Assembly (NCBI GenBank): GCA_963556145.1
Contig: OY744472.1
Span: 992,001-1,056,000, forward strand
Direction: 5' to 3'
Source of the DNA: Hygrocybe punicea
Taxonomy: Eukaryota > Basidiomycota > Agaricomycetes > Agaricales > Hygrophoraceae
Length of the DNA: 64,000 nucleotides
The position numbers and the translations under genes were made by a program. The notes below the pieces were generated by a model. The model saw only the letters and a program-made list of their open reading frames with translations. It was not told the origin of the DNA and did no database searches. Numbering within the stretch: position 1 is the stretch's first letter; every line of letters starts with the position of its first letter. Below are positions 1 through 64,000 of the stretch, piece by piece.

Positions 1-639
1 GTACCCTTAGGTATACCCCTTGAAGTAAAAAACTTGGACAACAACACCTTTTTGTGTTTTAAGCACTCAATCTAAAAGATTTCAGGGAGTTTATACAATG
101 AAAAACACTCACATAACATGTAAGTGTACAGTGGAAAAAAATTAGATTTTTTTAAGGCCACCATTAATGAGAACTCAATGATACCCCTGAAGAAAATGCA
201 TACAAACTGTCAGTTTTTGAGGTTATACCCCTGTCATGCACTAAGGGGAAACATGGCATGAAGTTATGACGCATCGATCCAAATGGTAAGATTTGGGGCA
301 GATGATGCATGGTGCACACTGATTTATCTTTAGGGGTGCTTCACCATCACCTGGTGGGAGAACAAACATCCAAATATTCTGTTCCATGTTTTGTTGGGTT
401 TGTGAGTGATGGCACTGAGCTTATCATCACATACCTTGAGCAAGCAATTGTGTAAGTCTATGTATGTCGCTATGACTACTTCAATCATAATTCAGGTCAT
501 TGTTAGGAAACATTTTTTGATTTCACCACAGAAACTACTCATTAGAAAGACTTTGAATCAAGATGGTCCTGACCCTGCTTGGCTGCAAATTCATGTTGGA
601 TCCATCAATTGTCATTAGTTTGTTATACTGACAGCTTTG

Positions 640-905
640 GTATGATTAGAGGTAATGCATTGGTGTTAGCGCATGGTAAACAGCTGGCCGTATTCAACTT
701 GCAGAGTGGCCTTAATGTGTACAACCTTTCAGATTTCACCTGGATGCATGCTGCATGGTATGACACTAACACGCAACGGTGCAAGTCAAGGCCTTGCACA
801 GTTTAAATCAGGGACACACTTAATTTTGCCAATGGGGGATGGGAGAATCCTTGTTCTGGATGCACACAATGCTACCATCATTGCCACTCTTCAGAATCCC
901 TGTGT
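640..905 (+). pseudogene. WD40-repeat-like relic (degenerate)
   Basis: Two short stretches in different frames read like beta-propeller blades. Around 651-760 the peptide contains LVLAHGKQLAVFNLQSG followed by NVYNLSD. Around 800-900 the next frame reads LILPMGDGRILVLDAHN then ATIIATLQ. The pattern of hydrophobic strand, turn, GRILVLD and a new strand resembles WD40 repeats, but no complete WD motif is present and the frames are not joined by a convincing intron. This is inferred to be the remains of a propeller protein. It could also be an unrelated coding relic. There is no clear start, and nothing recognisable lies upstream (1-639) or downstream to 1482. Confidence 0.28.
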
Positions 906-1482
906 GAATTTCCTCATCTCTTTTTTCTCAACACTTACATTCCATCCCACAGCATCAAATAGCTCATTTGGAGCTGTTGATGTAAGTTGGTTAGGGATTT
1001 TGCTTGGATTGTTGTTGAGCTTACCTTCTGCTTTGCTGCAGGTGGGGAGTAGTCCCAATTGAAAGGCTGACTACATTGTTGGAGCCATTGGAAAAGAGTC
1101 AATTGTTGTCTGGTGCAATTATGCACATATTGCACCTTGATACATCATGACAATAGTCACATCTTTCTTCCTGTCATAGGTTCATTGCCTTGATAATACC
1201 AAGAATTCTACTCACTCTACTTCTTTCTGGTCTCAATTTCTTGTCTATCAAATATTCATTGGCATCCTCATCTACTTGTTCTGTTCTTCCATCCAACCAT
1301 TCATTTTGGACCTTGCAACATCACAAAATAATTGTCACTGGTTGTCATTTGATGCTATTACCCATCATGTGGCAGAAGTAGATGAGACTGAGCTGGATGA
1401 CAGAGACAACTATTATGATAACTTACGAATGAATATCATGTATAGAATTATTATTGCAATTATGGTACAAGCAAATCTTTCT

Positions 1483-2257
1483 CTAATCTAGACAATAGCC
1501 TTTGTTTGTGAGAGGTGCAATGAAAACCGTTCTGGTGCTGGCTAGGGTGTATCTGTCATATGCCAAAGGAGTTGGGAGCCCTTGGGGACTGCCATGATGC
1601 TGTAGGTAAGCAAGAACAGGATTTCCCTTGCAATCATCCTGTGGAAATCCATGGACCTGATCTTGATGAGGCGTTTCAGCTGATCGTGAACACCCAATAC
1701 TGAAATTGCAGTAAGAAACCTTGTCCTTGAAAATAAGAGGGGTTCTTGTAAGGAGTGGCTTCATGCCGTCAACCCACTCAAGCCATTCCTTGGATTCCCC
1801 AACAGTCACTTCATCCGCAAAAGACATGGCCCTTGACCTTGACGATCTTGCCTTCATTTGTGTTTGTGACCAAGACAATGTGTACCTCGGCTTCGTAAGC
1901 ATCCCAAACTTGGAGAGGTTTCATGCCTCCGACCATGCAGAATCCATTAGACAGATGGGCAAGCTTGAGGAGGTCCCTGTAATCAGTGAAGAAAAGATTG
2001 ACTTCATAATGGCCTAGAATCCAGTTTCGATGAGCAACCACCCACAACGAATGAAATCTCCCTACCTGCCAACCAGTTCCAATAGAAAAGTCCATTGGTC
2101 CCTTAACCTCCATATTGCTCACATATGACTTCCTTAATCCGTAAGTTGCAGCCCTCTGCGATCTCACAGATCGTAGCCAAATCCACAGAAGTTTTATATG
2201 CAGATTGCAAGTAAAGGGGTATTGACCATCACAGTGATCTTTCATATATGATAACAT
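1483..2257 (-). pseudogene. Conserved-looking unknown protein, frameshifted relic
   Basis: Minus-strand reading gives coherent protein sequence in two frames that overlap around 1811-1830. The upstream part includes GYEVNLF-like and LLKLAHLSNGFCMVGGMKPL, then VWDAYEAEVHIVLVTNTNEG. The downstream frame continues with MSFADEVTVGESKEWLEWV, LLTRTPLIFKDKVSYCNFSI, HGFPQDDCKGNP, YLQHHGSPQG and YDRYTLASTRTVFIAPL. The peptides follow one another logically, so a single frameshift near 1826 in one original frame is the simplest reading. I do not recognise the family, although the sequence composition looks like a genuine globular protein. No start is defined. Part of the protein may continue upstream, where only fragments remain. 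Confidence 0.35.
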
Positions 2258-2867
2258 CTATCAACTTCGAGGCAAATTTTGGCCATCTTGAAGGCAGGTT
2301 TGTGCTTGCTGTGTGAACGATCAACACCATAAGGTGTTGCAGATCATGGCGACAAATCGAAGGGAGCGATGACAGGCTCCTGCAGGGGTAAGGCGCAGGC
2401 AGCTGCTGAATTGTGTTATCAATGTATGAACATCCATGGGAAAGGTAAAGAAGGATCATTGAGTGGAAGCTTTGCAACAGCAATGGTTTGCTACCACTCC
2501 CCTTGACACCCACGAAACATTCTTCCACAACATATGCAAGTCTTCATTGGATATAAACAGTGATCCTGTTGGTGATGTGGAAGACTGGTCACTATGAGAA
2601 GCAGTAGTTGACCTGGATACAGAAACCACAGAGAAGGGCAAATTGGGGTGAGGCAAGGCAGAGATGACTTCATAATCTGTGTCTGGCTGGATTTAACAGG
2701 GACAACTGGAGACAGCAAATGGGTTTATAGAGAATTGTGACAGAAGACAATAGCCCAGTATCTGTCAAGTGTTTTAGCACAATCAAATGAAAAGTCTGAA
2801 TTGATTAACAAATGTTGGGCAGCTGGACTTTCAACCCACACCACTTAACTAGCATGTGACATGGTTT
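2258..2867. other. No recognisable gene; short minus-strand coding-like fragments
   Basis: Short minus-strand open stretches (for example 2229-2528) exist, but they show no motif and no consistent exon structure. This is probably further decay of the coding relic on its left. Confidence 0.3.
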
Positions 2868-3165
2868 ATGGCATTAAAACTCATGCCCACCACTGTACAC
2901 TGCTCACCATCCACCACCCACTGCCCACTGCCAATTATTGTCAGCCACCCACCATTGGCTTGCCAACCATGTTAGCCGCCCACCACCAACTGCTCACTAT
3001 CAGCCACCATGTGCTCACTGCACCACCACCCACCACTCACTATCAGCCACCATCTGCTCACTATCCACTGCCCATACCACCCACTGTTGCTCACCCACTG
3101 CTGTCCACTGCTCACTGTCAGCTGCCATCCACTGCCACATGACCCACCACTGCCCACCATTTATG
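2868..3165. repeat. CCACTG/CCACCA-rich degenerate minisatellite
   Basis: About 300 bases are made of imperfect CCACTGCTCAC, CCACCAC and CAGCCACCA-type words, read as His/Pro/Thr-rich or Trp-rich peptides in every frame. Purine/pyrimidine asymmetry and irregular unit length point to slippage-derived low-complexity DNA, not coding sequence. Confidence 0.7.
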
Positions 3166-3207
3166 GTGTGTTTTTTTCAACTTTTTTGGATTGACTTGTA
3201 TGGTTAA

Positions 3208-4480
3208 TCACTCCTGATGGCTGGCTTGAGATGGAGATATAGCTATGGAGGGGCTGAATGCAGTATTATTGTGTAACCTCATGTAAATAATGCAACATGC
3301 TACTGAATACAATAGGACTGAATTCTCTGTGTCTTCAATTGAGTTGGCAGGTCCTGGATGCCCATCACTTTGCAGCTTGCAGCTTCTGGCACAGATGGAA
3401 GTTGTATGGCTGGAGACACCAACATTCTGTGTTGAGGATGGGCTTCCAGAGGTAAAGCTGATGGATTTGAGGTAGGTGGCCACATGGACAGTCACATTCT
3501 CAGTCTTGGGCTAAGATGGGGGGTGACAATATCATGTGCAGTTGGATCCATTGATATATGTAGGAAGTTGTGAATATGATCAGCAAACTGGTCCTCAGCC
3601 AATATCAGTTCTTGATATGCAGTAACTGTGCTGCATTGTTGCCATGCAGATTCAAATTGTTTGATTGCACTAATGCAAGCCCACATAAGTCAAGAAGGTC
3701 ATTCAATTGTGGTAAAAGCATTTGGGCTGACAAGGTATGAATAAAAATGGTAATGCTGTGTCGCCAGTGAGGTTCTGAATGATAGCGCTCTCATCTACAG
3801 CATTGTCCCAGGTGAAGAATGAATTGTCAGAACCAACCAACAACCTTGATACTTTAGACTCGACATCTACATGGAGGAGAATATCACACACATTGACAGT
3901 AGGATCATCCTTTCACTTACTCTCTGAATCCTCTGAATCAGCAGCTCATCTTCACCATCATCATCCAGCTCCTGCAGCCATGCTTCCTCCAATTGCTCTG
4001 AGAGCTCATTTACAATGATGTCCTGATCAGCGACTATTTGCAGAGTTTGGAGTGGTCAAATAAGGCAATCCTGGTCCAGAACTGGCATCTTTGAGGGCGT
4101 GTGTTGCATCTCTTCAAAGTAATCAGTTTGATGGCAATGCTCAGTATACTTGGCAAAGAAGTTGGGGATGACACGAGTAATGATAGTCAGACACCAGGCA
4201 TCCACATGAGGTAATCGGCCTGAATGCATGTATGCAGAATAATACTTTTTCTTAATCCATCTATTAAACAATTCAAGGTGGTTGGTGGTGCATGCAACCT
4301 TGTCAACAGAGACACCAAGATGGCATGCAGCCTCAATTGCACCAGCTTTTGACCAACTTAACCAGAAAGCAGGGAGAGTGAGATATGTTTGAAGGTATGC
4401 AAGAAATGCCAGGCTGCCCTTGGACTGTTTCTTAATGAGCATATTTTTTTTTGCAGTGCCAAGTCTACAAAAATATGTGA
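3208..4480 (-). pseudogene. MULE-like transposase C-terminal relic
   Basis: Minus-strand peptides at 4056-4442 read LAFLAYLQTYLTLPAFWLSW, then GVSVDKVACTTNHLE, FNRWIKKKYYSAYMHSGRLP and a following ITRVIPNFFAKY. The TTNHLE-x-FN...KKKY...HSG block resembles the C-terminal part of MULE-type transposases that are abundant in basidiomycetes (remembered family pattern, not aligned). Further minus-strand fragments (3703-3891, 3492-3686) probably continue the same protein with frameshifts. The N-terminal zinc-finger and catalytic DDE regions are not visible. It ends a few hundred bases left of the hAT element that starts at 4917. Confidence 0.45.
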
Positions 4481-5128
4481 CCTCTTCATTGTATACATTG
4501 ACTGCCTCAGAGTCTCCTTCAACAGATGCATCAGCAGCTTCCCAAGCCAGTTTTGGATGAGTTGGTGTTCAGGACACTTTGAGGAACCAGTTCAGTCCAT
4601 TTCACCAAGCCTGTTATGTATGAAAAGCACAGAGGATAAGATGAATAGTCATTGGAGTGGTCCTGAGGGACCTCTTGGGGGCTCACGCAGGACTCTAAGG
4701 GAAAGGTCAATGTGGATGGATGGGATGGATGAACTGACTACTACATCAGGAACTGCCTACTGACTAAGGGTCTGGTCACGTGATGTCCCAGGCACAACTA
4801 CTACATCATCCAGTTTTCCTGTAGTGCTTTCTGTTTGCAGGTGTCGTTATCAGTGTTTTCAACATAGATGATGACACTGGCAAGCCAGAGGAGTGATGCA
4901 CCCACCTCCAGCCCAGTAGTGTTGCCGAAGTTCAGTTTGGTCCGGTTCTGAGCCTTTTTGGCGGAACCGTGAACTGAACTTCAGGTCCGGTTTGGTGCAT
5001 GGCCAAACCTGGACCCAGATGGCATTGAACCATCTCTCAGAGGTTGGCTCACCCTGTGAGCTCCATTCTCCTCACAAATGGCAGGCACATATCAATTGAT
5101 ACAGCACTACACTTCGCGAGGAAGTTGG

Positions 5129-5490
5129 GCTGTGGGGGAGCCATCCGGCACTGCTGCTGCTGCTGCCACTGCCACTGCTGCTGTTGCTGCCACTGCCGGC
5201 GCTGCTGCTGCTGCTGTGGCCATTGCTGCTGCCACTGCTGCTGCTGTTGTGGCCGTTGCCATTGCTGCTGCTGCCACCACCATTGCTGCTGTCACTGTTG
5301 CTGTTGCCATTGCTGCTGCCGCTGTTGCTGCTGCTGCCGGCATTGCTGCTGCTGCTGCTGGCTGTCGTGGTTGTCATTGCCATTGTTGTTGCTGCCGCTG
5401 GTGGTGGTGTGGTGTTGCAGCTGTCCCACATTGGATGGCTTGATGCAGCAGCTGCTGCTGCTGCTGTTGCCGGTGTTGCTGCTGCCGGCG
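5129..5490. repeat. CTG/GCT trinucleotide-rich tract, left side of hAT
   Basis: Imperfect GCTGCTGCC/ATTGCTGCT repeats run for about 360 bases and give poly-Ala, poly-Leu, poly-Cys or poly-Ser in the different frames. A matching but shorter tract lies at 8808-8975, which suggests that one trinucleotide tract of the outer hAT was split by the inner element. All open frames here are artefacts of the repeat. Confidence 0.85.
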
Positions 5491-5493
5491 TTA

Positions 5494-8400
5494 TAACACG
5501 GGTAACCCCCAGGTCACTTTTTAGAACACCAGACCCAAACCCTTTGAAACTGCACCCGGAACGGGTCTCAACCCAAACCTTACCCATTTAGCATGGGTTC
5601 TCAAGGTAACCGGTTCCAATTCGGTAACCGCATCAAACTCAGTAACCGCAGACATTACCATGGGTTTTCATTGCAAGATGGGGGGTGGGACAATATATCT
5701 ATGCTATGGGGGGTTCTTCAATCTCTTCAACATCAGACTCAGCCCATTTCCTCTTCTTCTCCCTGACTGCTAGTAGATCCGCCATCTCCACAAGGCCTTT
5801 GTGGCACCAGTCGTCGAGGCAGAGGTTAGCACGAATGGATGCAGGGGTGAGTCGGTTTCGCGTGAAATTGAGAAGACCACGACCCTGTGAAAAAACTCGC
5901 TCAACCGCCATTGATGTGGCAGGGGCACTGAGATAGTCGAGAGCCATCCTAGATAAGTTATGGTAAATGAAACGATTGTCATTCTCAACCGGATGATGCA
6001 AGTATTCCTCGTACTCATCCTGAGCCCTTGTGACATTCTTAACAGAGATATTGCTGAAATCGTTATCACTGCCAGAGCCCTGACATCATCACACATTAGC
6101 CTTGACTGATAAAATGGTGACAAACATACATCACCGGTCTCGGATGCCGAGTTGGGATCACCAACGTTCTTCAAATAATTGCGGTTGAACTCATCTTGAA
6201 CTAAGTTTTTGGCAGTCTCAATCCACTCCTCCTCCCACTCTTGCTGATGGAAATACTCGAGCTTTAGACCAGGATGAAGCACTGAGAAGGAAATTGTAGT
6301 TAGCAGTAAAGAAACAGGCCAAACACTCACCAATAGAGATCCTGTAGACACTGAAAAGATCTGTGAGAGAGTAGTACTGATTGATCTTCTTGCAAGCCAA
6401 CTTCATGGCAGCGAGGATTGCTGGATGGTATGTTTTCCCCATGTGTGCATTGAGATTACTTTCGAGCTTGTCTATGGCCGGAATCACAGCAGCAACACTA
6501 GCTACATCACTTGAGAAGAATATTGTCACCTTTTTGTAAAGCTGTATACCATTAGAGTACATCGCCACATAGATAAGATAAATGCCTCACCTCAAGGACA
6601 GCCACAAGATCCTGAATGATTGCCCAATCATCATCCACAAGCTCATATTTGTGCAGCTTAAGCGCCTTGTCAGCAGTGATAGTGTCAATGGCAATGCGAT
6701 ACCTCATGGCAAAGCACATCATATCATATGTCGAGTTCCAGGCATGTGATGACATCACATGGAATGAGATTGGGTTTGAGCCCTTTGGCGGTGCAGATGG
6801 ATCACCAGGCCGGAAGAGAGATGGTAGTTGGATGAATGATAGCGAAGGACAGGTTCTGGATCTGCTGGGCATTAGTGATGTCCTTGTTGGACATGCAGGT
6901 AACATACCTTGGTAACGGTTTCACGGACTGCCGCCGTGTCCTCCAACAGCTGTTCATGCTCACGCTCAGTCAATTCCTCCAACTCATCCACCCCATCATC
7001 ATTATCGTCTTCATGGATTTCATCAGATTCTCCTTCCTCATCCTCATTCACAGCTGCATAGGCATCAAGAACATCAACATCAACATCCTCCTCATCAGAA
7101 GCCAGGGGCGATGCAGCACCCAGGCCCGTGTTGAAAGGTTTGATGAGTGTTTTGGCCAAAATCTGCACTGTATGGTTAAAACAGCGAACTCGATTGTACT
7201 CCTCGAAAGAGTTGGGTTTGGCAGTAAGACAGGTGGTCTGCTTGTCATTGCACAAGGCATTGTCGCCATTGAATGTTAGGATCTAGCAATGATAAATCAG
7301 TGGGTTAGCAGAAAGTTCATATATTGCTCATACTTTGTTCTCCAACCCAAACGAACCAACATATTGTGGAATTCCCATGCCAATGTCACTCCAGTGTGAG
7401 ACTCAGGCACCTCGATGGTGTCCAACAGAAATCCAAGCATGTGGCCTTGATGCTCAAGGTGGACGGTCCACGCAATGAAAGTACAGTGATTCAGTGACAT
7501 CCAGACATTGGTGGCAAAATGCAAGCATCCAGGGTGGTCCTGTTGGAGAAATTTGTGAGCTGCGATATGTCTGAATGGATGTTTTACCTGTAGTAATTTG
7601 GCAATGCGATCTTTGCACCTCTCGAAAGCAGCCTTGACATCGCCTGCGACAGTGATCAGTGAGGGAAGCTCGAGCTTGGGTCGACCTGCCATAAGGAGTT
7701 CCTGGAGTTCAGGGTTGTTCACAATGTTTGCAAGATGCCTGCTCTCCGTGACCCACTTGATGAGATGAGCACTAAAGAGGAAATTGTTAGATACCCATAT
7801 GCCACAAATATAATGTACCATGCTTTGGCATTCATGTGAGAGCGATGAGAGATGTTCACAGGCTTCTGGCCTTGTGTGGCAAATGAGGCAAAGATGGAAC
7901 CGTTCGAGGAAGTTTCCTTTGCACCTAGAGTGGAAACATTCTGGACAGCCTCTAGAGCACCTTTTGGCGTGATGTCTGAGGTTTCCAGTGGAGGACTTGT
8001 CCTTCTTGTCCTGATAATGCTGTATGCCTCCACCTTTACAGACCCGGGCTGTGCAGCGGAACTGATGGTAGAGATGTTTCTGGTCGTCATATTTGATGGT
8101 GACATCGGTTTTGAAGAATTGATAGATTGGCGAGTGCCATGTTAGTTTTGCTTTAGCTGAATCTGAAGCTCATAAGACTCTAATCAGCAGAAGGTGAGCA
8201 CTTACTGAGTTCTTCTTCCAGGCTATCAGGCTTCTCACTGTCAGACTTCTCCGTATCAGAATTGACCTCGATCAGATCATCGGGAGGCTGGGATGTGGTA
8301 GACAAGATCAAGTGAGTTGAGGGAGTCTTGTGAAGCGAAGTAGTAGTAACACTCTTTTGAGTGTGTTTAGCAGACGTGGATTCGGAAGGGGTCTTTTTGG

Positions 8401-8803
8401 TGGTGGGCATGGTGGGTAAGAGATATGGTTATAGAGAAAAAGGAGGAGACTTTATATGCACAGAGATTGGACTGATCTGCAGATCAAAAAATATTCTGCC
8501 GGATGGATCCATGAGTGTGTTGCAACGACTAACAACATCGAAGCAAATACTGAATGGCATTTGCAGACAGGATTTCGAGAAGTGGGAGGGCAGCATGGTC
8601 GACGATGCTGAATGAATTGGACCCATCAACGGAGAGCAATGAAACACAGGGACCTGTCGAAGTCAGGCGTGGGAACCCATGAAACCCGGAGAACTGCGAT
8701 TTTGGGTACGGTATTGCCTGGGGTGCCGAATCGGCAACCCATACCCGGAACCGCAGCACCCGTTATAGGGAACCCTTGGGTAAACCGGAACCCATGTTAT
8801 ACC
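5494..8803. mobile_element. Inner hAT element inserted in the CTG tract of the outer one (inferred)
   Basis: Just inside the left CTG tract the sequence TATAACACGGGTAAC appears (about 5489-5505). Just inside the right tract, reverse complemented, it is TATAACATGGGTTCC. CCGGCGTT and CCGGTGTT flank the two ends, a 7/8 octamer match. The segment between contains the whole hAT transposase gene and GGGTAACC/GGAACCC subterminal words unlike the GGTTCAG words of the outer element. This supports an autonomous-type hAT nested in a non-autonomous one. The left terminus lacks a few bases seen at the right terminus (CTAGGG), so the exact border is uncertain. Confidence 0.5.
5699..8410 (-). pseudogene. 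hAT-family transposase, multi-exon, probably frameshifted
   Basis: Cut-and-paste DNA transposase of the hAT superfamily. It starts at 8410 with a Ser/Thr-rich acidic N-terminus. A GTAAGT..CAG intron (8163-8205) leads into a BED-type zinc finger (FRCTARVCKGGG, then NLRHHAKRC). Next come ATNVWMSLNHCTFIAWTVHL and FLLDTIEVPESHTG (7300-7600, RNase H-like core), FNGDNA and RVRCFNHTVQILAKTLI (7130-7270), an acidic stretch, and finally the C-terminal dimerisation domain with LSRMALDYLSAPATSMAVER and FSQGRGLLNFTRNRL at 5740-5930. All hAT landmarks are present in order. Between the zinc finger and the following exon (near 7960) the frame changes without an obvious intron, so the copy is probably inactive, unless an intron was missed. 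It lies inside the inner hAT element. Confidence 0.75.
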
Positions 8804-8807
8804 CTAG

Positions 8808-8975
8808 CCGGTGTTGCTGCTGCTGCTGCTGCTGCTGTTGCTGTTGCCGCTGCCACTGTCACTGCTGCTGCTGCCATTGCTGCCGGCACTGCTGCCGGCT
8901 GTTGCCGTCATCATTGCCTGGTTGCTGTTGCCATTGCCATTGCAGTTGCTGCCGCTAGTGGTGGTGGTGGTGTTG
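8808..8975. repeat. CTG/GCT trinucleotide-rich tract, right side of hAT
   Basis: Short pure GCT run followed by imperfect GCTGCCACTG-type repeats. It is the counterpart of the left tract at 5129-5490 and probably continuous with it before the inner element inserted. Confidence 0.8.
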
Positions 8976-9440
8976 CGGCTGTCCCATGTCTGTTGGCATG
9001 GTGTTGGGGTTGGGGTTGTGGTGTGCTTGCGATGTGGTTGCAGTCAAGTTTCCTGTCACAGATAATATTAGTAAAGCTAAGAGAAATTACGAGACTTACC
9101 GGTGTTCATGAACGTGACATTGAGTTGTGTTTATTGGCCTTGCATTGCGGTGTTGGTGAAGAAAACCTACGTGTAATGGTCACATGATACTGTTTACCAC
9201 AAAAAAGTAAGTAAAGAAATACGAAAAACAAATGAAATAAATACCTTAAAAATATCCGCGTTTGTGGTTTGGATGCGGTTTGGAGCTGTTCAGGAAATCC
9301 AGCAGGCCTTGAAACCTGGAACTGAACCTGCAGTCCGGTTCAGCACTTGGCTGAACTTAGACTGAACCTAGGGTTCGGTTCGGGGTTTGAACCAGGTTCA
9401 GCTAGGTTCAGAACCGAACTACGGCAACACTACAGCCAAG

Positions 9441-10144
9441 GTATGTTCCCCTCTGCCTCAGGCTGCCAGCTGACTATGCAGATATGCCTTCACGACACCA
9501 ACAGCAAAGGCATTGGTAAGACTGCACCAATTCCAACATGCCAATGCTAGGTACAGCCCATAGACCCAAAGAGGTGGACACAACCACACACCACAATGAT
9601 GACGACGTTTCAGGTGCTGGCGGCCAGTGCCCACACCCAATGGCATGAACGGATGGCAAATGGAGGCAGGGAGGTTGCAATGGTAAGTCCTCTTTTCTGG
9701 TTAATTCATGTACTACTGATTCTGACTTTTTACTAGCAGAGAGTTAGCAACGCCAACCACCCACCACCACCACAGCACCAGCCACAATGCCAATGCCAAT
9801 GAAAATGGAAACGGCAATGGACATGTCGACTATGGCATAAAACCCAATGGCTATGGCAGCAGCAACTGTGGCAGCAAATGGCAGCGGCCATGGCAGCAAC
9901 CACTCACTCAAGTGCCAGTGGCAAGCACCCACGCCCAATGGCGTGAATGGACAGTGAACAGTGGCAAACAGGGGGAGGTGGGTTGCAACAGCAGGACTCT
10001 GTGGGGAAAAGCAGGGGCGGGGCACTCTGTCCTACCCTCTATTTATTAATAATTTTTCTTTAACAATATATTAATACTACCTAAATACAATGGTTGTTTT
10101 ACTACCTGTGATATGACTGAGTGTAAGCCAAAAAAACAAAAAAT
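9441..10144. repeat. CAATGGCA/GGCAGCAA low-complexity DNA, no gene
   Basis: Imperfect GCCAATGG, GGCAACGGC and GGCAGCAAC words dominate 9600-10,020, followed by AT-rich sequence. Open frames are short and biased. Nothing suggests a gene. Confidence 0.5.
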
Positions 10145-10310
10145 GCCATACTTAAGGTTCAGTTCTTGGTTCTAGGAAGCCTGAACCAGAATCGCTGAAC
10201 CGATGGTTTGGTCCAAGGTTCTGCACTTAAGTAGAACCAGACCTAAGGTTCAGTCTGGGGTTCACCAAATTTGGCTGAGAACTGGACTCAACCGGACCTG
10301 TCCATCACTA
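10145..10310. mobile_element. Orphan hAT-like terminus with GGTTC subterminal words
   Basis: The stretch is rich in GGTTCAG, GAACC and CTGAACC words like the subterminal parts of the hAT elements at 4917 and 36,893. It ends with ACCGGACCTGTCCATCACTA, whose reverse complement starts TAGTGATGG, a plausible hAT right end. No matching left end or target duplication was found, so this is probably a truncated copy. Confidence 0.35.
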
Positions 10311-10339
10311 CAAAGAACATGTCTATTAACATCATTGAG

Positions 10340-10640
10340 TGGCAAAGCTGTGGACAATGTCATATCCACCTTACTGTTCATAATCCACCAACAGGTAATG
10401 AAAGAGAGGCAGAGGAGATGAGGCTGCAGACAGAGAACATGGTTAGTTGTCTAATTTGACAGGAAAAAAGAGACTGACAGACACAGGGAAAGCGGATGGA
10501 GGGTGTCATAGCCACCTTACTATTCATCATCTGCCAACAGGTGACAAGACAGTGCAGGAGGAGATAGGCAGGCTGCTGACAGAGCAGGAGGAGAACATGG
10601 CTAGTTGCATAACTTCACACTAAAAAGGGGCCTGACAGAC
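10340..10640. repeat. Diverged direct duplication of about 147 bp
   Basis: CCACCTTACTGTTCATAATC...CCAACAGGTAATG near 10,365 recurs as CCACCTTACTATTCATCATC...CCAACAGGTGACA near 10,513, followed in both copies by GCAGAGGAG/GCAGGAGGA words and ACATGG-TAGTTG. The two copies are tandem and clearly diverged. No function is visible. Confidence 0.5.
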
Positions 10641-10896
10641 ATGGCAGGTGAGAATACAAATGATACTGTATATTTGGCATTATGTGATAAGGAGAGTGTG
10701 AAGATAGTGAGTCGAAAACCAAGGGAGATCATGAGAAGAGGAACAGAAGGAGAGTGATGGAGAATGCAGGCATCCAGTATGTTGTGATAAGGCAAAAGGG
10801 CTTCACATTTGTTTGGGCGCATTGTCTGTCCAAATAGTGTACAAACATCGTTGTTTGGTGCACATCAGCACGTGAGGGCGACGGACACGGATGATT

Positions 10897-12112
10897 TTAA
10901 GAATAGTAAGAATCTACGAAACCATATTTCCAACAATCACCATCATTGAAACAGAGGATACCACGAGCATGACTTCTCGGTAACAGCTCTTCAATATCAC
11001 CCAACTGCAATCTCCCAACATAGAATAGTCCAATTTTCCTCAGTCTGGAGAAGTGGGGTTGCGCTAAGATCGTGTCTAGTCGGCTCCAGTTGAAGAGTTC
11101 GGGATTATCAGGGACATGATACGGCAGGGATAATGCAACCTCCTCCAGGTGATTGGAGTTGATCTGCGACAGCGTTTCCGTGACCCATTCAGTCTCACCG
11201 CACCTCCAACCGAAATGGATGAATCGCAGCCTCGTATGGCTCAAGTCAAAAGGAGCATCATTATTATCGTCTAGAAAAAAAAGGGTGATAGATTCAGTGA
11301 AGGCCGTGGTGGATACTTGAACCAAACAAACCGTTGCATTGAAAGCTTATCCTCTCCAAAGTACCAGCGATGTTCTGCAGGAAATTTCTGCTAATGGTTT
11401 CTGTCTTCGGACAGATCTCTAACCAGTAAGCGCGTATAGCAGGAATCTTCTCAAATGAGAGAAGCCATGTCAAGATCTCCTCCATGAAACTCTTATCGAC
11501 ATCCAGATCCTGCAGGTCGCAAGGCGGTAGCGGTAATGAGACATGTCCGTCATCGTCTTCGTAGTCAATGTAGCTCATTCGGAGGGTCCGCAGAGATGGG
11601 AATGCGCAAATGAATTTGATGACATCGGAAGAGTAGTCGAAGTAAGGTTCATTAATCGACAAACAGACGACGTTCGAAAACGTGGTGGGAAGGATTGGTG
11701 TGTGAGAGGGTATTCTGAATATTTCAAGTAACTGGATTCCAGTCATATGGCCAAGGACTTGTCCCAACTCCCGTGCGCCCTCGGTCTCGTAACGCGGACA
11801 CTCTAGCCCAGATATATAGAGATGACGGGTGAATGGAATGATTGAAGGATGAGACTCCGCGAATCGTATGAAGCTCGGCAAATAGGATGTGTATAGTTGA
11901 AGCAAGGCAAATAGATGGGTACGAGACGAGTGTAGCCAAGATTTGCAAACAAGACTGCAGGTGGAAAGTGCTTTCTTGTCAGAGTGTAATTCGTCAATGA
12001 TGGCATCGAATAGTTCTTGGGGAAAGCGGGGGGGCGTTGCGATCATCGGGTGTCGTTTACTCGTCTGTCGTAGGAAGACCGAATTACTTGCTCCGGAAGG
12101 GAAGAAACTCAT
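10897..12112 (-). CDS. F-box protein, two exons
   Basis: F-box proteins act as substrate adaptors of SCF ubiquitin ligases. The start at 12,112 opens a 389-aa reading frame. The F-box is near residues 26-65 (FPQELFDAIIDELHSDKKAL, then STCSLVCKSWL), with Leu/Ile-rich sequence behind it as in the fungal F-box/LRR-like families. An intron at 11,271-11,316 (46 nt, GTATCC...TTTTTTTTCTAG) joins ...CNGLFGS to NDNNDAPFDLSHTRL in frame. The second exon ends at 10,897. No internal stop was seen, so the gene looks intact. Such genes form large, fast-evolving families in Agaricomycetes and the target cannot be predicted. A second Met 22 codons downstream is an alternative start. The gene lies in a G+C-richer island with two other minus-strand genes. 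Confidence 0.85.
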
Positions 12113-12258
12113 GGCGGTCGCAGTACTAGGAAATTGAAATCGTTACCATGTTTGTTACATTACGTGACTTTTCCTCTTCTTTCACGACTACATTCAAGTA
12201 CTCATCGTCGCAAGCTTGCGATAGAAATCAGCTCTCCCCTTTGCCTCAGCCGCCCTCT

Positions 12259-13147
12259 TTAACTCAAGCAAATCCTGATAATCTTGTTTTCCTTCGTACC
12301 CTTCCACGCTGTTTTCTCCAGCATCTCCCACCATTCTCCTTGCAGAGGGTGGTTAGGCGCTCCGGCGTAGCCCCAAGGTTTGGAGGTCAGCGGATACTAT
12401 TCGTAAAGGACGTCGGCCATGGACGGATGCACAGCGCCAACAAAATGTACAATCAGGGCCTTCTCCCTCATATCCTGCAAGTCGAGGCCACTATGCTTAG
12501 GATAGTAGACTTCGGCAGAGGTACCTAATCCTTGGGCATTCCATTTGAGCGGAAGTTCGACCCAGTGTCCCCTGAAATACGTGTTCAACGTATCCTGATC
12601 AACAAACTGATGACCGAGCATCGCCCTTGCCACTGGCCTGATCGATTCTTTTGTCTCCATTGCCCTGATCTTTACGAGATCGAGCAGGAGTACGCCAGAA
12701 TTAAAGTATGGGCCCTCCCTCCACCCCATCGTGTCCCATTGGATAGCCCACGTCGCGGACGGTGGCCAGAGCTTGACCCGCCAGATCCGTATCCCAGAGC
12801 TCACGCAAGTCGCCCCGCACAAGGGTATCTGCATCCAAATATAACACCCTGTCGACAGGGAGGACCAAGAACATGTCCAACCGACCCAACGCTGCCCGGC
12901 TGTGACTCTCAGCAAGGCTTCCAGCTGGAAGTGGCACAAAGCACAGTGTCACGTCCTCCTGTTGAATCGGAATTGACTGTAGGAGGCGGTCTTTGTCTGT
13001 TTCCGATAGATGGCAATCCATGATATAGATACAAATGTGCCCAGGCGTACGCTAGGTGTCGCTGCGAATAGTGACAACGCCTGTCATCGCGTAGGCGGAA
13101 TCGAATGACATGGCGATTCTCACTTCTGCAACGATCTGGTCTGACAT
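12259..13147 (-). pseudogene. Glycosyltransferase family 8 (glycogenin/galactinol-synthase-like), broken
   Basis: GT8 enzymes transfer sugars from UDP-sugars with retention of configuration. The minus-strand reading starts at 13,147 with a VRIAMSFDSAYAMTGVV strand, then has IYIMDCHLS, FLVLPVDRVLYLDADTLV with the metal-binding DxD, RGDLRELW, then YFNSGVLLLDLVKIR, FVDQDTLNTYF, LPLKWNAQGL and KALIVHFVGAVHP, and ends with KPWGYAGAPNHPLQ and GEWWEML. Length of about 296 codons and motif order fit the family. Three lesions are visible: an in-frame TAG after VTIRSDT (near 13,052), a one-base frameshift in the G-rich stretch near 12,700, and an in-frame TAG after ADVLYE (12,397). Both TAG codons sit where Gln (CAG) would fit. 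It begins about 150 bases from the F-box gene start. Confidence 0.8.
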
Positions 13148-14673
13148 GGCCAGCGATTGGATGGGAGTTTTTGAACAAACCTATCTCAGTCGGTGCTAGC
13201 GGCGATAATACTGCCCTCGTGTTGACCCGACCCGATGCGTCTTCCTATGACTATCGCACTCATTGACAACCTGTTATCAAGGCCAGCCGCCTGACTTTAA
13301 CGTATCATGTTTTGCTCCATGATAGACACACTGCGGACTCGACCGTCTGGATTGGAGGCTACTTCACGACTTGAAGCTTCACGAGCCGTAATACTGTCGA
13401 GCCATAAAGTCACCCATCTAATAAGGTCACGCTGCACTCATTGCGTCGACGACCCTTGCGTGCCAGGCTCGTTGGGAAGCAGATGGAACACCGGTGACAA
13501 TAGTGACAATGTGCATTTTCACTTCACTCTTGTCCAAGTCGTCGTGGAAGAACTTTCTACTCAAAGACTTCAAGCTTCAAGTCATAGGATCATTCTACCA
13601 CGACATCTGGTCATGGATTAACTTGTCAGACGCGGCCCACGGATACTGGCCACTGTGCATCGTCCCCTTGAACTTGCTTGATGACTGAGACCACCATCCG
13701 ATTTTTTTTTGCTTTGATTTGCTTGAGTAGAATTCTGCGGGGACCTCGCGTTCGGACTAGAGCAACTGTTTCACACCCATTGCTTCTCCTAATCATGGGT
13801 CTTCCACGTCCCGTACGTACTTGTCGCTCCTGTGATGACCTCGTCATTTACCCTTGTTGTAGTGCTGGTGGTTTATCATAAGCCTTTTCGTCCACCGCTG
13901 GGTCTCGATTTATTTTCTCAAATATCATGTATTCATTCACATTGGCCATTAATCACGTCTGACTACTTGCTACCTATCACTTCGAAGCCGCCCTGTAACG
14001 GCCACATTGCCCGAGGCGAGAGCTAATGAAGTTTTGTCAGGACCCTTTCGGACTGGTGACTATGGTCAGATAACCTTCCGACTGTCAATGGATGTCCTAA
14101 CTTTGAGCTTCCAGCTCCCCTTCCGTGTGACCTTACCTTGCCACCCCATGATAAAGCGACAGTGAGTGGAGATGGGCACCAAAGCACAGCGAATTTACAG
14201 GAATCGCTTTATCGCTTGGTCTTCCAAATTCAACGCAACCTCCGTTGCGCCATGCTCATCGCCCATGATGGGAACTAGGTGACGAGTGGCAGGACTGCGA
14301 AACTGCACTAGAGGACGCAACTGGATCAACGAGAGCGGCTGGATTGTGTTTGCAATGACGACGTTTACCGGAAGCTGTTAAGTTTGAACAACCTGCAGGT
14401 CCGAGCAGGCGCATAAGCTACTGTATGAGGTCCGAGGATTGGTATGAAGGGAAAGACCACGATGAGTGAGGGGGAATCACGCAATGAGTCGCCCAGAGTA
14501 AAGTCTTAGGTGTGGACGGAGCATTTTTTTTCCATCCTCCGCATCATGTCGTGTGTACCCATTGTAAACGATCAACGTTGCAACCACTACACTACGTGTG
14601 GCCGAATGGCACAAAATATCCTTCAATTAAACATTTCGGCAAAGTTTAGACTTGGAACGTAACCCAATGAAGG
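13148..14673. other. Intergenic, no gene recognised
   Basis: About 1.5 kb without a convincing reading frame, splice pattern or repeat. The composition is similar to the flanking genes. It probably holds the upstream region of the GT8 pseudogene and the 3' region of the FAD oxidase gene. A weak tRNA-like A-box on the minus strand near 14,590 was examined and rejected. Confidence 0.4.
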
Positions 14674-16639
14674 TCACACACGACAATTCAGGCTCTGGTC
14701 CCAATCTTCCGATCCCACCCCTTCCGCGACAACAAACAAGTCTGCAGGGTCATATCGCCGCTTGATTGCCTTGAGATCTCCGTAGTGCGATCCGAAGAAC
14801 GTCTGCTGTGGATTTGACTCGTACAGCGATGCCTTCCAAAACACTTGCCCTCAACACTGGAGCCGACAACTTCAAGAACCGTATACTCACCTCGTTTAGG
14901 TAGGACCCAGCACCAGGAGCCAGAGTTGATATCGCCTTCAGGTCCTGCTTAAGTTTGGCCCGAAGGTTGTCGATGTCAGGTTCGGAAGTGCCTTCTGGCC
15001 AAGTCGTAGCTACAATGACATGGGCAAGTGCCGTTCGCCAGGCCGGATTGAGACCCGCTGAATCAGGATCAACTTTTGCCACAGCACCACCTGCAACGAG
15101 TCTGTGACCAAAGAAGACATCAGTGTCACTCATGAATGCGACGGGGAAAAAAACGGACAAGTAACCGGCATTGACCTCTGCCAGAATCTTTCCAACCCCC
15201 TGGTAATTATTGACGACCAGATCTCTGGGAAATAATCGTGAACCCATCTCAAAATTTGCCCCTGTCAAGAATGGAGGTAGGAGTCCCTTATACCACGCAT
15301 GCCACGAATCAAAAGGCAAAGTGAATGCAGTTGTGATCTGTAGTCCCTCGGAAGCCAGACTGTTGGCATAAGCGACGAAAGGGTCCCAGGATGCGTTTGC
15401 TTGAGCCCAAGAGATGTTTGGCGCGATGGTAATGGATGAGAACGTGTTTGAAATGAGCGAAATGTACCCAGCCCAACCAGCGTCCGATAGAGACGGGCTA
15501 ATGCGGATAAATTCTGTTGCCAGTTTCGTGTGAGTGGAATGATTGGTAGAACTGGCGACCATCAGCTGCGCGATGAGAGGCGTAGGACCATGAGTCTTGT
15601 ATGTGGCAGCTATTACGATACCGTAGGTGCCACCCCCGCCTCCCCGGAGAGCCCAGAAGAGGTCCTGATGAGTGTGGGAGTTCACAATGAGAAAGTCCCC
15701 ATTGGCAGTCACCACAGAGAATTCAATAACGTTATCGACACCTAGCGCAAGTGAGTTTCGATGGCAGATAATCATGAGTCGACACATAGACCATATGCGG
15801 TAGATAATGTTGAATGGCCTCCGCCGAGCACCCACCCTCCAGCAGCCCCAACGGTGTCGCACCCTCCGCCGACCAAAACACGCCCGTGAGTATTGATCGC
15901 ATCGTAGGCGTCACGCCATTGCACGCCAGCACCGACAGTCATTGCTTGTGAATGTTGTGGTGTGAATAAGTGAATTGGAAGCGAGTATGAGAAACAATCG
16001 TACCTTGGTATGTCTCCGTATGGGGAGCACCGTGCGGGACAAAAGTATCATTGTAAACAATGTCCTTGAAATTATGTGTCCAGATCAAAAAGCCCCCCCT
16101 GGCTGTACTACGACCTAGATAGTCATGGCTAACAAAGATGAAATAATGAGACGAGGTCAACGGACAAGAACGTACCCTGTACTCTTGACAACTACGCGAA
16201 GGTTGTGCTTTGTTGCAAATTTGACCGCAGCTTGCACATCGCTAACCGATCGAGCATCAACACCAATCACAGGAATGTTTCCCTGTTCGCAAGATGCACC
16301 GATGGTAGTGTTCAAAAAACAAGCGTCGAGAGTTCCGTTGGGGAACGTGTAGGTTTCGAAATTAGGCGACTGCATCGAACCAGGCTGAGCGGCGCGCCAG
16401 ATTCCATCTGTGGTACGCTGCTGGACTATGGTGCAGTCCCCCGATGGGTTAGAGATCGGGTAACAAGCAGATTCTGGAGGCGTTGGGTGAAGGAAAGGCT
16501 GAGATAGTTCCGAGGCGAGGCCAGCGAAATCGGAGGCGCTGGGCCAGCATGGATCGCTGGACAGGCACCGGCAACCCTTTCGCAACGCAAGACCAGAAAA
16601 CGCCAAGGAGGCAATGAACAGGACTGTTTGCTTGATCAT
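14674..16639 (-). CDS. Secreted FAD-linked oxidoreductase (berberine-bridge-enzyme type)
   Basis: Flavin oxidase of the PCMH/BBE class, which oxidises sugars, alcohols or alkaloid-like substrates with O2. Five exons join in frame: 16,639-16,176, 16,128-16,004, 15,944-15,792, 15,741-14,891 and 14,832-14,674, giving 583 aa. Introns are 47-59 nt with GT..AG ends. The start MIKQTVLFIASLAFSGLAL gives a secretion signal. The FAD domain shows VVVKSTG-HDYLGRS (His156) and VGGGCDTVGAAGG (Cys225). This His/Cys pair matches bicovalent flavin attachment in the family. WALRGGGGGTYGIV follows. The C-terminal BBE motif YDPADLFVVAEGVGSEDW is complete. No lesions are seen. The substrate is unknown. An upstream in-frame Met exists, but the signal peptide favours the chosen start. 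Confidence 0.92.
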
Positions 16640-16987
16640 GGGACTTTCACAGTGAAGGTAAGGGCACACTTCAACGACCGTAACGTTATGATGACTCAAC
16701 GAAGAGTAAACGTTTAAACAGGCCCCGCATAGCTCCACGCTTTTGTGCCGCTACGTGTGAACAAGCATGCCCATGGACGACTGACTTCCGAGTCGATGTT
16801 CCACTCGAGATTACTGGAGGCCCGCATCAGGAAACCGAGGAGAGCCCGGCATCAGGAAAACATGGAGACCATGGTAAGGCCTGGCGGAGTTGACAATTGC
16901 TAATCAGCTGTCCACCCTTTCTTACCTTGACACAGAATTATTTTAGGCTTAGCTCATGTAATATCATCCTGGTAAATGAATAACTCA
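16640..16987. other. Upstream region of the FAD oxidase gene, nothing recognised
   Basis: Divergence zone between the oxidase start and the foldback element. No motif stands out. A stretch near 16,945-16,985 resembles 17,884-17,930 (AGCTCATGT...TCATYCTGG), so the two may be remnants of a common repeat flanking the MITEs. Confidence 0.3.
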
Positions 16988-17613
16988 CACTGGAAAATAA
17001 ACAATTTCAGCTGTACTGACAACTGGACCAAAACTAATAGTTTCAATAAACTAGTTAGCCAAGCTCAAATGGGAATGAAAATCATTAGAATAGGAAGTCC
17101 TGGAACTAATATGTAAACTAATGAAATCAGTATTGTTTTTGGAGGTACTGAAATCAATACCTAAACTAACCTGAAATGGTAACTGAAATATTTATTTTCG
17201 GGACTATTGTCAGGATATCCAAAACTATTGTTTTCAGCAGTGTCCTGAAACTCAATAGGAAACCTTAGATTTCAAGGTGCCCAATCTCATAAAAATAATG
17301 TCTTCAGGGCTTCTGAAATCTAAGGTTTCCTATTGAGTTTCAGGACACTGCTGAAAACAATAGTTTTGGATATCCTGACAATAGTCCTGAAAATAAATAT
17401 TTCAGTTACCATTTCAAGTTACCTGAATTATTTAGTTTAGGTATTGATTTCAGTACCTCTGAAAACAATACTGATTTCATTAGTTTACATATTAGTTCCA
17501 GGACTTCCTAATCTAATGATTTTCATTCCCATTTGAGCTTGGCTAACTAGTTTATTGAAACTATTAGTTTTGGTCCTGTTTTCAGTACAGCTGAAATTGT
17601 TTATTTTCCAGTG
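16988..17613. mobile_element. Foldback MITE with arms of about 290 bp
   Basis: CACTGGAAAATAAACAATTT at 16,988 is matched, reverse complemented, at 17,613, and the two halves stay complementary almost to the centre (around 17,290). For example, TTTCAGCAGTGTCCTGAAAC on the left pairs with GTTTCAGGACACTGCTGAAA on the right. The 626-bp palindrome has no coding capacity. The target duplication is unclear. The terminus (TCACTGG-type) resembles that of the MITE at 41,791. Confidence 0.8.
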
Positions 17614-17624
17614 ACTGTTGTTAC

Positions 17625-17761
17625 TGTACTAATTCGTTCAATTCGCCAGTCACGTGTCACACAGATTTTTTTTGACACCGGATTTAATTTTTTCTCAATT
17701 TTTCAGATTTATTGGGTGTTTTCACACAGTCACGTGCCAGCGAATTGAACAAATTAGTATG
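17625..17761. mobile_element. Short MITE with TA target duplication
   Basis: The left end CTAATTCGTTCAATTCGCC and the right end, reverse complemented CTAATTTGTTCAATTCGCT, enclose about 130 bp. Both ends are flanked by TA. This is the pattern of a Tc1/mariner-type non-autonomous element. It lies 12 bp from the end of the foldback MITE. Confidence 0.65.
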
Positions 17762-18232
17762 TTACCCTTTCAGTGCCGGAATGGCAACATTTTATCATTT
17801 ACTGGCATAATGATATAGCCTTTGTATGTCCTTATCATAGTGCAGCAGCATTCCTTGCTGGGATTACAATGGCCTGGCATTAATTTAGAATAAGCTCATG
17901 TGAATTCATTCTGGCCAATAAATATCTATTATTATTTCATTAGAACCTTATCAGACCACGGCAAATCAGCACGTTGAACTTGTAAATGGATTTCCAAAGT
18001 CATCACTACTAGTACTACCGAGGAACTGGTGGAATTACTCCTGCTCTAGTTCAGTGCCTTCTTCCTTGGCTAGTTGTGCCCCCTGCCCTCCGCCTCCTCC
18101 CATCTATCTAACCAATGACCAACTCAGATAACTTGCGCAACAGGCTGAGCTTCTCCTATTTCCATAAGAGCATGATCAGCTAAACTGCAAAAGGACTTGA
18201 GAATCCCTACGTCTTTCATTTCCTTGTCTAGT
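17762..18232. other. No gene recognised
   Basis: AT-rich sequence without long frames between the small MITE and the LTR element. Confidence 0.4.
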
Positions 18233-18237
18233 ATATC

Positions 18238-19907
18238 TGTTACGTTTCCAGCTCCGCTTCCAACCCCGATGCCCATTCCGATACCCACCATGACGATTCT
18301 GCACTGCACACCTTCCTTTTTCATTTCTTTTTGTCCTTTGTCTTCTTTTCATTGTCATTGTTTCTTCTTTTGGACATCCTTGTATTTTCTTGTTCTTGTT
18401 CTCTTCTTTCCCTTCTTCTAGAACAATCCAGACCGACCATGGACATATCCCACGTGACCTTGCTGTACCCGAATAGTCTCCTTGCCGACGGACATCATTG
18501 CTATTGTCTTTTCCCTTGCCCTGACATATTGTTGACTTCATCCCACGACAAACCGATTTACAATGGCTGTACTCCCAACACAGCTAATTACCGTAATCAT
18601 CATTGGCAGCATCGCCATCACCTTCCTGATCGGTTTTTACCTTGTTATGATCTATCTTTGGCATCGGCACCGAAACCCTTCCGCCATCGATACTTCCGAC
18701 TTCCACCTCGACAATATATCAACACGTAATTGACAATTGCCATTCTTGGATATATGGTTTCCACTTTCGTATTCCGCGCCTACCATTATCCTCCCTGACG
18801 ATCCGACGACATTCCTCACCTGCTTGAGCACTCTGAACAATCCTCGATCACACGACAATTCACTGTTCCCTCCAAGCCGACCATCGCCGAAGCACATACA
18901 TTCAAACTTCGACCATAGACCACACGACTTCCCAATACAGTGACCCGACCCCTATCGTTTATTGTTCACACGACACCGCTTCAATGCAGTACCCGACGAC
19001 TTGTTCCCACAGCTTGTCACCTGTGCCATGACTCGACACCTGGACCCACATTCCTTTATCCATTTTTATCCATAACCTTGTTACCTCCCACATTCATTTA
19101 CAACGATACCCTTTCTTGGATGATACCAACATCAGATGGACCCTATTGTTCCATGAACAGGACAAGACACCGCTCCTCGACACGTCATCAACACAGACAT
19201 CGTCATCCGGTACAGCTTATGCTGTTCACATGTCTGATCTCGACTAGCCCACCGTCCTTGTTGGTTTTCCTTCCGCACATTCCTTTGTTTTCTTTCATGC
19301 CGACTTTGCTGTTACATCCACACCACCTCAAGACATTCCCTTCACCAACCCCACACTGGACGATACCCATCTTTGACCCGACCGTGCAACGCACTTGCCA
19401 AACTGCGCACTTGCCTGTTACAGCAAGTGTAGACCCCGAATTGGCAATTCTGCATGTCACATGATCCGATGACAAATCATCCGAGTCATCCGGACCTCTT
19501 CTATCCTCAACGACACCCGGGCCTCCAGTTGGATCGCGAGAACATCGACATGAGGACGCCTCATGTACGCCTCATGGTGAACACATGGTAGAGTTGGACA
19601 TGTTGTGGCTTCATGGTTGTATTCCTATTTACCTCCCCTCAAGACCAGCCACTATATGTACTGTTCTTGTTGTTGGTTCGGACTTTTTCTTCTTTTCCTT
19701 TCCTTACGTTTAGTCTGGTTCTTGGGGCAGACCCCCTTATCTTGGGTAACCCCCACGGTTCGCAATGACATTGTACCATGAATCCCCCCTCTTAGCAGTG
19801 TTGTCTTAGCTATAAGCAACAATGAAAACTGCTGTCCTCTCCTCTGGAATCCGATCCCTAGTTAAGTTGATTGTTGCCGGAGCCCGCTGTAGAAGCGATC
19901 CGTAACA
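18238..19907. repeat. Left LTR (1,670 bp)
   Basis: Starts TGTTACG and ends CGTAACA, a 7-bp inverted terminal repeat typical of LTR ends. Long Pro/Ser/Thr-rich open frames inside (for example 18,940-19,464) are repeated exactly in the right LTR but show no protein motif. The unusual length leaves room for promoter and processing signals, none of which can be assigned. Confidence 0.9.
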
Positions 19908-20883
19908 AAAGACTAAACGTTTCCCAACTCCCCCAACATTCAACTTTCGACATGAACGAACGAACCCCCTCCTCTCTCCCGAATCTCTCCCTCGTCCTCC
20001 CCTACACCCTCTCCCTCTCCTCCTCCTCTCGACTTTATTCATCCCTAAACCCTGACCCCACACAAATGGACGAACGAATGATGCTAGCCTGTTACTGACA
20101 CAGACCTGAAATCTGTTGATGTACACTAGCCACCTGAACCCCGAATGATTGTTGAATACTCCGAATGGTCAACCTCAAGACTGCCGCCCTGCGAATTATT
20201 TATGGTTTATCCATAATAATTGCTCAAGCCCAATCCTGGAACCCAAATCGTAATAAACCCCTGACTAACGTCACCACTGTCACTCCGATACCTTGATATG
20301 ATAATTACGACATGAAATGATGCAATGGACAAGACTTGTCATTGCCCCAGATGTAGAAGGACACTGCTAGACAAACCAATCACTTTAGGTATCCCACCTT
20401 TCATGATTCAAATATGTTTTGGTTGTACCAGACATATTACGACTCCCTCGCCCTAGACAAACCGAAATCAATAAATCCTTCAAACCGCCTTCCTAGCCTT
20501 CCTTCCACCTCCTCCCCCCCATCTCCTCACCAAATGCAGAAAGCCCAGAGAAAGCCAGTATGCATATGAAACCCCGAATCCTGTGATGACTTGTACATGT
20601 AACAAAGAGAAGTGGTTGATCTTAGTAGTCTGTTGGAACAGATGAAAGGGGACCCTCTTTGTTTAACATGGATGAACAAACGACCAAGACTATAATGATT
20701 GTCATGAACGGAACACATATGAAATACCACTCCTTACCAATTTGGATAGCGTGGATCGGCATATCAGGTGATATCCCGCTACACACCCTCTTTTTCTAGA
20801 AGTTTGATCCCCGATCATACATACGAATCCACGAGGCAACCAAGACCCTGGTACATGGATCGATCACTGGAAACTCCGACACG

Positions 20884-21357
20884 ATGCTGACAACGAGGCA
20901 TGGTAATTACCGAAGACGGAAAACTTCTTTAAACCACCCACCTGTCGTCACCCTGGCCAACCTCTGCCCTCCAGGCCATCCCTACCCGTGGCCTGCCCGT
21001 CGCTGGTGGCAGTGTGATCTTGCCTGGTTCCCCCTCAACCGACCTGACGACTGGGTCGACTACATCAGCTGGAACGATCCTCGCATTCCTCACCTCGTCT
21101 TCCTTCCACGATCCGTGACACCGGTCCTTGACGAATTACACCGTCTCCTGGGTGGTCTACGGATCACTGAGCAAAGAAATCGTCGAAGCCAATTCCTCCT
21201 CCAGCGTCTCCAATACATTTTGGACGAGGAACTTCCTCATCATCGACTTGTTGTTCGCATCCCCGCTCCTCATCTTGCACCCGTACCCCAGAATCATCGT
21301 GACACACATATCGTCCAGCATCCTCGACACCGTCCCCACCGTCGACATCGACAATGA
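20884..21357 (+). CDS. Uncharacterised ORF 1 inside the LTR element (157 aa)
   Basis: Opens with MLTTRHGNYRRRK and continues with CPPGHPYPWPARRWWQCDLA and WFPLNRPDDWVDYISW, then a helical stretch (PVLDELHRLLGGLR, QFLLQRLQYILDEELPHHR) and a basic His/Arg-rich tail. Its TGA stop overlaps the ATG of the next ORF in ATGA. I do not recognise a family. Tryptophan/proline richness and the absence of retroviral motifs argue against gag. Expression is unproven and a competing frame (21,128-21,385) overlaps, so it may be spurious. Confidence 0.4.
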   Translation: MLTTRHGNYRRRKTSLNHPPVVTLANLCPPGHPYPWPARRWWQCDLAWFPLNRPDDWVDYISWNDPRIPHLVFLPRSVTPVLDELHRLLGGLRITEQRNRRSQFLLQRLQYILDEELPHHRLVVRIPAPHLAPVPQNHRDTHIVQHPRHRPHRRHRQ

Positions 21358-21845
21358 GTCTCGACGTACCCTTTATCTTCGATGATCTGGACAATGAGCT
21401 ATATTTTGGTGCAGTGAACATTTGCGGTGAAGAACATCCGACTCCTCCCATTGATGACTTTGATGCGTACATGGACAGTCTCACAGATCTCCCGACACCC
21501 CCTCGAAAAGTAACCCACCGACTGCATATAGAGATGGATGATGAATACCGAGCATGGTTGTATTCTCCACCTCTTGTCTCGCTCCAAACCCAGTCACGTC
21601 GCCGCTCTCCACTTCTTCCCCAATCCCAGAAAAAGAAACTCGACCGTGCACACCGTTCTGACGGCCATAACATGCAGAACAAACGCTCGAGACATGGGAC
21701 CAAAGAACCCGATTATCATCGTCATGCCTTATTTCGTGCAATGCATGAGCGTATGGTGAAGGGGAAGGAGAATGACATCCATGGATTGGATTGGAGATTG
21801 ATGTTGTTTGTGAAAGGATACACCCCTGTCATGTATGATTCATAG
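21354..21845 (+). CDS. Uncharacterised ORF 2 inside the LTR element (163 aa)
   Basis: Begins at the ATGA overlap with ORF 1. The N-terminal 60 residues are acidic (MSLDVPFIFDDLDNELYFGA, PPIDDFDAYMDSLTDLPTPP). The middle is basic with a KKKLDRAHRSDGHNMQNKRS stretch that could serve as a nuclear-localisation or nucleic-acid-binding segment. The C-terminus is HALFRAMHERMVKGKENDIH followed by GLDWRLMLFVKGY. No family is recognised. The sequence looks more protein-like than ORF 1. ATGA termination-reinitiation or a spliced fusion of the two ORFs are both possible. Confidence 0.45.
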   Translation: MSLDVPFIFDDLDNELYFGAVNICGEEHPTPPIDDFDAYMDSLTDLPTPPRKVTHRLHIEMDDEYRAWLYSPPLVSLQTQSRRRSPLLPQSQKKKLDRAHRSDGHNMQNKRSRHGTKEPDYHRHALFRAMHERMVKGKENDIHGLDWRLMLFVKGYTPVMYDS

Positions 21846-21987
21846 AATGGACTTTCCCCTGTATGTAAACGACCTCGACATTATTTACACCAACAAAAAC
21901 ACCCAGAAGAAGAAACAGAATACCCAGAAACAGAAGAGAAGAAACAGAAATGGAATGGACAGATGGAACATGACCATAGAGAAACAT

Positions 21988-22067
21988 GTAGCAGGTTCTC
22001 TCACCAGCTATACAAATAAGAGACGAAGTAGCAGGTTCTCTCACCAGCTATATAAATAAGAGATGAA
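21988..22067. repeat. Two tandem copies of a 40-bp unit
   Basis: GTAGCAGGTTCTCTCACCAG followed by CTATAYAAATAAGAG occurs twice back to back inside the LTR element, downstream of ORF 2. The TATAYAAATA part resembles a TATA box, but no transcript is known. Confidence 0.7.
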
Positions 22068-22967
22068 TATCCGAAATGATATAAAATCTATAAACCCCAG
22101 ACGCATGCATGATCGCTATAAGCCGTAGAACAAACCTTGATGTCTATGGACACCAGAACTGAACCAGAAGGATACTGGTTATCAAACCAATGACCTCCAA
22201 TCCCATGTGGAAAGGAACCCGATGTGCTGCTGACCAGTATGGCAGTAAATGCACCAGAAAAAGAAACAGTGAAGAATGAATCCCCATCCGAAATCCTTTG
22301 CCAATGTATAACTCGGAACTGGCAACTCTTTCATCTTCCTTATCCCGAATTCCCAAACATCTTCTGACCGACACCAGACCCTGTTGCATTCATGGAATAT
22401 AAAGAAATCTCGCACACCATTCGAGTGTAGGAAATCCACGATCAGTCAACAACACCGATATCTGAAACGATACAAATCTATGTTCATTCGAATGTCCGTA
22501 ATGACTATAAACTTCTGACACCCAGAACTCCCTGACAACCAGAACTCCCTCATCCAAAAAATGCCGACCACCTACTCCCCTTCAGACTGACGATACAACC
22601 GAAATGTTATCAAACTACAAAATACCTTGAATAACCACCTGGACCCCGACAACCTCTCACTCCTTCTAGCCCCGACACCCTTGACGACTAAATAACGAAA
22701 TAACAATGATCTCTGATTATCCACAATGACAAAAAAATGACAAAAAACAATTGGACGAACCCGAATATAATTCCTGTTAACCCTTGTAACTCAGTAACGT
22801 CTTCATGATTCAATGACCTTTGGACTGACATTTTTTCCTTCTTCTTGTCTTTGATTTCTTGCCGACCTTGATCATGTCGTTAAACTGTCTGTTCTTTCCT
22901 TGTAATTTTTTTCCTTGTTCTTTATTCTTCCGGTTAATCGGGACGATTCCCCTTGTTCCGGGGGTAT

Positions 22968-24637
22968 TGTTACGTTTCCAGCTCCGCTTCCAACCCCGAT
23001 GCCCATTCCGATACCCACCATGACGATTCTGCACTGCACACCTTCCTTTTTCATTTCTTTTTGTCCTTTGTCTTCTTTTCATTGTCATTGTTTCTTCTTT
23101 TGGACATCCTTGTATTTTCTTGTTCTTGTTCTCTTCTTTCCCTTCTTCTAGAACAATCCAGACCGACCATGGACATATCCCACGTGACCTTGCTGTACCC
23201 GAATAGTCTCCTTGCCGACGGACATCATTGCTATTGTCTTTTCCCTTGCCCTGACATATTGTTGACTTCATCCCACGACAAACCGATTTACAATGGCTGT
23301 ACTCCCAACACAGCTAATTACCGTAATCATCATTGGCAGCATCGCCATCACCTTCCTGATCGGTTTTTACCTTGTTATGATCTATCTTTGGCATCGGCAC
23401 CGAAACCCTTCCGCCATCGATACTTCCGACTTCCACCTCGACAATATATCAACACGTAATTGACAATTGCCATTCTTGGATATATGGTTTCCACTTTCGT
23501 ATTCCGCGCCTACCATTATCCTCCCTGACGATCCGACGACATTCCTCACCTGCTTGAGCACTCTGAACAATCCTCGATCACACGACAATTCACTGTTCCC
23601 TCCAAGCCGACCATCGCCGAAGCACATACATTCAAACTTCGACCATAGACCACACGACTTCCCAATACAGTGACCCGACCCCTATCGTTTATTGTTCACA
23701 CGACACCGCTTCAATGCAGTACCCGACGACTTGTTCCCACAGCTTGTCACCTGTGCCATGACTCGACACCTGGACCCACATTCCTTTATCCATTTTTATC
23801 CATAACCTTGTTACCTCCCACATTCATTTACAACGATACCCTTTCTTGGATGATACCAACATCAGATGGACCCTATTGTTCCATGAACAGGACAAGACAC
23901 CGCTCCTCGACACGTCATCAACACAGACATCGTCATCCGGTACAGCTTATGCTGTTCACATGTCTGATCTCGACTAGCCCACCGTCCTTGTTGGTTTTCC
24001 TTCCGCACATTCCTTTGTTTTCTTTCATGCCGACTTTGCTGTTACATCCACACCACCTCAAGACATTCCCTTCACCAACCCCACACTGGACGATACCCAT
24101 CTTTGACCCGACCGTGCAACGCACTTGCCAAACTGCGCACTTGCCTGTTACAGCAAGTGTAGACCCCGAATTGGCAATTCTGCATGTCACATGATCCGAT
24201 GACAAATCATCCGAGTCATCCGGACCTCTTCTATCCTCAACGACACCCGGGCCTCCAGTTGGATCGCGAGAACATCGACATGAGGACGCCTCATGTACGC
24301 CTCATGGTGAACACATGGTAGAGTTGGACATGTTGTGGCTTCATGGTTGTATTCCTATTTACCTCCCCTCAAGACCAGCCACTATATGTACTGTTCTTGT
24401 TGTTGGTTCGGACTTTTTCTTCTTTTCCTTTCCTTACGTTTAGTCTGGTTCTTGGGGCAGACCCCCTTATCTTGGGTAACCCCCACGGTTCGCAATGACA
24501 TTGTACCATGAATCCCCCCTCTTAGCAGTGTTGTCTTAGCTATAAGCAACAATGAAAACTGCTGTCCTCTCCTCTGGAATCCGATCCCTAGTTAAGTTGA
24601 TTGTTGCCGGAGCCCGCTGTAGAAGCGATCCGTAACA
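22968..24637. repeat. Right LTR (1,670 bp)
   Basis: Same length and ends as the left LTR, and identical wherever compared. Followed directly by the ATATC target duplication. Confidence 0.9.
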
Positions 24638-24642
24638 ATATC

Positions 24643-27309
24643 TTAGACAGCAGTAAATTTGGCAGTGGTTGTATGTGGGTGGCCCTTTATGTAGTTGGCA
24701 GTGTAGAGGTTCCTAAAAAGTCCTAGTTTGCACCACAAAACAGGTGCAAGCCCAGAGCACAAGCTTTGGCCCTGCACCCTGAAGTCTCCTCGTCTGCTTG
24801 CAACATGGATGAGTGTTCGAGAAAACTACAGGATTCCGAGGCACAGACACAAGAATGGAGAAGCCCACAATTGACACAGCTGAAGGAACGGTGACAAACA
24901 GGCTTGTGCCGGTGGGTGGCATCGAGAGGAAGAGGTTTGTTGGGCCAGAAATGTATCTGCCAGTTGTGCTATTCCATTGCAGGTGAGTATGACAAGACAA
25001 ACCAGATATTGCGGGGCTCCAAATGCACTCACCAATGCATAGAAGGATCCTTGCAACAATGTGAGTATGTACTGTATGTATGTATGCTCACGTCTGGAGA
25101 TTTGTCTGTAAACTTTGATGTTAGTGCATTTTGTGGCTCTTTGGTGTTGTTGTGGGCAGCTGTGTCCTGGTCGGTTGGAAGTGAGCTAAAGGGCAAGGGT
25201 ATCATTATAATGGATTTGGTGGACCTTCCTCAGAGCTCACCCTTACTGTGCATCCTGAATGCAATACTTGCCTAGTGTGACCTGGTGAACTTGAAGTCTA
25301 TCTGGAGGTGGGAGTATTGGAAAGACTTGAGAAATTCTAACCTGGCCCTACTATAATGCCCAAACTCACAGCCAATGTTGTCGACATGTAAGCATGCATA
25401 TTTGACACAAAGGATATGTTTGATTTTCTCACACGACACAAAAAAAAACATATCTCTGATTAGATAATAATGCTAAGTCACTACCGATCTAATCCGACGG
25501 ACTGTCGATTTGTCACTTAAAGCCATGATCCATATGGGATGGTCATTAGGGGGTGGTGTTGACAATTGTAATTCCAGTTGAGGGAATGAACTTACCATAA
25601 ATGTTGCTGCGGGGCTCTAGCACGCACGTAAATGATTTCCATCTGAGTGGTTTCCATTTGTGCTCGTGTCAGTTGGTGGTCCATGCTGTTGTTTTGCAAT
25701 ATGTTAGAGAGTTTGTATCATGTATATGCATAGTGGTTTGTGCACGAGGAGTTGTCTGACCTTGTCCTGGTCTTGGGGTGACTTAGATACATATATTCCA
25801 TTATGCACATAATACAAGCAAAACAACAAGTGTCAGGACTAAAAAGCTGGGAAGTGGTTCTAAGCACTTGGAATCTTGATTGAAAGAATACAACTTACCA
25901 TCCAAGTCCAAAATCGAGGTCCAGGTCTAATCTCGTGATCACCGCATCATGGTTCTGCTGGAGATTGGCCAGTTCAACTTCCAACTCCTTGATCCACTTG
26001 TTTCGACTTTGCAGGACATCATGCAACTTCATCTGGAAGTTGCTCAACCAGCGTTCTAGGTCTACAACATATATAAGTGTTTGTTTGGGATAATGTCGAG
26101 TGGTTACTTACCAATAAGGTTGGGGCCAGGAGGCAGCTGGCCATGGATTTGGTAAATAGTGGTGTAAACCTAATTGCTGGTGACATGATTGATCATGCTA
26201 TGATTGAAGCGAATGCGTCGAGCAGTTATGGTCATGGGGGAGGTCATGATGATGGAGTAAGATAGAGTTGGTTGAGTTTAGATACTTTTAAGCAAAAATG
26301 TAAATCTATCTAGCACTGAAAATGTTCTAATTCATTTAAGAGTAGTTTTCATCTGCACATGTCTGTGCTGCCGTAGGATGCAATGTCAGTTCAATAGATG
26401 AAAAAGGGTTACCCCCACTCTCCTCCAAGACCTCGTGCACTCACATGGAACCAACCCCGGCCACTTCCAGCATCAGAAGCATTCCAATGCCTCCAATGGC
26501 ACCTCCGATTTGTGTTGATGAAGGTTCTTTGCCATTTCCAGGTTGAATGGGCTCTTGACACTGTAAGTGCTCACCCAATGTGATCATGAGAGGCCAAGAA
26601 TTGGTCAACGAGACCCTGGATGATGGTGAAGATGGTGGGACAACTCAGTTCTTGAAGCTGGAACAATGGATTTGCAGCCAAGTGTCCTAGTGCAATGAGT
26701 TGTAATTGATTCCATCTGGCTAAACTGCCGCTCGTGTACATGATCAAATCGTTTGCTCACCCCTGCTAACATGCCCGCTGGTCAACCACCAAGGTCGGGG
26801 TCACTAGCACGTCGCTGTACCTGTTCAAGGATGTTGAGCCCAATCGTCTCACAGCCCCACCGTGCAAGCTGCCTTTTCACCTCTGTGGGGACTGATTCCA
26901 CAGTGTTCCGGAAGTTGGGTCAGAAAGGCAATGATTTGGGGATGAACTGGTAGTAATTGGTGCTGAGACAGTGGGTACATTCAGGAACATTCACATTCAA
27001 GGGCAAATGGCCAGGATTGGCCTTGGTTATGGCATCTGCTGCTTGGACGTTAGGGGGGCTGTAGAAGGTTGGGGTCTTTTTCTGTGTGGTGACAGCAGTA
27101 GGGCAGTGGTCCATGTTTGTGTGTGTTTCCTGAGGGGAGGAGTAGATGTGGTGGTGGATTGGTGGATGTGGGAGGTTTGTGTACGGTGGAAACTTGAGGC
27201 CTCATCTGGATGCATTTTTAATTACCTTGAATGCTGACCATTGCTTACATGTTAAATGTGAATCAAATACCTTGTCCGAGGCAACCAAAAATCGACCAAT
27301 CATACAGTA
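24643..27309 (-). other. Decayed minus-strand coding fragments of unknown origin
   Basis: Several minus-strand stretches look like remains of exons: HCGISPHR-like and RQLARWGCETIGLNILEQV near 26,820-26,900, GVSKRFDHVHERQFSQMESI near 26,740, SPFNLEMAKNLHQHKSEVP near 26,530, and a coiled-coil-like MKLHDVLQSRNKWIKELEVE near 26,030. They lie directly downstream of the Plavaka pseudogene and may be a second gene of the same element or an older host gene. No complete frame, start or recognised domain was found. The part 24,643-25,600 shows nothing convincing. Confidence 0.3.
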
Positions 27310-29677
27310 CTACTCATAAAACTCATATACCTGAGAGTTGCCATACATCTCCTCCATATCTGAAAGCCCAATTTCATCACAATCCTCCTCCTCCCACTTG
27401 AGATCACTACTTTCAGAGTTGTCAGACTCGGAGGTACCGTTAGATTCTTCTTCATCGTGAACTTAAACCCAGTCAAGTTCTGAATCTACAATTGCAGTGG
27501 AAAGATCATTGTCTTCGCATATTGGATCTTCATCATCGCTGTGAGCATTGGTCGCTGCTGGGTTGGAAAGAGTAATGACCATATACATGCCCAACTGCCA
27601 AACCCAAATGATAACACATGACCATATCCTGATCAACAAAGCGAATGATCAGGAAGGAATTAAAAAAAGATGCAGAAAGTTATCAGCGATGACTCACTGA
27701 TTGACATAGTATTGAACCCAATCCTTTGCATTTTGAGCACATTCTGAAATACCGTCATGATCCACATGCCGCCTTGCTGTAAAAGCTTGAATCAAATGAG
27801 CACCACATAAAACATTCGCAGGATCAATGAAGCCGAAGGCTCCTTCCTTACTCATAAACAGAAATTGCAGATGATCAAGCTGCAACCACATTCAGCCCAT
27901 CTGCACCAGTGTGTTGTCCAGGTTCTCGAATGGTCGAACCCATAGAAACTCCATCCACCGAGCCTGATAGTCCAACATACCAGGTCTGGTATATATCACA
28001 TTCACATGGTAGATGCCAAGAACACGAGTGTAGATATACTGATGAATTGGCAAGCTAGCTTCTTGGGAGGAGAGCAATATGATATCACAGTGATCTGTGT
28101 TAGGGTTTACATTATCTTGGGCCCATCACATGTCATATGCAGTGTAGTTGATTCTCATAATATTGTGTCTGTACATGTGGTCACCTTTGAAGTGGATGCC
28201 ATTCAGCTCATGTGTGCTGTCTGTCAGAGTAGAAGAACAGGGTTGTCGCAGTTCACTGCCAGCTTGCATCTCAGCATCCAAAAGTGCATTGATGTGAGGC
28301 AATAGGTGTGTCTTCAGCTTTATCCAGAAGTCCTGTGAAGAGTTGAGCTGCTATATTAATTCCTGATGATGGACGAAATCTACCTTGATAGCTGGATCCC
28401 CATCATGCACATGCAAAAAAGAGCCAATGTGCTCTGGATGGTTCTCGGAGATGCCGATATGATGATGGGCATCAGGGTGTTGTGACACCTGTTCCCTGCT
28501 CGTGGCCCTAGGAAATGCTCCAGCTACTTTTTGGTGAATGAGTCTGAGACGGACTTGTCTATGCTCAATGCAAGCTAACTGTCACACAAATTCTTTTTTA
28601 CTGGTTTGCTTGAATCAAGACTTGGGATTACGATGTTCTAGTTTGCCCTGCAGTAGTAGAAGAGATCAGGTTGATGGTCAGTGGAGACAAAGTAAAACAT
28701 TCATGATTTCTGAAGTGTATGAATCTGTCATGCCATATCTCTTGATAGCATCTACATAGTCACCCAGAGCATGGGCCTTGTAGGTCTGAAGATTCAGCAT
28801 TTTGGGTAGGTGCTGGTTAGCAGCTTCTGGCTTTTGCTTGCTGGTCATTGGCAGAGAGGAATTAATCATCATCCCTGTCTTGCTTTGACAGTGTTGTCTG
28901 GCAGCTGCTTCGGACTTCAATTCATGTGTCTGAAAATGGTGGCAGGTTTTGGATTGGAAATCGCAAAGCTGTTGTCCCAGGATAGTCGTTTCATGATTGA
29001 GAATAGAAAGTGTGGTATTGGTGTGCATTCGCAGTTTGGCTAACCCATGCAAGTGGGCAAAGGTGAAGAGGAGTTTCAGGATTCTCCCATTATGGGGTTC
29101 CGGTAATAGACCTTCAAAAACTGGAATTGCACACTGCCTCCCACTTAATTTCGATGTTCCAGTGAGATAATGCATTTGACATACCTGCAGAAAATCCTCA
29201 AAGTTTCTGGCAGCCATTTTCTTCAATTCTGACGTACTGGAAGCGAAATGCCTAATTGTGTCCCTCTCAAAAGTTGGAACCAGTCGAAAACTGTGTGCAC
29301 CATTAGAGATGCAGTGAAATATACAGGAACTACCTACTGATGATCCAGTTCATGCAGGGGCCCCAGTGTTGCCACAGCTATAGCCGATGTTTTATCAATT
29401 GCCTTTTTAGGCTAGTAAAATTAGCTAAAATTATGAAAATATTTGAGGAGACAGGCAAAGCCAAAAGCTGGGGGGTCACTTAAGGGTGCTAAGAATTTGG
29501 TGCCCAATCTTCAGAGTTATTCAACCATAGCTGTTGAGCCTAGCCAGCTACCATCCAACAGCTATCCCTGAAGAACCCTGAGAATTGAGCCCCAAATCCT
29601 TAGCACCCTTAAGTGACCCCTCAGCTTTTGGCTTCGCCCATCTCCTCAAATATTTTCATAATTTTGCCTAATTTTAC

Positions 29678-30625
29678 TTAAGGCACGGCACGGGTATACC
29701 GCGGGTCAGAATTCCCGACACCGCACCCGTACCCGTGGAAACCGTACCCACTCCGATGACGGGTACAACCCATACCCGTTATCTGCGGGTACCCGCCGTG
29801 TTCCATCCTAACTACCTCGCGAACAACGGGAGCACGTCAATTGACGTGCTCCATCTGTTTTCGCGAGGTTGGATGGGGCCGGGCACTTTCCATGGGCGTC
29901 TGCACGTCTATTGACGCGGCCAGGGCGTTTTCGCGAGGTGGGACCGTTTTCGCGAGGTTGGATGGGGCCGGGGACTTTCCATGGGCGTCCGCGCATGCTA
30001 ACTACCTCGCGAACAATGGGGACGCGTCAATTGACGCGCTCCATCTGTTTTTGTGAGGTTGGATGGGGCTGGGGACTTTCTATGGGCGTCCGCACGTCAA
30101 TTGACGCAGCCGGAGCGTGTTCGTGAGGTGGGACTGTTGTTGCTGTGTCCGTCTTCGTCCTCGCCTCGTCCATTCCCCTTGTTAGCCGATGTCGTTGGGA
30201 CTGGATTGGGGGGACGTACCTGGGCCGGTAGGTGGGCGCACCACCCTCCCGGCTTTCCTTTCTATCGTTGTTGTCACCGTCGCGACTTTGGTGGTTCATT
30301 TTTGGCATGTGGGGTTGTCGTGGTTGTCATTGTTGTTGTCGTTCGTGGGTTTTCTTGTCGTTGTTGTTGTTGTGTTTGCGCTTGTCACAGTTGTGGTAGC
30401 AAATATCACGTGAACTTAGCAAAAGTAAAGAAATTAATGTGAAAATAAAGTAAATAACAAAGAAAAAGCCTACCTGGGGCTTGGGTTGACAGACCCGTGA
30501 AAACCCGTCACCCGCGGATAACGGGTACGGTTTTGACAAGGTGTGCAAACCGAAACACCGTACCCGAACCTGAATTACCCATTTTGGAATAACCGCAGGT
30601 AAACCCATACCCGTGCTGTGCCCTA
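29678..30625. mobile_element. Non-autonomous hAT-like element nested in the right arm of the foldback MITE
   Basis: Inverted ends AAGGCACGGCACGGGTAT (left) and AGGGCACAGCACGGGTAT (right, reverse complemented). Flanking octamer AATTTTAC is identical at 29,670-29,677 and 30,626-30,633. The interior of 948 bp contains ACCCGTACCC-type subterminal words at both ends and a block of palindromic repeats centred on CGTCAATTGACG. There is no transposase. Confidence 0.85.
29810..30135. repeat. Palindromic repeat block centred on ACGTCAATTGACGT
   Basis: ACCTCGCGAACA...GAGCACGTCAATTGACGTGCTC...TGTTTTCGCGAGGT (29,812-29,868) forms a hairpin of nearly 60 bases. A second full copy lies at 30,001-30,060, and half copies at 29,905-29,942 and 30,090-30,130. 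Between them, GGTTGGATGGGGCCGGG...TTTCCATGGGCGTC repeats. A further copy occurs in a different hAT element at 37,242-37,300. Confidence 0.8.
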
Positions 30626-31324
30626 ATTTTACTAGTCTAAAAAGGCAATTTTTCAAAAAACATCGGCTATAGCCATGGCAACACTATGCAGGGCGTTCTC
30701 ATTGGCACATTCAAGGATTTGAAAGAGGTGGATCAATAAGGTCTTCCCCCAAGTTCGATCTCATGCATCAGATCAACCAAACACATAAAAAAAATATTAA
30801 TCCCAATTTAGCAAGCCGATCAGAGAAGGCATTCTACAGAGGAATGTTCCGAGTAAGAATTGCAAAGTCCAAAGTTGAATAACCTCACCGAGGTAGGAAC
30901 AAGAGACTGAGGCTTGAGGATTCATTCTACAGGGGCACTGTCAACTGTGTAGTTTTTCTGATAGATGGCATTTTGAGCTTGGGTGACCATGAATTGGTGT
31001 TGCTCATCGTCCATGTGGGCCAACTTGATCCTGTTGTGCTGGTCCTTTTTGGTGCCCACCATATGCACATTTGACCATAGCGTGGTGCAACATGGGCATG
31101 GACATTGACCCAAATTTCTGATGCTGGCTAGAATGATCCTGTTGCCTGCGAGTTAGTAAATCGGTAGCATAAAAAGAGAACCATTCACTTTTTGGGGTAG
31201 TCTGCCGAGTATGTAAATATCCGAGGATAAAACCTGCGCAACACTCCATTGCGGCACTTGATCATGATGCCATGTTCATAAGCTTCTAGGAATTCATCAT
31301 TGAGGATGATTTTCCACTGGGCGT

Positions 31325-32220
31325 TGTAGATGCGGGTTCTGTGTGGCTTCGGAACTATACAAAGAAATAAGATCCTAACCAAGGGGTAGTCAGGGTAGAA
31401 GTGACTGTGGATAAGTCAGTGTCCGGAATAGTAGTAAAAGTAAAGGAATGTAAGTAAAAATAAAGCTGCCGCGTAAAACTGGACTAATAACGACGAAGCC
31501 GGCGATGAACGGAGTGAAAATGGACAAATAATAAAGAACCCGATGATGCCGATGATGTCGGGTACGGCGGGTCGGGTCGGGTCGGGTCAGAAACGATGAA
31601 CGAATATACGGAAACAACGATAAAGACGACGAAGTGAACTATAAAAAGCTAAGGATCTACGTGGACGAGCATTTGAAGGGATTAAAAGGTGATTCTGACT
31701 AAAGGGAAACGGGGACTAATGGTATCTTATTTTGTATGGTCGTCGGGGACCGTTTTTATCGTACAGGAAACAGTAATCTACTTTCGGACATGTCTACTTC
31801 GGCCGATGGTAAGCTACAAAGAAAGGTTGGAATGGGGATGTGGAAAGGGGGGTTGCAAAGCAACGAAGACAGGAAATGGAGGGGAAAACGAATATGCAAG
31901 GAAAAGATCTAGAAAGTCCTACATATCTCCGAAAGGACGAGGGGATGCATAAATAAAGTAAATCCGAAGTCGGGGATTGAGTCCGAAGAGATCCATCTCC
32001 TGGAATTGGAACTCCGAGGTGTTTGAGGCTGCTGGATTTAGCCCAAAAGCGGCTGTCACAAAGCGGCATGTGTCGGGTTACGTTGGTCACGTCGGGTCAC
32101 GTCACATCACGTCACGTCGGGTTACGTCGGGTTCGAATGCAAGTCGAATGGCGGCAACAGGTTGGTCCGGATTCATGATATATTGATGATACGGACTCAG
32201 AGGGACGTCGACCCTCTACA
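31325..32220. mobile_element. Solo LTR (896 bp) with 4-bp target duplication in the Plavaka gene
   Basis: Starts TGTAGATGCGGG and ends CCCTCTACA (6-bp inverted ends TGTAGA/TCTACA). The flank GCGT is present on both sides (31,321-31,324 and 32,221-32,224). Leaving out the element and one copy of GCGT makes the minus-strand Plavaka frame continuous across the site (THCHREC to AQWKIIL), which fixes both borders independently. The interior holds GGGTC and CACGTCGGGTTACGT-type repeats and no gene. Confidence 0.85.
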
Positions 32221-33076
32221 GCGTAAATGCATTCGCGATGGCAGTGAGTCATGAAGGTCTTTTTCAGCTTCTTTGTGCCAGTATACTCGCTCGCAAAATC
32301 TTTGAATGAGTCTGGGAGCTAACGGCGAATCAGTAAGGAATATTGAGGAACATGAAAAAGTCATAGTCTCAAAATAGGCCACATGTTCGCATACATTGCA
32401 CAAAGGTTTACACCATCGATATTTTGATTCATTTCCGAAGCACATGTATAATGGCCAAAGTTTTGTGTTCCAAAATTTGTCAAATGAGTTGAATCAGACC
32501 AGAGCATTAATGCAATGATGATGCATGGAAGATTGCAGTCAGGTTCCAGAGGAGAATTTTGCAGGGAACAATGAGTGTCGATGAATGCAGGTGATGTATA
32601 TAGTTCGCCATGGACGTGCACCTCTTGTGAGTTGTCGATTGGCTGCCAGACAAGCTCATAGGGCTCATAATGGAAATGGCAATAATTGATGGAATTCACA
32701 AGTTTTTCCTGAATGACTGATATCAATGATCGATAATGGAAGGTTGCAGCAGTATAATCATGGGCACCAGGCCTATCCGTGAAACAATGGAAGGGTGCTG
32801 ATATTGTTACAGGCGACGTCCTCCACCCAGCATCTTTGTCAATCCACTCTTCCTTGTCCCAATCATTAAGCGCTAATTGGTCGTTGATCCTGTCCCAATT
32901 TGTCTTTTGGACGTCTGTAGGTCTGAAATAATCATCACCCACAATAGCGAGGAGCTCTTTGAAATCCTGCTGAGACTTCTGGGCACCCCAATTCCAATAC
33001 CAATCACCTAGTAGAAGAGAGTTCTGCTTTGGATAAGGTCAAAATGATGGAAGAATATCAGGGGGCTGTGAATGAG

Positions 33077-33632
33077 TGTTAGAGGCGTGCAACTCCGGAA
33101 GGATCGGAGTTCTTCGGAGGAGCAGAGACGTCAACTCTTGAAGTAGGTTCACTACTTCCTTAAGTCGTATTGAGAAGACGTGGACGGAGCGGAGTTAGTC
33201 CGGAGTTCCGGACTAAGTACTAAGATAACTAATGAGCTTAAGGGAAAGCCTTAAGTTTGAGAGTGGGTAAGAAATAAGGAACTCAAGTTGATTTTCTGAA
33301 CAGAGTTACAGGACATTGTAGTTCTAGTTTATATACTTGGTAGACTAATTGTCATGTCCTTGGAGACGTGAAGACAATATGAACTCCGGAAAGAGGACCG
33401 GAGTTCGGAAGAAAATAAAAGGGATAAAAGGTTGCTATGTACGGTGACAAGTAAACAAAGGGGAGGAAGAGAAAAGGAGGTTGGAGTAAACGGAGATGGG
33501 GAAGAATAGTAATTAACAAGAGAAGAACAATAACGTACGTGAGAAGATAAGATAAGATGAGATAAGATAAGTCGGCGGAAAAGTCCGGAGCGGAGTTCGT
33601 CGGAATCCGGCGGAGCTGCATGGGATATGACA
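33077..33632. mobile_element. Solo LTR (556 bp) with ATGAG target duplication in the Plavaka gene
   Basis: Starts TGTTAGAGGCGTG and ends GGATATGACA. The flank ATGAG is identical at 33,072-33,076 and 33,633-33,637. Leaving it out brings the Plavaka frame back into register across the site. The element is packed with CGGAGTTC/GAACTCCG words, possibly protein-binding repeats of the parent retrotransposon. Confidence 0.85.
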
Positions 33633-34647
33633 ATGAGCAGAACTAGAGTCAATTATATCGGATAGGGATGATACATTGACCTCGCTTTCTGGATCATGAG
33701 ATGGAAATGTCTCAGCAAAGTAGCGATGAAACAGGCCAAAAGAATTTCTTGCAGTATTAAGGATTTGGCGAACAACCGAAGCAGGTGGATTTCCTGATGC
33801 TTTACCAGTGCTACCATTGCGGCGGTGTTGGGAAGTCAAGATAGGATTCATCAATGAATCCAATGAATGAGTCACTGGGTCCAGAACGTCCATACCAGGT
33901 GGTGGTAGTGCAGGAACTGGCTGTGGAAGAATATCTTTCAGCCTCTTATCATGCAATTGAAGACCTGCGACACAAAAACAAAGAGGAAGTTTGCGAAGCA
34001 TTGTGGGTCTTGCATCATCCTGGATTTCTGTTGTAGCTGAGGTTGGATCCTGCAGACCCACATGAATGGTGACATTGGTATGAAGGATTGCCATGGTTCC
34101 GTACCTGAACATGCTCGGGCTCAAGCTGAAGATTCTGACTGATATCGTCATCAATGGTGTTCGTGAATGGCTCCATGGTTGTATCTAGAGTGATAGCCTT
34201 CTGCTTTCTGACAGCTAGAACCTCCTTTGCTTTCGCCAATGCATGGGACAATCATTTCTTGGTTTTCTTACAAATGTTCTGGTGATTCTTGAATGCCCAA
34301 ACATCTAAAAATGTCCTGCCACAAGAACAGGTCTGGCTGAATGCAGAGTCCCGATCCATTGGACTCTGCTATGGGCTGACAATATTACTAATAAAAATAT
34401 TGGTGTTAGAAAAGATCCAAGTGTAGGCAGATCACTTACCCAAAGAACGATAACATGTGCAAGGAATCTCTTGGTCGAATATGCTGGCTCAGGTAGTGGT
34501 CACAAAAAAACTTTAACTTAGTTTGTTCAACTGAGTTTCAATGTGGATGTAATATACAAATTGTCAAATATGAGAGTGTCATCATAAAGAATCATGAATC
34601 ATGAACTGCTGCGGACTCTGGCACCATGTGCTAACTGAGACTATGAG

Positions 34648-36430
34648 TCAATGTCCCAAGATGTTTTTCGTTCGGAGAGCGTCGACAATGTCTAAGAAAA
34701 ATAATCAACATGAATGAACATTAGGGGCATCAGAGTCATATTAATGAACCTTGAAGGCTCATACATTCCACTCCATCAACACAACCTTTCAGTGTTGCCC
34801 ACTTTTTTTGAAGCCAACAGGCATTCCATAAGGTGCCATAGGAATCTGCGAGTCGGCTCCAGTTGATATCTGCATCGATTGTGACATTCATTGCATTGAT
34901 GCTGTTGAAGTTTAAATAGTTTGAGATGAATGTAAGTGGAACCAGAAGACTGAACGTGATTTTATTATTCATTACATACAGTTCAACAAGGTTGGAGGCA
35001 TCTTCATAGGACCACTTCAGCCTGGTACCCCATTTTTCATGATTTTCGTTAACTCTCTCCTAAATGTAGACAATCAGTCAAAGCAACATCTTCATTAGAA
35101 TAATTGATCATTTGGAACTGCACTGCTGTCTTCCGTGTCTGTGATTCATCCATTTGCTCACTTCATACCAGCTGATAGTGGAGTCATTGATGAAGTTCTC
35201 GCTTAGTTCAGGTGTCATCTCCATCATGATCCTGGTTAAGTCTTCTTCTTCTGCCTTGGTCCAGCGACCTAAGAAAGTTTGGGTGAGTACATTGTATAAT
35301 AGAGCTCTTGTTACTCACCCTTAGCTCGCAAGTCACGATGTTTGATATGATTCCTGTAGTGGTCCTGGCAGTCATTACTGGACCTGCCAACCTTGTGACT
35401 TACAACCTCCCAATGTTCACCATGCTGATCCACAGCTCTAGAAAGTCATTCAGCGCCAGGCATAAGATAAGAAGAAAAACCAACTGGATTAGATCCATAT
35501 CTTCATGCAGCAACCAAGGACCTTGTTTACTGTAGGGTTGACATGATCTATGAACATGCTGGTACACAGCCAATAGAGAATGATTTGGGATGGCAGAAGC
35601 TAGCAAATTATTTTAAAAGGGGACTTGAAGGGCAAGGAGCTAACTGGCGATTATACCTATGGCTGACCAGAATTCGTCATCGTGGCTGGTGGCTTCTTTC
35701 GGAAATATTATTCGTAATAACTGATTTCCACTATGAGAAGAGTTTCAGGGTTAGCTTGTGAGAGTCAAAGACAATTGTGAATTCCACACCATTTGGTATG
35801 CTTGAATGGCCACTTCCACCATATGGGTTTCATCCACTGAAAACTTGCCCTTTCAGTAAATGAGACCCTCATTTTGAGCTAAGTTGGCTAGTTGCTTAGA
35901 AGTTAGCCACTTCTTCATCACCAACTCCACATGCTCTGGGGTGTTTTCTTTTACTGGACATTCAATAATTGCCAGTGGTTGAAAAGCGCCGTCATGTGGT
36001 AGTTGGATAATGGTATCATTCGCGTTTTCATCTGAGATGGATCAGATACAAACCGGTCTTTGAAAAGTCAATGTCTGGATGATGTACAACTGGACTGCCT
36101 CCAGCTGTATCACCGCTTTCTCCACAAATGATGAACCATCTGTCCTTTGCAGGAGGCCAACTTGAAATTGTGTTAGACTTAGTTTTGGCCTCAAACACAG
36201 CATTGGCAGCTAGCCAGACAGCCTCGACAAAGGGGATAGATTCTATTTCACCTGACAGGCTTGGCGTCACGGACTTGTAACCTTGCAACTTGTTCTTCTG
36301 CACATAAGGCCTCAGCTGAGTGCCACTGAGACGACAAATGAGCTATATTATGGTGTGCTGTACTCACTTCAGTGTCCAGTATTTCTTCCCATTGTCTACC
36401 CATGTCGCCGTCAGACTGCATGATGGAGTG
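34648..36430 (-). pseudogene. Reb1/TTF1-like Myb DNA-binding protein, decayed
   Basis: Reb1-type proteins bind DNA through tandem Myb domains and act in rDNA termination and promoter insulation. Minus-strand exons joined by short introns read KWLTSKQLANLAQNEGLIY-stop-KGKFSVDE (near 35,880), DEFWSAIASAIPNHSLLAVY (35,590-35,700), QGPWLLHEDMDLIQAVDQHG and EHWEVVSHKVGRSSNDCQDH (Myb 1, 35,380-35,560), RWTKAEEEDLTRIMMEMTPE with WYEVSKWMNHRHGRQQCSSK-stop (Myb 2, 35,120-35,280), WGTRLKWSYEDASNLVEL, INWSRLADSYGTLWNACWLQ with KKWATLKG (34,790-34,870) and QDIVDALRTKNILGH ending at 34,648. Two in-frame TGA codons, one at an expected Trp, suggest a pseudogene. A possible N-terminal part (36,028-36,430) is included with less certainty. 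Confidence 0.65.
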
Positions 36431-36884
36431 ACTAATTTGTCTAAATAACCAGGAAGTTTTTGATCACAGACTACAACACTCTACTTGATATTATTCTAAG
36501 TCTCACTCAACGTATATTGTGTACCAGACTTATATTGTGTACCAGAAAAAGACCAAGTTTGGCACATGATCCTGGAAATGCAATGTTACCTCAGGGCATC
36601 TCTTGTACAACTCTGCTATCCTCAGTGTCTCTGCCTACTCCTATCTCCTATCTTGTAAATAATGATGTACTATCTCAATCAGACAGATTGCTTTCAACTT
36701 GCTGCTGTTCAGGATTATCTTTTTCAACATCCTTTCTTCAAAGATGATTATGGGCTGGATCCCACTATAGTGAGTCTTAAATCTCCAACACAACCAGGAA
36801 CTGATAACAATTGTTGTAGTTTATCCATATGAGCCAAACATCTGAGTTCCAGCAATCTTTAAGCAAAATTTCCCAGAAGAAGCA

Positions 36885-38463
36885 GACTATGCTAGTGCTA
36901 CCAAAGTTCAGTTCAGTCCAGTTCAGACCCATTTTGGCTGAACCCTGAACTGAACTCTGGGTTCAGTGCAGGATTTCATGTGAACTGAACCTGAACTGCC
37001 CTGAACCGTTTGCATTTTTTTTCAGGGCCCAAACCGGGTTCATGAACGGTTTGGACACTCAATTTTAGTATTATCACGCATTTTACAAAAATTTCACAAT
37101 ATATTATTGTAGCAGCTTTTTAATCTATCTAGGATTCTAAGACTAGGAACATCACTATATTATTCTAAATATTCAAGTGCAGGTTACCCGCAGGTTACCC
37201 GCGGGTATTGCCTGTTGCTGGTGAGGCACCCACCTCCTGTAACCTCGCGAACATAGCCCCAACGTCAATTGACGCTGGGCTGCATGTTTGCAAGGTGTTT
37301 GCTGGGGGTGGGCCCTGCCTTTGCCTTTGATGCTGGTGGTGGTGTTGTGCTGGTGCCATCACTGGAGCTGGTGACACTGTTGCTACTGGTGCTGCTGGCC
37401 CACTGCCCCCCTCACCTCCATCGCGATCTGCTGCCCCCGCCATTGCTGTTGCCATTGCTGTTGCTGTGGATGATGGTGTGGGCATTGGCATGGGTATGGG
37501 TGTTGGCATTGGTGTTGGGTGGTGTGTAGTGTAGTGTTAGTTGGGGTTATTAATGAGTAAAACTTACCATTGTGCTGGTGCCGCTGCCGGTGCTGGTGAT
37601 GCTGTTACTGCTGGCCCACTGCTGGCCTGCTGCTCCCCTCACCTCCATTGTCCTCATCCTTGTCATTGCCGTCGCTGTTGCTGTGGATGATGGCATGGGC
37701 ATTGGCATGGGTATGGGTGTTGGTGTTGGCATGGGTATAGGTGTTGGCGTTGGTGTTGGCTGGTGTGTAGTGTACTGTTAGTTGTGGTTGTTGATGAGTA
37801 AAAACCTACAATTGGCAACAGGGATGGGTGCACCATTCCCCGCTGCTTTCTTTGTCTCGTTTGGGGGTCATTTGTTGGTAGCGATGTGCTGCTTTTGTTG
37901 CCGGGCAGTTGTTGAGCATTGTGGTGGGTGTTGTTGCTGCACAGGCACTGCTGCTGCTGCCACTGGTGCTGGTGCTTGTGCCAGGTGCTTTTGTGGTACA
38001 CTCACATCATCATTTGTCGTGTGTTGTGCCCATCAACTTCAGGTGTTTGTGACTGGTTCCGGTGGCGGCGCATGGTGGTGGCAGTAGTGGTATATCTAGA
38101 AAAGTAATAGTAAAATGAAATCAAGAATGAAATCAAGGACTTACCAAGTTTCCTCAAATGCAAGCATTCGAGGCTGTTGAAGAGTGGCTAAGATAAAGTT
38201 TGGAACCTAAAATGGAAAATTGCCTTGGCATGTAAGTAAAACAAAACTAACAGCAAAGATTATACCACCCACAAGCATCGGTTCTGCGGTTCTGAACCAC
38301 TCATGAACTGTTTAGACACCCCAGGGGTTACCTGAACCCCGAATTGGACCTGGGGTTCAGTTCAGCACAATGTCCTAGACTGAACTGAACTTCTGGTTCG
38401 GTTTGGAGTTTGAACTGGGTTCAGATTGGTTCTGAACTGAACTTTGGCAGCACTAGACTATGT
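36885..38463. mobile_element. Non-autonomous hAT element with TIRs and 8-bp target duplication
   Basis: The left end at 36,893 is TAGTGCTACCAAAGTTCAGT. The right end at 38,455, reverse complemented, is TAGTGCTGCCAAAGTTCAGT. Flanks GACTATGC (36,885-36,892) and GACTATGT (38,456-38,463) match in 7 of 8 positions. The subterminal 150 bases on each side are dense in GTTCAG/CTGAAC. The middle is GGTGCTG/GGGTATGG low-complexity DNA and contains one copy of the CGTCAATTGACG palindrome. No transposase frame is present. The termini match the family of the 4917-9432 element. Confidence 0.85.
37300..38090. repeat. GGTGTTGGCATGGGTA and GCTGGTG low-complexity tracts
   Basis: Imperfect GGTGYTGGY and GGCATGGGTATGGGTGTTGG tandem words, duplicated as two similar blocks (37,440-37,530 and 37,670-37,770) separated by about 230 bases. 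They translate to Val/Gly/Leu or Pro/Thr-rich repeats. Not coding. Confidence 0.75.
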
Positions 38464-39655
38464 GCACTACACCAGTGCAGCAGCTGGATGAATTAATGAA
38501 AATACAAGACCAACTCGTTATGGAGGAATTCAGAATTGCTGGGTCTCGGGGTGGGCCAGTACACCATGACCTTTACTGGCATTACCGCAACACAGAGCCA
38601 CCTCTCATTTCTCTTGACCTTACTCCCCATGACCTCACAATCCATCTTGAAGTTGGCGGTGGAAGTTTTGGACATTTCAGTCAGAAGGGGAAGAACGCAT
38701 TGTTGAAGGCATCTAGGCAATGGCACGGGTGCTGCCAGGTACAGGTACAGGTTACCCTTTTTGGACCTGGGCAAAACCTGTACCTGTGAGCGCAGGTCTT
38801 GGTATACCCGCAGGTACTGGCCCAAACATTTCCACACAGCTTCACGGGAACTCAACACAAATACCAGCGTCAACGACAACACCCAGCAATGCATCAATGC
38901 CCCCACAGGCTGCCCCACGCACGCACGCATCCGCAACAACACAGAAGATGCCGCTAGCCACCACTTTCGTGGCAACACAACACCAACCACCTGCCAAACG
39001 GCCCCATCCTTGCGCAAAACCGTGTCCCAGCATGACCCTACATGCCCACTGCAAGAAACAACAGCAAGTGCATTGCATGATGCCCCGTTGTCAAATAGTG
39101 CCCCAATGTGAACCCCCATGCCCAAAACCCAACGGGAGACGCATCATGCGCCCGCGTCAGCCCCAAACACACAATCCCTGCTGCAAAACGCATCTGAATG
39201 CGTCTCAAGTCCCACCCCAGCCCCAAACCCCATGCCTGTGCAAGAAAACACATCCAAACACGTCCCAGACCGTGGTCCCACAACACCCAACCATTTGATG
39301 CCCACACAAGCCCCAAAGCCTGTGCCCGTGCAACAGAATGTGCCCAAACGTACCCCAGACCCTGTTACCCCCCCAAGTACATGCCCACACGCGCCCACAA
39401 TCATGATGCCGCTGTCCAGATGCTGCAACTGCGAGCACCAAGGCTAAACGGCATCGAAACGCGGACTGATGCATACGCGACAACGAAGGAGGATGAGAGG
39501 AAGGGGAGAATGGGAGATGGTGCAGGGAACGAGGAGACGGATACAATGGATGAGGGTCTCTCACCCATGAGAACCCAACCCGTCGCATGGTTCCCAGCCC
39601 CCCCACTCCTTGAGCCCTTGCAGCGTATCTTTCCCAGTAACATTGGGAGAGCTGA
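38464..39655 (+). other. Pro/Thr/Gln-rich imperfect repeat region, possible transposon linker
   Basis: A GGTACAGG/CAGGTACTGG cluster at 38,745-38,820 resembles a hAT subterminal region without a found partner. From about 39,140 to 39,420 a plus frame shows imperfect units such as APNPMPVQENTSKHVPD and APKPVPVQQNVPKRTPD, and other frames are open too. This may be the disordered part of a lost transposon protein, but no domain follows before the 44-bp satellite begins, so no product is claimed. Confidence 0.35.
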
Positions 39656-39659
39656 TGGG

Positions 39660-40806
39660 CTAAAGATCCAATCCCAGTGGATGGGCCGAGATGGGCCGAG
39701 ATAAAATCCAGACCTATTGTATTGGATGGGCCGAGATGAGCCGAGATATTTCTGTCCATTGGTATTGAATGGGCCCATAAAGTTAGAAATAAGGATTTCC
39801 CACTAGAATTGAATGGGCCGAGATGGGGTTAGATATTTATTTCCCACTGGCATTGGATGGGCCGAGATGGGGTGGGTTATTTATTTTCCACTGGCATTGG
39901 ATGGGCCGAGATGGGAGGGGATATTTATGTCCCATTGTCATTGGATGGGCTGAGATGGGGTCAGATATTTATTTCCCACTGGCACTGGATGGGCCAAGAT
40001 GGGGTAGGATATTTATTCCCCACTAGTAGTGGATGGGCCAACATTGTGTGGGATATTTATTCCACACTGGCACTGGATGGGCCGAGATGGGGTGGGATAT
40101 TTATTCCCCACTGGCACTGGATGGGCCCACATTGGGTGGGATATTTATTCCACACTGGCACTGGATGGGCCGAGGTGAGGTAGGATATTTATTCCCCAAT
40201 GGCAGTGGATGGGCCGAGATGGGGTAGGATATTTATTCCGCACTGGCACTGGATGGGCCGAGGTAGGGTAGGATATTTATTCCCCAATGGCAGTGGATGG
40301 GCCCACATTGTGTGGGATATTTATTCCACACTGGCACTGGATGGGTCGAGGTGAGGTCGGATATTTATTCCCCAATGGCAGTGGATGGGCCCACATTGGG
40401 TGGGATATTTATTCCACACTGGCACTGGATGGGCCGAGGTGAGGTCGGATATTTATTCCCCAATGGCAGTGGATGGGCCCACATTGGGTGGGATATTTAT
40501 TCCACACTGGCACTGGATGGGCCGAGGTGAGGTAGGATATTTATTCCCCAATGGCAGTGGATGGGCCGAGATGGGGTAGGATATTTATTCCGCACTGGCA
40601 CTGGATGGGCCGAGGTAGGGTAGGATATTTATTCCCCAATGGCAGTGGATGGGCCCACATTGTGTGGGATATTTATTCCACACTGGCACTGGATGGGCCG
40701 AGATGGGGTGGGATATTTATTCCCCACTGGCACTGGATGGGCCCACATTGGGTGGGATATTTATTCCACACTGGCACTGGATGGGCCGAGATGGGGTGGG
40801 ATATTT
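39660..40806. repeat. 44-bp satellite, left block
   Basis: About 26 units of 44 bp such as ATTTATTCCCCACTGGCACT-GGATGGGCCGAGATGGGGTG-GGAT. Two alternating variants (GGGCCGAG and GGGCCCACATTGGG) create an 88-bp rhythm. Early units (39,660-39,900) are more diverged and shorter of ATTTATT. The array ends abruptly at 40,806 inside the ATTTATT part of a unit. Confidence 0.95.
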
Positions 40807-41790
40807 ACTAGTGGGGTGTGGGCCATTGCTTTGCATGGCAGGTTACTCGTCCCTTTTTAGTAATGAGAGAATAAGTGGATACAAATCATACAGTATTATG
40901 ATGCTGCTATGATAATCAATATTTGCAAAGTTATTAATATTTCCTTTATTATTACATACTGATGCCATTCAGATACCATTCAGATACCATACTACAATGA
41001 TATAGCTTTCATAATTGATTATACCCTGTTCCTTCCAATTTGTCATAATGCAATATCAGATCCCAAATTGGCATCTTTCACATCAAGTTTGCAGTGTTCA
41101 TGCTGGCATATATACAACTAATTTACTACTCTATCAGTAGTCATAGTTACTCTGTGAAAGTTTTACAGAATACATAGTAAGTATATCCAGAAACTCTAAG
41201 TATCTGAATTATTTGTCGGGTCAAGAATGACCTCCTGTGAGTATGGTAGAAATAAACACATGTACAATGACACCAACTGCACTTGTATTGGAACCACTTT
41301 GATAAGATCACTGGGTTTGATGATACCAGAATCAACAAGATGACTGGTTCAGCTTGTGCACTAGCAATGCTTCCGATTCATGAAGCTGTGAAGTTGGTGA
41401 CACAATGTTCTTGTGTAACAGTTTGATCAGTGTTGAACACCTGAACCAATTCCAGCACACATGATGAAGATAGGTGTGACATGCACGAATGGAATTTATG
41501 GAACAGACAGTGTCTGTTGCACTGCAATGCTGCATACTGTGTCTGGGACACTGGCCCAATGATTTACTGAAATCCATTGAGACTGTTTTACCAGTATTGA
41601 TAATGTATTAAGTATGAGGTGCATTGCAAGGATATGTAGCACTTGTACAGACCCATCCAATATACAGGTCATACTATTATGTCTACAATGGGATTGCCGA
41701 GGGTTGAAGGTGGAACATTGTATTATACCTCTTTGACAAGAAATCACTGCTTGCATTGGGAACGATTTCAATGTGCATATTATATATGAC
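40807..41790. other. AT-rich sequence, no gene
   Basis: First part of the 3.6 kb block between the two 44-bp arrays. Short frames only. Around 40,970 a small TACCATTCAGA direct duplication is present. Nothing else is recognised. Confidence 0.4.
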
Positions 41791-42165
41791 TCACTGGATG
41801 CAAGCCATAGTATTTCAACTCAAAATATCTTGAAGTTATCTGGAAATTAATCCATGTTACTTTAATACAACATTGTGAGAAAAAATTTAAAAACCTTCTA
41901 AATAATGTCAGTTCGTTTTAAAGGAAGTTATCATAAAAGTATCTTGAGTGCTATCTTAAAAGAAATACAATTTCATAGTCTTGAAACATCTTGGTTTTCT
42001 TATAATGTTTATCATATCTTTATGATACCTGTCTCAGAAATGTACGAAAAATATGCACTAAATATGTAAATGTTCTCTGCAAATGACATGTTAAAATAAT
42101 ATGGATTAATTTCCAGGCAATTTCAAGACATTTTTATTAGAAATATTATGGCTTGCATCCAGTGA
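41791..42165. mobile_element. MITE with long inverted repeats (375 bp)
   Basis: TCACTGGATGCAAGCCATAG at the left is matched at the right (reverse complemented TCACTGGATGCAAGCCATAA). Complementarity continues through GTCTTGAAATTGCCTGGAAA and TTAATCCATRTTA. No coding capacity. The TCACTGG terminus is like that of the foldback element at 16,988. Confidence 0.8.
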
Positions 42166-42214
42166 CTGCAACACAGACACATCTGATATAATGTGTGTAC
42201 AATTGTGGGTGGAA

Positions 42215-42930
42215 GGGGAATGCATCAGAAAAAGGCTGGGATATCTACTGAACACTGACTGAACACTTTCGACCTGTACGACGAGTAGTCAATGTGTGCA
42301 TTAAGGATAATTCTAATACACATTGTACATGTAGCTACACAACAGATACATCGAATACGTTGTTCGTACAACGATTTGTGCAAGGGAAATGCCACAGATG
42401 AAGGCTGGACATCAACCGAACACCCTACCGAACATACCGAACACTTTGCAAGTAGTCAATGCTTGCATTAATATTAATTCTAATACACATTGTACTGGTA
42501 GCTACACTACAGATACACCGAATACGTTGTTCGTACAACTATTTGTGCAAGGGAAATGCCACAGATGAAGGCTGGGACATCAACCGAACACCCTACCGAA
42601 CATACCGAACACTTTGGACCTGTTCGACAAGTAGTCAATGTTTGCATTAATATTAATTCTAATACACATTGTACTGGTAGCTACACTACAGATACACCGA
42701 ATACGTTGTTCGTACAACAATTTGTGCAAGGGAAATGCCACAGATGAAGGCTGGGACATCAACCGAACACCTTACCGAACATACCGAACACTTTGGACCT
42801 GTTCGACAAGTAGTCAATGCTTGCATTAATATTAATTCTAGTACACATTGTACATGTAGCTACACTACAGACACATCGAATACATTGTTCATATGACTAT
42901 TTGTGCAAGGGGAATGCCCCACATGCAGGC
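42215..42930. repeat. 179-bp tandem repeat, four copies
   Basis: Units contain AAGGCTGGGACATCAACCGA, ACCGAACATACCGAACACTT, TAGTCAATGCTTGCATTAAT and ACACCGAATACGTTGTTCGT. Copies begin about every 179 bases (for example 42,459, 42,638 and 42,817 for the same point). The first copy is more diverged. A fifth, diverged copy lies at about 43,920-44,110 on the other side of the 82-bp array. Confidence 0.9.
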
Positions 42931-43920
42931 TGGGGCATCTTTGGTGTGTTTGGTGGATGTGTTCGGTGTAGTATACCCAGTCATACCGGTCGATGGACAT
43001 CCACCAAACATGTACACCAAACACACCGGATGTGTTTGGTGTAGTATACCTAGTCATATTGGCTTACCAACATCCACTGAACATGTCAACCGAACACACT
43101 GGTTCAATATGTTCGATGTGTTCAGTGTAGTATATCTGGTTATACCAGTGTACTGACATGCACCAAACATGTCCACCGAACATGTTTGATGTGTTCGGTG
43201 TCGTATATCTGGTCATTCTAGTTTACTGACATGCACCGAACATGTCCACCGAACACACCGAACATGTTCGATGTGTTCGGTGTCGTATATCTGGTCATTC
43301 TAGTTTACTGACATGCACCGAACATGTCCACCAAACACACCGAACATGTTCGATGTGTTCGGTGTAGTATATCTGGTCATTCTAGTTTACTGACATGCAC
43401 CGAACATGTCCACCAAACACACCGAACATGTTCGATGTGTTCGGTGTAGTATATCTGGTCATTCTAGTTTACTGACATGCACTGAACATGTCCACCGAAC
43501 ACACCGAACATGTTCGATGTGTTCGGTGTCGTATATCTGGTCATTCTAGTTTACTGACATGCACCGAACATGTCCACCAAACACACCGAACATGTTCGAT
43601 GTGTTCGGTGTAGTATATCTGGTCATACCAGTTTACTGACATGCACCGAACATCTTCACCGAACACACCGAACATGTTCGATGTGTTCGGTGTCATATAT
43701 CTGGTCATACTAGTTTACTGACATGCACTGAACATGTCCACAGAACACACTGAACATGTTCGATGTGTTCGGTGTCATATATCTGGTCATACTAGTTTAC
43801 TGACATGCACCGAACATGTCCACAGAACACACTGAACATGTTCGATGTGTTCGGTGTCATATATCCGGTCACACCGGTTTACTTACATGCACTGAACATG
43901 TCCACCAAAACACCGTACAG
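42930..43920. repeat. 82-bp tandem repeat with internal palindrome CACCGAACA...TGTTCGGTG
   Basis: Around ten copies of an 82-bp unit: GACATGCACCGAACATGTCC, ACCGAACACACCGAACATGT, TCGATGTGTTCGGTGTCGTA, TATCTGGTCATTCTAGTTTA. Each unit can fold on CACCGAACA/TGTTCGGTG. Units 43,220-43,620 are nearly identical, whereas the outer ones are diverged. The array is embedded in the 179-bp repeat, which shares the CCGAACA word. Confidence 0.93.
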
Positions 43921-44110
43921 ATGTTTGTGCAAACACCGTACAGATGTTTGTGCAAACAACTGCGCCAGATTAAAGCTGGGACACCTACCAAACACTCACT
44001 GCACACATTTGGACCTGTGTGACAAGTGTACAATAGACACTGTTTGACCTCATTTCATTATCAACAATTCTATTACACACAGTAGATGTGGCTACATGAC
44101 AGATACCACT

Positions 44111-44435
44111 CACATATTGTTCATTCATACACGGCACATTGCATTATGAATGCATGTGATCATTATCAGAAACCAATTGCAATTGCAATACCAACATGAT
44201 ATAACACTACCCATTTCCAAATTGGCTGCTGTGATCCGGCTGCCTTATTGTTCTTGCTGATTGGGACAACCAATTCTCACACTCAACTCCGCCCAGTCAC
44301 ACGGTTTCATAATTATTCCCAGGGCTTCAAAATTGTTCCCACAGTTTCACAAAATTGTTCCCACGGCTTGGCAAATTAGAGTCTGACCCTGAGTTTGAGA
44401 ATCCACCGTATAGAACGATTCCCTTATAGGGACTC
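44111..44435. other. Unassigned sequence between repeats
   Basis: AT-rich, with a threefold TTGTTCCCACRG-like word near 44,315-44,370 (ATTATTCCCAGGGC, ATTGTTCCCACAGT, ATTGTTCCCACGGC). No gene seen. Confidence 0.4.
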
Positions 44436-46345
44436 GTAATTCCCCACTGGCACTGGATGGGCCCACATTGGGTGGGATATTTATTCCACACTGGCACTGG
44501 ATGGGCCGAGGTGAGGTAGGATATTTATTCCCCAATGGCAGTGGATGGGCCCACATTGGGTGGGATATTTATTCCACACTGGCACTGGATGGGCCGAGGT
44601 GAGGTAGGATATTTATTCCCCAATGGCAGTGGATGGGCCCACATTGGGTGGGATATTTATTCCACACTGGCACTGGATGGGCCGAGGTGAGGTAGGATAT
44701 TTATTCCCCAATGGCAGTGGATGGGCTGAGATGGGGTAGGATATTTATTCCGCACTGGCACTGGATGGGCCGAGGTAGGGTAGGATATTTATTCCCCAAT
44801 GGCAGTGGATGGGCCCACATTGTGTGGGATATTTATTCCACACTGGCACTGGATGGGCCGAGATGGGGTGGGATATTTATTCCCCACTGGCACTGGATGG
44901 GCCCACATTGGGTGGGATATTTATTCCACACTGGCACTGGATGGGCCAAGATGGGGTGGGATATTTATTCCCCACTGGCACTGGATGGGCCCACATTGGG
45001 TGGGATATTTATTCCACACTGGCACTGGATGGGCCGAGGTGAGGTCGGATATTTATTCCCCAATGGCAGTGGATGGGCCGAGATGGGGTAGGATATTTAT
45101 TCCGCACTGGCACTGGATGGGCCGAGGTAGGGTAGGATATTTATTCCCCAATGGCAGTGGATGGGCCCACATTGGGTGGGATATTTATTCCACACTGGCA
45201 CTGGATGGGCCGAGGTGAGGTAGGATATTTATTCCCCAATGGCAGTGGATGGGCCGAGATGGGGTAGGACATTTATTCCCCACTGGCACTGGATGGGCCC
45301 ACATTGGGTGGGATATTTATTCCACACTGGCACTGGATGGGCCGAGGTGAGGTAGGATATTTATTCCCCAATGGCAGTGGATGGGCTGAGATGGGGTAGG
45401 ATATTTATTCCGCACTGGCACTGGATGGGCCGAGGTAGGGTAGGATATTTATTCCCCAATGGCAGTGGATGGGCCCACATTGTGTGGGATATTTATTCCA
45501 CACTGGCACTGGATGGGCCGAGATGGGGTGGGATATTTATTCCCCACTGGCACTGGATGGGCCCACATTGGGTGGGATATTTATTCCACACTGGCACTGG
45601 ATGGGCCAAGATGGGGTGGGATATTTATTCCCCACTGGCACTGGATGGGCCCACATTGGGTGGGATATTTATTCCACACTGGCACTGGATGGGCCGAGGT
45701 GAGGTCGGATATTTATTCCCCAATGGCAGTGGATGGGCCGAGATGGGGTAGGATATTTATTCCGCACTGGCACTGGATGGGCCGAGGTAGGGTAGGATAT
45801 TTATTCCCCAATGGCAGTGGATGGGCCCACATTGGGTGGGATATTTATTCCACACTGGCACTGGATGGGCCGAGGTGAGGTAGGATATTTATTCCCCAAT
45901 GGCAGTGGATGGGCCGAGATGGGGTAGGACATTTATTCCCCACTGGCACTGGATGGGCCCACATTGGGTGGGATATTTATTCCACACTGGCACTGGATGG
46001 GCCGAGGTGAGGTAGGATATTTATTCCCCAATGACAGTGGATGGGCCGAGTTGGGGTAGGATATTTATTCCCCACTGGCACTGGATGGGCCCACATTGGG
46101 TGGGATATTTATTCCACACTGGTACTGCATGGGCCGAGATAGGGTGGGATCTTTATTCCCCACTAGCAGTGGATGGCCCGAGGTGGGGTAGGATGTTTAT
46201 TCCCCACTGGCAGTGGATGGGCCGAGGTGGGGTAAGATATTTATTCCCCACTGGCACTGGATGGGCCGAGATGGGGTGGGATATTTATTCCGCACTGGCA
46301 CTGGCTTCGGTGGGATATTTATTCCCCACTAGCAGTGGATGGGCC
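44436..46345. repeat. 44-bp satellite, right block, with 660-bp higher-order repeat
   Basis: About 43 units of the same 44-bp repeat as the left block. Positions 44,700-45,360 recur as 45,360-46,020 with the same order of unit variants, a higher-order period of 660 bp (15 units). The last units (46,040-46,345) diverge and then fade by about 46,470. Confidence 0.95.
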
Positions 46346-46771
46346 GACATCAGGGGGACCAACATTTCCCACCAAACGTGGGGATGCGATATATCTGTCC
46401 CCTGGCAGAGAGGGAGATTTCTTTTCCACTGCCATTGGATGGGCCAAGATTAAGGTAATATTTACTCTACACTGGCATCCACATCCAGAGGATAACGAAA
46501 TCTCTTTCCTGACATTCTGTAGATACACGCTGCAGATATCAGGACATATTCTCGCCTCCCTGAACTTTAATAACCACATTTTTTACCAGTCATTCCACCT
46601 CTTACTGGACCTCACTTTTCCATATTTGTATTGAAACATTATGCATTTCAATGTAGCAAATGATACACATCACATCATGCAGACAGGACAAGGAAACAAT
46701 GACAAAATTAACACATTGACTCTGGAGCATTGCAGATATGAAGACCAAGCTTGCAGCCAGACCAGAGAATA

Positions 46772-49008
46772 TCACTTCCTTAACCTCTCACTGGTCCTCA
46801 CATGTCCAGTCTTAGGTTTTTTGGGGTTGTCCTTTCTTTTTGATGATGCTCCCCCAGCACCTCCGCCATGGCGCGGTTTGCCCTTGCCCTTGCCCTTGTC
46901 CCCACTGGGTGGTCCAGGTGGATCCTCAACCTCATGCTCTTCCTCTTTCTCTTCCAAGAATGTCCTCAGCCTATCTGCTCTCTCCAACAACTTGTGAGTG
47001 TGTTCCGCGGTGTACGAAGATCCCCACACATATTCGGGAATCCCCCTGGTAGAGTCGAAGTTGCCTTCGGTGAAGTGAGCGGCCGCAAATTCTCGTAAGG
47101 CCAGGCCAATGACCAATAGAATAACTGCAATGTCAGCCGGATATTGCAACGTCTCCATCCATACCATGATCTCTTCTAGAGCATTGCCATCATGGAACTC
47201 AGGCGGCAGAAATTGGCCGGGGTAACTCCATGACATCCAGGCATGTTCAGGATTATTGACGTCCCATTCCTGACCCAGGTTATTCATTTCAACACGTATT
47301 CTTGAAATGTATTACTCACATAATGGTCATAGCAAAACTTGACCAAACTCAGGTATTGCCTACTGTCGTTCAAGGTTTGTAAATATGCAAATCTTGCCTC
47401 TTTGTCTGGGCCGACTGCGGCTGGACTAAACAACCAGATAAACAAATGGAAATGCACATGGGGCAGATAATGCATATCACTTACGATCGATTTGGCAATG
47501 TGCTTGCGGCCCCATACTCAATCCGTGTTGAAGGTCCAGGCTTGTTGTCCGAGATGTCGTCATCATCAGAAATATCCACATATCTCCTTTTCTTGGCGTT
47601 TTTGTTCTTCAACAGATTCTCTGTATCTGAGGCCCTCGCAGACTTGAATTTGAGGGCCACCAACCCGCCTGCCTGCCGGTTCTCCCAGTGGTCAAAGACC
47701 AGCTTCAGCTGGTCCTTCTTCATCTTTGTTGGCTCCATTATCTGCTGTCCATTGGGGAGATACTCAGCATCTATAAATTCCCCCAGGGAATCTCTTATCC
47801 TCAACCATGGGACTGTCGCATTCTGGTTGTTCGTATATTGGCCTGCAACATATGGTGAGTCGTGTTTTATTCCAGTCATTCTGCTCAACTTACGGTAAGA
47901 CATTGTCACAAATGCCCTAAAGACATCCTTCTTCTTCGGCAGTGACATCCCCTTTGTGTCAGGGAGGATGGGTGCACCAAACTCGTCGACTTGCAAGACA
48001 AATGGCACGCTCTTATCGTGTTCCTTCCTGGGCAGGCTGGGACCCTTTCCCTTGTCGACATCACTTTCTTCTCCATCACTCTGCTCATCTAATGTATGAT
48101 CAGAGAAGTGAATGTTGATGATACCCTGAACATACCATATTCGGTAAACACCCACTCATTCCATAATTTCATCACCTCGTCCTGGAAAGTTTTGCTTTTT
48201 GAAAAAATTTCCCCTTGAATGTTGTGGGTTTCAAATCTACCGATAATGTTGGGTGAGTTCAAATAATTTGCAGCAGGTGAAATATTACTTCGTTGTTTGA
48301 GCAACGCCTTTCCGATCCTTCCAGCCAACCAAGACAAGCACCTTCGCCCCCATCTGCACATCCAATTCCTTTACAAACTTGCTAACCACCTTGCTCATCG
48401 AATTTTCCGCATTGCTACCCCAGAGGCTTCAGTAGAAGACAACGATGTGAGAAAAGGTTTTCACTTACCTACTCCGCACTTCATCTGTTAGTTTCCCACT
48501 ATTCCACTCCGCAGCGAGACCCTCAAACTCTGCCCTTCTTTCGGGGGTCAACTTCTCCATGACCCAGGTGCAAGCATCTTTATATACGGCGATGAACTCC
48601 TTGCTTCCGGGCTTTCCACCTGAAAGCTCCTGGATTCTCTCTTTTATTTCCTCCTTCATCTTCTCCACCACAACAGCGCGTAAGTCCCATGTTCTGACAA
48701 ATTTCGCTCGAGTCTTCTTTTTGCCAGCATCCTCATGTCCATCATCCTTGTGATTCTTCAACCATATGATGATTTTCTACATAGAACGTGATGTCAGCCT
48801 ATATGTGAGTATAGCTTATAAGGTGAAGTTCAAGTACTTTGGCCAAACCCTCAATGTGACCATCGTTAACAACTTCCCTGCTCTTCTTCTTTATTTCCGA
48901 ACGAATTCTTTTAATGATCACTGTCTTGCTGTCCCTGTCAGGGGCATTTTGGTAATCCTGCTTATGGTTTTTCAGGATTTCAAGATATTCGGGAACGACC
49001 CAACTCAT
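46772..49008 (-). CDS. Uncharacterised protein, 8 exons, 624 aa, intact
   Basis: Exons 49,008-48,838, 48,776-48,469, 48,426-48,289, 48,236-48,136, 48,088-47,894, 47,842-47,485, 47,425-47,320 and 47,269-46,772 join with consistent phase through introns of 42-61 nt. Residues 60-160 are Lys/Glu-rich and contain YKDACTWVMEKLTPERRAEF and EGLAAEWNSGKL, a helix pattern reminiscent of an HMG box (weak inference). Then come FVKELDVQMGAKVLVLVGW, an acidic patch, VDEFGAPILPDTKGMSLPKK, WLRIRDSLGEFIDAEYLPNG and a basic tail (GKGKGKPRHGGGAGG). I recall similar Agaricomycete hypothetical proteins, but no function is known to me. A cluster of GTCAC/GTGAC motifs lies about 110-180 bases upstream of the start, as for four neighbouring genes. 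Confidence 0.75.
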
Positions 49009-49125
49009 AGTGGAGGGGATGATAGTGGGGATAATTTTGACATGATGCTAAGGGGGATGAGCAAGGGGGAAACAATTTTCAACCATCCAAACACGATCAT
49101 GTGATGCAGGGATTGGATCACGGTC

Positions 49126-49185
49126 ACATGACCTGTGTGACCTGTCACGGCCGATTCACCTGCTGCGACATGTCACATCACATGT
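49126..49185. promoter_or_regulatory. GTCAC/GTGAC cluster upstream of the 49,008 start
   Basis: Contains GGTCACATGACC, TGTGTGACCTGTCACGGCCG with a following ATTCACC, and GACATGTCACATCACATG. The half-site TGTCACGGCCGA is shared with the palindromes at 56,774 and 60,531. Regulatory role inferred from position only. Confidence 0.5.
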
Positions 49186-49458
49186 ATTGCACAGGATTCA
49201 ACCTTTAAGTTTTGCACAAACATGGGATACATTTTGACAACTACTAAAAATACAGTAATGCAATGTATGTAACGAGACATAAAATACAAAATTTGCAGAA
49301 TCGAAAGCTGACAACAATGGGGACAATGACAACATTTGCAGATGGAAACTTATAGTGGAAAATCTAATGATAAATAATGAGAGGCAGACGCGACTGGTAA
49401 ATGATTGATTAAGCATGAGCCGGTATTCTGCTAACGAACAGCAGAACACCTACTTGGT

Positions 49459-52400
49459 TCAGGATGCAGTGGCAACATCCATATCGCCATCAGGGCTGTA
49501 AATCGGCTCCCTAGCGAAATCCCTCTTTTCCGTGGATGTTAAAGCTAATGCCTTTGCCGCATCAGAATTCCTACACTCAATCTTGAACATTGGACCGCTC
49601 CAATTGAAACTCCAAGTGTCGCTTGTTATCGGAGCTTCATCATCCAGCAGGGTTTCCATCAAGGGCATCAATTCGGGCCACTGAGTCTCGAAATGCGCCA
49701 GGATCTTCCTTTCTAGTTTGAGGGAGGTGCAACCAGTTGTCAAGGGCACGTTCACCAATTGTGCCTGCCTCTCGCGTTTGTAAAATATGAGGCAGAGGCA
49801 AAACTGAAGCAGAGCACGTTTGAAGATGTAGGAAGGATGCACCCATATCCCACCCAAAATCGTCACATATTCTCCTGCAAACCAGGTGCAGAATCGGCGG
49901 TATCGCAATCGGGCGAAGGTCTCTTCCTCCTCTTCCAAGTCATCCATCTCACCACTGTAATGGTTTCGATTGATCACCTCCGCCATCTCCAGAAGATTGC
50001 CCACAATCACCACATCCAAGAGGCCAGCAGGGGTCGACACATCAGGAATGTGATGTTCGCGATCTACACCTGTTGAGGATCATGATTTAGGTAGAGGGAT
50101 GAGAACATGAACAGCAACGACATACTGACAGCTGAAGCCTCATTGACACACAAATGTTCATGCCACATACCCATCATTCTTCTCAGAATGGTCCGGGTGG
50201 TATTATGTTGAGTATTTGTGATGGAGTAGGACATGACGAAGGTGTGGATGATTCCAAAACAGGTGTCCTTGATCGACGATGTGGCATAGAAGTGATTTCC
50301 ATATACGATGGAGTCCTGCAGGGTGACTACATAATGGACTGTGTTCGGCCTTTGGAAACTGGCATCATTTGTTAGATAAGTCTGTGATGGAATGAATAAC
50401 GCTCACAAGACATCATTTGGCGTCAACAGCACCCCCTCTTTCTCCCAGATGCCTTTGGATGGACTGAGGGGACCCCAACCCTTTCCAAACGCATGACGAG
50501 TCGTCATGTCTCCATTGCTATTCCAGGGTGGTGTCTCTCTGTTGCGGCGCATGACAACCCAATACTTGCTGCCTGTCATTACCCTTACAACCGTGGCAAA
50601 ACCATCATCATCAGCATGTGGCCAAGAAGTTGCACCCCGCAATGCCGCAGTCCCCCACAAGAGTTCATCTGCGAATGTTTTGCCTGGAATATAACCTGGT
50701 TGTCCCCAGGTTTCCGACATGGCCTGCTCATGGGATGCCAGCGAGCTGGAGGAGAGCATCTTTGTCAAATGAAAACTGAGGATAGATAATTTCGCATCAT
50801 ACCGGTACATGGGCGGTGGATGAACCGTGAGGTGACCCATGGGAAAGTCCAGCATGTTCCAGATGTGTCTTCGTCCTTCTAACAGAGATGCATTATACAA
50901 ATCTTGCAGAGTCCCGACATGCAGCATCTTTCCATGACTTTTCCGGGTGCGAAAGGAACCAACTTTGTCATTTGGTGAGTAACAGCAAGGATCAGTAAAA
51001 GGACAAGACAAACCCTGCACATTACGCTCATGTTTGAGACTCCCAAGTCTGGAGAGACCTTCCAGGTCAAACTGGAGACGTTCCTGCTGTGGGACTCCAT
51101 GGACCAGGATATGTCTTTGTTCAAAGATATCCTGGATCGTCGGGGTATCCATTTGGAGGTACTGATCATATGCCACTACAAAAATACTCGAACCATCCGG
51201 ATCAAATTCTGGGTTGCTAGCAGATGGTAGGTGATGAAGAGGTCTTCCATCTTCATATGAGGCCTCCACCTCCTCTTGGATGGTTCATAAACACCAATAT
51301 TCACATTCATCCTGTGTTGTCCATGTAAATAAATCAAACCAACAACTAGAAATAGGACTAACCGAGCCCGCATTACTTTGAAATGTGAAATGAGCTGCTT
51401 CTGCATTTCGGTCGGCTCCAAAAACCCTGAGAGGCACATGATCCTCAGACATCTGTTGCTCTGGTTAGTTGATATCTCGGGCATTAGAGACGAACTGACT
51501 TCAGGAAGTTCGAGGTTTTTGACCGGAGTGCCATTGAATGACTAATTTCCATCATTAACTCATGTGCATTGAAAGATTGGTCACAAAGTTATACTCACTT
51601 CACCGGGCAGTTCTGATGAAATCATCTGACTTCTGTCCATAAGCTTCCTTTTTTTGCGGCTGTTCCATTTCGAAGCTGGTGCATGCCGTTTCTTGCTTGC
51701 AGTGAAGTAGGTCTGGTACCCAGCAGGAGGTCCATTTTGTGTCGTCTTCCCTTTGAGAGCATTGGTTTGCGAGCGCGTTACCGGGCGCAATTGGGTTCCT
51801 AGCTCAGTTTCGCTTTCTTCTGATTCCTCCTCCTCCTCCTCCTCTTCGCCTTCCCCCTCAGGTCGTGGTCTGGTACCTTCACCCTGTTCGCCCTCCACCG
51901 CTGGCGGTGGTCCACCCCCCTCCGCCACTGGTCCACCCCCTTCCACCACTGGCAGCGGTCCACCGCCCTCCACCACTGGCGGTGGTCCGTTGCTCTCCAC
52001 CGCTGGCGGTGGGCCATCGCTCTGTACCGCTGCTTGTGGTCCATCGCCCTCCACAGCTGGCGGTTGTTCAATGCTCTCCACTGCCAGTGGTGGCCCATTG
52101 CCCTCCACAGCCAGTGGTGGTCCATCACCCTCCACCGCCAGTGGTGGTCCATTGCCCTCCACCGCCAGTGGTCCATCGCCCTCCACCTCCAGCGGTGGTC
52201 CATCCCCCTCCACAGCTGGCGGTGGTCCACCCCCCTCCGCTGCTGGTGGCGGTCTATCGCCCTCCACTGCTGGTGGTGGTCCATCGCCCTCCTCCTCCGC
52301 CAGTGATCCATCACCCTCCACTGCTGGTTGTGGTCCATCACCCTCCAAAGCCGGCGGGGGTTCATCACACTCTCCAGGTTGGCCCTCCCCCCCTGGCTGT

Positions 52401-54667
52401 GGTTCGTCCCCCCGCCCCTGCTGATCCTGCCCTTGCGCCGGTTGTGGCTCCCCCTCACTCTGCTGGGCCTCCCCTTGAGGCTGTAGTGGCTCATTGTTCA
52501 TTTGCTCTTCCTCCCCAACCGGTTGCAGCTGCTCCCTGTCCTGTTCGTGAGCTTCCCCTTCATCGTGTTGCAGCTGTTCCCCCCTCCGCTGGTCGTCCCC
52601 TTGAGGCTGTGGCGGCTCACTGCTCATTTGCTCTTCCTCTCCCGGTGGGTGCAAAAGGTCCTCCACCTCCTCCTCCTCCATCCACCACGGCCGCTGCCCT
52701 GCAGAGTTGTTCCTCTGCCAAGGCTCGTCTTGGTAGTCAGACCAGTTTGTCTGCCCTGGCCGCCAGATGGGGTCATCCTCCTCCTCCTCCTCCTCCTCCT
52801 CCTCCTCCTGGCACTGCTTCTTCTCCCCCTGCTGCTGCTCTGCACCCATGTCGATATCCACATCGACATCCATGTCGACATCGACATCCACTGCCGTTGG
52901 TTCCTCCATGTCCATGTCGGCGTCTTCCTTGCTCCCCTGCTCCTTCTCTTTCCCCTTGGGCTCCGGCTCGGCTGGCTGCTCTTGCTTTTTCTCATGTCGC
53001 CACCTGGTGCCGTTGTCCAATTCTGACTCACTGTCATCATCAATGATGATGACAGGTTCTTCAGATCTGCTCGTGGATGCTGTGTTCTGATTTGCTTGGT
53101 GATGTTTAGGGACTGAGATAACGGGCCCTGTGTTGGAGTTAAATCCTGGGTCAAGGAATGGGAAGACACGATGGAATACATACATTTAGAATACCAATCC
53201 AAGTGCATGTTCTCATCCTCGTAACGGAGGGAGAGCTGCTCAAATTCTCGTAGGAACAATTGGAGTTCCGTCTTTGCATTGGAACCAGTCGACATTCGGA
53301 GCAACATTTGCCAAAGACAGCGTTCCGTTTGCATCAGGCAGGAGGGCTTATGATTACCAAGCAATAGTTTCATCTTTATGTCATGAGGTTAGACAATTGA
53401 GAAAACCGTAAAAGGGTGCTCATTGTGATCAAATGATCCCTGCGAATTTGCTCGTTGTTGAACTGTCGGGGAAGGAGAGCAATGATGGGAGAGATGGAGA
53501 CTGCAAGATGGAACAGATTGACCATCCTCAAGAGAATGGCCTTTGCAGAACTCATGTTTTCGAAAAGCGTAATCAAATCTGAACCCAAAGGCATTCCCAG
53601 GGATGTTGCCCGGCTTCAATATGGCTCCAGTCAGCGTCAACATCATATTACGTATCTCAATGATACTTACCTTCGTAAAGTTAAGATAAATGTCTGTGGG
53701 TTCTCCGGAAGCCGATCCTTGCCCTATATTGGATTTATAAGCCCAACATGGATGCCAAGAAGGGGCAAGATAACTTACCAAGCCAAACCAGCACAGAGCG
53801 AAAGACATGAGTTCCAAGTTGACCAGCGATTGGGTATACTTGGCCTCATGAATATGTTGTCCAGCCCGCAAAAGACTCATGACCCCTTGTTTCAGCAGCG
53901 ACTGCTGATGACTGAGCTGCTCAGGTTCAGCATTCGCGAACAACCTGGCCTTCGCCAAACTTGCCCCAAAGCCATCACCAAGCTGGGCGTTTCTCTCTCG
54001 GGTCCGCAAATCCAGGATGGGTTGAGTCCAATCATCGAGTTTGGTCAAGAGCTATTAGGGGCAACTCAGCGCTGATCTCTTTCATTGAAATACGAACATT
54101 CATGGGCATACCTGTGTTAACTTTACTGGCAAATCATGGGGCTTTGCTCCTCGAAATATGACTGGTGTCGTTCTTGTTGCTGGCACTCCCATTGCATCCG
54201 CAAGCTGGTCCAGAAGAGAATATCGGTTCACAATTTCTGCGGCGGCGCTGATGTACACTGCTGGCGAAGATGACCATCTTCTGGGATTGCCAAAAGTCGC
54301 TAGAGCACCATGAGGTCCACATGCTGCATTCAGATTGAAGAATTCCTTCAAGAATCCTGTAACCCTGTCGCCATACACTCGATGTGGTGAAAAAGCGTCA
54401 AGGCTTTGCACCATGTTCTGGTTCATGTTCAACTTTCGGTTGATTGCTCATCGAACAGAATTATAAACTCACCAAGAGCAGCTGGCCTTGGGAAATGGGG
54501 CAGCTGGAACCTAATAGAGCCAAGCAAAGCTGATCCTTCATAGCGCCTTGAACGAGGAGAGTGCCATTGGTCCATGGAAAGTCACGCAGGAGAGCGGTAT
54601 TGTGTTGAAAAGATATGGCCAACGCTGAGGAAGAGGCTTCAGTTGCTTGGCTGCCACTGCTTGACAT
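49459..54667 (-). CDS. JmjC-domain 2-oxoglutarate/Fe(II) dioxygenase, 11 exons, about 1,508 aa
   Basis: JmjC enzymes hydroxylate or demethylate protein side chains, often histone lysines. Exons 54,667-54,473, 54,432-54,112, 54,051-53,779, 53,723-53,671, 53,613-53,523, 53,373-53,184, 53,127-51,599, 51,541-51,377, 51,272-50,407, 50,358-50,126 and 50,069-49,459 keep phase throughout. The region 53.4-53.7 kb is least certain. The catalytic part shows ALRGATSWPHADDDGFATVV (Fe ligands about His1158 and Asp1160), GSKYWVVMRR and RPNTVHYVVTLQDSIVYG (distal His about 1236), the layout of the KDM2/KDM7-like JmjC fold. The middle is a 500-residue disordered acidic region with EEEEEEEEEDD, DVDVDMDVDVDIDM and about 20 GDGPPPAVEG-type repeats, then a basic KKRKL stretch. 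It looks intact. The N-terminus (MSSSGSQATE) is conserved-looking but unknown. Substrate unknown. Confidence 0.8.
51860..52420 (-). repeat. Coding minisatellite of 27-30 bp in the JmjC gene
   Basis: The exon repeats imperfect units encoding G-D-G-P-P-P-A-V-E about 20 times, with deletions of whole codons only, so the frame is kept. The plus strand is therefore also open over hundreds of codons, which is an artefact. Unit number is likely to vary between strains. Confidence 0.85.
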
Positions 54668-54710
54668 GTTTGAACAGAAAATATTGGTGGTTAAAATGTT
54701 GAATTGACGC

Positions 54711-54747
54711 GTTGTGACATCACGTGTTGTCACATGTTGTCACGTGG
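54711..54747. promoter_or_regulatory. GTGACATCACGTG / TTGTCAC motif cluster upstream of the JmjC start
   Basis: GTTGTGACATCACGTG followed by TTGTCACATGTTGTCACGTG lies 44-80 bases upstream of the JmjC start codon. It contains two CACGTG boxes and shares the TGTCAC word with the other promoter clusters in 49-61 kb. Confidence 0.5.
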
Positions 54748-54922
54748 AAAACCAAATTTGGAAATGGCAGCATCGCTATTAAACTATTAAATAAACTATT
54801 CGTCTACTAGAGCTTGGAATGTGCAGATATTCCATGCCCGAGTGGTTTCCTGTGCACTATTTATTTGTTGATACATTATAGATTGACAGATGAAATGGAG
54901 GGAAGAAAATTTGACAACTTAC

Positions 54923-55509
54923 TTTAGCCTTTTAGACTGGCTAGGAGCAAATGCATCAGACAATGATTCCACCAATGCAGCATATTCATCATGAGACCAC
55001 TCTCGGTGTTCAAAGTCAAATGAAAATGACACAGTGGTGTTCAAAATCTCTGCTGGAAGTTCTCTCAGTTTCCTGCATAGGATAAGTTCACCTGCACTAA
55101 CTCGCTTTGCCTCCCTTCAGCCTTGCATACTCAAGTTGCCATTCACAAGGTTTCACAATGTCTAAATCTAATTGAATGATGACTCGTCTTGGGCTATCCA
55201 GCGCAGGATCAGTATACTGCATGCGATCAACTTTTCGCATGATATCCTGTTATATAGCAGCAGGACTTACCCTCCATGACAAAACCTCACATTCAATTCT
55301 CAGTTCCAGAGACAACTTGTCAGTCTCAAAGTTTAGGAGACATCTATTATGGTCAGCCAGGGACCATGTAATGAATAATTTAAAATTTACCTGGACGACA
55401 CCCATTCATAGGTCAAAACCCCCTCCTTGACTAAAATCGGTGTTCCTACGCCCAAATGGTAATGCTTGACAGGGAGGGGAGACATGTGAAAGAATGATTC
55501 GTGGTTCAT
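54923..55509 (-). CDS. Uncharacterised small gene upstream of the JmjC gene, perhaps truncated
   Basis: Exons 55,509-55,391, 55,343-55,271 and 55,216-55,097 join in frame through 47-nt and 54-nt introns and give 103 aa: MNHESFFHMSPLPVKHYHLG, GTPILVKEGVLTYEWVSSR, LNFETDKLSLELRIECEVLS, YTDPALDSPRRVIIQLDLDI and VKPCEWQLEYARLKGGKAS, then TAG. Directly after, another frame continues with KLRELPAEILNTTVSFSFDF and EHREWSHDEYAALVESLSDA to 54,923. The sense of the sequence suggests the protein originally ran on and that a small deletion or an unseen intron separates the parts. No family is recognised. A GTCAC palindrome sits 49 bases upstream of the start. Confidence 0.5.
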
Positions 55510-55557
55510 GAGAAACCTGTGACGAACCTGAGGACAAGGTCACATGCTTTGTGAGTG

Positions 55558-55583
55558 GTCACGCCCGACGAATCGACCGTGAC
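55558..55583. promoter_or_regulatory. Palindrome GTCACG...CGTGAC upstream of the 55,509 start
   Basis: GTCACGCCCGACG and, after two bases, TCGACCGTGAC form an inverted repeat with half-site GTCACG-CCGA. It is 49 bases from the start codon. Further TGTGACG and GGTCACATG words lie at 55,517-55,540. Confidence 0.5.
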
Positions 55584-55601
55584 GAGGTTATTGACCATTA
55601 C

Positions 55602-56381
55602 CCTATTCGGTTACAGTTGCCAAATATGGAAACGGCTTCCAAAACGTTCTTGCTGTTCTAGAGAGCCAAAGAATGGCTATTGGACCATTGCAACAGTCCC
55701 AGAACTGAATGTCAACTGGTAGTAGGATGTGAACAACTTGGGGTATTTTTGGTGCAAATATATGGAGCGATATTCATGTTTTGTTGACACCCCTCCGCCA
55801 AAATAGGACCCTGAAACTTATATATCTCTCTTACACCGAAAATAAAATGGCAAAAAAATCCGAGGTAGCAGCTTTGGAAAGGCATGATGCATTGGAATGC
55901 CCTGTTCATGTGTGCCTGGAGGTTTATGACATGTGAAGTTATATACAGCGAATGATGAATTGGCAGGTAACATGACCTGGAATTTGCATGATCATCACGT
56001 TTGTTTGACTTTTGATAATTTGGCATCCATGGCCAAACTGTAACCAGGTCAGCTTGCAAACTCAAGGCACACATGAAGAATGCATTGCAATGCATCATAA
56101 CTGTCCAAAGCTGCCAGCGTGGATTTTTTTGCCATTTTATTGCTGGAGTAAGAGAGATATATAAGTTTCAGGGTCCTATTTTGGCGGAGGGGTGTCAACA
56201 AAACATGAATATCGCTCCATATATTTGCACCAAAAATACCCCAAGTTGTTCACATCCTACTACCAGTTGACATTCAGTTCTGGGACTGTTGCAATGGTCC
56301 AATAGCCATTCTGTGGCTCTCTAGAACAGCAAGAACGTTTTGGAAGCCGTTTCCATATTTGGCAACTGTAACCGAATTAGG
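55602..56381. mobile_element. Long inverted repeat element (780 bp, arms of about 290 bp)
   Basis: CCTATTCGGTTACAGTTGCC at the left pairs with the right end (reverse complemented CCTAATTCGGTTACAGTTGC). Complementarity continues with very few mismatches through TTTGTTGACACCCCTCCGCC and AAAATAGGACCCTGAAACTT. The loop is about 170 bases. Both arms encode the same peptide (REIYKFQGPILAEGCQQN) only because they are copies of each other. No target duplication is clear. It separates the minus-strand genes on its left from the plus-strand genes on its right. Confidence 0.8.
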
Positions 56382-56773
56382 CAATTCGATCATCCAATTT
56401 TCCACTTGTTGTCCAGAAACACATCTTGTTCTCCAATCTAAAACCTTGCTATTTAATTTGGAACCTCTTCCATCCTGTGGTGCTATGCCCAATCCTCCCT
56501 GCATTTTGTCTCAGCTAACCCTCCAATCTTCTTTTCTCCTCCTACGCTCTCATCTTTAGGCAACATTTTAAACCCTCTCCGGTTTCAAATGGCATGGACT
56601 TCAATTGTCGTTCTTCATCCGCTGAATCTCGCCTGCAACTGAATTGATTTCCCATGCGCCACTCCTTTTTGGTGGTAGGAATCTTTTCTAACAATTTTTT
56701 CTAGTCAGATTATCTACTTTCTCTGTTCTATTTATGTGTTCACGGACTTCACGCTCGGGCAGCTATGTGACCA
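56382..56773. other. No gene recognised
   Basis: Pyrimidine-rich sequence without a frame of interest, next to the upstream motif of the small gene at 56,828. Confidence 0.4.
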
Positions 56774-56801
56774 TGTCACAGCTGATTAGTCGGCCGTGAC
56801 A
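56774..56801. promoter_or_regulatory. Palindrome TGTCAC...GTGACA upstream of the 56,828 start
   Basis: TGTCACAGCTGATT and AGTCGGCCGTGACA form an imperfect 28-bp inverted repeat ending 26 bases before the start codon at 56,828. Half-sites match those at 49,143 and 60,531. Confidence 0.55.
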
Positions 56802-56827
56802 TTTTAACCCCAACCCAAACAATAGTT

Positions 56828-57160
56828 ATGGCCAGACATCCCCATGTATATTTCCGCGACATCAGAGTTTACGCCAACAAACCCCACGTTAAACGGAGGG
56901 TCATCCGCGATGTGCAGGCTGCCGCGGTCCACCAGAGATGGGGCGCGTCTGGGGTTGAATGGGCGGAAATCCGGTAATGCACCATGACTTGATGACTTTT
57001 TTTTAGTGCTCGTTAACTTGCTCATAGTGGTCCGGCGCATTATGGCGGGACGCGCCGGACCGAACCGCTACATACGACAGTCCGGCTCTACACAAGAGAA
57101 GGATATCGTGTCACCACTTTGCATGTTTACCATGCAAGGAGGGGCGTTTTGAATACTTGA
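56828..57160 (+). CDS. Small uncharacterised protein, two exons, 92 aa
   Basis: Exon 1 (56,828-56,973) reads MARHPHVYFRDIRVYANKPH, VKRRVIRDVQAAAVHQRWGA and SGVEWAEI. A 54-nt intron (56,974-57,027, GTAATG...CATAG, with a GTTAAC branch-like word) leads to exon 2 reading GPAHYGGTRRTEPLHTTVRL and YTREGYRVTTLHVYHARRGV before TGA at 57,158. The protein is strongly basic and rich in His, Arg and Tyr, with beta-strand-like periodicity. I do not recognise it. G+C content is higher than in the surroundings. It could be a stand-alone nucleic-acid-binding protein or a detached 5' part of the downstream TET/JBP transcription unit. Confidence 0.45.
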
Positions 57161-57954
57161 GGTAAGTCTCAATATTTCCATAGTCTCTCTTCCAGCGGCT
57201 AAGAACTACTTAGATATAACAAATTAGGACCTGTATCTAACATTTAAATGCTTCATTCATCTGTTTTTCCTCCAAATATTTATCGGCATGTTCATATTGA
57301 TAGTTTTTTTTTGCGTTGTAATGGACATGCTAATCATTAGAACTACTATAAAGATCAATCGATCGATCGATTGATCGCTTATGTAATCATAGGGAGCCGG
57401 GAATCCCCTCATCCAGCGATTGTTCCAAAGGTTGACTTATCCAATTATGTAATCATTCAAAATTAAAATAATTTCATTTATTATTTCCAAAATAAAGTAA
57501 ATTAAAGAAGTCCTCAACCGCGGGCCCGCCCCAACCAACCAATAGCTGTTTCCCATCGATCTTGATTCGGCGTCGTTAATTTGGATGACCTGGAAGAGAG
57601 TCTGAATGTTGCTGCGTTGTAGGGGCCCCTACTTCACAGCAAATTCAAGCTCTCTGGAAAAAACAAAGATGCGATGATAAGCATCCATTTAAATGGCAAA
57701 GCAAAGAAGGATTTTGCTTAGCGGATAACCCAAAAGCCGAAATTGATACATTGGTGTTCTACAAGATCAAAGCAAACAATAAGTTGAAAATTCAGGTCCC
57801 AATTTGAGCCGCTTACGAGCACACCCTGCTGGGCATTGAATTTGAGGCAAATGGCAAGGAAAGGGACTGCAAAAACGAATCGAAATCAATCTGAAGCTAA
57901 AGTGTTAGTGTGAAAAGGAGTTTTAAGCATAACTTACGATTTTGCGACCTCTGC
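57161..57954. other. No gene recognised
   Basis: AT-rich in 57,200-57,520 with a short ATCGATCGATCG run at 57,355-57,380. Then mixed sequence without frames or splice pattern. Confidence 0.4.
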
Positions 57955-58320
57955 CAAACTATGTTGCCGTGCAGGATGCTGGCAAACGCGGATAGAGCCC
58001 CCAGTACCCAATGATGCCGCGCAGGATGCTGGCAGACACCGATCAAGCCCCCAGTACCCAATGGTGCCGCGCAGGATGCTGGCAAACACCGATAAAGCCC
58101 CCAGTACCCAATGATGCCGCGCAGGATGCTGGCAGACACCGATCAAGCCCCCAGTACCCAATGGTGCCGCGCAGGATGCTGGCAGACACCGATAAAGCCC
58201 CCAGTACCCAATGATGCCGCGCAGGATGCTGGCAGACACCGATAAAGCCCCCAGTACCCAATGTTGCTGCGCAGGATGACGGCAGACACCAATGAAGCCC
58301 CCAGTACCCAATGATGGTGC
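57955..58320. repeat. 50-bp minisatellite, about seven copies
   Basis: The unit contains CCCCCAGTACCCAATGATGC, CGCGCAGGATGCTGGCAGAC and ACCGATAAAG, recurring every 50 bp (for example CCAGTACCCA at 58,001, 58,051, 58,101). Copies differ by a few bases, and the first and last are more diverged. It lies 370 bases upstream of the TET/JBP start. Open minus frames across it are artefacts. Confidence 0.93.
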
Positions 58321-58686
58321 TGTAAAAGTGGGCTTGTTGGCGAGCAGCTAGAAATTGCGGAAGTAAGTAATGCAAAAGATATATGCAGAATGGAAGACTT
58401 ATCGGCTTATGAAATTGTAACCAATTTCAACCATTCACTGAGGTCTTTTGGCATGTCGCGATTCATGTCAAAACATCCCAGTGATGATGGTTGATGATGG
58501 CTGATAAGCATCAGGTCGCGAAAGATGACATGCCTACCTTTTATGGCAATCAACCAAAGCATGTGATCTTGTTTGCTTGCAGGTGACCGCGTTCTTCACA
58601 TGTGATCTCATGCTGATCGCGTTGTTTGTTTCTATTGACGTGTATCGTTGTGTGACGTGTATCGTTGTATAGGACTTTTTTACCAG

Positions 58687-60062
58687 ATGGTCTCCTCAAA
58701 ACCTATGGGCTCAAAGCACGAAAACTCACAAAAATCGCGGCAGCACATTGGCAAGCGAGGTTCACCAAGTCTGTGCAAAAGGTATTTATTAAATTTATCC
58801 TTTGGCATCCAATCTGAATGTAATGCATGCAGATTGCGACGACGTTTTCTTTTGGTCACCCGCGCCCAGTTGGGTGCAGGTGAACAATTAGATGACCTAA
58901 GAGCTGCCCAGATCGTCACAGAAGCTCTGCTCAATCCGAGTAAGTCATGATGATTCCAATGGCCCAATCTAATTGTTTCTCCATTGTAGTTTATATTCAG
59001 TGGGACCTCGAGGATTACGCCACCCGCGTCAAAAAAGGCCTGGGTACCCCGGCCTCAATCGCCCAATTACAGCGCAAGTTTGCGAATCCCCAACTCGGCA
59101 GGGTGAATAGACCCGCAACGGTGGTGGACATGTGTGGACGAATAATAATCTGGTATCTTCCAGGGTTGATATCAGCCCAGCAAGCTGTAAGTCGTGTCAT
59201 GATCTAGGAGGTTTAATTCAATAGTAGAGACAAATTAGGATGTTATGCTGAATGGCAGTGAAAGCATACAAGTCATCGGCTCAAAAAAGATTCATCGTAA
59301 ACAAACATGCGGGAAGGTCAATTGGCGAGTCGACCCAAAACATTTTCGTTTTGATTCTGTGGATCAGAATCTACTGCCGGGAAGTGATGAGTATTCGGCA
59401 GGGTGGTTCGCACAGGCTCATACTGTGAGTTCCGAAATCCGCCAACATTCCGGTTGCTGGGCTCATTCACATTTTAGAGACCAAGTGACCCTTTGAAGCC
59501 TTCTGCGAACCATCTTAAGCGGGGTACTGGAGAATGGATGTCTTCAATAGCTGACGTAGAATCGTTCATCAATCGGGTCTTCTTTATGGTTCATCCATCA
59601 CTGCAACAAATCGGCAGCGAAGCTTTGGACAAGCTTAGGTCGGCCAACCTGACGGCTAAAGTTGCAGGATCCTGGACATCCCATTTCACTGGGATCGCGG
59701 TTATCATCAACCGGAAGACATTGGCACATCGTGATGGGAATGGTATGCCACCTTGGTATGACTTCCTCCTGGGTATCGGAGACTATCATGATTGCACTCT
59801 TGATATGCCCGACCTTGGACTGCAGCTCGATTACGGGCCCGGAACTGGTGTCTTCCTATGTGGCAACAGCATCAGACACGAAGTCACGGACTGGAGTGGT
59901 GGGGATCGAGTTTGCTATGCTCATTTCCTCAGGAAGAAAGTCTTGGAGCGTCTAAATGTAGAATTGTCAGGGTGGTCTGAGCAGAAAGAGTTTTGTACCA
60001 TCATTCCAGAGGTGAAATGTCGTGAATTGGGTATTAAAAACTCGGCACATGTAGCAGCGTAA
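58687..60062 (+). CDS. TET/JBP-family 2-oxoglutarate/Fe(II) DNA-base dioxygenase, 5 exons, 389 aa
   Basis: TET/JBP enzymes oxidise methylated bases in DNA (5-methylcytosine to 5-hydroxymethylcytosine, or thymine in kinetoplastids). Exons 58,687-58,781, 58,833-58,939, 58,990-59,186, 59,239-59,424 and 59,478-60,062 join in phase through 50-53-nt introns. Residues: LVVDMCG-like core strand ATVVDMCGRIIIWYLPG in the middle, GKVNWRVDPKHFRFDS, then the double-stranded beta-helix with IINRKTLAHRDGNGMPPWYD (Fe ligands His279, Asp281), FLLGIGDYHD, LQLDYGPGTGVFLCG, RHEVTDW (distal His329) and DRVCYAHF (Arg339 for 2-oxoglutarate). All four catalytic residues are present and no stop is seen, so it appears functional. 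The N-terminus is short and basic. A CAG acceptor-like site right before the ATG leaves room for an upstream exon. The KDZ transposase follows 573 bases downstream on the same strand. Confidence 0.88.
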
Positions 60063-60498
60063 ACATCATTCATAAAATATGTACCCTTGTCCTGAACTTA
60101 CGAAATATTACTTTTGTAACATTGCCATCAGCCTATCAGCAGGTTATAGTTCAGATTGTCCACCTTGAGTTGCAATAACAGGAATGAGAGCATCTCAATT
60201 GCGTATCTAGGCACTGAAAGGGAGGTCTGATCTTGGTTGTCTCAAGTTCACGCTTGCATGCTGCAAAAGCACTGCGCCTGGTATATGCCAGGGGGTCAAA
60301 GGTGGATAATATAACATCGTTCCAAAGGTTGGTGCACACCGGTGCAGGTGGGGACTGGTATTCTGGTTGACCATACTGGCGGGGTAACACTGATCTGCGC
60401 AAGTATGAGAAAACAAGGTGGTATGAGAAAACAAGGTGGTTGTCAGTATTGTCAGGCATGGCTGCGAACCATAAGACCTGCAGAAGAGTTGATGGGAG
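60063..60498. other. Intergenic between TET/JBP and KDZ genes
   Basis: Holds a short tandem duplication (GGTATGAGAAAACAAGGTGG, 60,395-60,440). No frame of interest. Confidence 0.4.
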
Positions 60499-60580
60499 CA
60501 CGTGACATGTGTTTCAGAGCCATGATGTGACATGTCACGCCGACTCGTCGGACGTGACACATCACACATCACGTGTCACA
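60499..60580. promoter_or_regulatory. Dense GTGACA/TGTCAC cluster with palindrome, upstream of KDZ gene
   Basis: CACGTGACATG, then ATGTGACATGTCACGCCGAC with TCGTCGGACGTGACACATCA, then CACATCACGTGTCACATC. The core TGTCACGCCGA...TCGGACGTGACA (60,533-60,559) is an almost perfect palindrome, 77 bases before the KDZ start. Same half-site as at 55,558 and 56,774. Confidence 0.55.
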
Positions 60581-60635
60581 TCAACATCAACCATTTGTAA
60601 ACATCAACCAATTTAACATCAACCACCTCCCAACA

Positions 60636-63600
60636 ATGCCCAAGTTGTCCAAAGAGAAACATGGGAAGAAGAGGACAGCTCAAGAAGTCATCTTTGTTGA
60701 GAAAAAGATGAAAAATCGCACAAAATGGGTATCTAAACCAGTCGCAGGTGAGCTTCCCAAAAGTCCACAGAAATCCAGTCCAAAAAAGTCACCTTTGGAT
60801 TCAAACCGTCAGCAAAGCATGTCCCCAGATGTGCCTCCCGACTCAGGTACACCGTAACCTCCAAAGCGCAAGATGGCGAAAGGCAATGTCAGCTATTCCT
60901 TTACCTGCTTTGTAGTCACTCTGAATTATTGGCAGACCCAAAATTGTTACCTCAGGGAGTGGATTCCACTTCGCAACGAATATCTGAGGGAGATGTTGAG
61001 CATGGAAGCTCCTCCTATTCCTGCCACCTGTCATATCTGCAAGAAGCAAGGTGGCCCCATTCGCTGCTTGAGCTGTCTCGGTCGTCCATTATTCTGTAAA
61101 GAATGTTGTCGAATCTCCCACCAGGGGACTCCATTCCACAAACTCGAATCATGGAATGGAAGCTGCTTCACCCCATCCTCATTACATGACATAGGATTCT
61201 GCTTGCATCTTGGGCACGGTGGTGATCCATGTCCCTCCAATTCCGTTCAAGATGTCTGGGAGGATGTTGGGGAAGGCTCATCTTCGATGTCACAGATCGA
61301 GAATGATCAGCTGCTAGTTGACTTGAACCAGGAAGATGATGATAACAACTCGGATGACAGTGTGCTGGTTATGGTTGATATTTCCGGAATCCACCGGCAC
61401 CGTGTTCGCTGGTGTCATTGTCTGTCAAAAGACGAGCCACAATGGCAATTGTTCAAGACCGGTCTCTTTCTGGCAACATTCAAACATCCTCGCTCGGCAT
61501 TTACCTTTCAAGTCCTGGATTACTTTCATGTCGATCAGGTTGAATGTAAGACTTCTGCCAACAATTTCTACTCAAAACTGCGCCGGCTTACAAATAATGC
61601 CTTTCCTGACACCGTATCGGTGAGTCTCCATCTTAAAGGCTGTATTTATGGATGGTGATGGTGGAATGGACCTGTCAAATAGGACCGCTATAGAGAGCTC
61701 ATGAGGGTCTCACGGCAATGGCGTGACATCAAAGTTCGGAAATGGTTTGGTTATGGCCACGACACCGACAAAGAACCAGGCAACGGCGACCTCGCTTTCT
61801 TCTGCCCAGCATGCCCACAGCCGGGCATCAACCTCCCTGATAACTGGAAGGAATTGCCTAATCCGTTAGTAAAATGGACCTGCCAATGTTTATTGAAAGT
61901 AACATTTTCACAGGTGGTTGTATCGGAGAAGCCTCGTGGTGGATGGAAATTTTACTGCGGAACACATGCACATGAGGAATCCCGGCGATGATGTGGAGCT
62001 TACGAATGCAACTGGGTATTTTGTGCAAAGAGCTTCCTATGAAGAGCACATCAAGGAAGCCGTGGAGGTCAAACAGGTGCAAAATTCATTTGTTGTGGTC
62101 TTAGGTTCCAAACTCAAACTTGCATTAGAAATCATCATGTTCCAAGCACAGAGCAGTCACCCAGAGCAATGCAAACAATAAGAACCTGGAATCCACAGGG
62201 GTTGGTGCCTGTGCCTGTGCGAGGCATGGATGCTTCGTTCCGCACAGCATGGTGGATTTTCAGAAGGGTGAAAGGTAATGAGGTCAGGTCAGAATGTCCT
62301 TGACTTGACCTGAAATCCTCGTCAGGCAAATGAACATAGACTACTCAATATGTGAAGCCCTCAAGTACAACACTGAAGGCATGCGGCAAGCTCTCTTGTT
62401 CTATGATGTGATATGTGAGTGGGCGGTGAATTTTGGTAGACGTGTGAAGCAGAGTAGATTTTTGGATGCACCTACCATGGAATTGATCTTTGGTATCGGA
62501 AAATTCCATTTAAATGCTCACAAGGACGACTGCTTTCCAAAATTCTCACCCAACTTTATTCGTGGTGCTGGGCAGCTGGATGGAGAACAGATGGAAACTC
62601 TGTGGGCGATCATCGAGTTGATCTCACGCATCACAAAGTACATGAGCAAGGCTCACCGGCGGGAGATTTTGGATGACATGATGAGACATTCAAACTGGAA
62701 AAAGTTGGTTGGAATGAGTAAGCAACAACCATTACCCTTCTCCTGGTTTGATACTCATCCTCTGAACAGTAAAAATGTTGATAGCAAAACATAAAACAGC
62801 CATCAGGGTCAAACGAGAAAGCAAGGAGGCATATCAAGATTTGTCAAGTTCATTGGATCCCAAATTGGTGAAAAAGTGGAGTGAAAGCCAAACTTTCGCT
62901 GAATCACAGCGTGGGGATGCACTGAAAATTTATCAAGTTGCTTTGAAGCAAGGTCAGTGATATTTCCTCCCCATAGTAGTGATGAATGAACAGTTCGTAG
63001 CACCAACTATGGCGGAAATACGTCTGAAACTGGGGAGGAACACCAAGGGGGAAGCAGGAGATTCCAATGCAGTGGCCTGGTTAGTGTCCGGGCTAAATAT
63101 TGAACAAGCTCAGTATGTTCCTCACATTATATCATCACTTTCCTGTTCACAATTCTGAATTTCAGGGACAATCTCACTCATGATATGCGAAAGCTTAAAA
63201 AAGCCGTTTCCATAGCGGAACAAAACAAGATTATGGATCGACGAAAACGGTTACAAAGCAGGATTGATGCCTTCCAGAGGAAGACAACCTTTCTACTCAA
63301 TGGGCATGACGTGGAGGAAGAGGATTGGGAGGAAAAGGATAAAACATCCCCGGATGTTGGCATGTCCGATGATTCACAAGATTCCGCATCAGATGAGGAA
63401 GGAACAGATTATGAAGAAGATTGTGATCCTATCCTAGCAGAAAATGCTCGTATCAGTTTGCCTTCTAAAATAGGAAAGGAGGTATGTAAAAGGGTGGGAT
63501 GGATTGAAATGGCTTCACAAGAAATGGAGCTTCGAAAAGGACAAGCTAACGAGTCCCTGGAGAAAATACGTTTTGCTCTGGGACATAAAGCATTGCTTTA

Positions 63601-64000
63601 TCGAACAAGGATTAGGAAGGCCAAAGGACAAAAGGCCAAGACACGGACTTGGGGAGCCATTCGTCATGCAGATGTGGCTTTGCATGAATGTGTGAGGTCT
63701 TATGGTCGAGCTTGTAGGGCATTGGTAAACCTGGGTGCGGACAACGAAACATTGGCACATTACCAAGAAATTCGTAGAGAGGATTTGAAGCTTAGTAGAG
63801 ATGTTGTGGAAGAAAACAGATTTGGGCAAAAGAGTGATGCATTGGCATGGTTTTGGAGAATGGGTGACCAGAACAAGGAACAGGAGGACAACTGGATGTC
63901 AGAATGTGAGTTATCAAATGAGATCTACCACAATACACCATTGAAGTTGTAGTAGTTTACAGAGTGAACTGGTTGAGAGCAAAGGCTAGAGCAGAGAGAG
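60636..64000 (+). CDS. KDZ transposase with CxC2 cysteine cluster, 3' end beyond window
   Basis: KDZ (Kyakuja-Dileera-Zisupton) enzymes are DDE-type transposases. From MPKLSKEKHGKKR the exons are 60,636-61,619, 61,683-61,864, 61,914-62,076, 62,129-62,274, 62,326-62,717, 62,770-62,952, 63,001-63,112, 63,166-63,905 and 63,953 onward, with introns of 47-63 nt. The CxC2 cluster reads CHICKKQGGPIRCLSCLG, LFCKECCRISH and HLGHGGDPCP. Next come FFCPACPQPGINLP, SLVVDGNFTAEHMHMR (first Asp), GACACARHGCFVPHSMVDF, LLFYDVICEW (second Asp), FHLNAHKDDCFPKFSPNF, GQLDGEQMETLW (Glu), and a C-terminal helical region ending VYRVNWLRAKARAER at the window edge. The only lesion is an in-frame TAA at 60,855, where Gln would fit. 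It may be spliced out, or a start at 60,873 may be used. All catalytic residues are intact. Confidence 0.85.

Follow-up and report, generated by a model that had tools for sequence, protein, structure and literature searches.

The association of TET genes with KDZ transposases was reportedly first described by Iyer et al. in 2014. TET-carrying Kyakuja-type DNA transposons of Agaricomycotina are already published (Kojima 2025, PMC12730594), so the association that a preliminary, sequence-only reading of the present locus had taken as established in Agaricomycetes is indeed in print. These elements combine a KDZ transposase with an AG-type-like TET on the same element, generate 7-bp target duplications and have a right end in ...TG-3'. 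Transposons with anti-silencing or chromatin-modifying genes also include plant Vandal elements and Harbinger and MuDR elements with SET genes (PMC12730594), and a relative of the TET protein with a PDB entry is CcTet of Coprinopsis cinerea (PDB 7vpn; PMC11040006).

The locus described here lies in a 64,000-nucleotide stretch of the Hygrocybe punicea genome (contig OY744472.1, positions 992,001 to 1,056,000), hereafter the window, in which the following features were placed.

39605..39611, no strand: left 7-bp target-site duplication ACTCCTT; the right copy, 65620-65626, is outside the window
39612..64000, plus strand: in-window part of the KDZ transposon; ends mapped, body common to other copies
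39612..40807, no strand: left terminal region, related to the right end in inverted orientation, together with the initial section of the 44-bp satellite array
40808..44438, no strand: 3.63-kb nested repeat of another family, not transposon proper; interrupts the satellite array and recurs elsewhere in the genome
44439..46304, no strand: remainder of the left 44-bp satellite array
46772..49005, minus strand: possible further gene from open frames, exons and family not settled
49460..54667, minus strand: large gene bearing a JmjC-like H-x-D...H motif, its exons modelled approximately and by hand; disrupted by a stop codon in the window copy
51286..51288, minus strand: premature TGA stop that interrupts the JmjC-like gene in the window copy; copy C6a and metagenome protein P0001 have arginine at this position
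57961..58316, no strand: 50-bp minisatellite between divergent genes
58687..60062, plus strand: intact TET/JBP dioxygenase, five exons, 389 aa, from Pfam, PDB match and residues
60636..64215 (60636..64000 within the window), plus strand: intact KDZ transposase, 10 exons, 1025 aa, from Pfam and residues

The sequence-only reading had confined its feature to 58687..64000, which covers the TET and KDZ genes but is only the right-hand part of an element extending from 39612 to 65619. Taken as a whole, the explanation we consider likely is that this feature belongs to a 26.0-kb KDZ-class DNA transposon, closest to Kyakuja by its domains and target duplication, which is armed with a TET that would oxidise 5mC to resist silencing and which carries a probable partner gene.

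Without the nested repeat, the transposon of the window copy would measure about 22.4 kb. Extension past position 64,000, which had been proposed as a check, located the right terminus 1619 bases beyond the window end. A perfect 7-bp target duplication, different for each copy, was found in all 10 copies in which both ends were compared, and the termini are 5'-GA..TG-3' in the copies read. The terminal inverted repeats are imperfect and span at least 236 aligned columns between the left and right ends of the element. A search of the window with the right-end sequence gave no match that could serve as the left end; the latter, being only imperfectly inverted relative to the right end, was located via the satellites. 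Like Kyakuja, the element has a KDZ domain with a CxC cluster (PF18758, 97.3 bits; CxC2 PF18803, 90.4 bits) together with the 7-bp duplication; Zisupton, which needs an 8-bp duplication, was rejected. Several features depart from the published elements: the left end is GA, whereas Kyakuja has 5'-CA..TG-3'; imperfect terminal inverted repeats are present, whereas Kyakuja-1_LB and Kyakuja-2_LB have none (PMC12730594); and the 44-bp satellite arrays, the 26-kb length and the JmjC-like gene distinguish it from the published TET-carrying Kyakuja, the word JmjC being absent from the main text of that paper. The element size, the terminal structure and the opposite-strand gene with the H-x-D...H motif are new. 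The size, the presence of one or more further large genes and the mutation of copies by CpG deamination had all escaped the sequence-only reading. Two frames of the possible gene at 46772..49005 gave no Pfam match above cut-off.

The TET and KDZ genes stand in tandem on the plus strand, 573 bases apart and both with open frames, just as first described; splice sites of both were placed by hand from the sequence. The TET exons (58687-58781, 58833-58939, 58990-59186, 59239-59424 and 59478-60062) are separated by four GT-AG introns and join into a single open frame; the KDZ gene likewise has GT-AG introns, and its final exon crosses the window end by 215 bases. The TET/JBP identity proposed for the 389-aa protein was borne out by matches to Pfam Tet_JBP (PF12851, 50.4 bits against a cut-off of 34.9) and to CcTet (7vpn, 63.8 bits). 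The iron triad H279, D281 (H-x-D) and H329, with Arg339, occupies the positions originally given, and the two Asp and one Glu claimed for the transposase were again recognized by eye as D376, D490 and E550 or E553. The TET motif is HxD rather than the HxE of the PE type, as in the AG type. The likeness to CcTet covers residues 158-374 and includes H-x-D, the distal His and, by alignment, equivalents of CcTet Gly331 (Gly or Ser) and Asp337, here Gly284 and Asp290; unlike CcTet, the window TET sits in a complete transposon, is a dioxygenase by prediction, and has 157 N-terminal residues without a significant match. Removal of methyl marks from DNA by this protein is probable. By homology, with both CcTet positions conserved, its activity would be on 5mC and perhaps on 6mA.

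A search of the 92-Mb host genome for further TET-KDZ pairs, also suggested at the outset, returned 15 near-complete places, window included (matches of at least about 4.5 kb of a 5.6-kb query, at 90-100% identity), which also have the left half of the element in common. The element family is young. The window copy itself, earlier described as young in appearance, is so judged because it differs from the per-base majority of 11 copies by only 9 non-CpG changes in 5639 sites. Among these 11 copies, TET is broken in six and KDZ in five, and both are intact in only three.

The copies diverge mainly by CpG-to-TpG changes, which are some 20-fold more frequent per site than changes at other C positions: summed over the 11 copies, there were 238 CpG transitions on 402 positions versus 67 on 2210 other C/G positions. 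A mutation pattern restricted to TCG was excluded, as all four NCG contexts are hit (changes/sites: TCG 59/123, ACG 79/97, GCG 46/83, CCG 54/99), and so was a CpA, RIP-like pattern, since the CpA rate (16/461) is near those of CpC (8/248) and CpT (7/269). The family is therefore very probably CpG-methylated, and the host genome contains five pieces matching C5 DNA methylase. Because the copies still mutate by CpG deamination, the presence of TET is not enough to keep the family unmethylated.

Turning to the opposite strand, the H-x-D...H motif of the large gene at 49460..54667 resembles JmjC-type 2-oxoglutarate oxygenases. Four diverged sequences share the stretch W-x-H-x-D-D/E...G-F...G-x-K-x-W, with H-x-D invariant, and in the two that extend far enough R-P-x-T-x-H lies 78-79 residues past the first His, a spacing as in JmjC oxygenases. 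These conserved stretches speak against a reading, possible but the less probable, in which the gene encodes no oxygenase and has another role, the motif being no more than a resemblance. That reading draws on several searches. Two paralogues gave no Pfam match, JmjC included, and PF02373 matches in the host genome fall elsewhere; a four-sequence profile gave no match among PDB sequences, and hhalign against two host JmjC fragments was not significant (E 0.29). AlphaFold models (mean pLDDT 31 and 43) were too poor for a fold, and Foldseek was empty at E<=0.001. Among 5.8 billion proteins, the whole approximate model found none in 7991 candidates; a single exon as query found one protein, and 11 were retrieved with an alignment of three sequences, all of them lacking a precomputed Pfam domain. 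Among open-licence PMC papers there were none linking KDZ with JmjC, none combining TET JBP/KDZ transposons with JmjC and none on captured histone demethylases, though such a link could be in print elsewhere.

The JmjC-like gene is a probable partner of TET. Of 36 diverged JmjC-like paralogues, 32 have a TET gene no more than 12 kb away, mostly in the second of two gene orders, compared with a mean of 1.2 and a maximum of 7 under random placement (2000 draws). The genome holds 122 Tet_JBP matches; the three genes occur together in two orders, KDZ and the JmjC-like gene swapping positions, at 25 and 12 of them, while 60 lack both partners within 14 kb, which partly reflects incomplete scoring of KDZ and JmjC-like candidates. 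Since copies within one family are not independent, linkage by itself is no proof of selection, and TET and the JmjC-like gene might be passive cargo, captured once and riding with the transposase without benefit to the element. The broken TET frames fit that account, as does a pooled TET pN/pS of 0.67 (11 copies, CpG sites included), a weak sign of selection and nearer neutrality than the 0.40 of KDZ. We nevertheless regard passive cargo as unlikely, given that the three genes are kept in two orders, that the JmjC-like proteins are 39-48% identical to each other, with H-x-D invariant in four diverged sequences, and that the TET catalytic residues of the window copy are intact. Service to the host, with many TET copies providing genome-wide 5mC oxidation for gene regulation and the transposon a mere carrier, appears highly improbable: the number of Tet_JBP matches in one genome and the oxidised 5mC described on many transposon classes in Laccaria and Coprinopsis (PMC8889193) would suit it, but TET lies within copies that are mobile and flanked by target duplications of their own, and the majority of copies are decaying.

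Returning to the TET-armed transposon, the transposase would move the element by its ends, while TET would oxidise 5mC on the element, and perhaps also demethylate 6mA, keeping element genes or ends usable despite host CpG methylation. The JmjC-like gene may have the same anti-silencing role; its product would most likely be a second 2-oxoglutarate oxygenase, with chromatin as its target. In favor of this explanation we count the defined ends and duplications, the 15 places, the intact TET and KDZ frames, the kept catalytic and CcTet specificity residues, the CpG transitions, the host methylase matches and the JmjC-like paralogues beside TET; against it, the broken TET and KDZ in many copies, the TET pN/pS, the CpG decay, the JmjC-like stop in the window copy and the 60 partnerless TET matches. 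On balance, the evidence suggests an element equipped with its own means of countering silencing. More tentatively, the pair could form a two-part kit, TET erasing DNA methylation and a JmjC-type oxygenase erasing a repressive histone or chromatin mark, which would be retained as one working unit by two or more element families with transposase and JmjC-like gene swapped around TET. As in Vandal and Harbinger/MuDR-SET elements, an element-borne gene would change epigenetic marks; the proteins and the transposon family differ, the present element having a DNA dioxygenase and a second putative oxygenase.

A TET-KDZ pair can thus belong to an element far larger than the two genes imply. With a young family, both intact and decaying copies and a clear record of CpG deamination, protection by a transposon-borne TET, and its failure, become testable. 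Should the partner gene encode a chromatin demethylase, the element would attack both silencing layers, that of DNA and that of chromatin, using enzymes that it encodes itself.

The TET and KDZ genes lie within one large DNA transposon (39612–65619) in a host assembly of 92.2 Mb and 42 contigs, where the window corresponds to C40:992001–1056000. Its features are listed below, with the exon borders of the TET and KDZ models placed by hand from sequence alone.

Features of the window element
39795–46304: left 44-bp satellite array, interrupted by a 3.63-kb repeat
40808–44438: 3.63-kb repeat of another family, splitting the left array
54667–49460, minus strand: large JmjC-like gene (exon model approximate)
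58687–60062, plus strand: TET gene, five exons, four GT-AG introns, 389 aa
60636–64215, plus strand: KDZ transposase gene, ten exons, 1025 aa
Target duplication of the window copy: ACTCCTT, 7 bp

The sequence-only reading saw an intact TET/JBP gene with a KDZ transposase gene behind it, at 58687–64000, and took the element to be young and possibly active; these models bear out the two genes. The TET protein scores above the Pfam Tet_JBP cut-off and has H279, D281, H329 and R339 at the positions claimed; in a PDB sequence search, its residues 158–374 matched CcTet of Coprinopsis cinerea. CcTet is reported to oxidize 5mC and demethylate 6mA, with Gly331 and Asp337 permitting the use of 5mC as well as 6mA (PMC11040006); the alignment places Gly284 and Asp290 at the equivalent TET residues. 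The type of TET suggests that the host is a mushroom-forming fungus. The transposase matches Pfam KDZ and CxC2, and its final exon terminates outside the window. In a genome search, five of the nine top-scoring Tet_JBP matches (C8:73763, C8:6297963, C1:9470614, C6:18251 and C39:5904369) were no more than ~85 kb from the tip of a large contig and may represent a TET family of their own at chromosome ends.

Whole-genome DNA searches showed that sequence common to many copies extends leftward beyond the TET–KDZ pair to the satellites. The right terminus, which the sequence-only reading proposed to seek past position 64,000, was located at 65619, where the window and ten other copies part at the same base into unrelated flanks. 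The left end is at 39612, and the 12 left ends read start with GAG (11) or GAC (1), then CCCTTGC. A perfect 7-bp direct repeat flanks all ten copies with both ends read, window included (of the 11 copies compared, all but C41b). The terminal inverted repeat is imperfect, with 236 aligned columns, and continues at both ends into 44-bp satellite arrays, the right array lying beyond the window and, by eye, in the opposite orientation to the left. The element measures 26.0 kb, or ~22.4 kb after subtraction of the 3.63-kb repeat. Its right-end pattern occurs at 36 genome places at ≤2 mismatches and its left-end pattern at 24 at ≤3 mismatches. The 3.63-kb repeat is present at about a dozen further genome places and is apparently bordered by TA (by eye). 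Open frames at 46772–49005 (minus strand) represent a possible additional gene of the element, perhaps the HMG-like, divergent accessory gene reported by Iyer 2014. Between the divergent genes is a 50-bp minisatellite (57961–58316), whose repeat number appears to vary between copies. To the right of the element and outside the window, a long inverted repeat seen by eye (L009:3228–3965) is perhaps a fold-back element.

The search for further TET–KDZ pairs, proposed earlier, recovered 15 genome places, including the window, with at least about 4.5 kb of the 5.6-kb query at 90–100% identity. In the 11 of these compared, with intactness judged by alignment to the window gene models, TET is intact in five, KDZ in six and both in three (the window, C6a and C2a). 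Changes counted against the per-base majority and added up over the 11 copies comprise 238 transitions on 402 CpG positions, 67 on 2210 non-CpG C/G positions and 68 on 3027 A/T positions, giving a per-site rate at CpG ~20 times that at other C/G. Over 5639 sites, the window copy differs from the majority by 17 CpG and 9 non-CpG changes, in keeping with the earlier description of the element as young; C41b and C1a, two older copies, carry 85 and 84 non-CpG changes, respectively. CpG changes are spread over all four NCG contexts, and no CpA excess was found among changes in the 11 copies. Five C5 DNA methylase pieces are present in the host genome. The plain reading of the CpG bias is CpG methylation followed by deamination; the decay pattern shows that, despite TET, the copies are subject to methylation in the inherited lineage for at least some of the time. 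Pooled pN/pS was 0.67 for TET and 0.40 for KDZ, a weak test with CpG sites unmasked. Elsewhere in the window, CpG observed/expected reaches its minimum among 16 blocks of 4 kb at 1–4000 (0.18), a depletion resembling that of heavily deaminated repeats.

The JmjC-like protein contains W-x-H-x-D-D-x-G-F...G-x-K-x-W, kept with minor variation in four diverged sequences, and R-P-x-T-x-H 78–79 residues further on in both sequences extending that far. This W-x-H-x-D...R-P-x-T-x-H pattern resembles that of JmjC-type 2-oxoglutarate oxygenases. Neither a Pfam search of the product nor a PDB search with a profile of the protein gave a JmjC match; hhalign against two host JmjC fragments gave no significant match (E 0.29), and Foldseek with poor predicted models gave no match at E≤0.001. 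Among eleven metagenome homologues, the closest, P0001 (a JGI metagenome protein with 6 member sequences), is 94% identical and aligns to the exon stretch 50403–51269 (minus strand), which places a close relative of this element in environmental samples. The window gene carries TGA at 51286–51288, where P0001 and the one other copy compared (L043, copy C6a) encode arginine; indels in a low-complexity linker also separate the window copy from L043.

Scoring of 80 of 221 candidates gave at least 58 JmjC-like core pieces, at least 22 at 85–98% identity (the window element's family) and at least 36 at 39–48%. Among the matches listed, 32 of these 36 diverged pieces have a Tet_JBP match within 12 kb; 31 of them are located downstream of TET on its own strand, and one is upstream on the opposite strand. 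When positions were drawn at random 2000 times, the mean was 1.2 and the highest count 7 (sizes of two contigs approximate). Copies of the same family do not count as independent cases, so this closeness indicates linkage, not selection. Partners were then counted around 122 TET matches, among the JmjC-like pieces listed and the KDZ matches listed (135 of 466 candidates scored). The window's order, with KDZ downstream (median 2.7 kb) and JmjC-like upstream on the opposite strand (9.2 kb), occurs at at least 12, one of these sets (C39:496394) being oddly spaced. A second order, with KDZ upstream on the opposite strand (median 7.7 kb) and JmjC-like downstream on the same strand (3.7 kb), occurs at at least 25, the locus L044 among them. 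Among the matches listed, 17 TETs have KDZ only, eight JmjC-like only and 60 neither within 14 kb, and KDZ core pieces near second-order TETs are mostly 53–60% identical to the window KDZ. Two related element sets thus keep the same trio, with KDZ and JmjC-like swapped around TET. At C39:492768–505879, a KDZ–TET–JmjC-like set has TET inverted relative to other second-order sets.

TET-containing KDZ elements with 7-bp duplications are already in print, and Kyakuja elements contain AG-type TETs (PMC12730594). Compared with published TET-containing Kyakuja, the window element differs in its left terminus and its size, in having inverted repeats and satellites, and in carrying the JmjC-like gene; the term JmjC is not found in the main text of that paper. 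We call the element Kyakuja-like, since it deviates from two features reported for Kyakuja. Transposons are enriched in oxidized 5mC in two mushrooms (PMC8889193). We propose that the element's TET would counter methylation of its own element, and that the JmjC-like partner may assist it in doing so.
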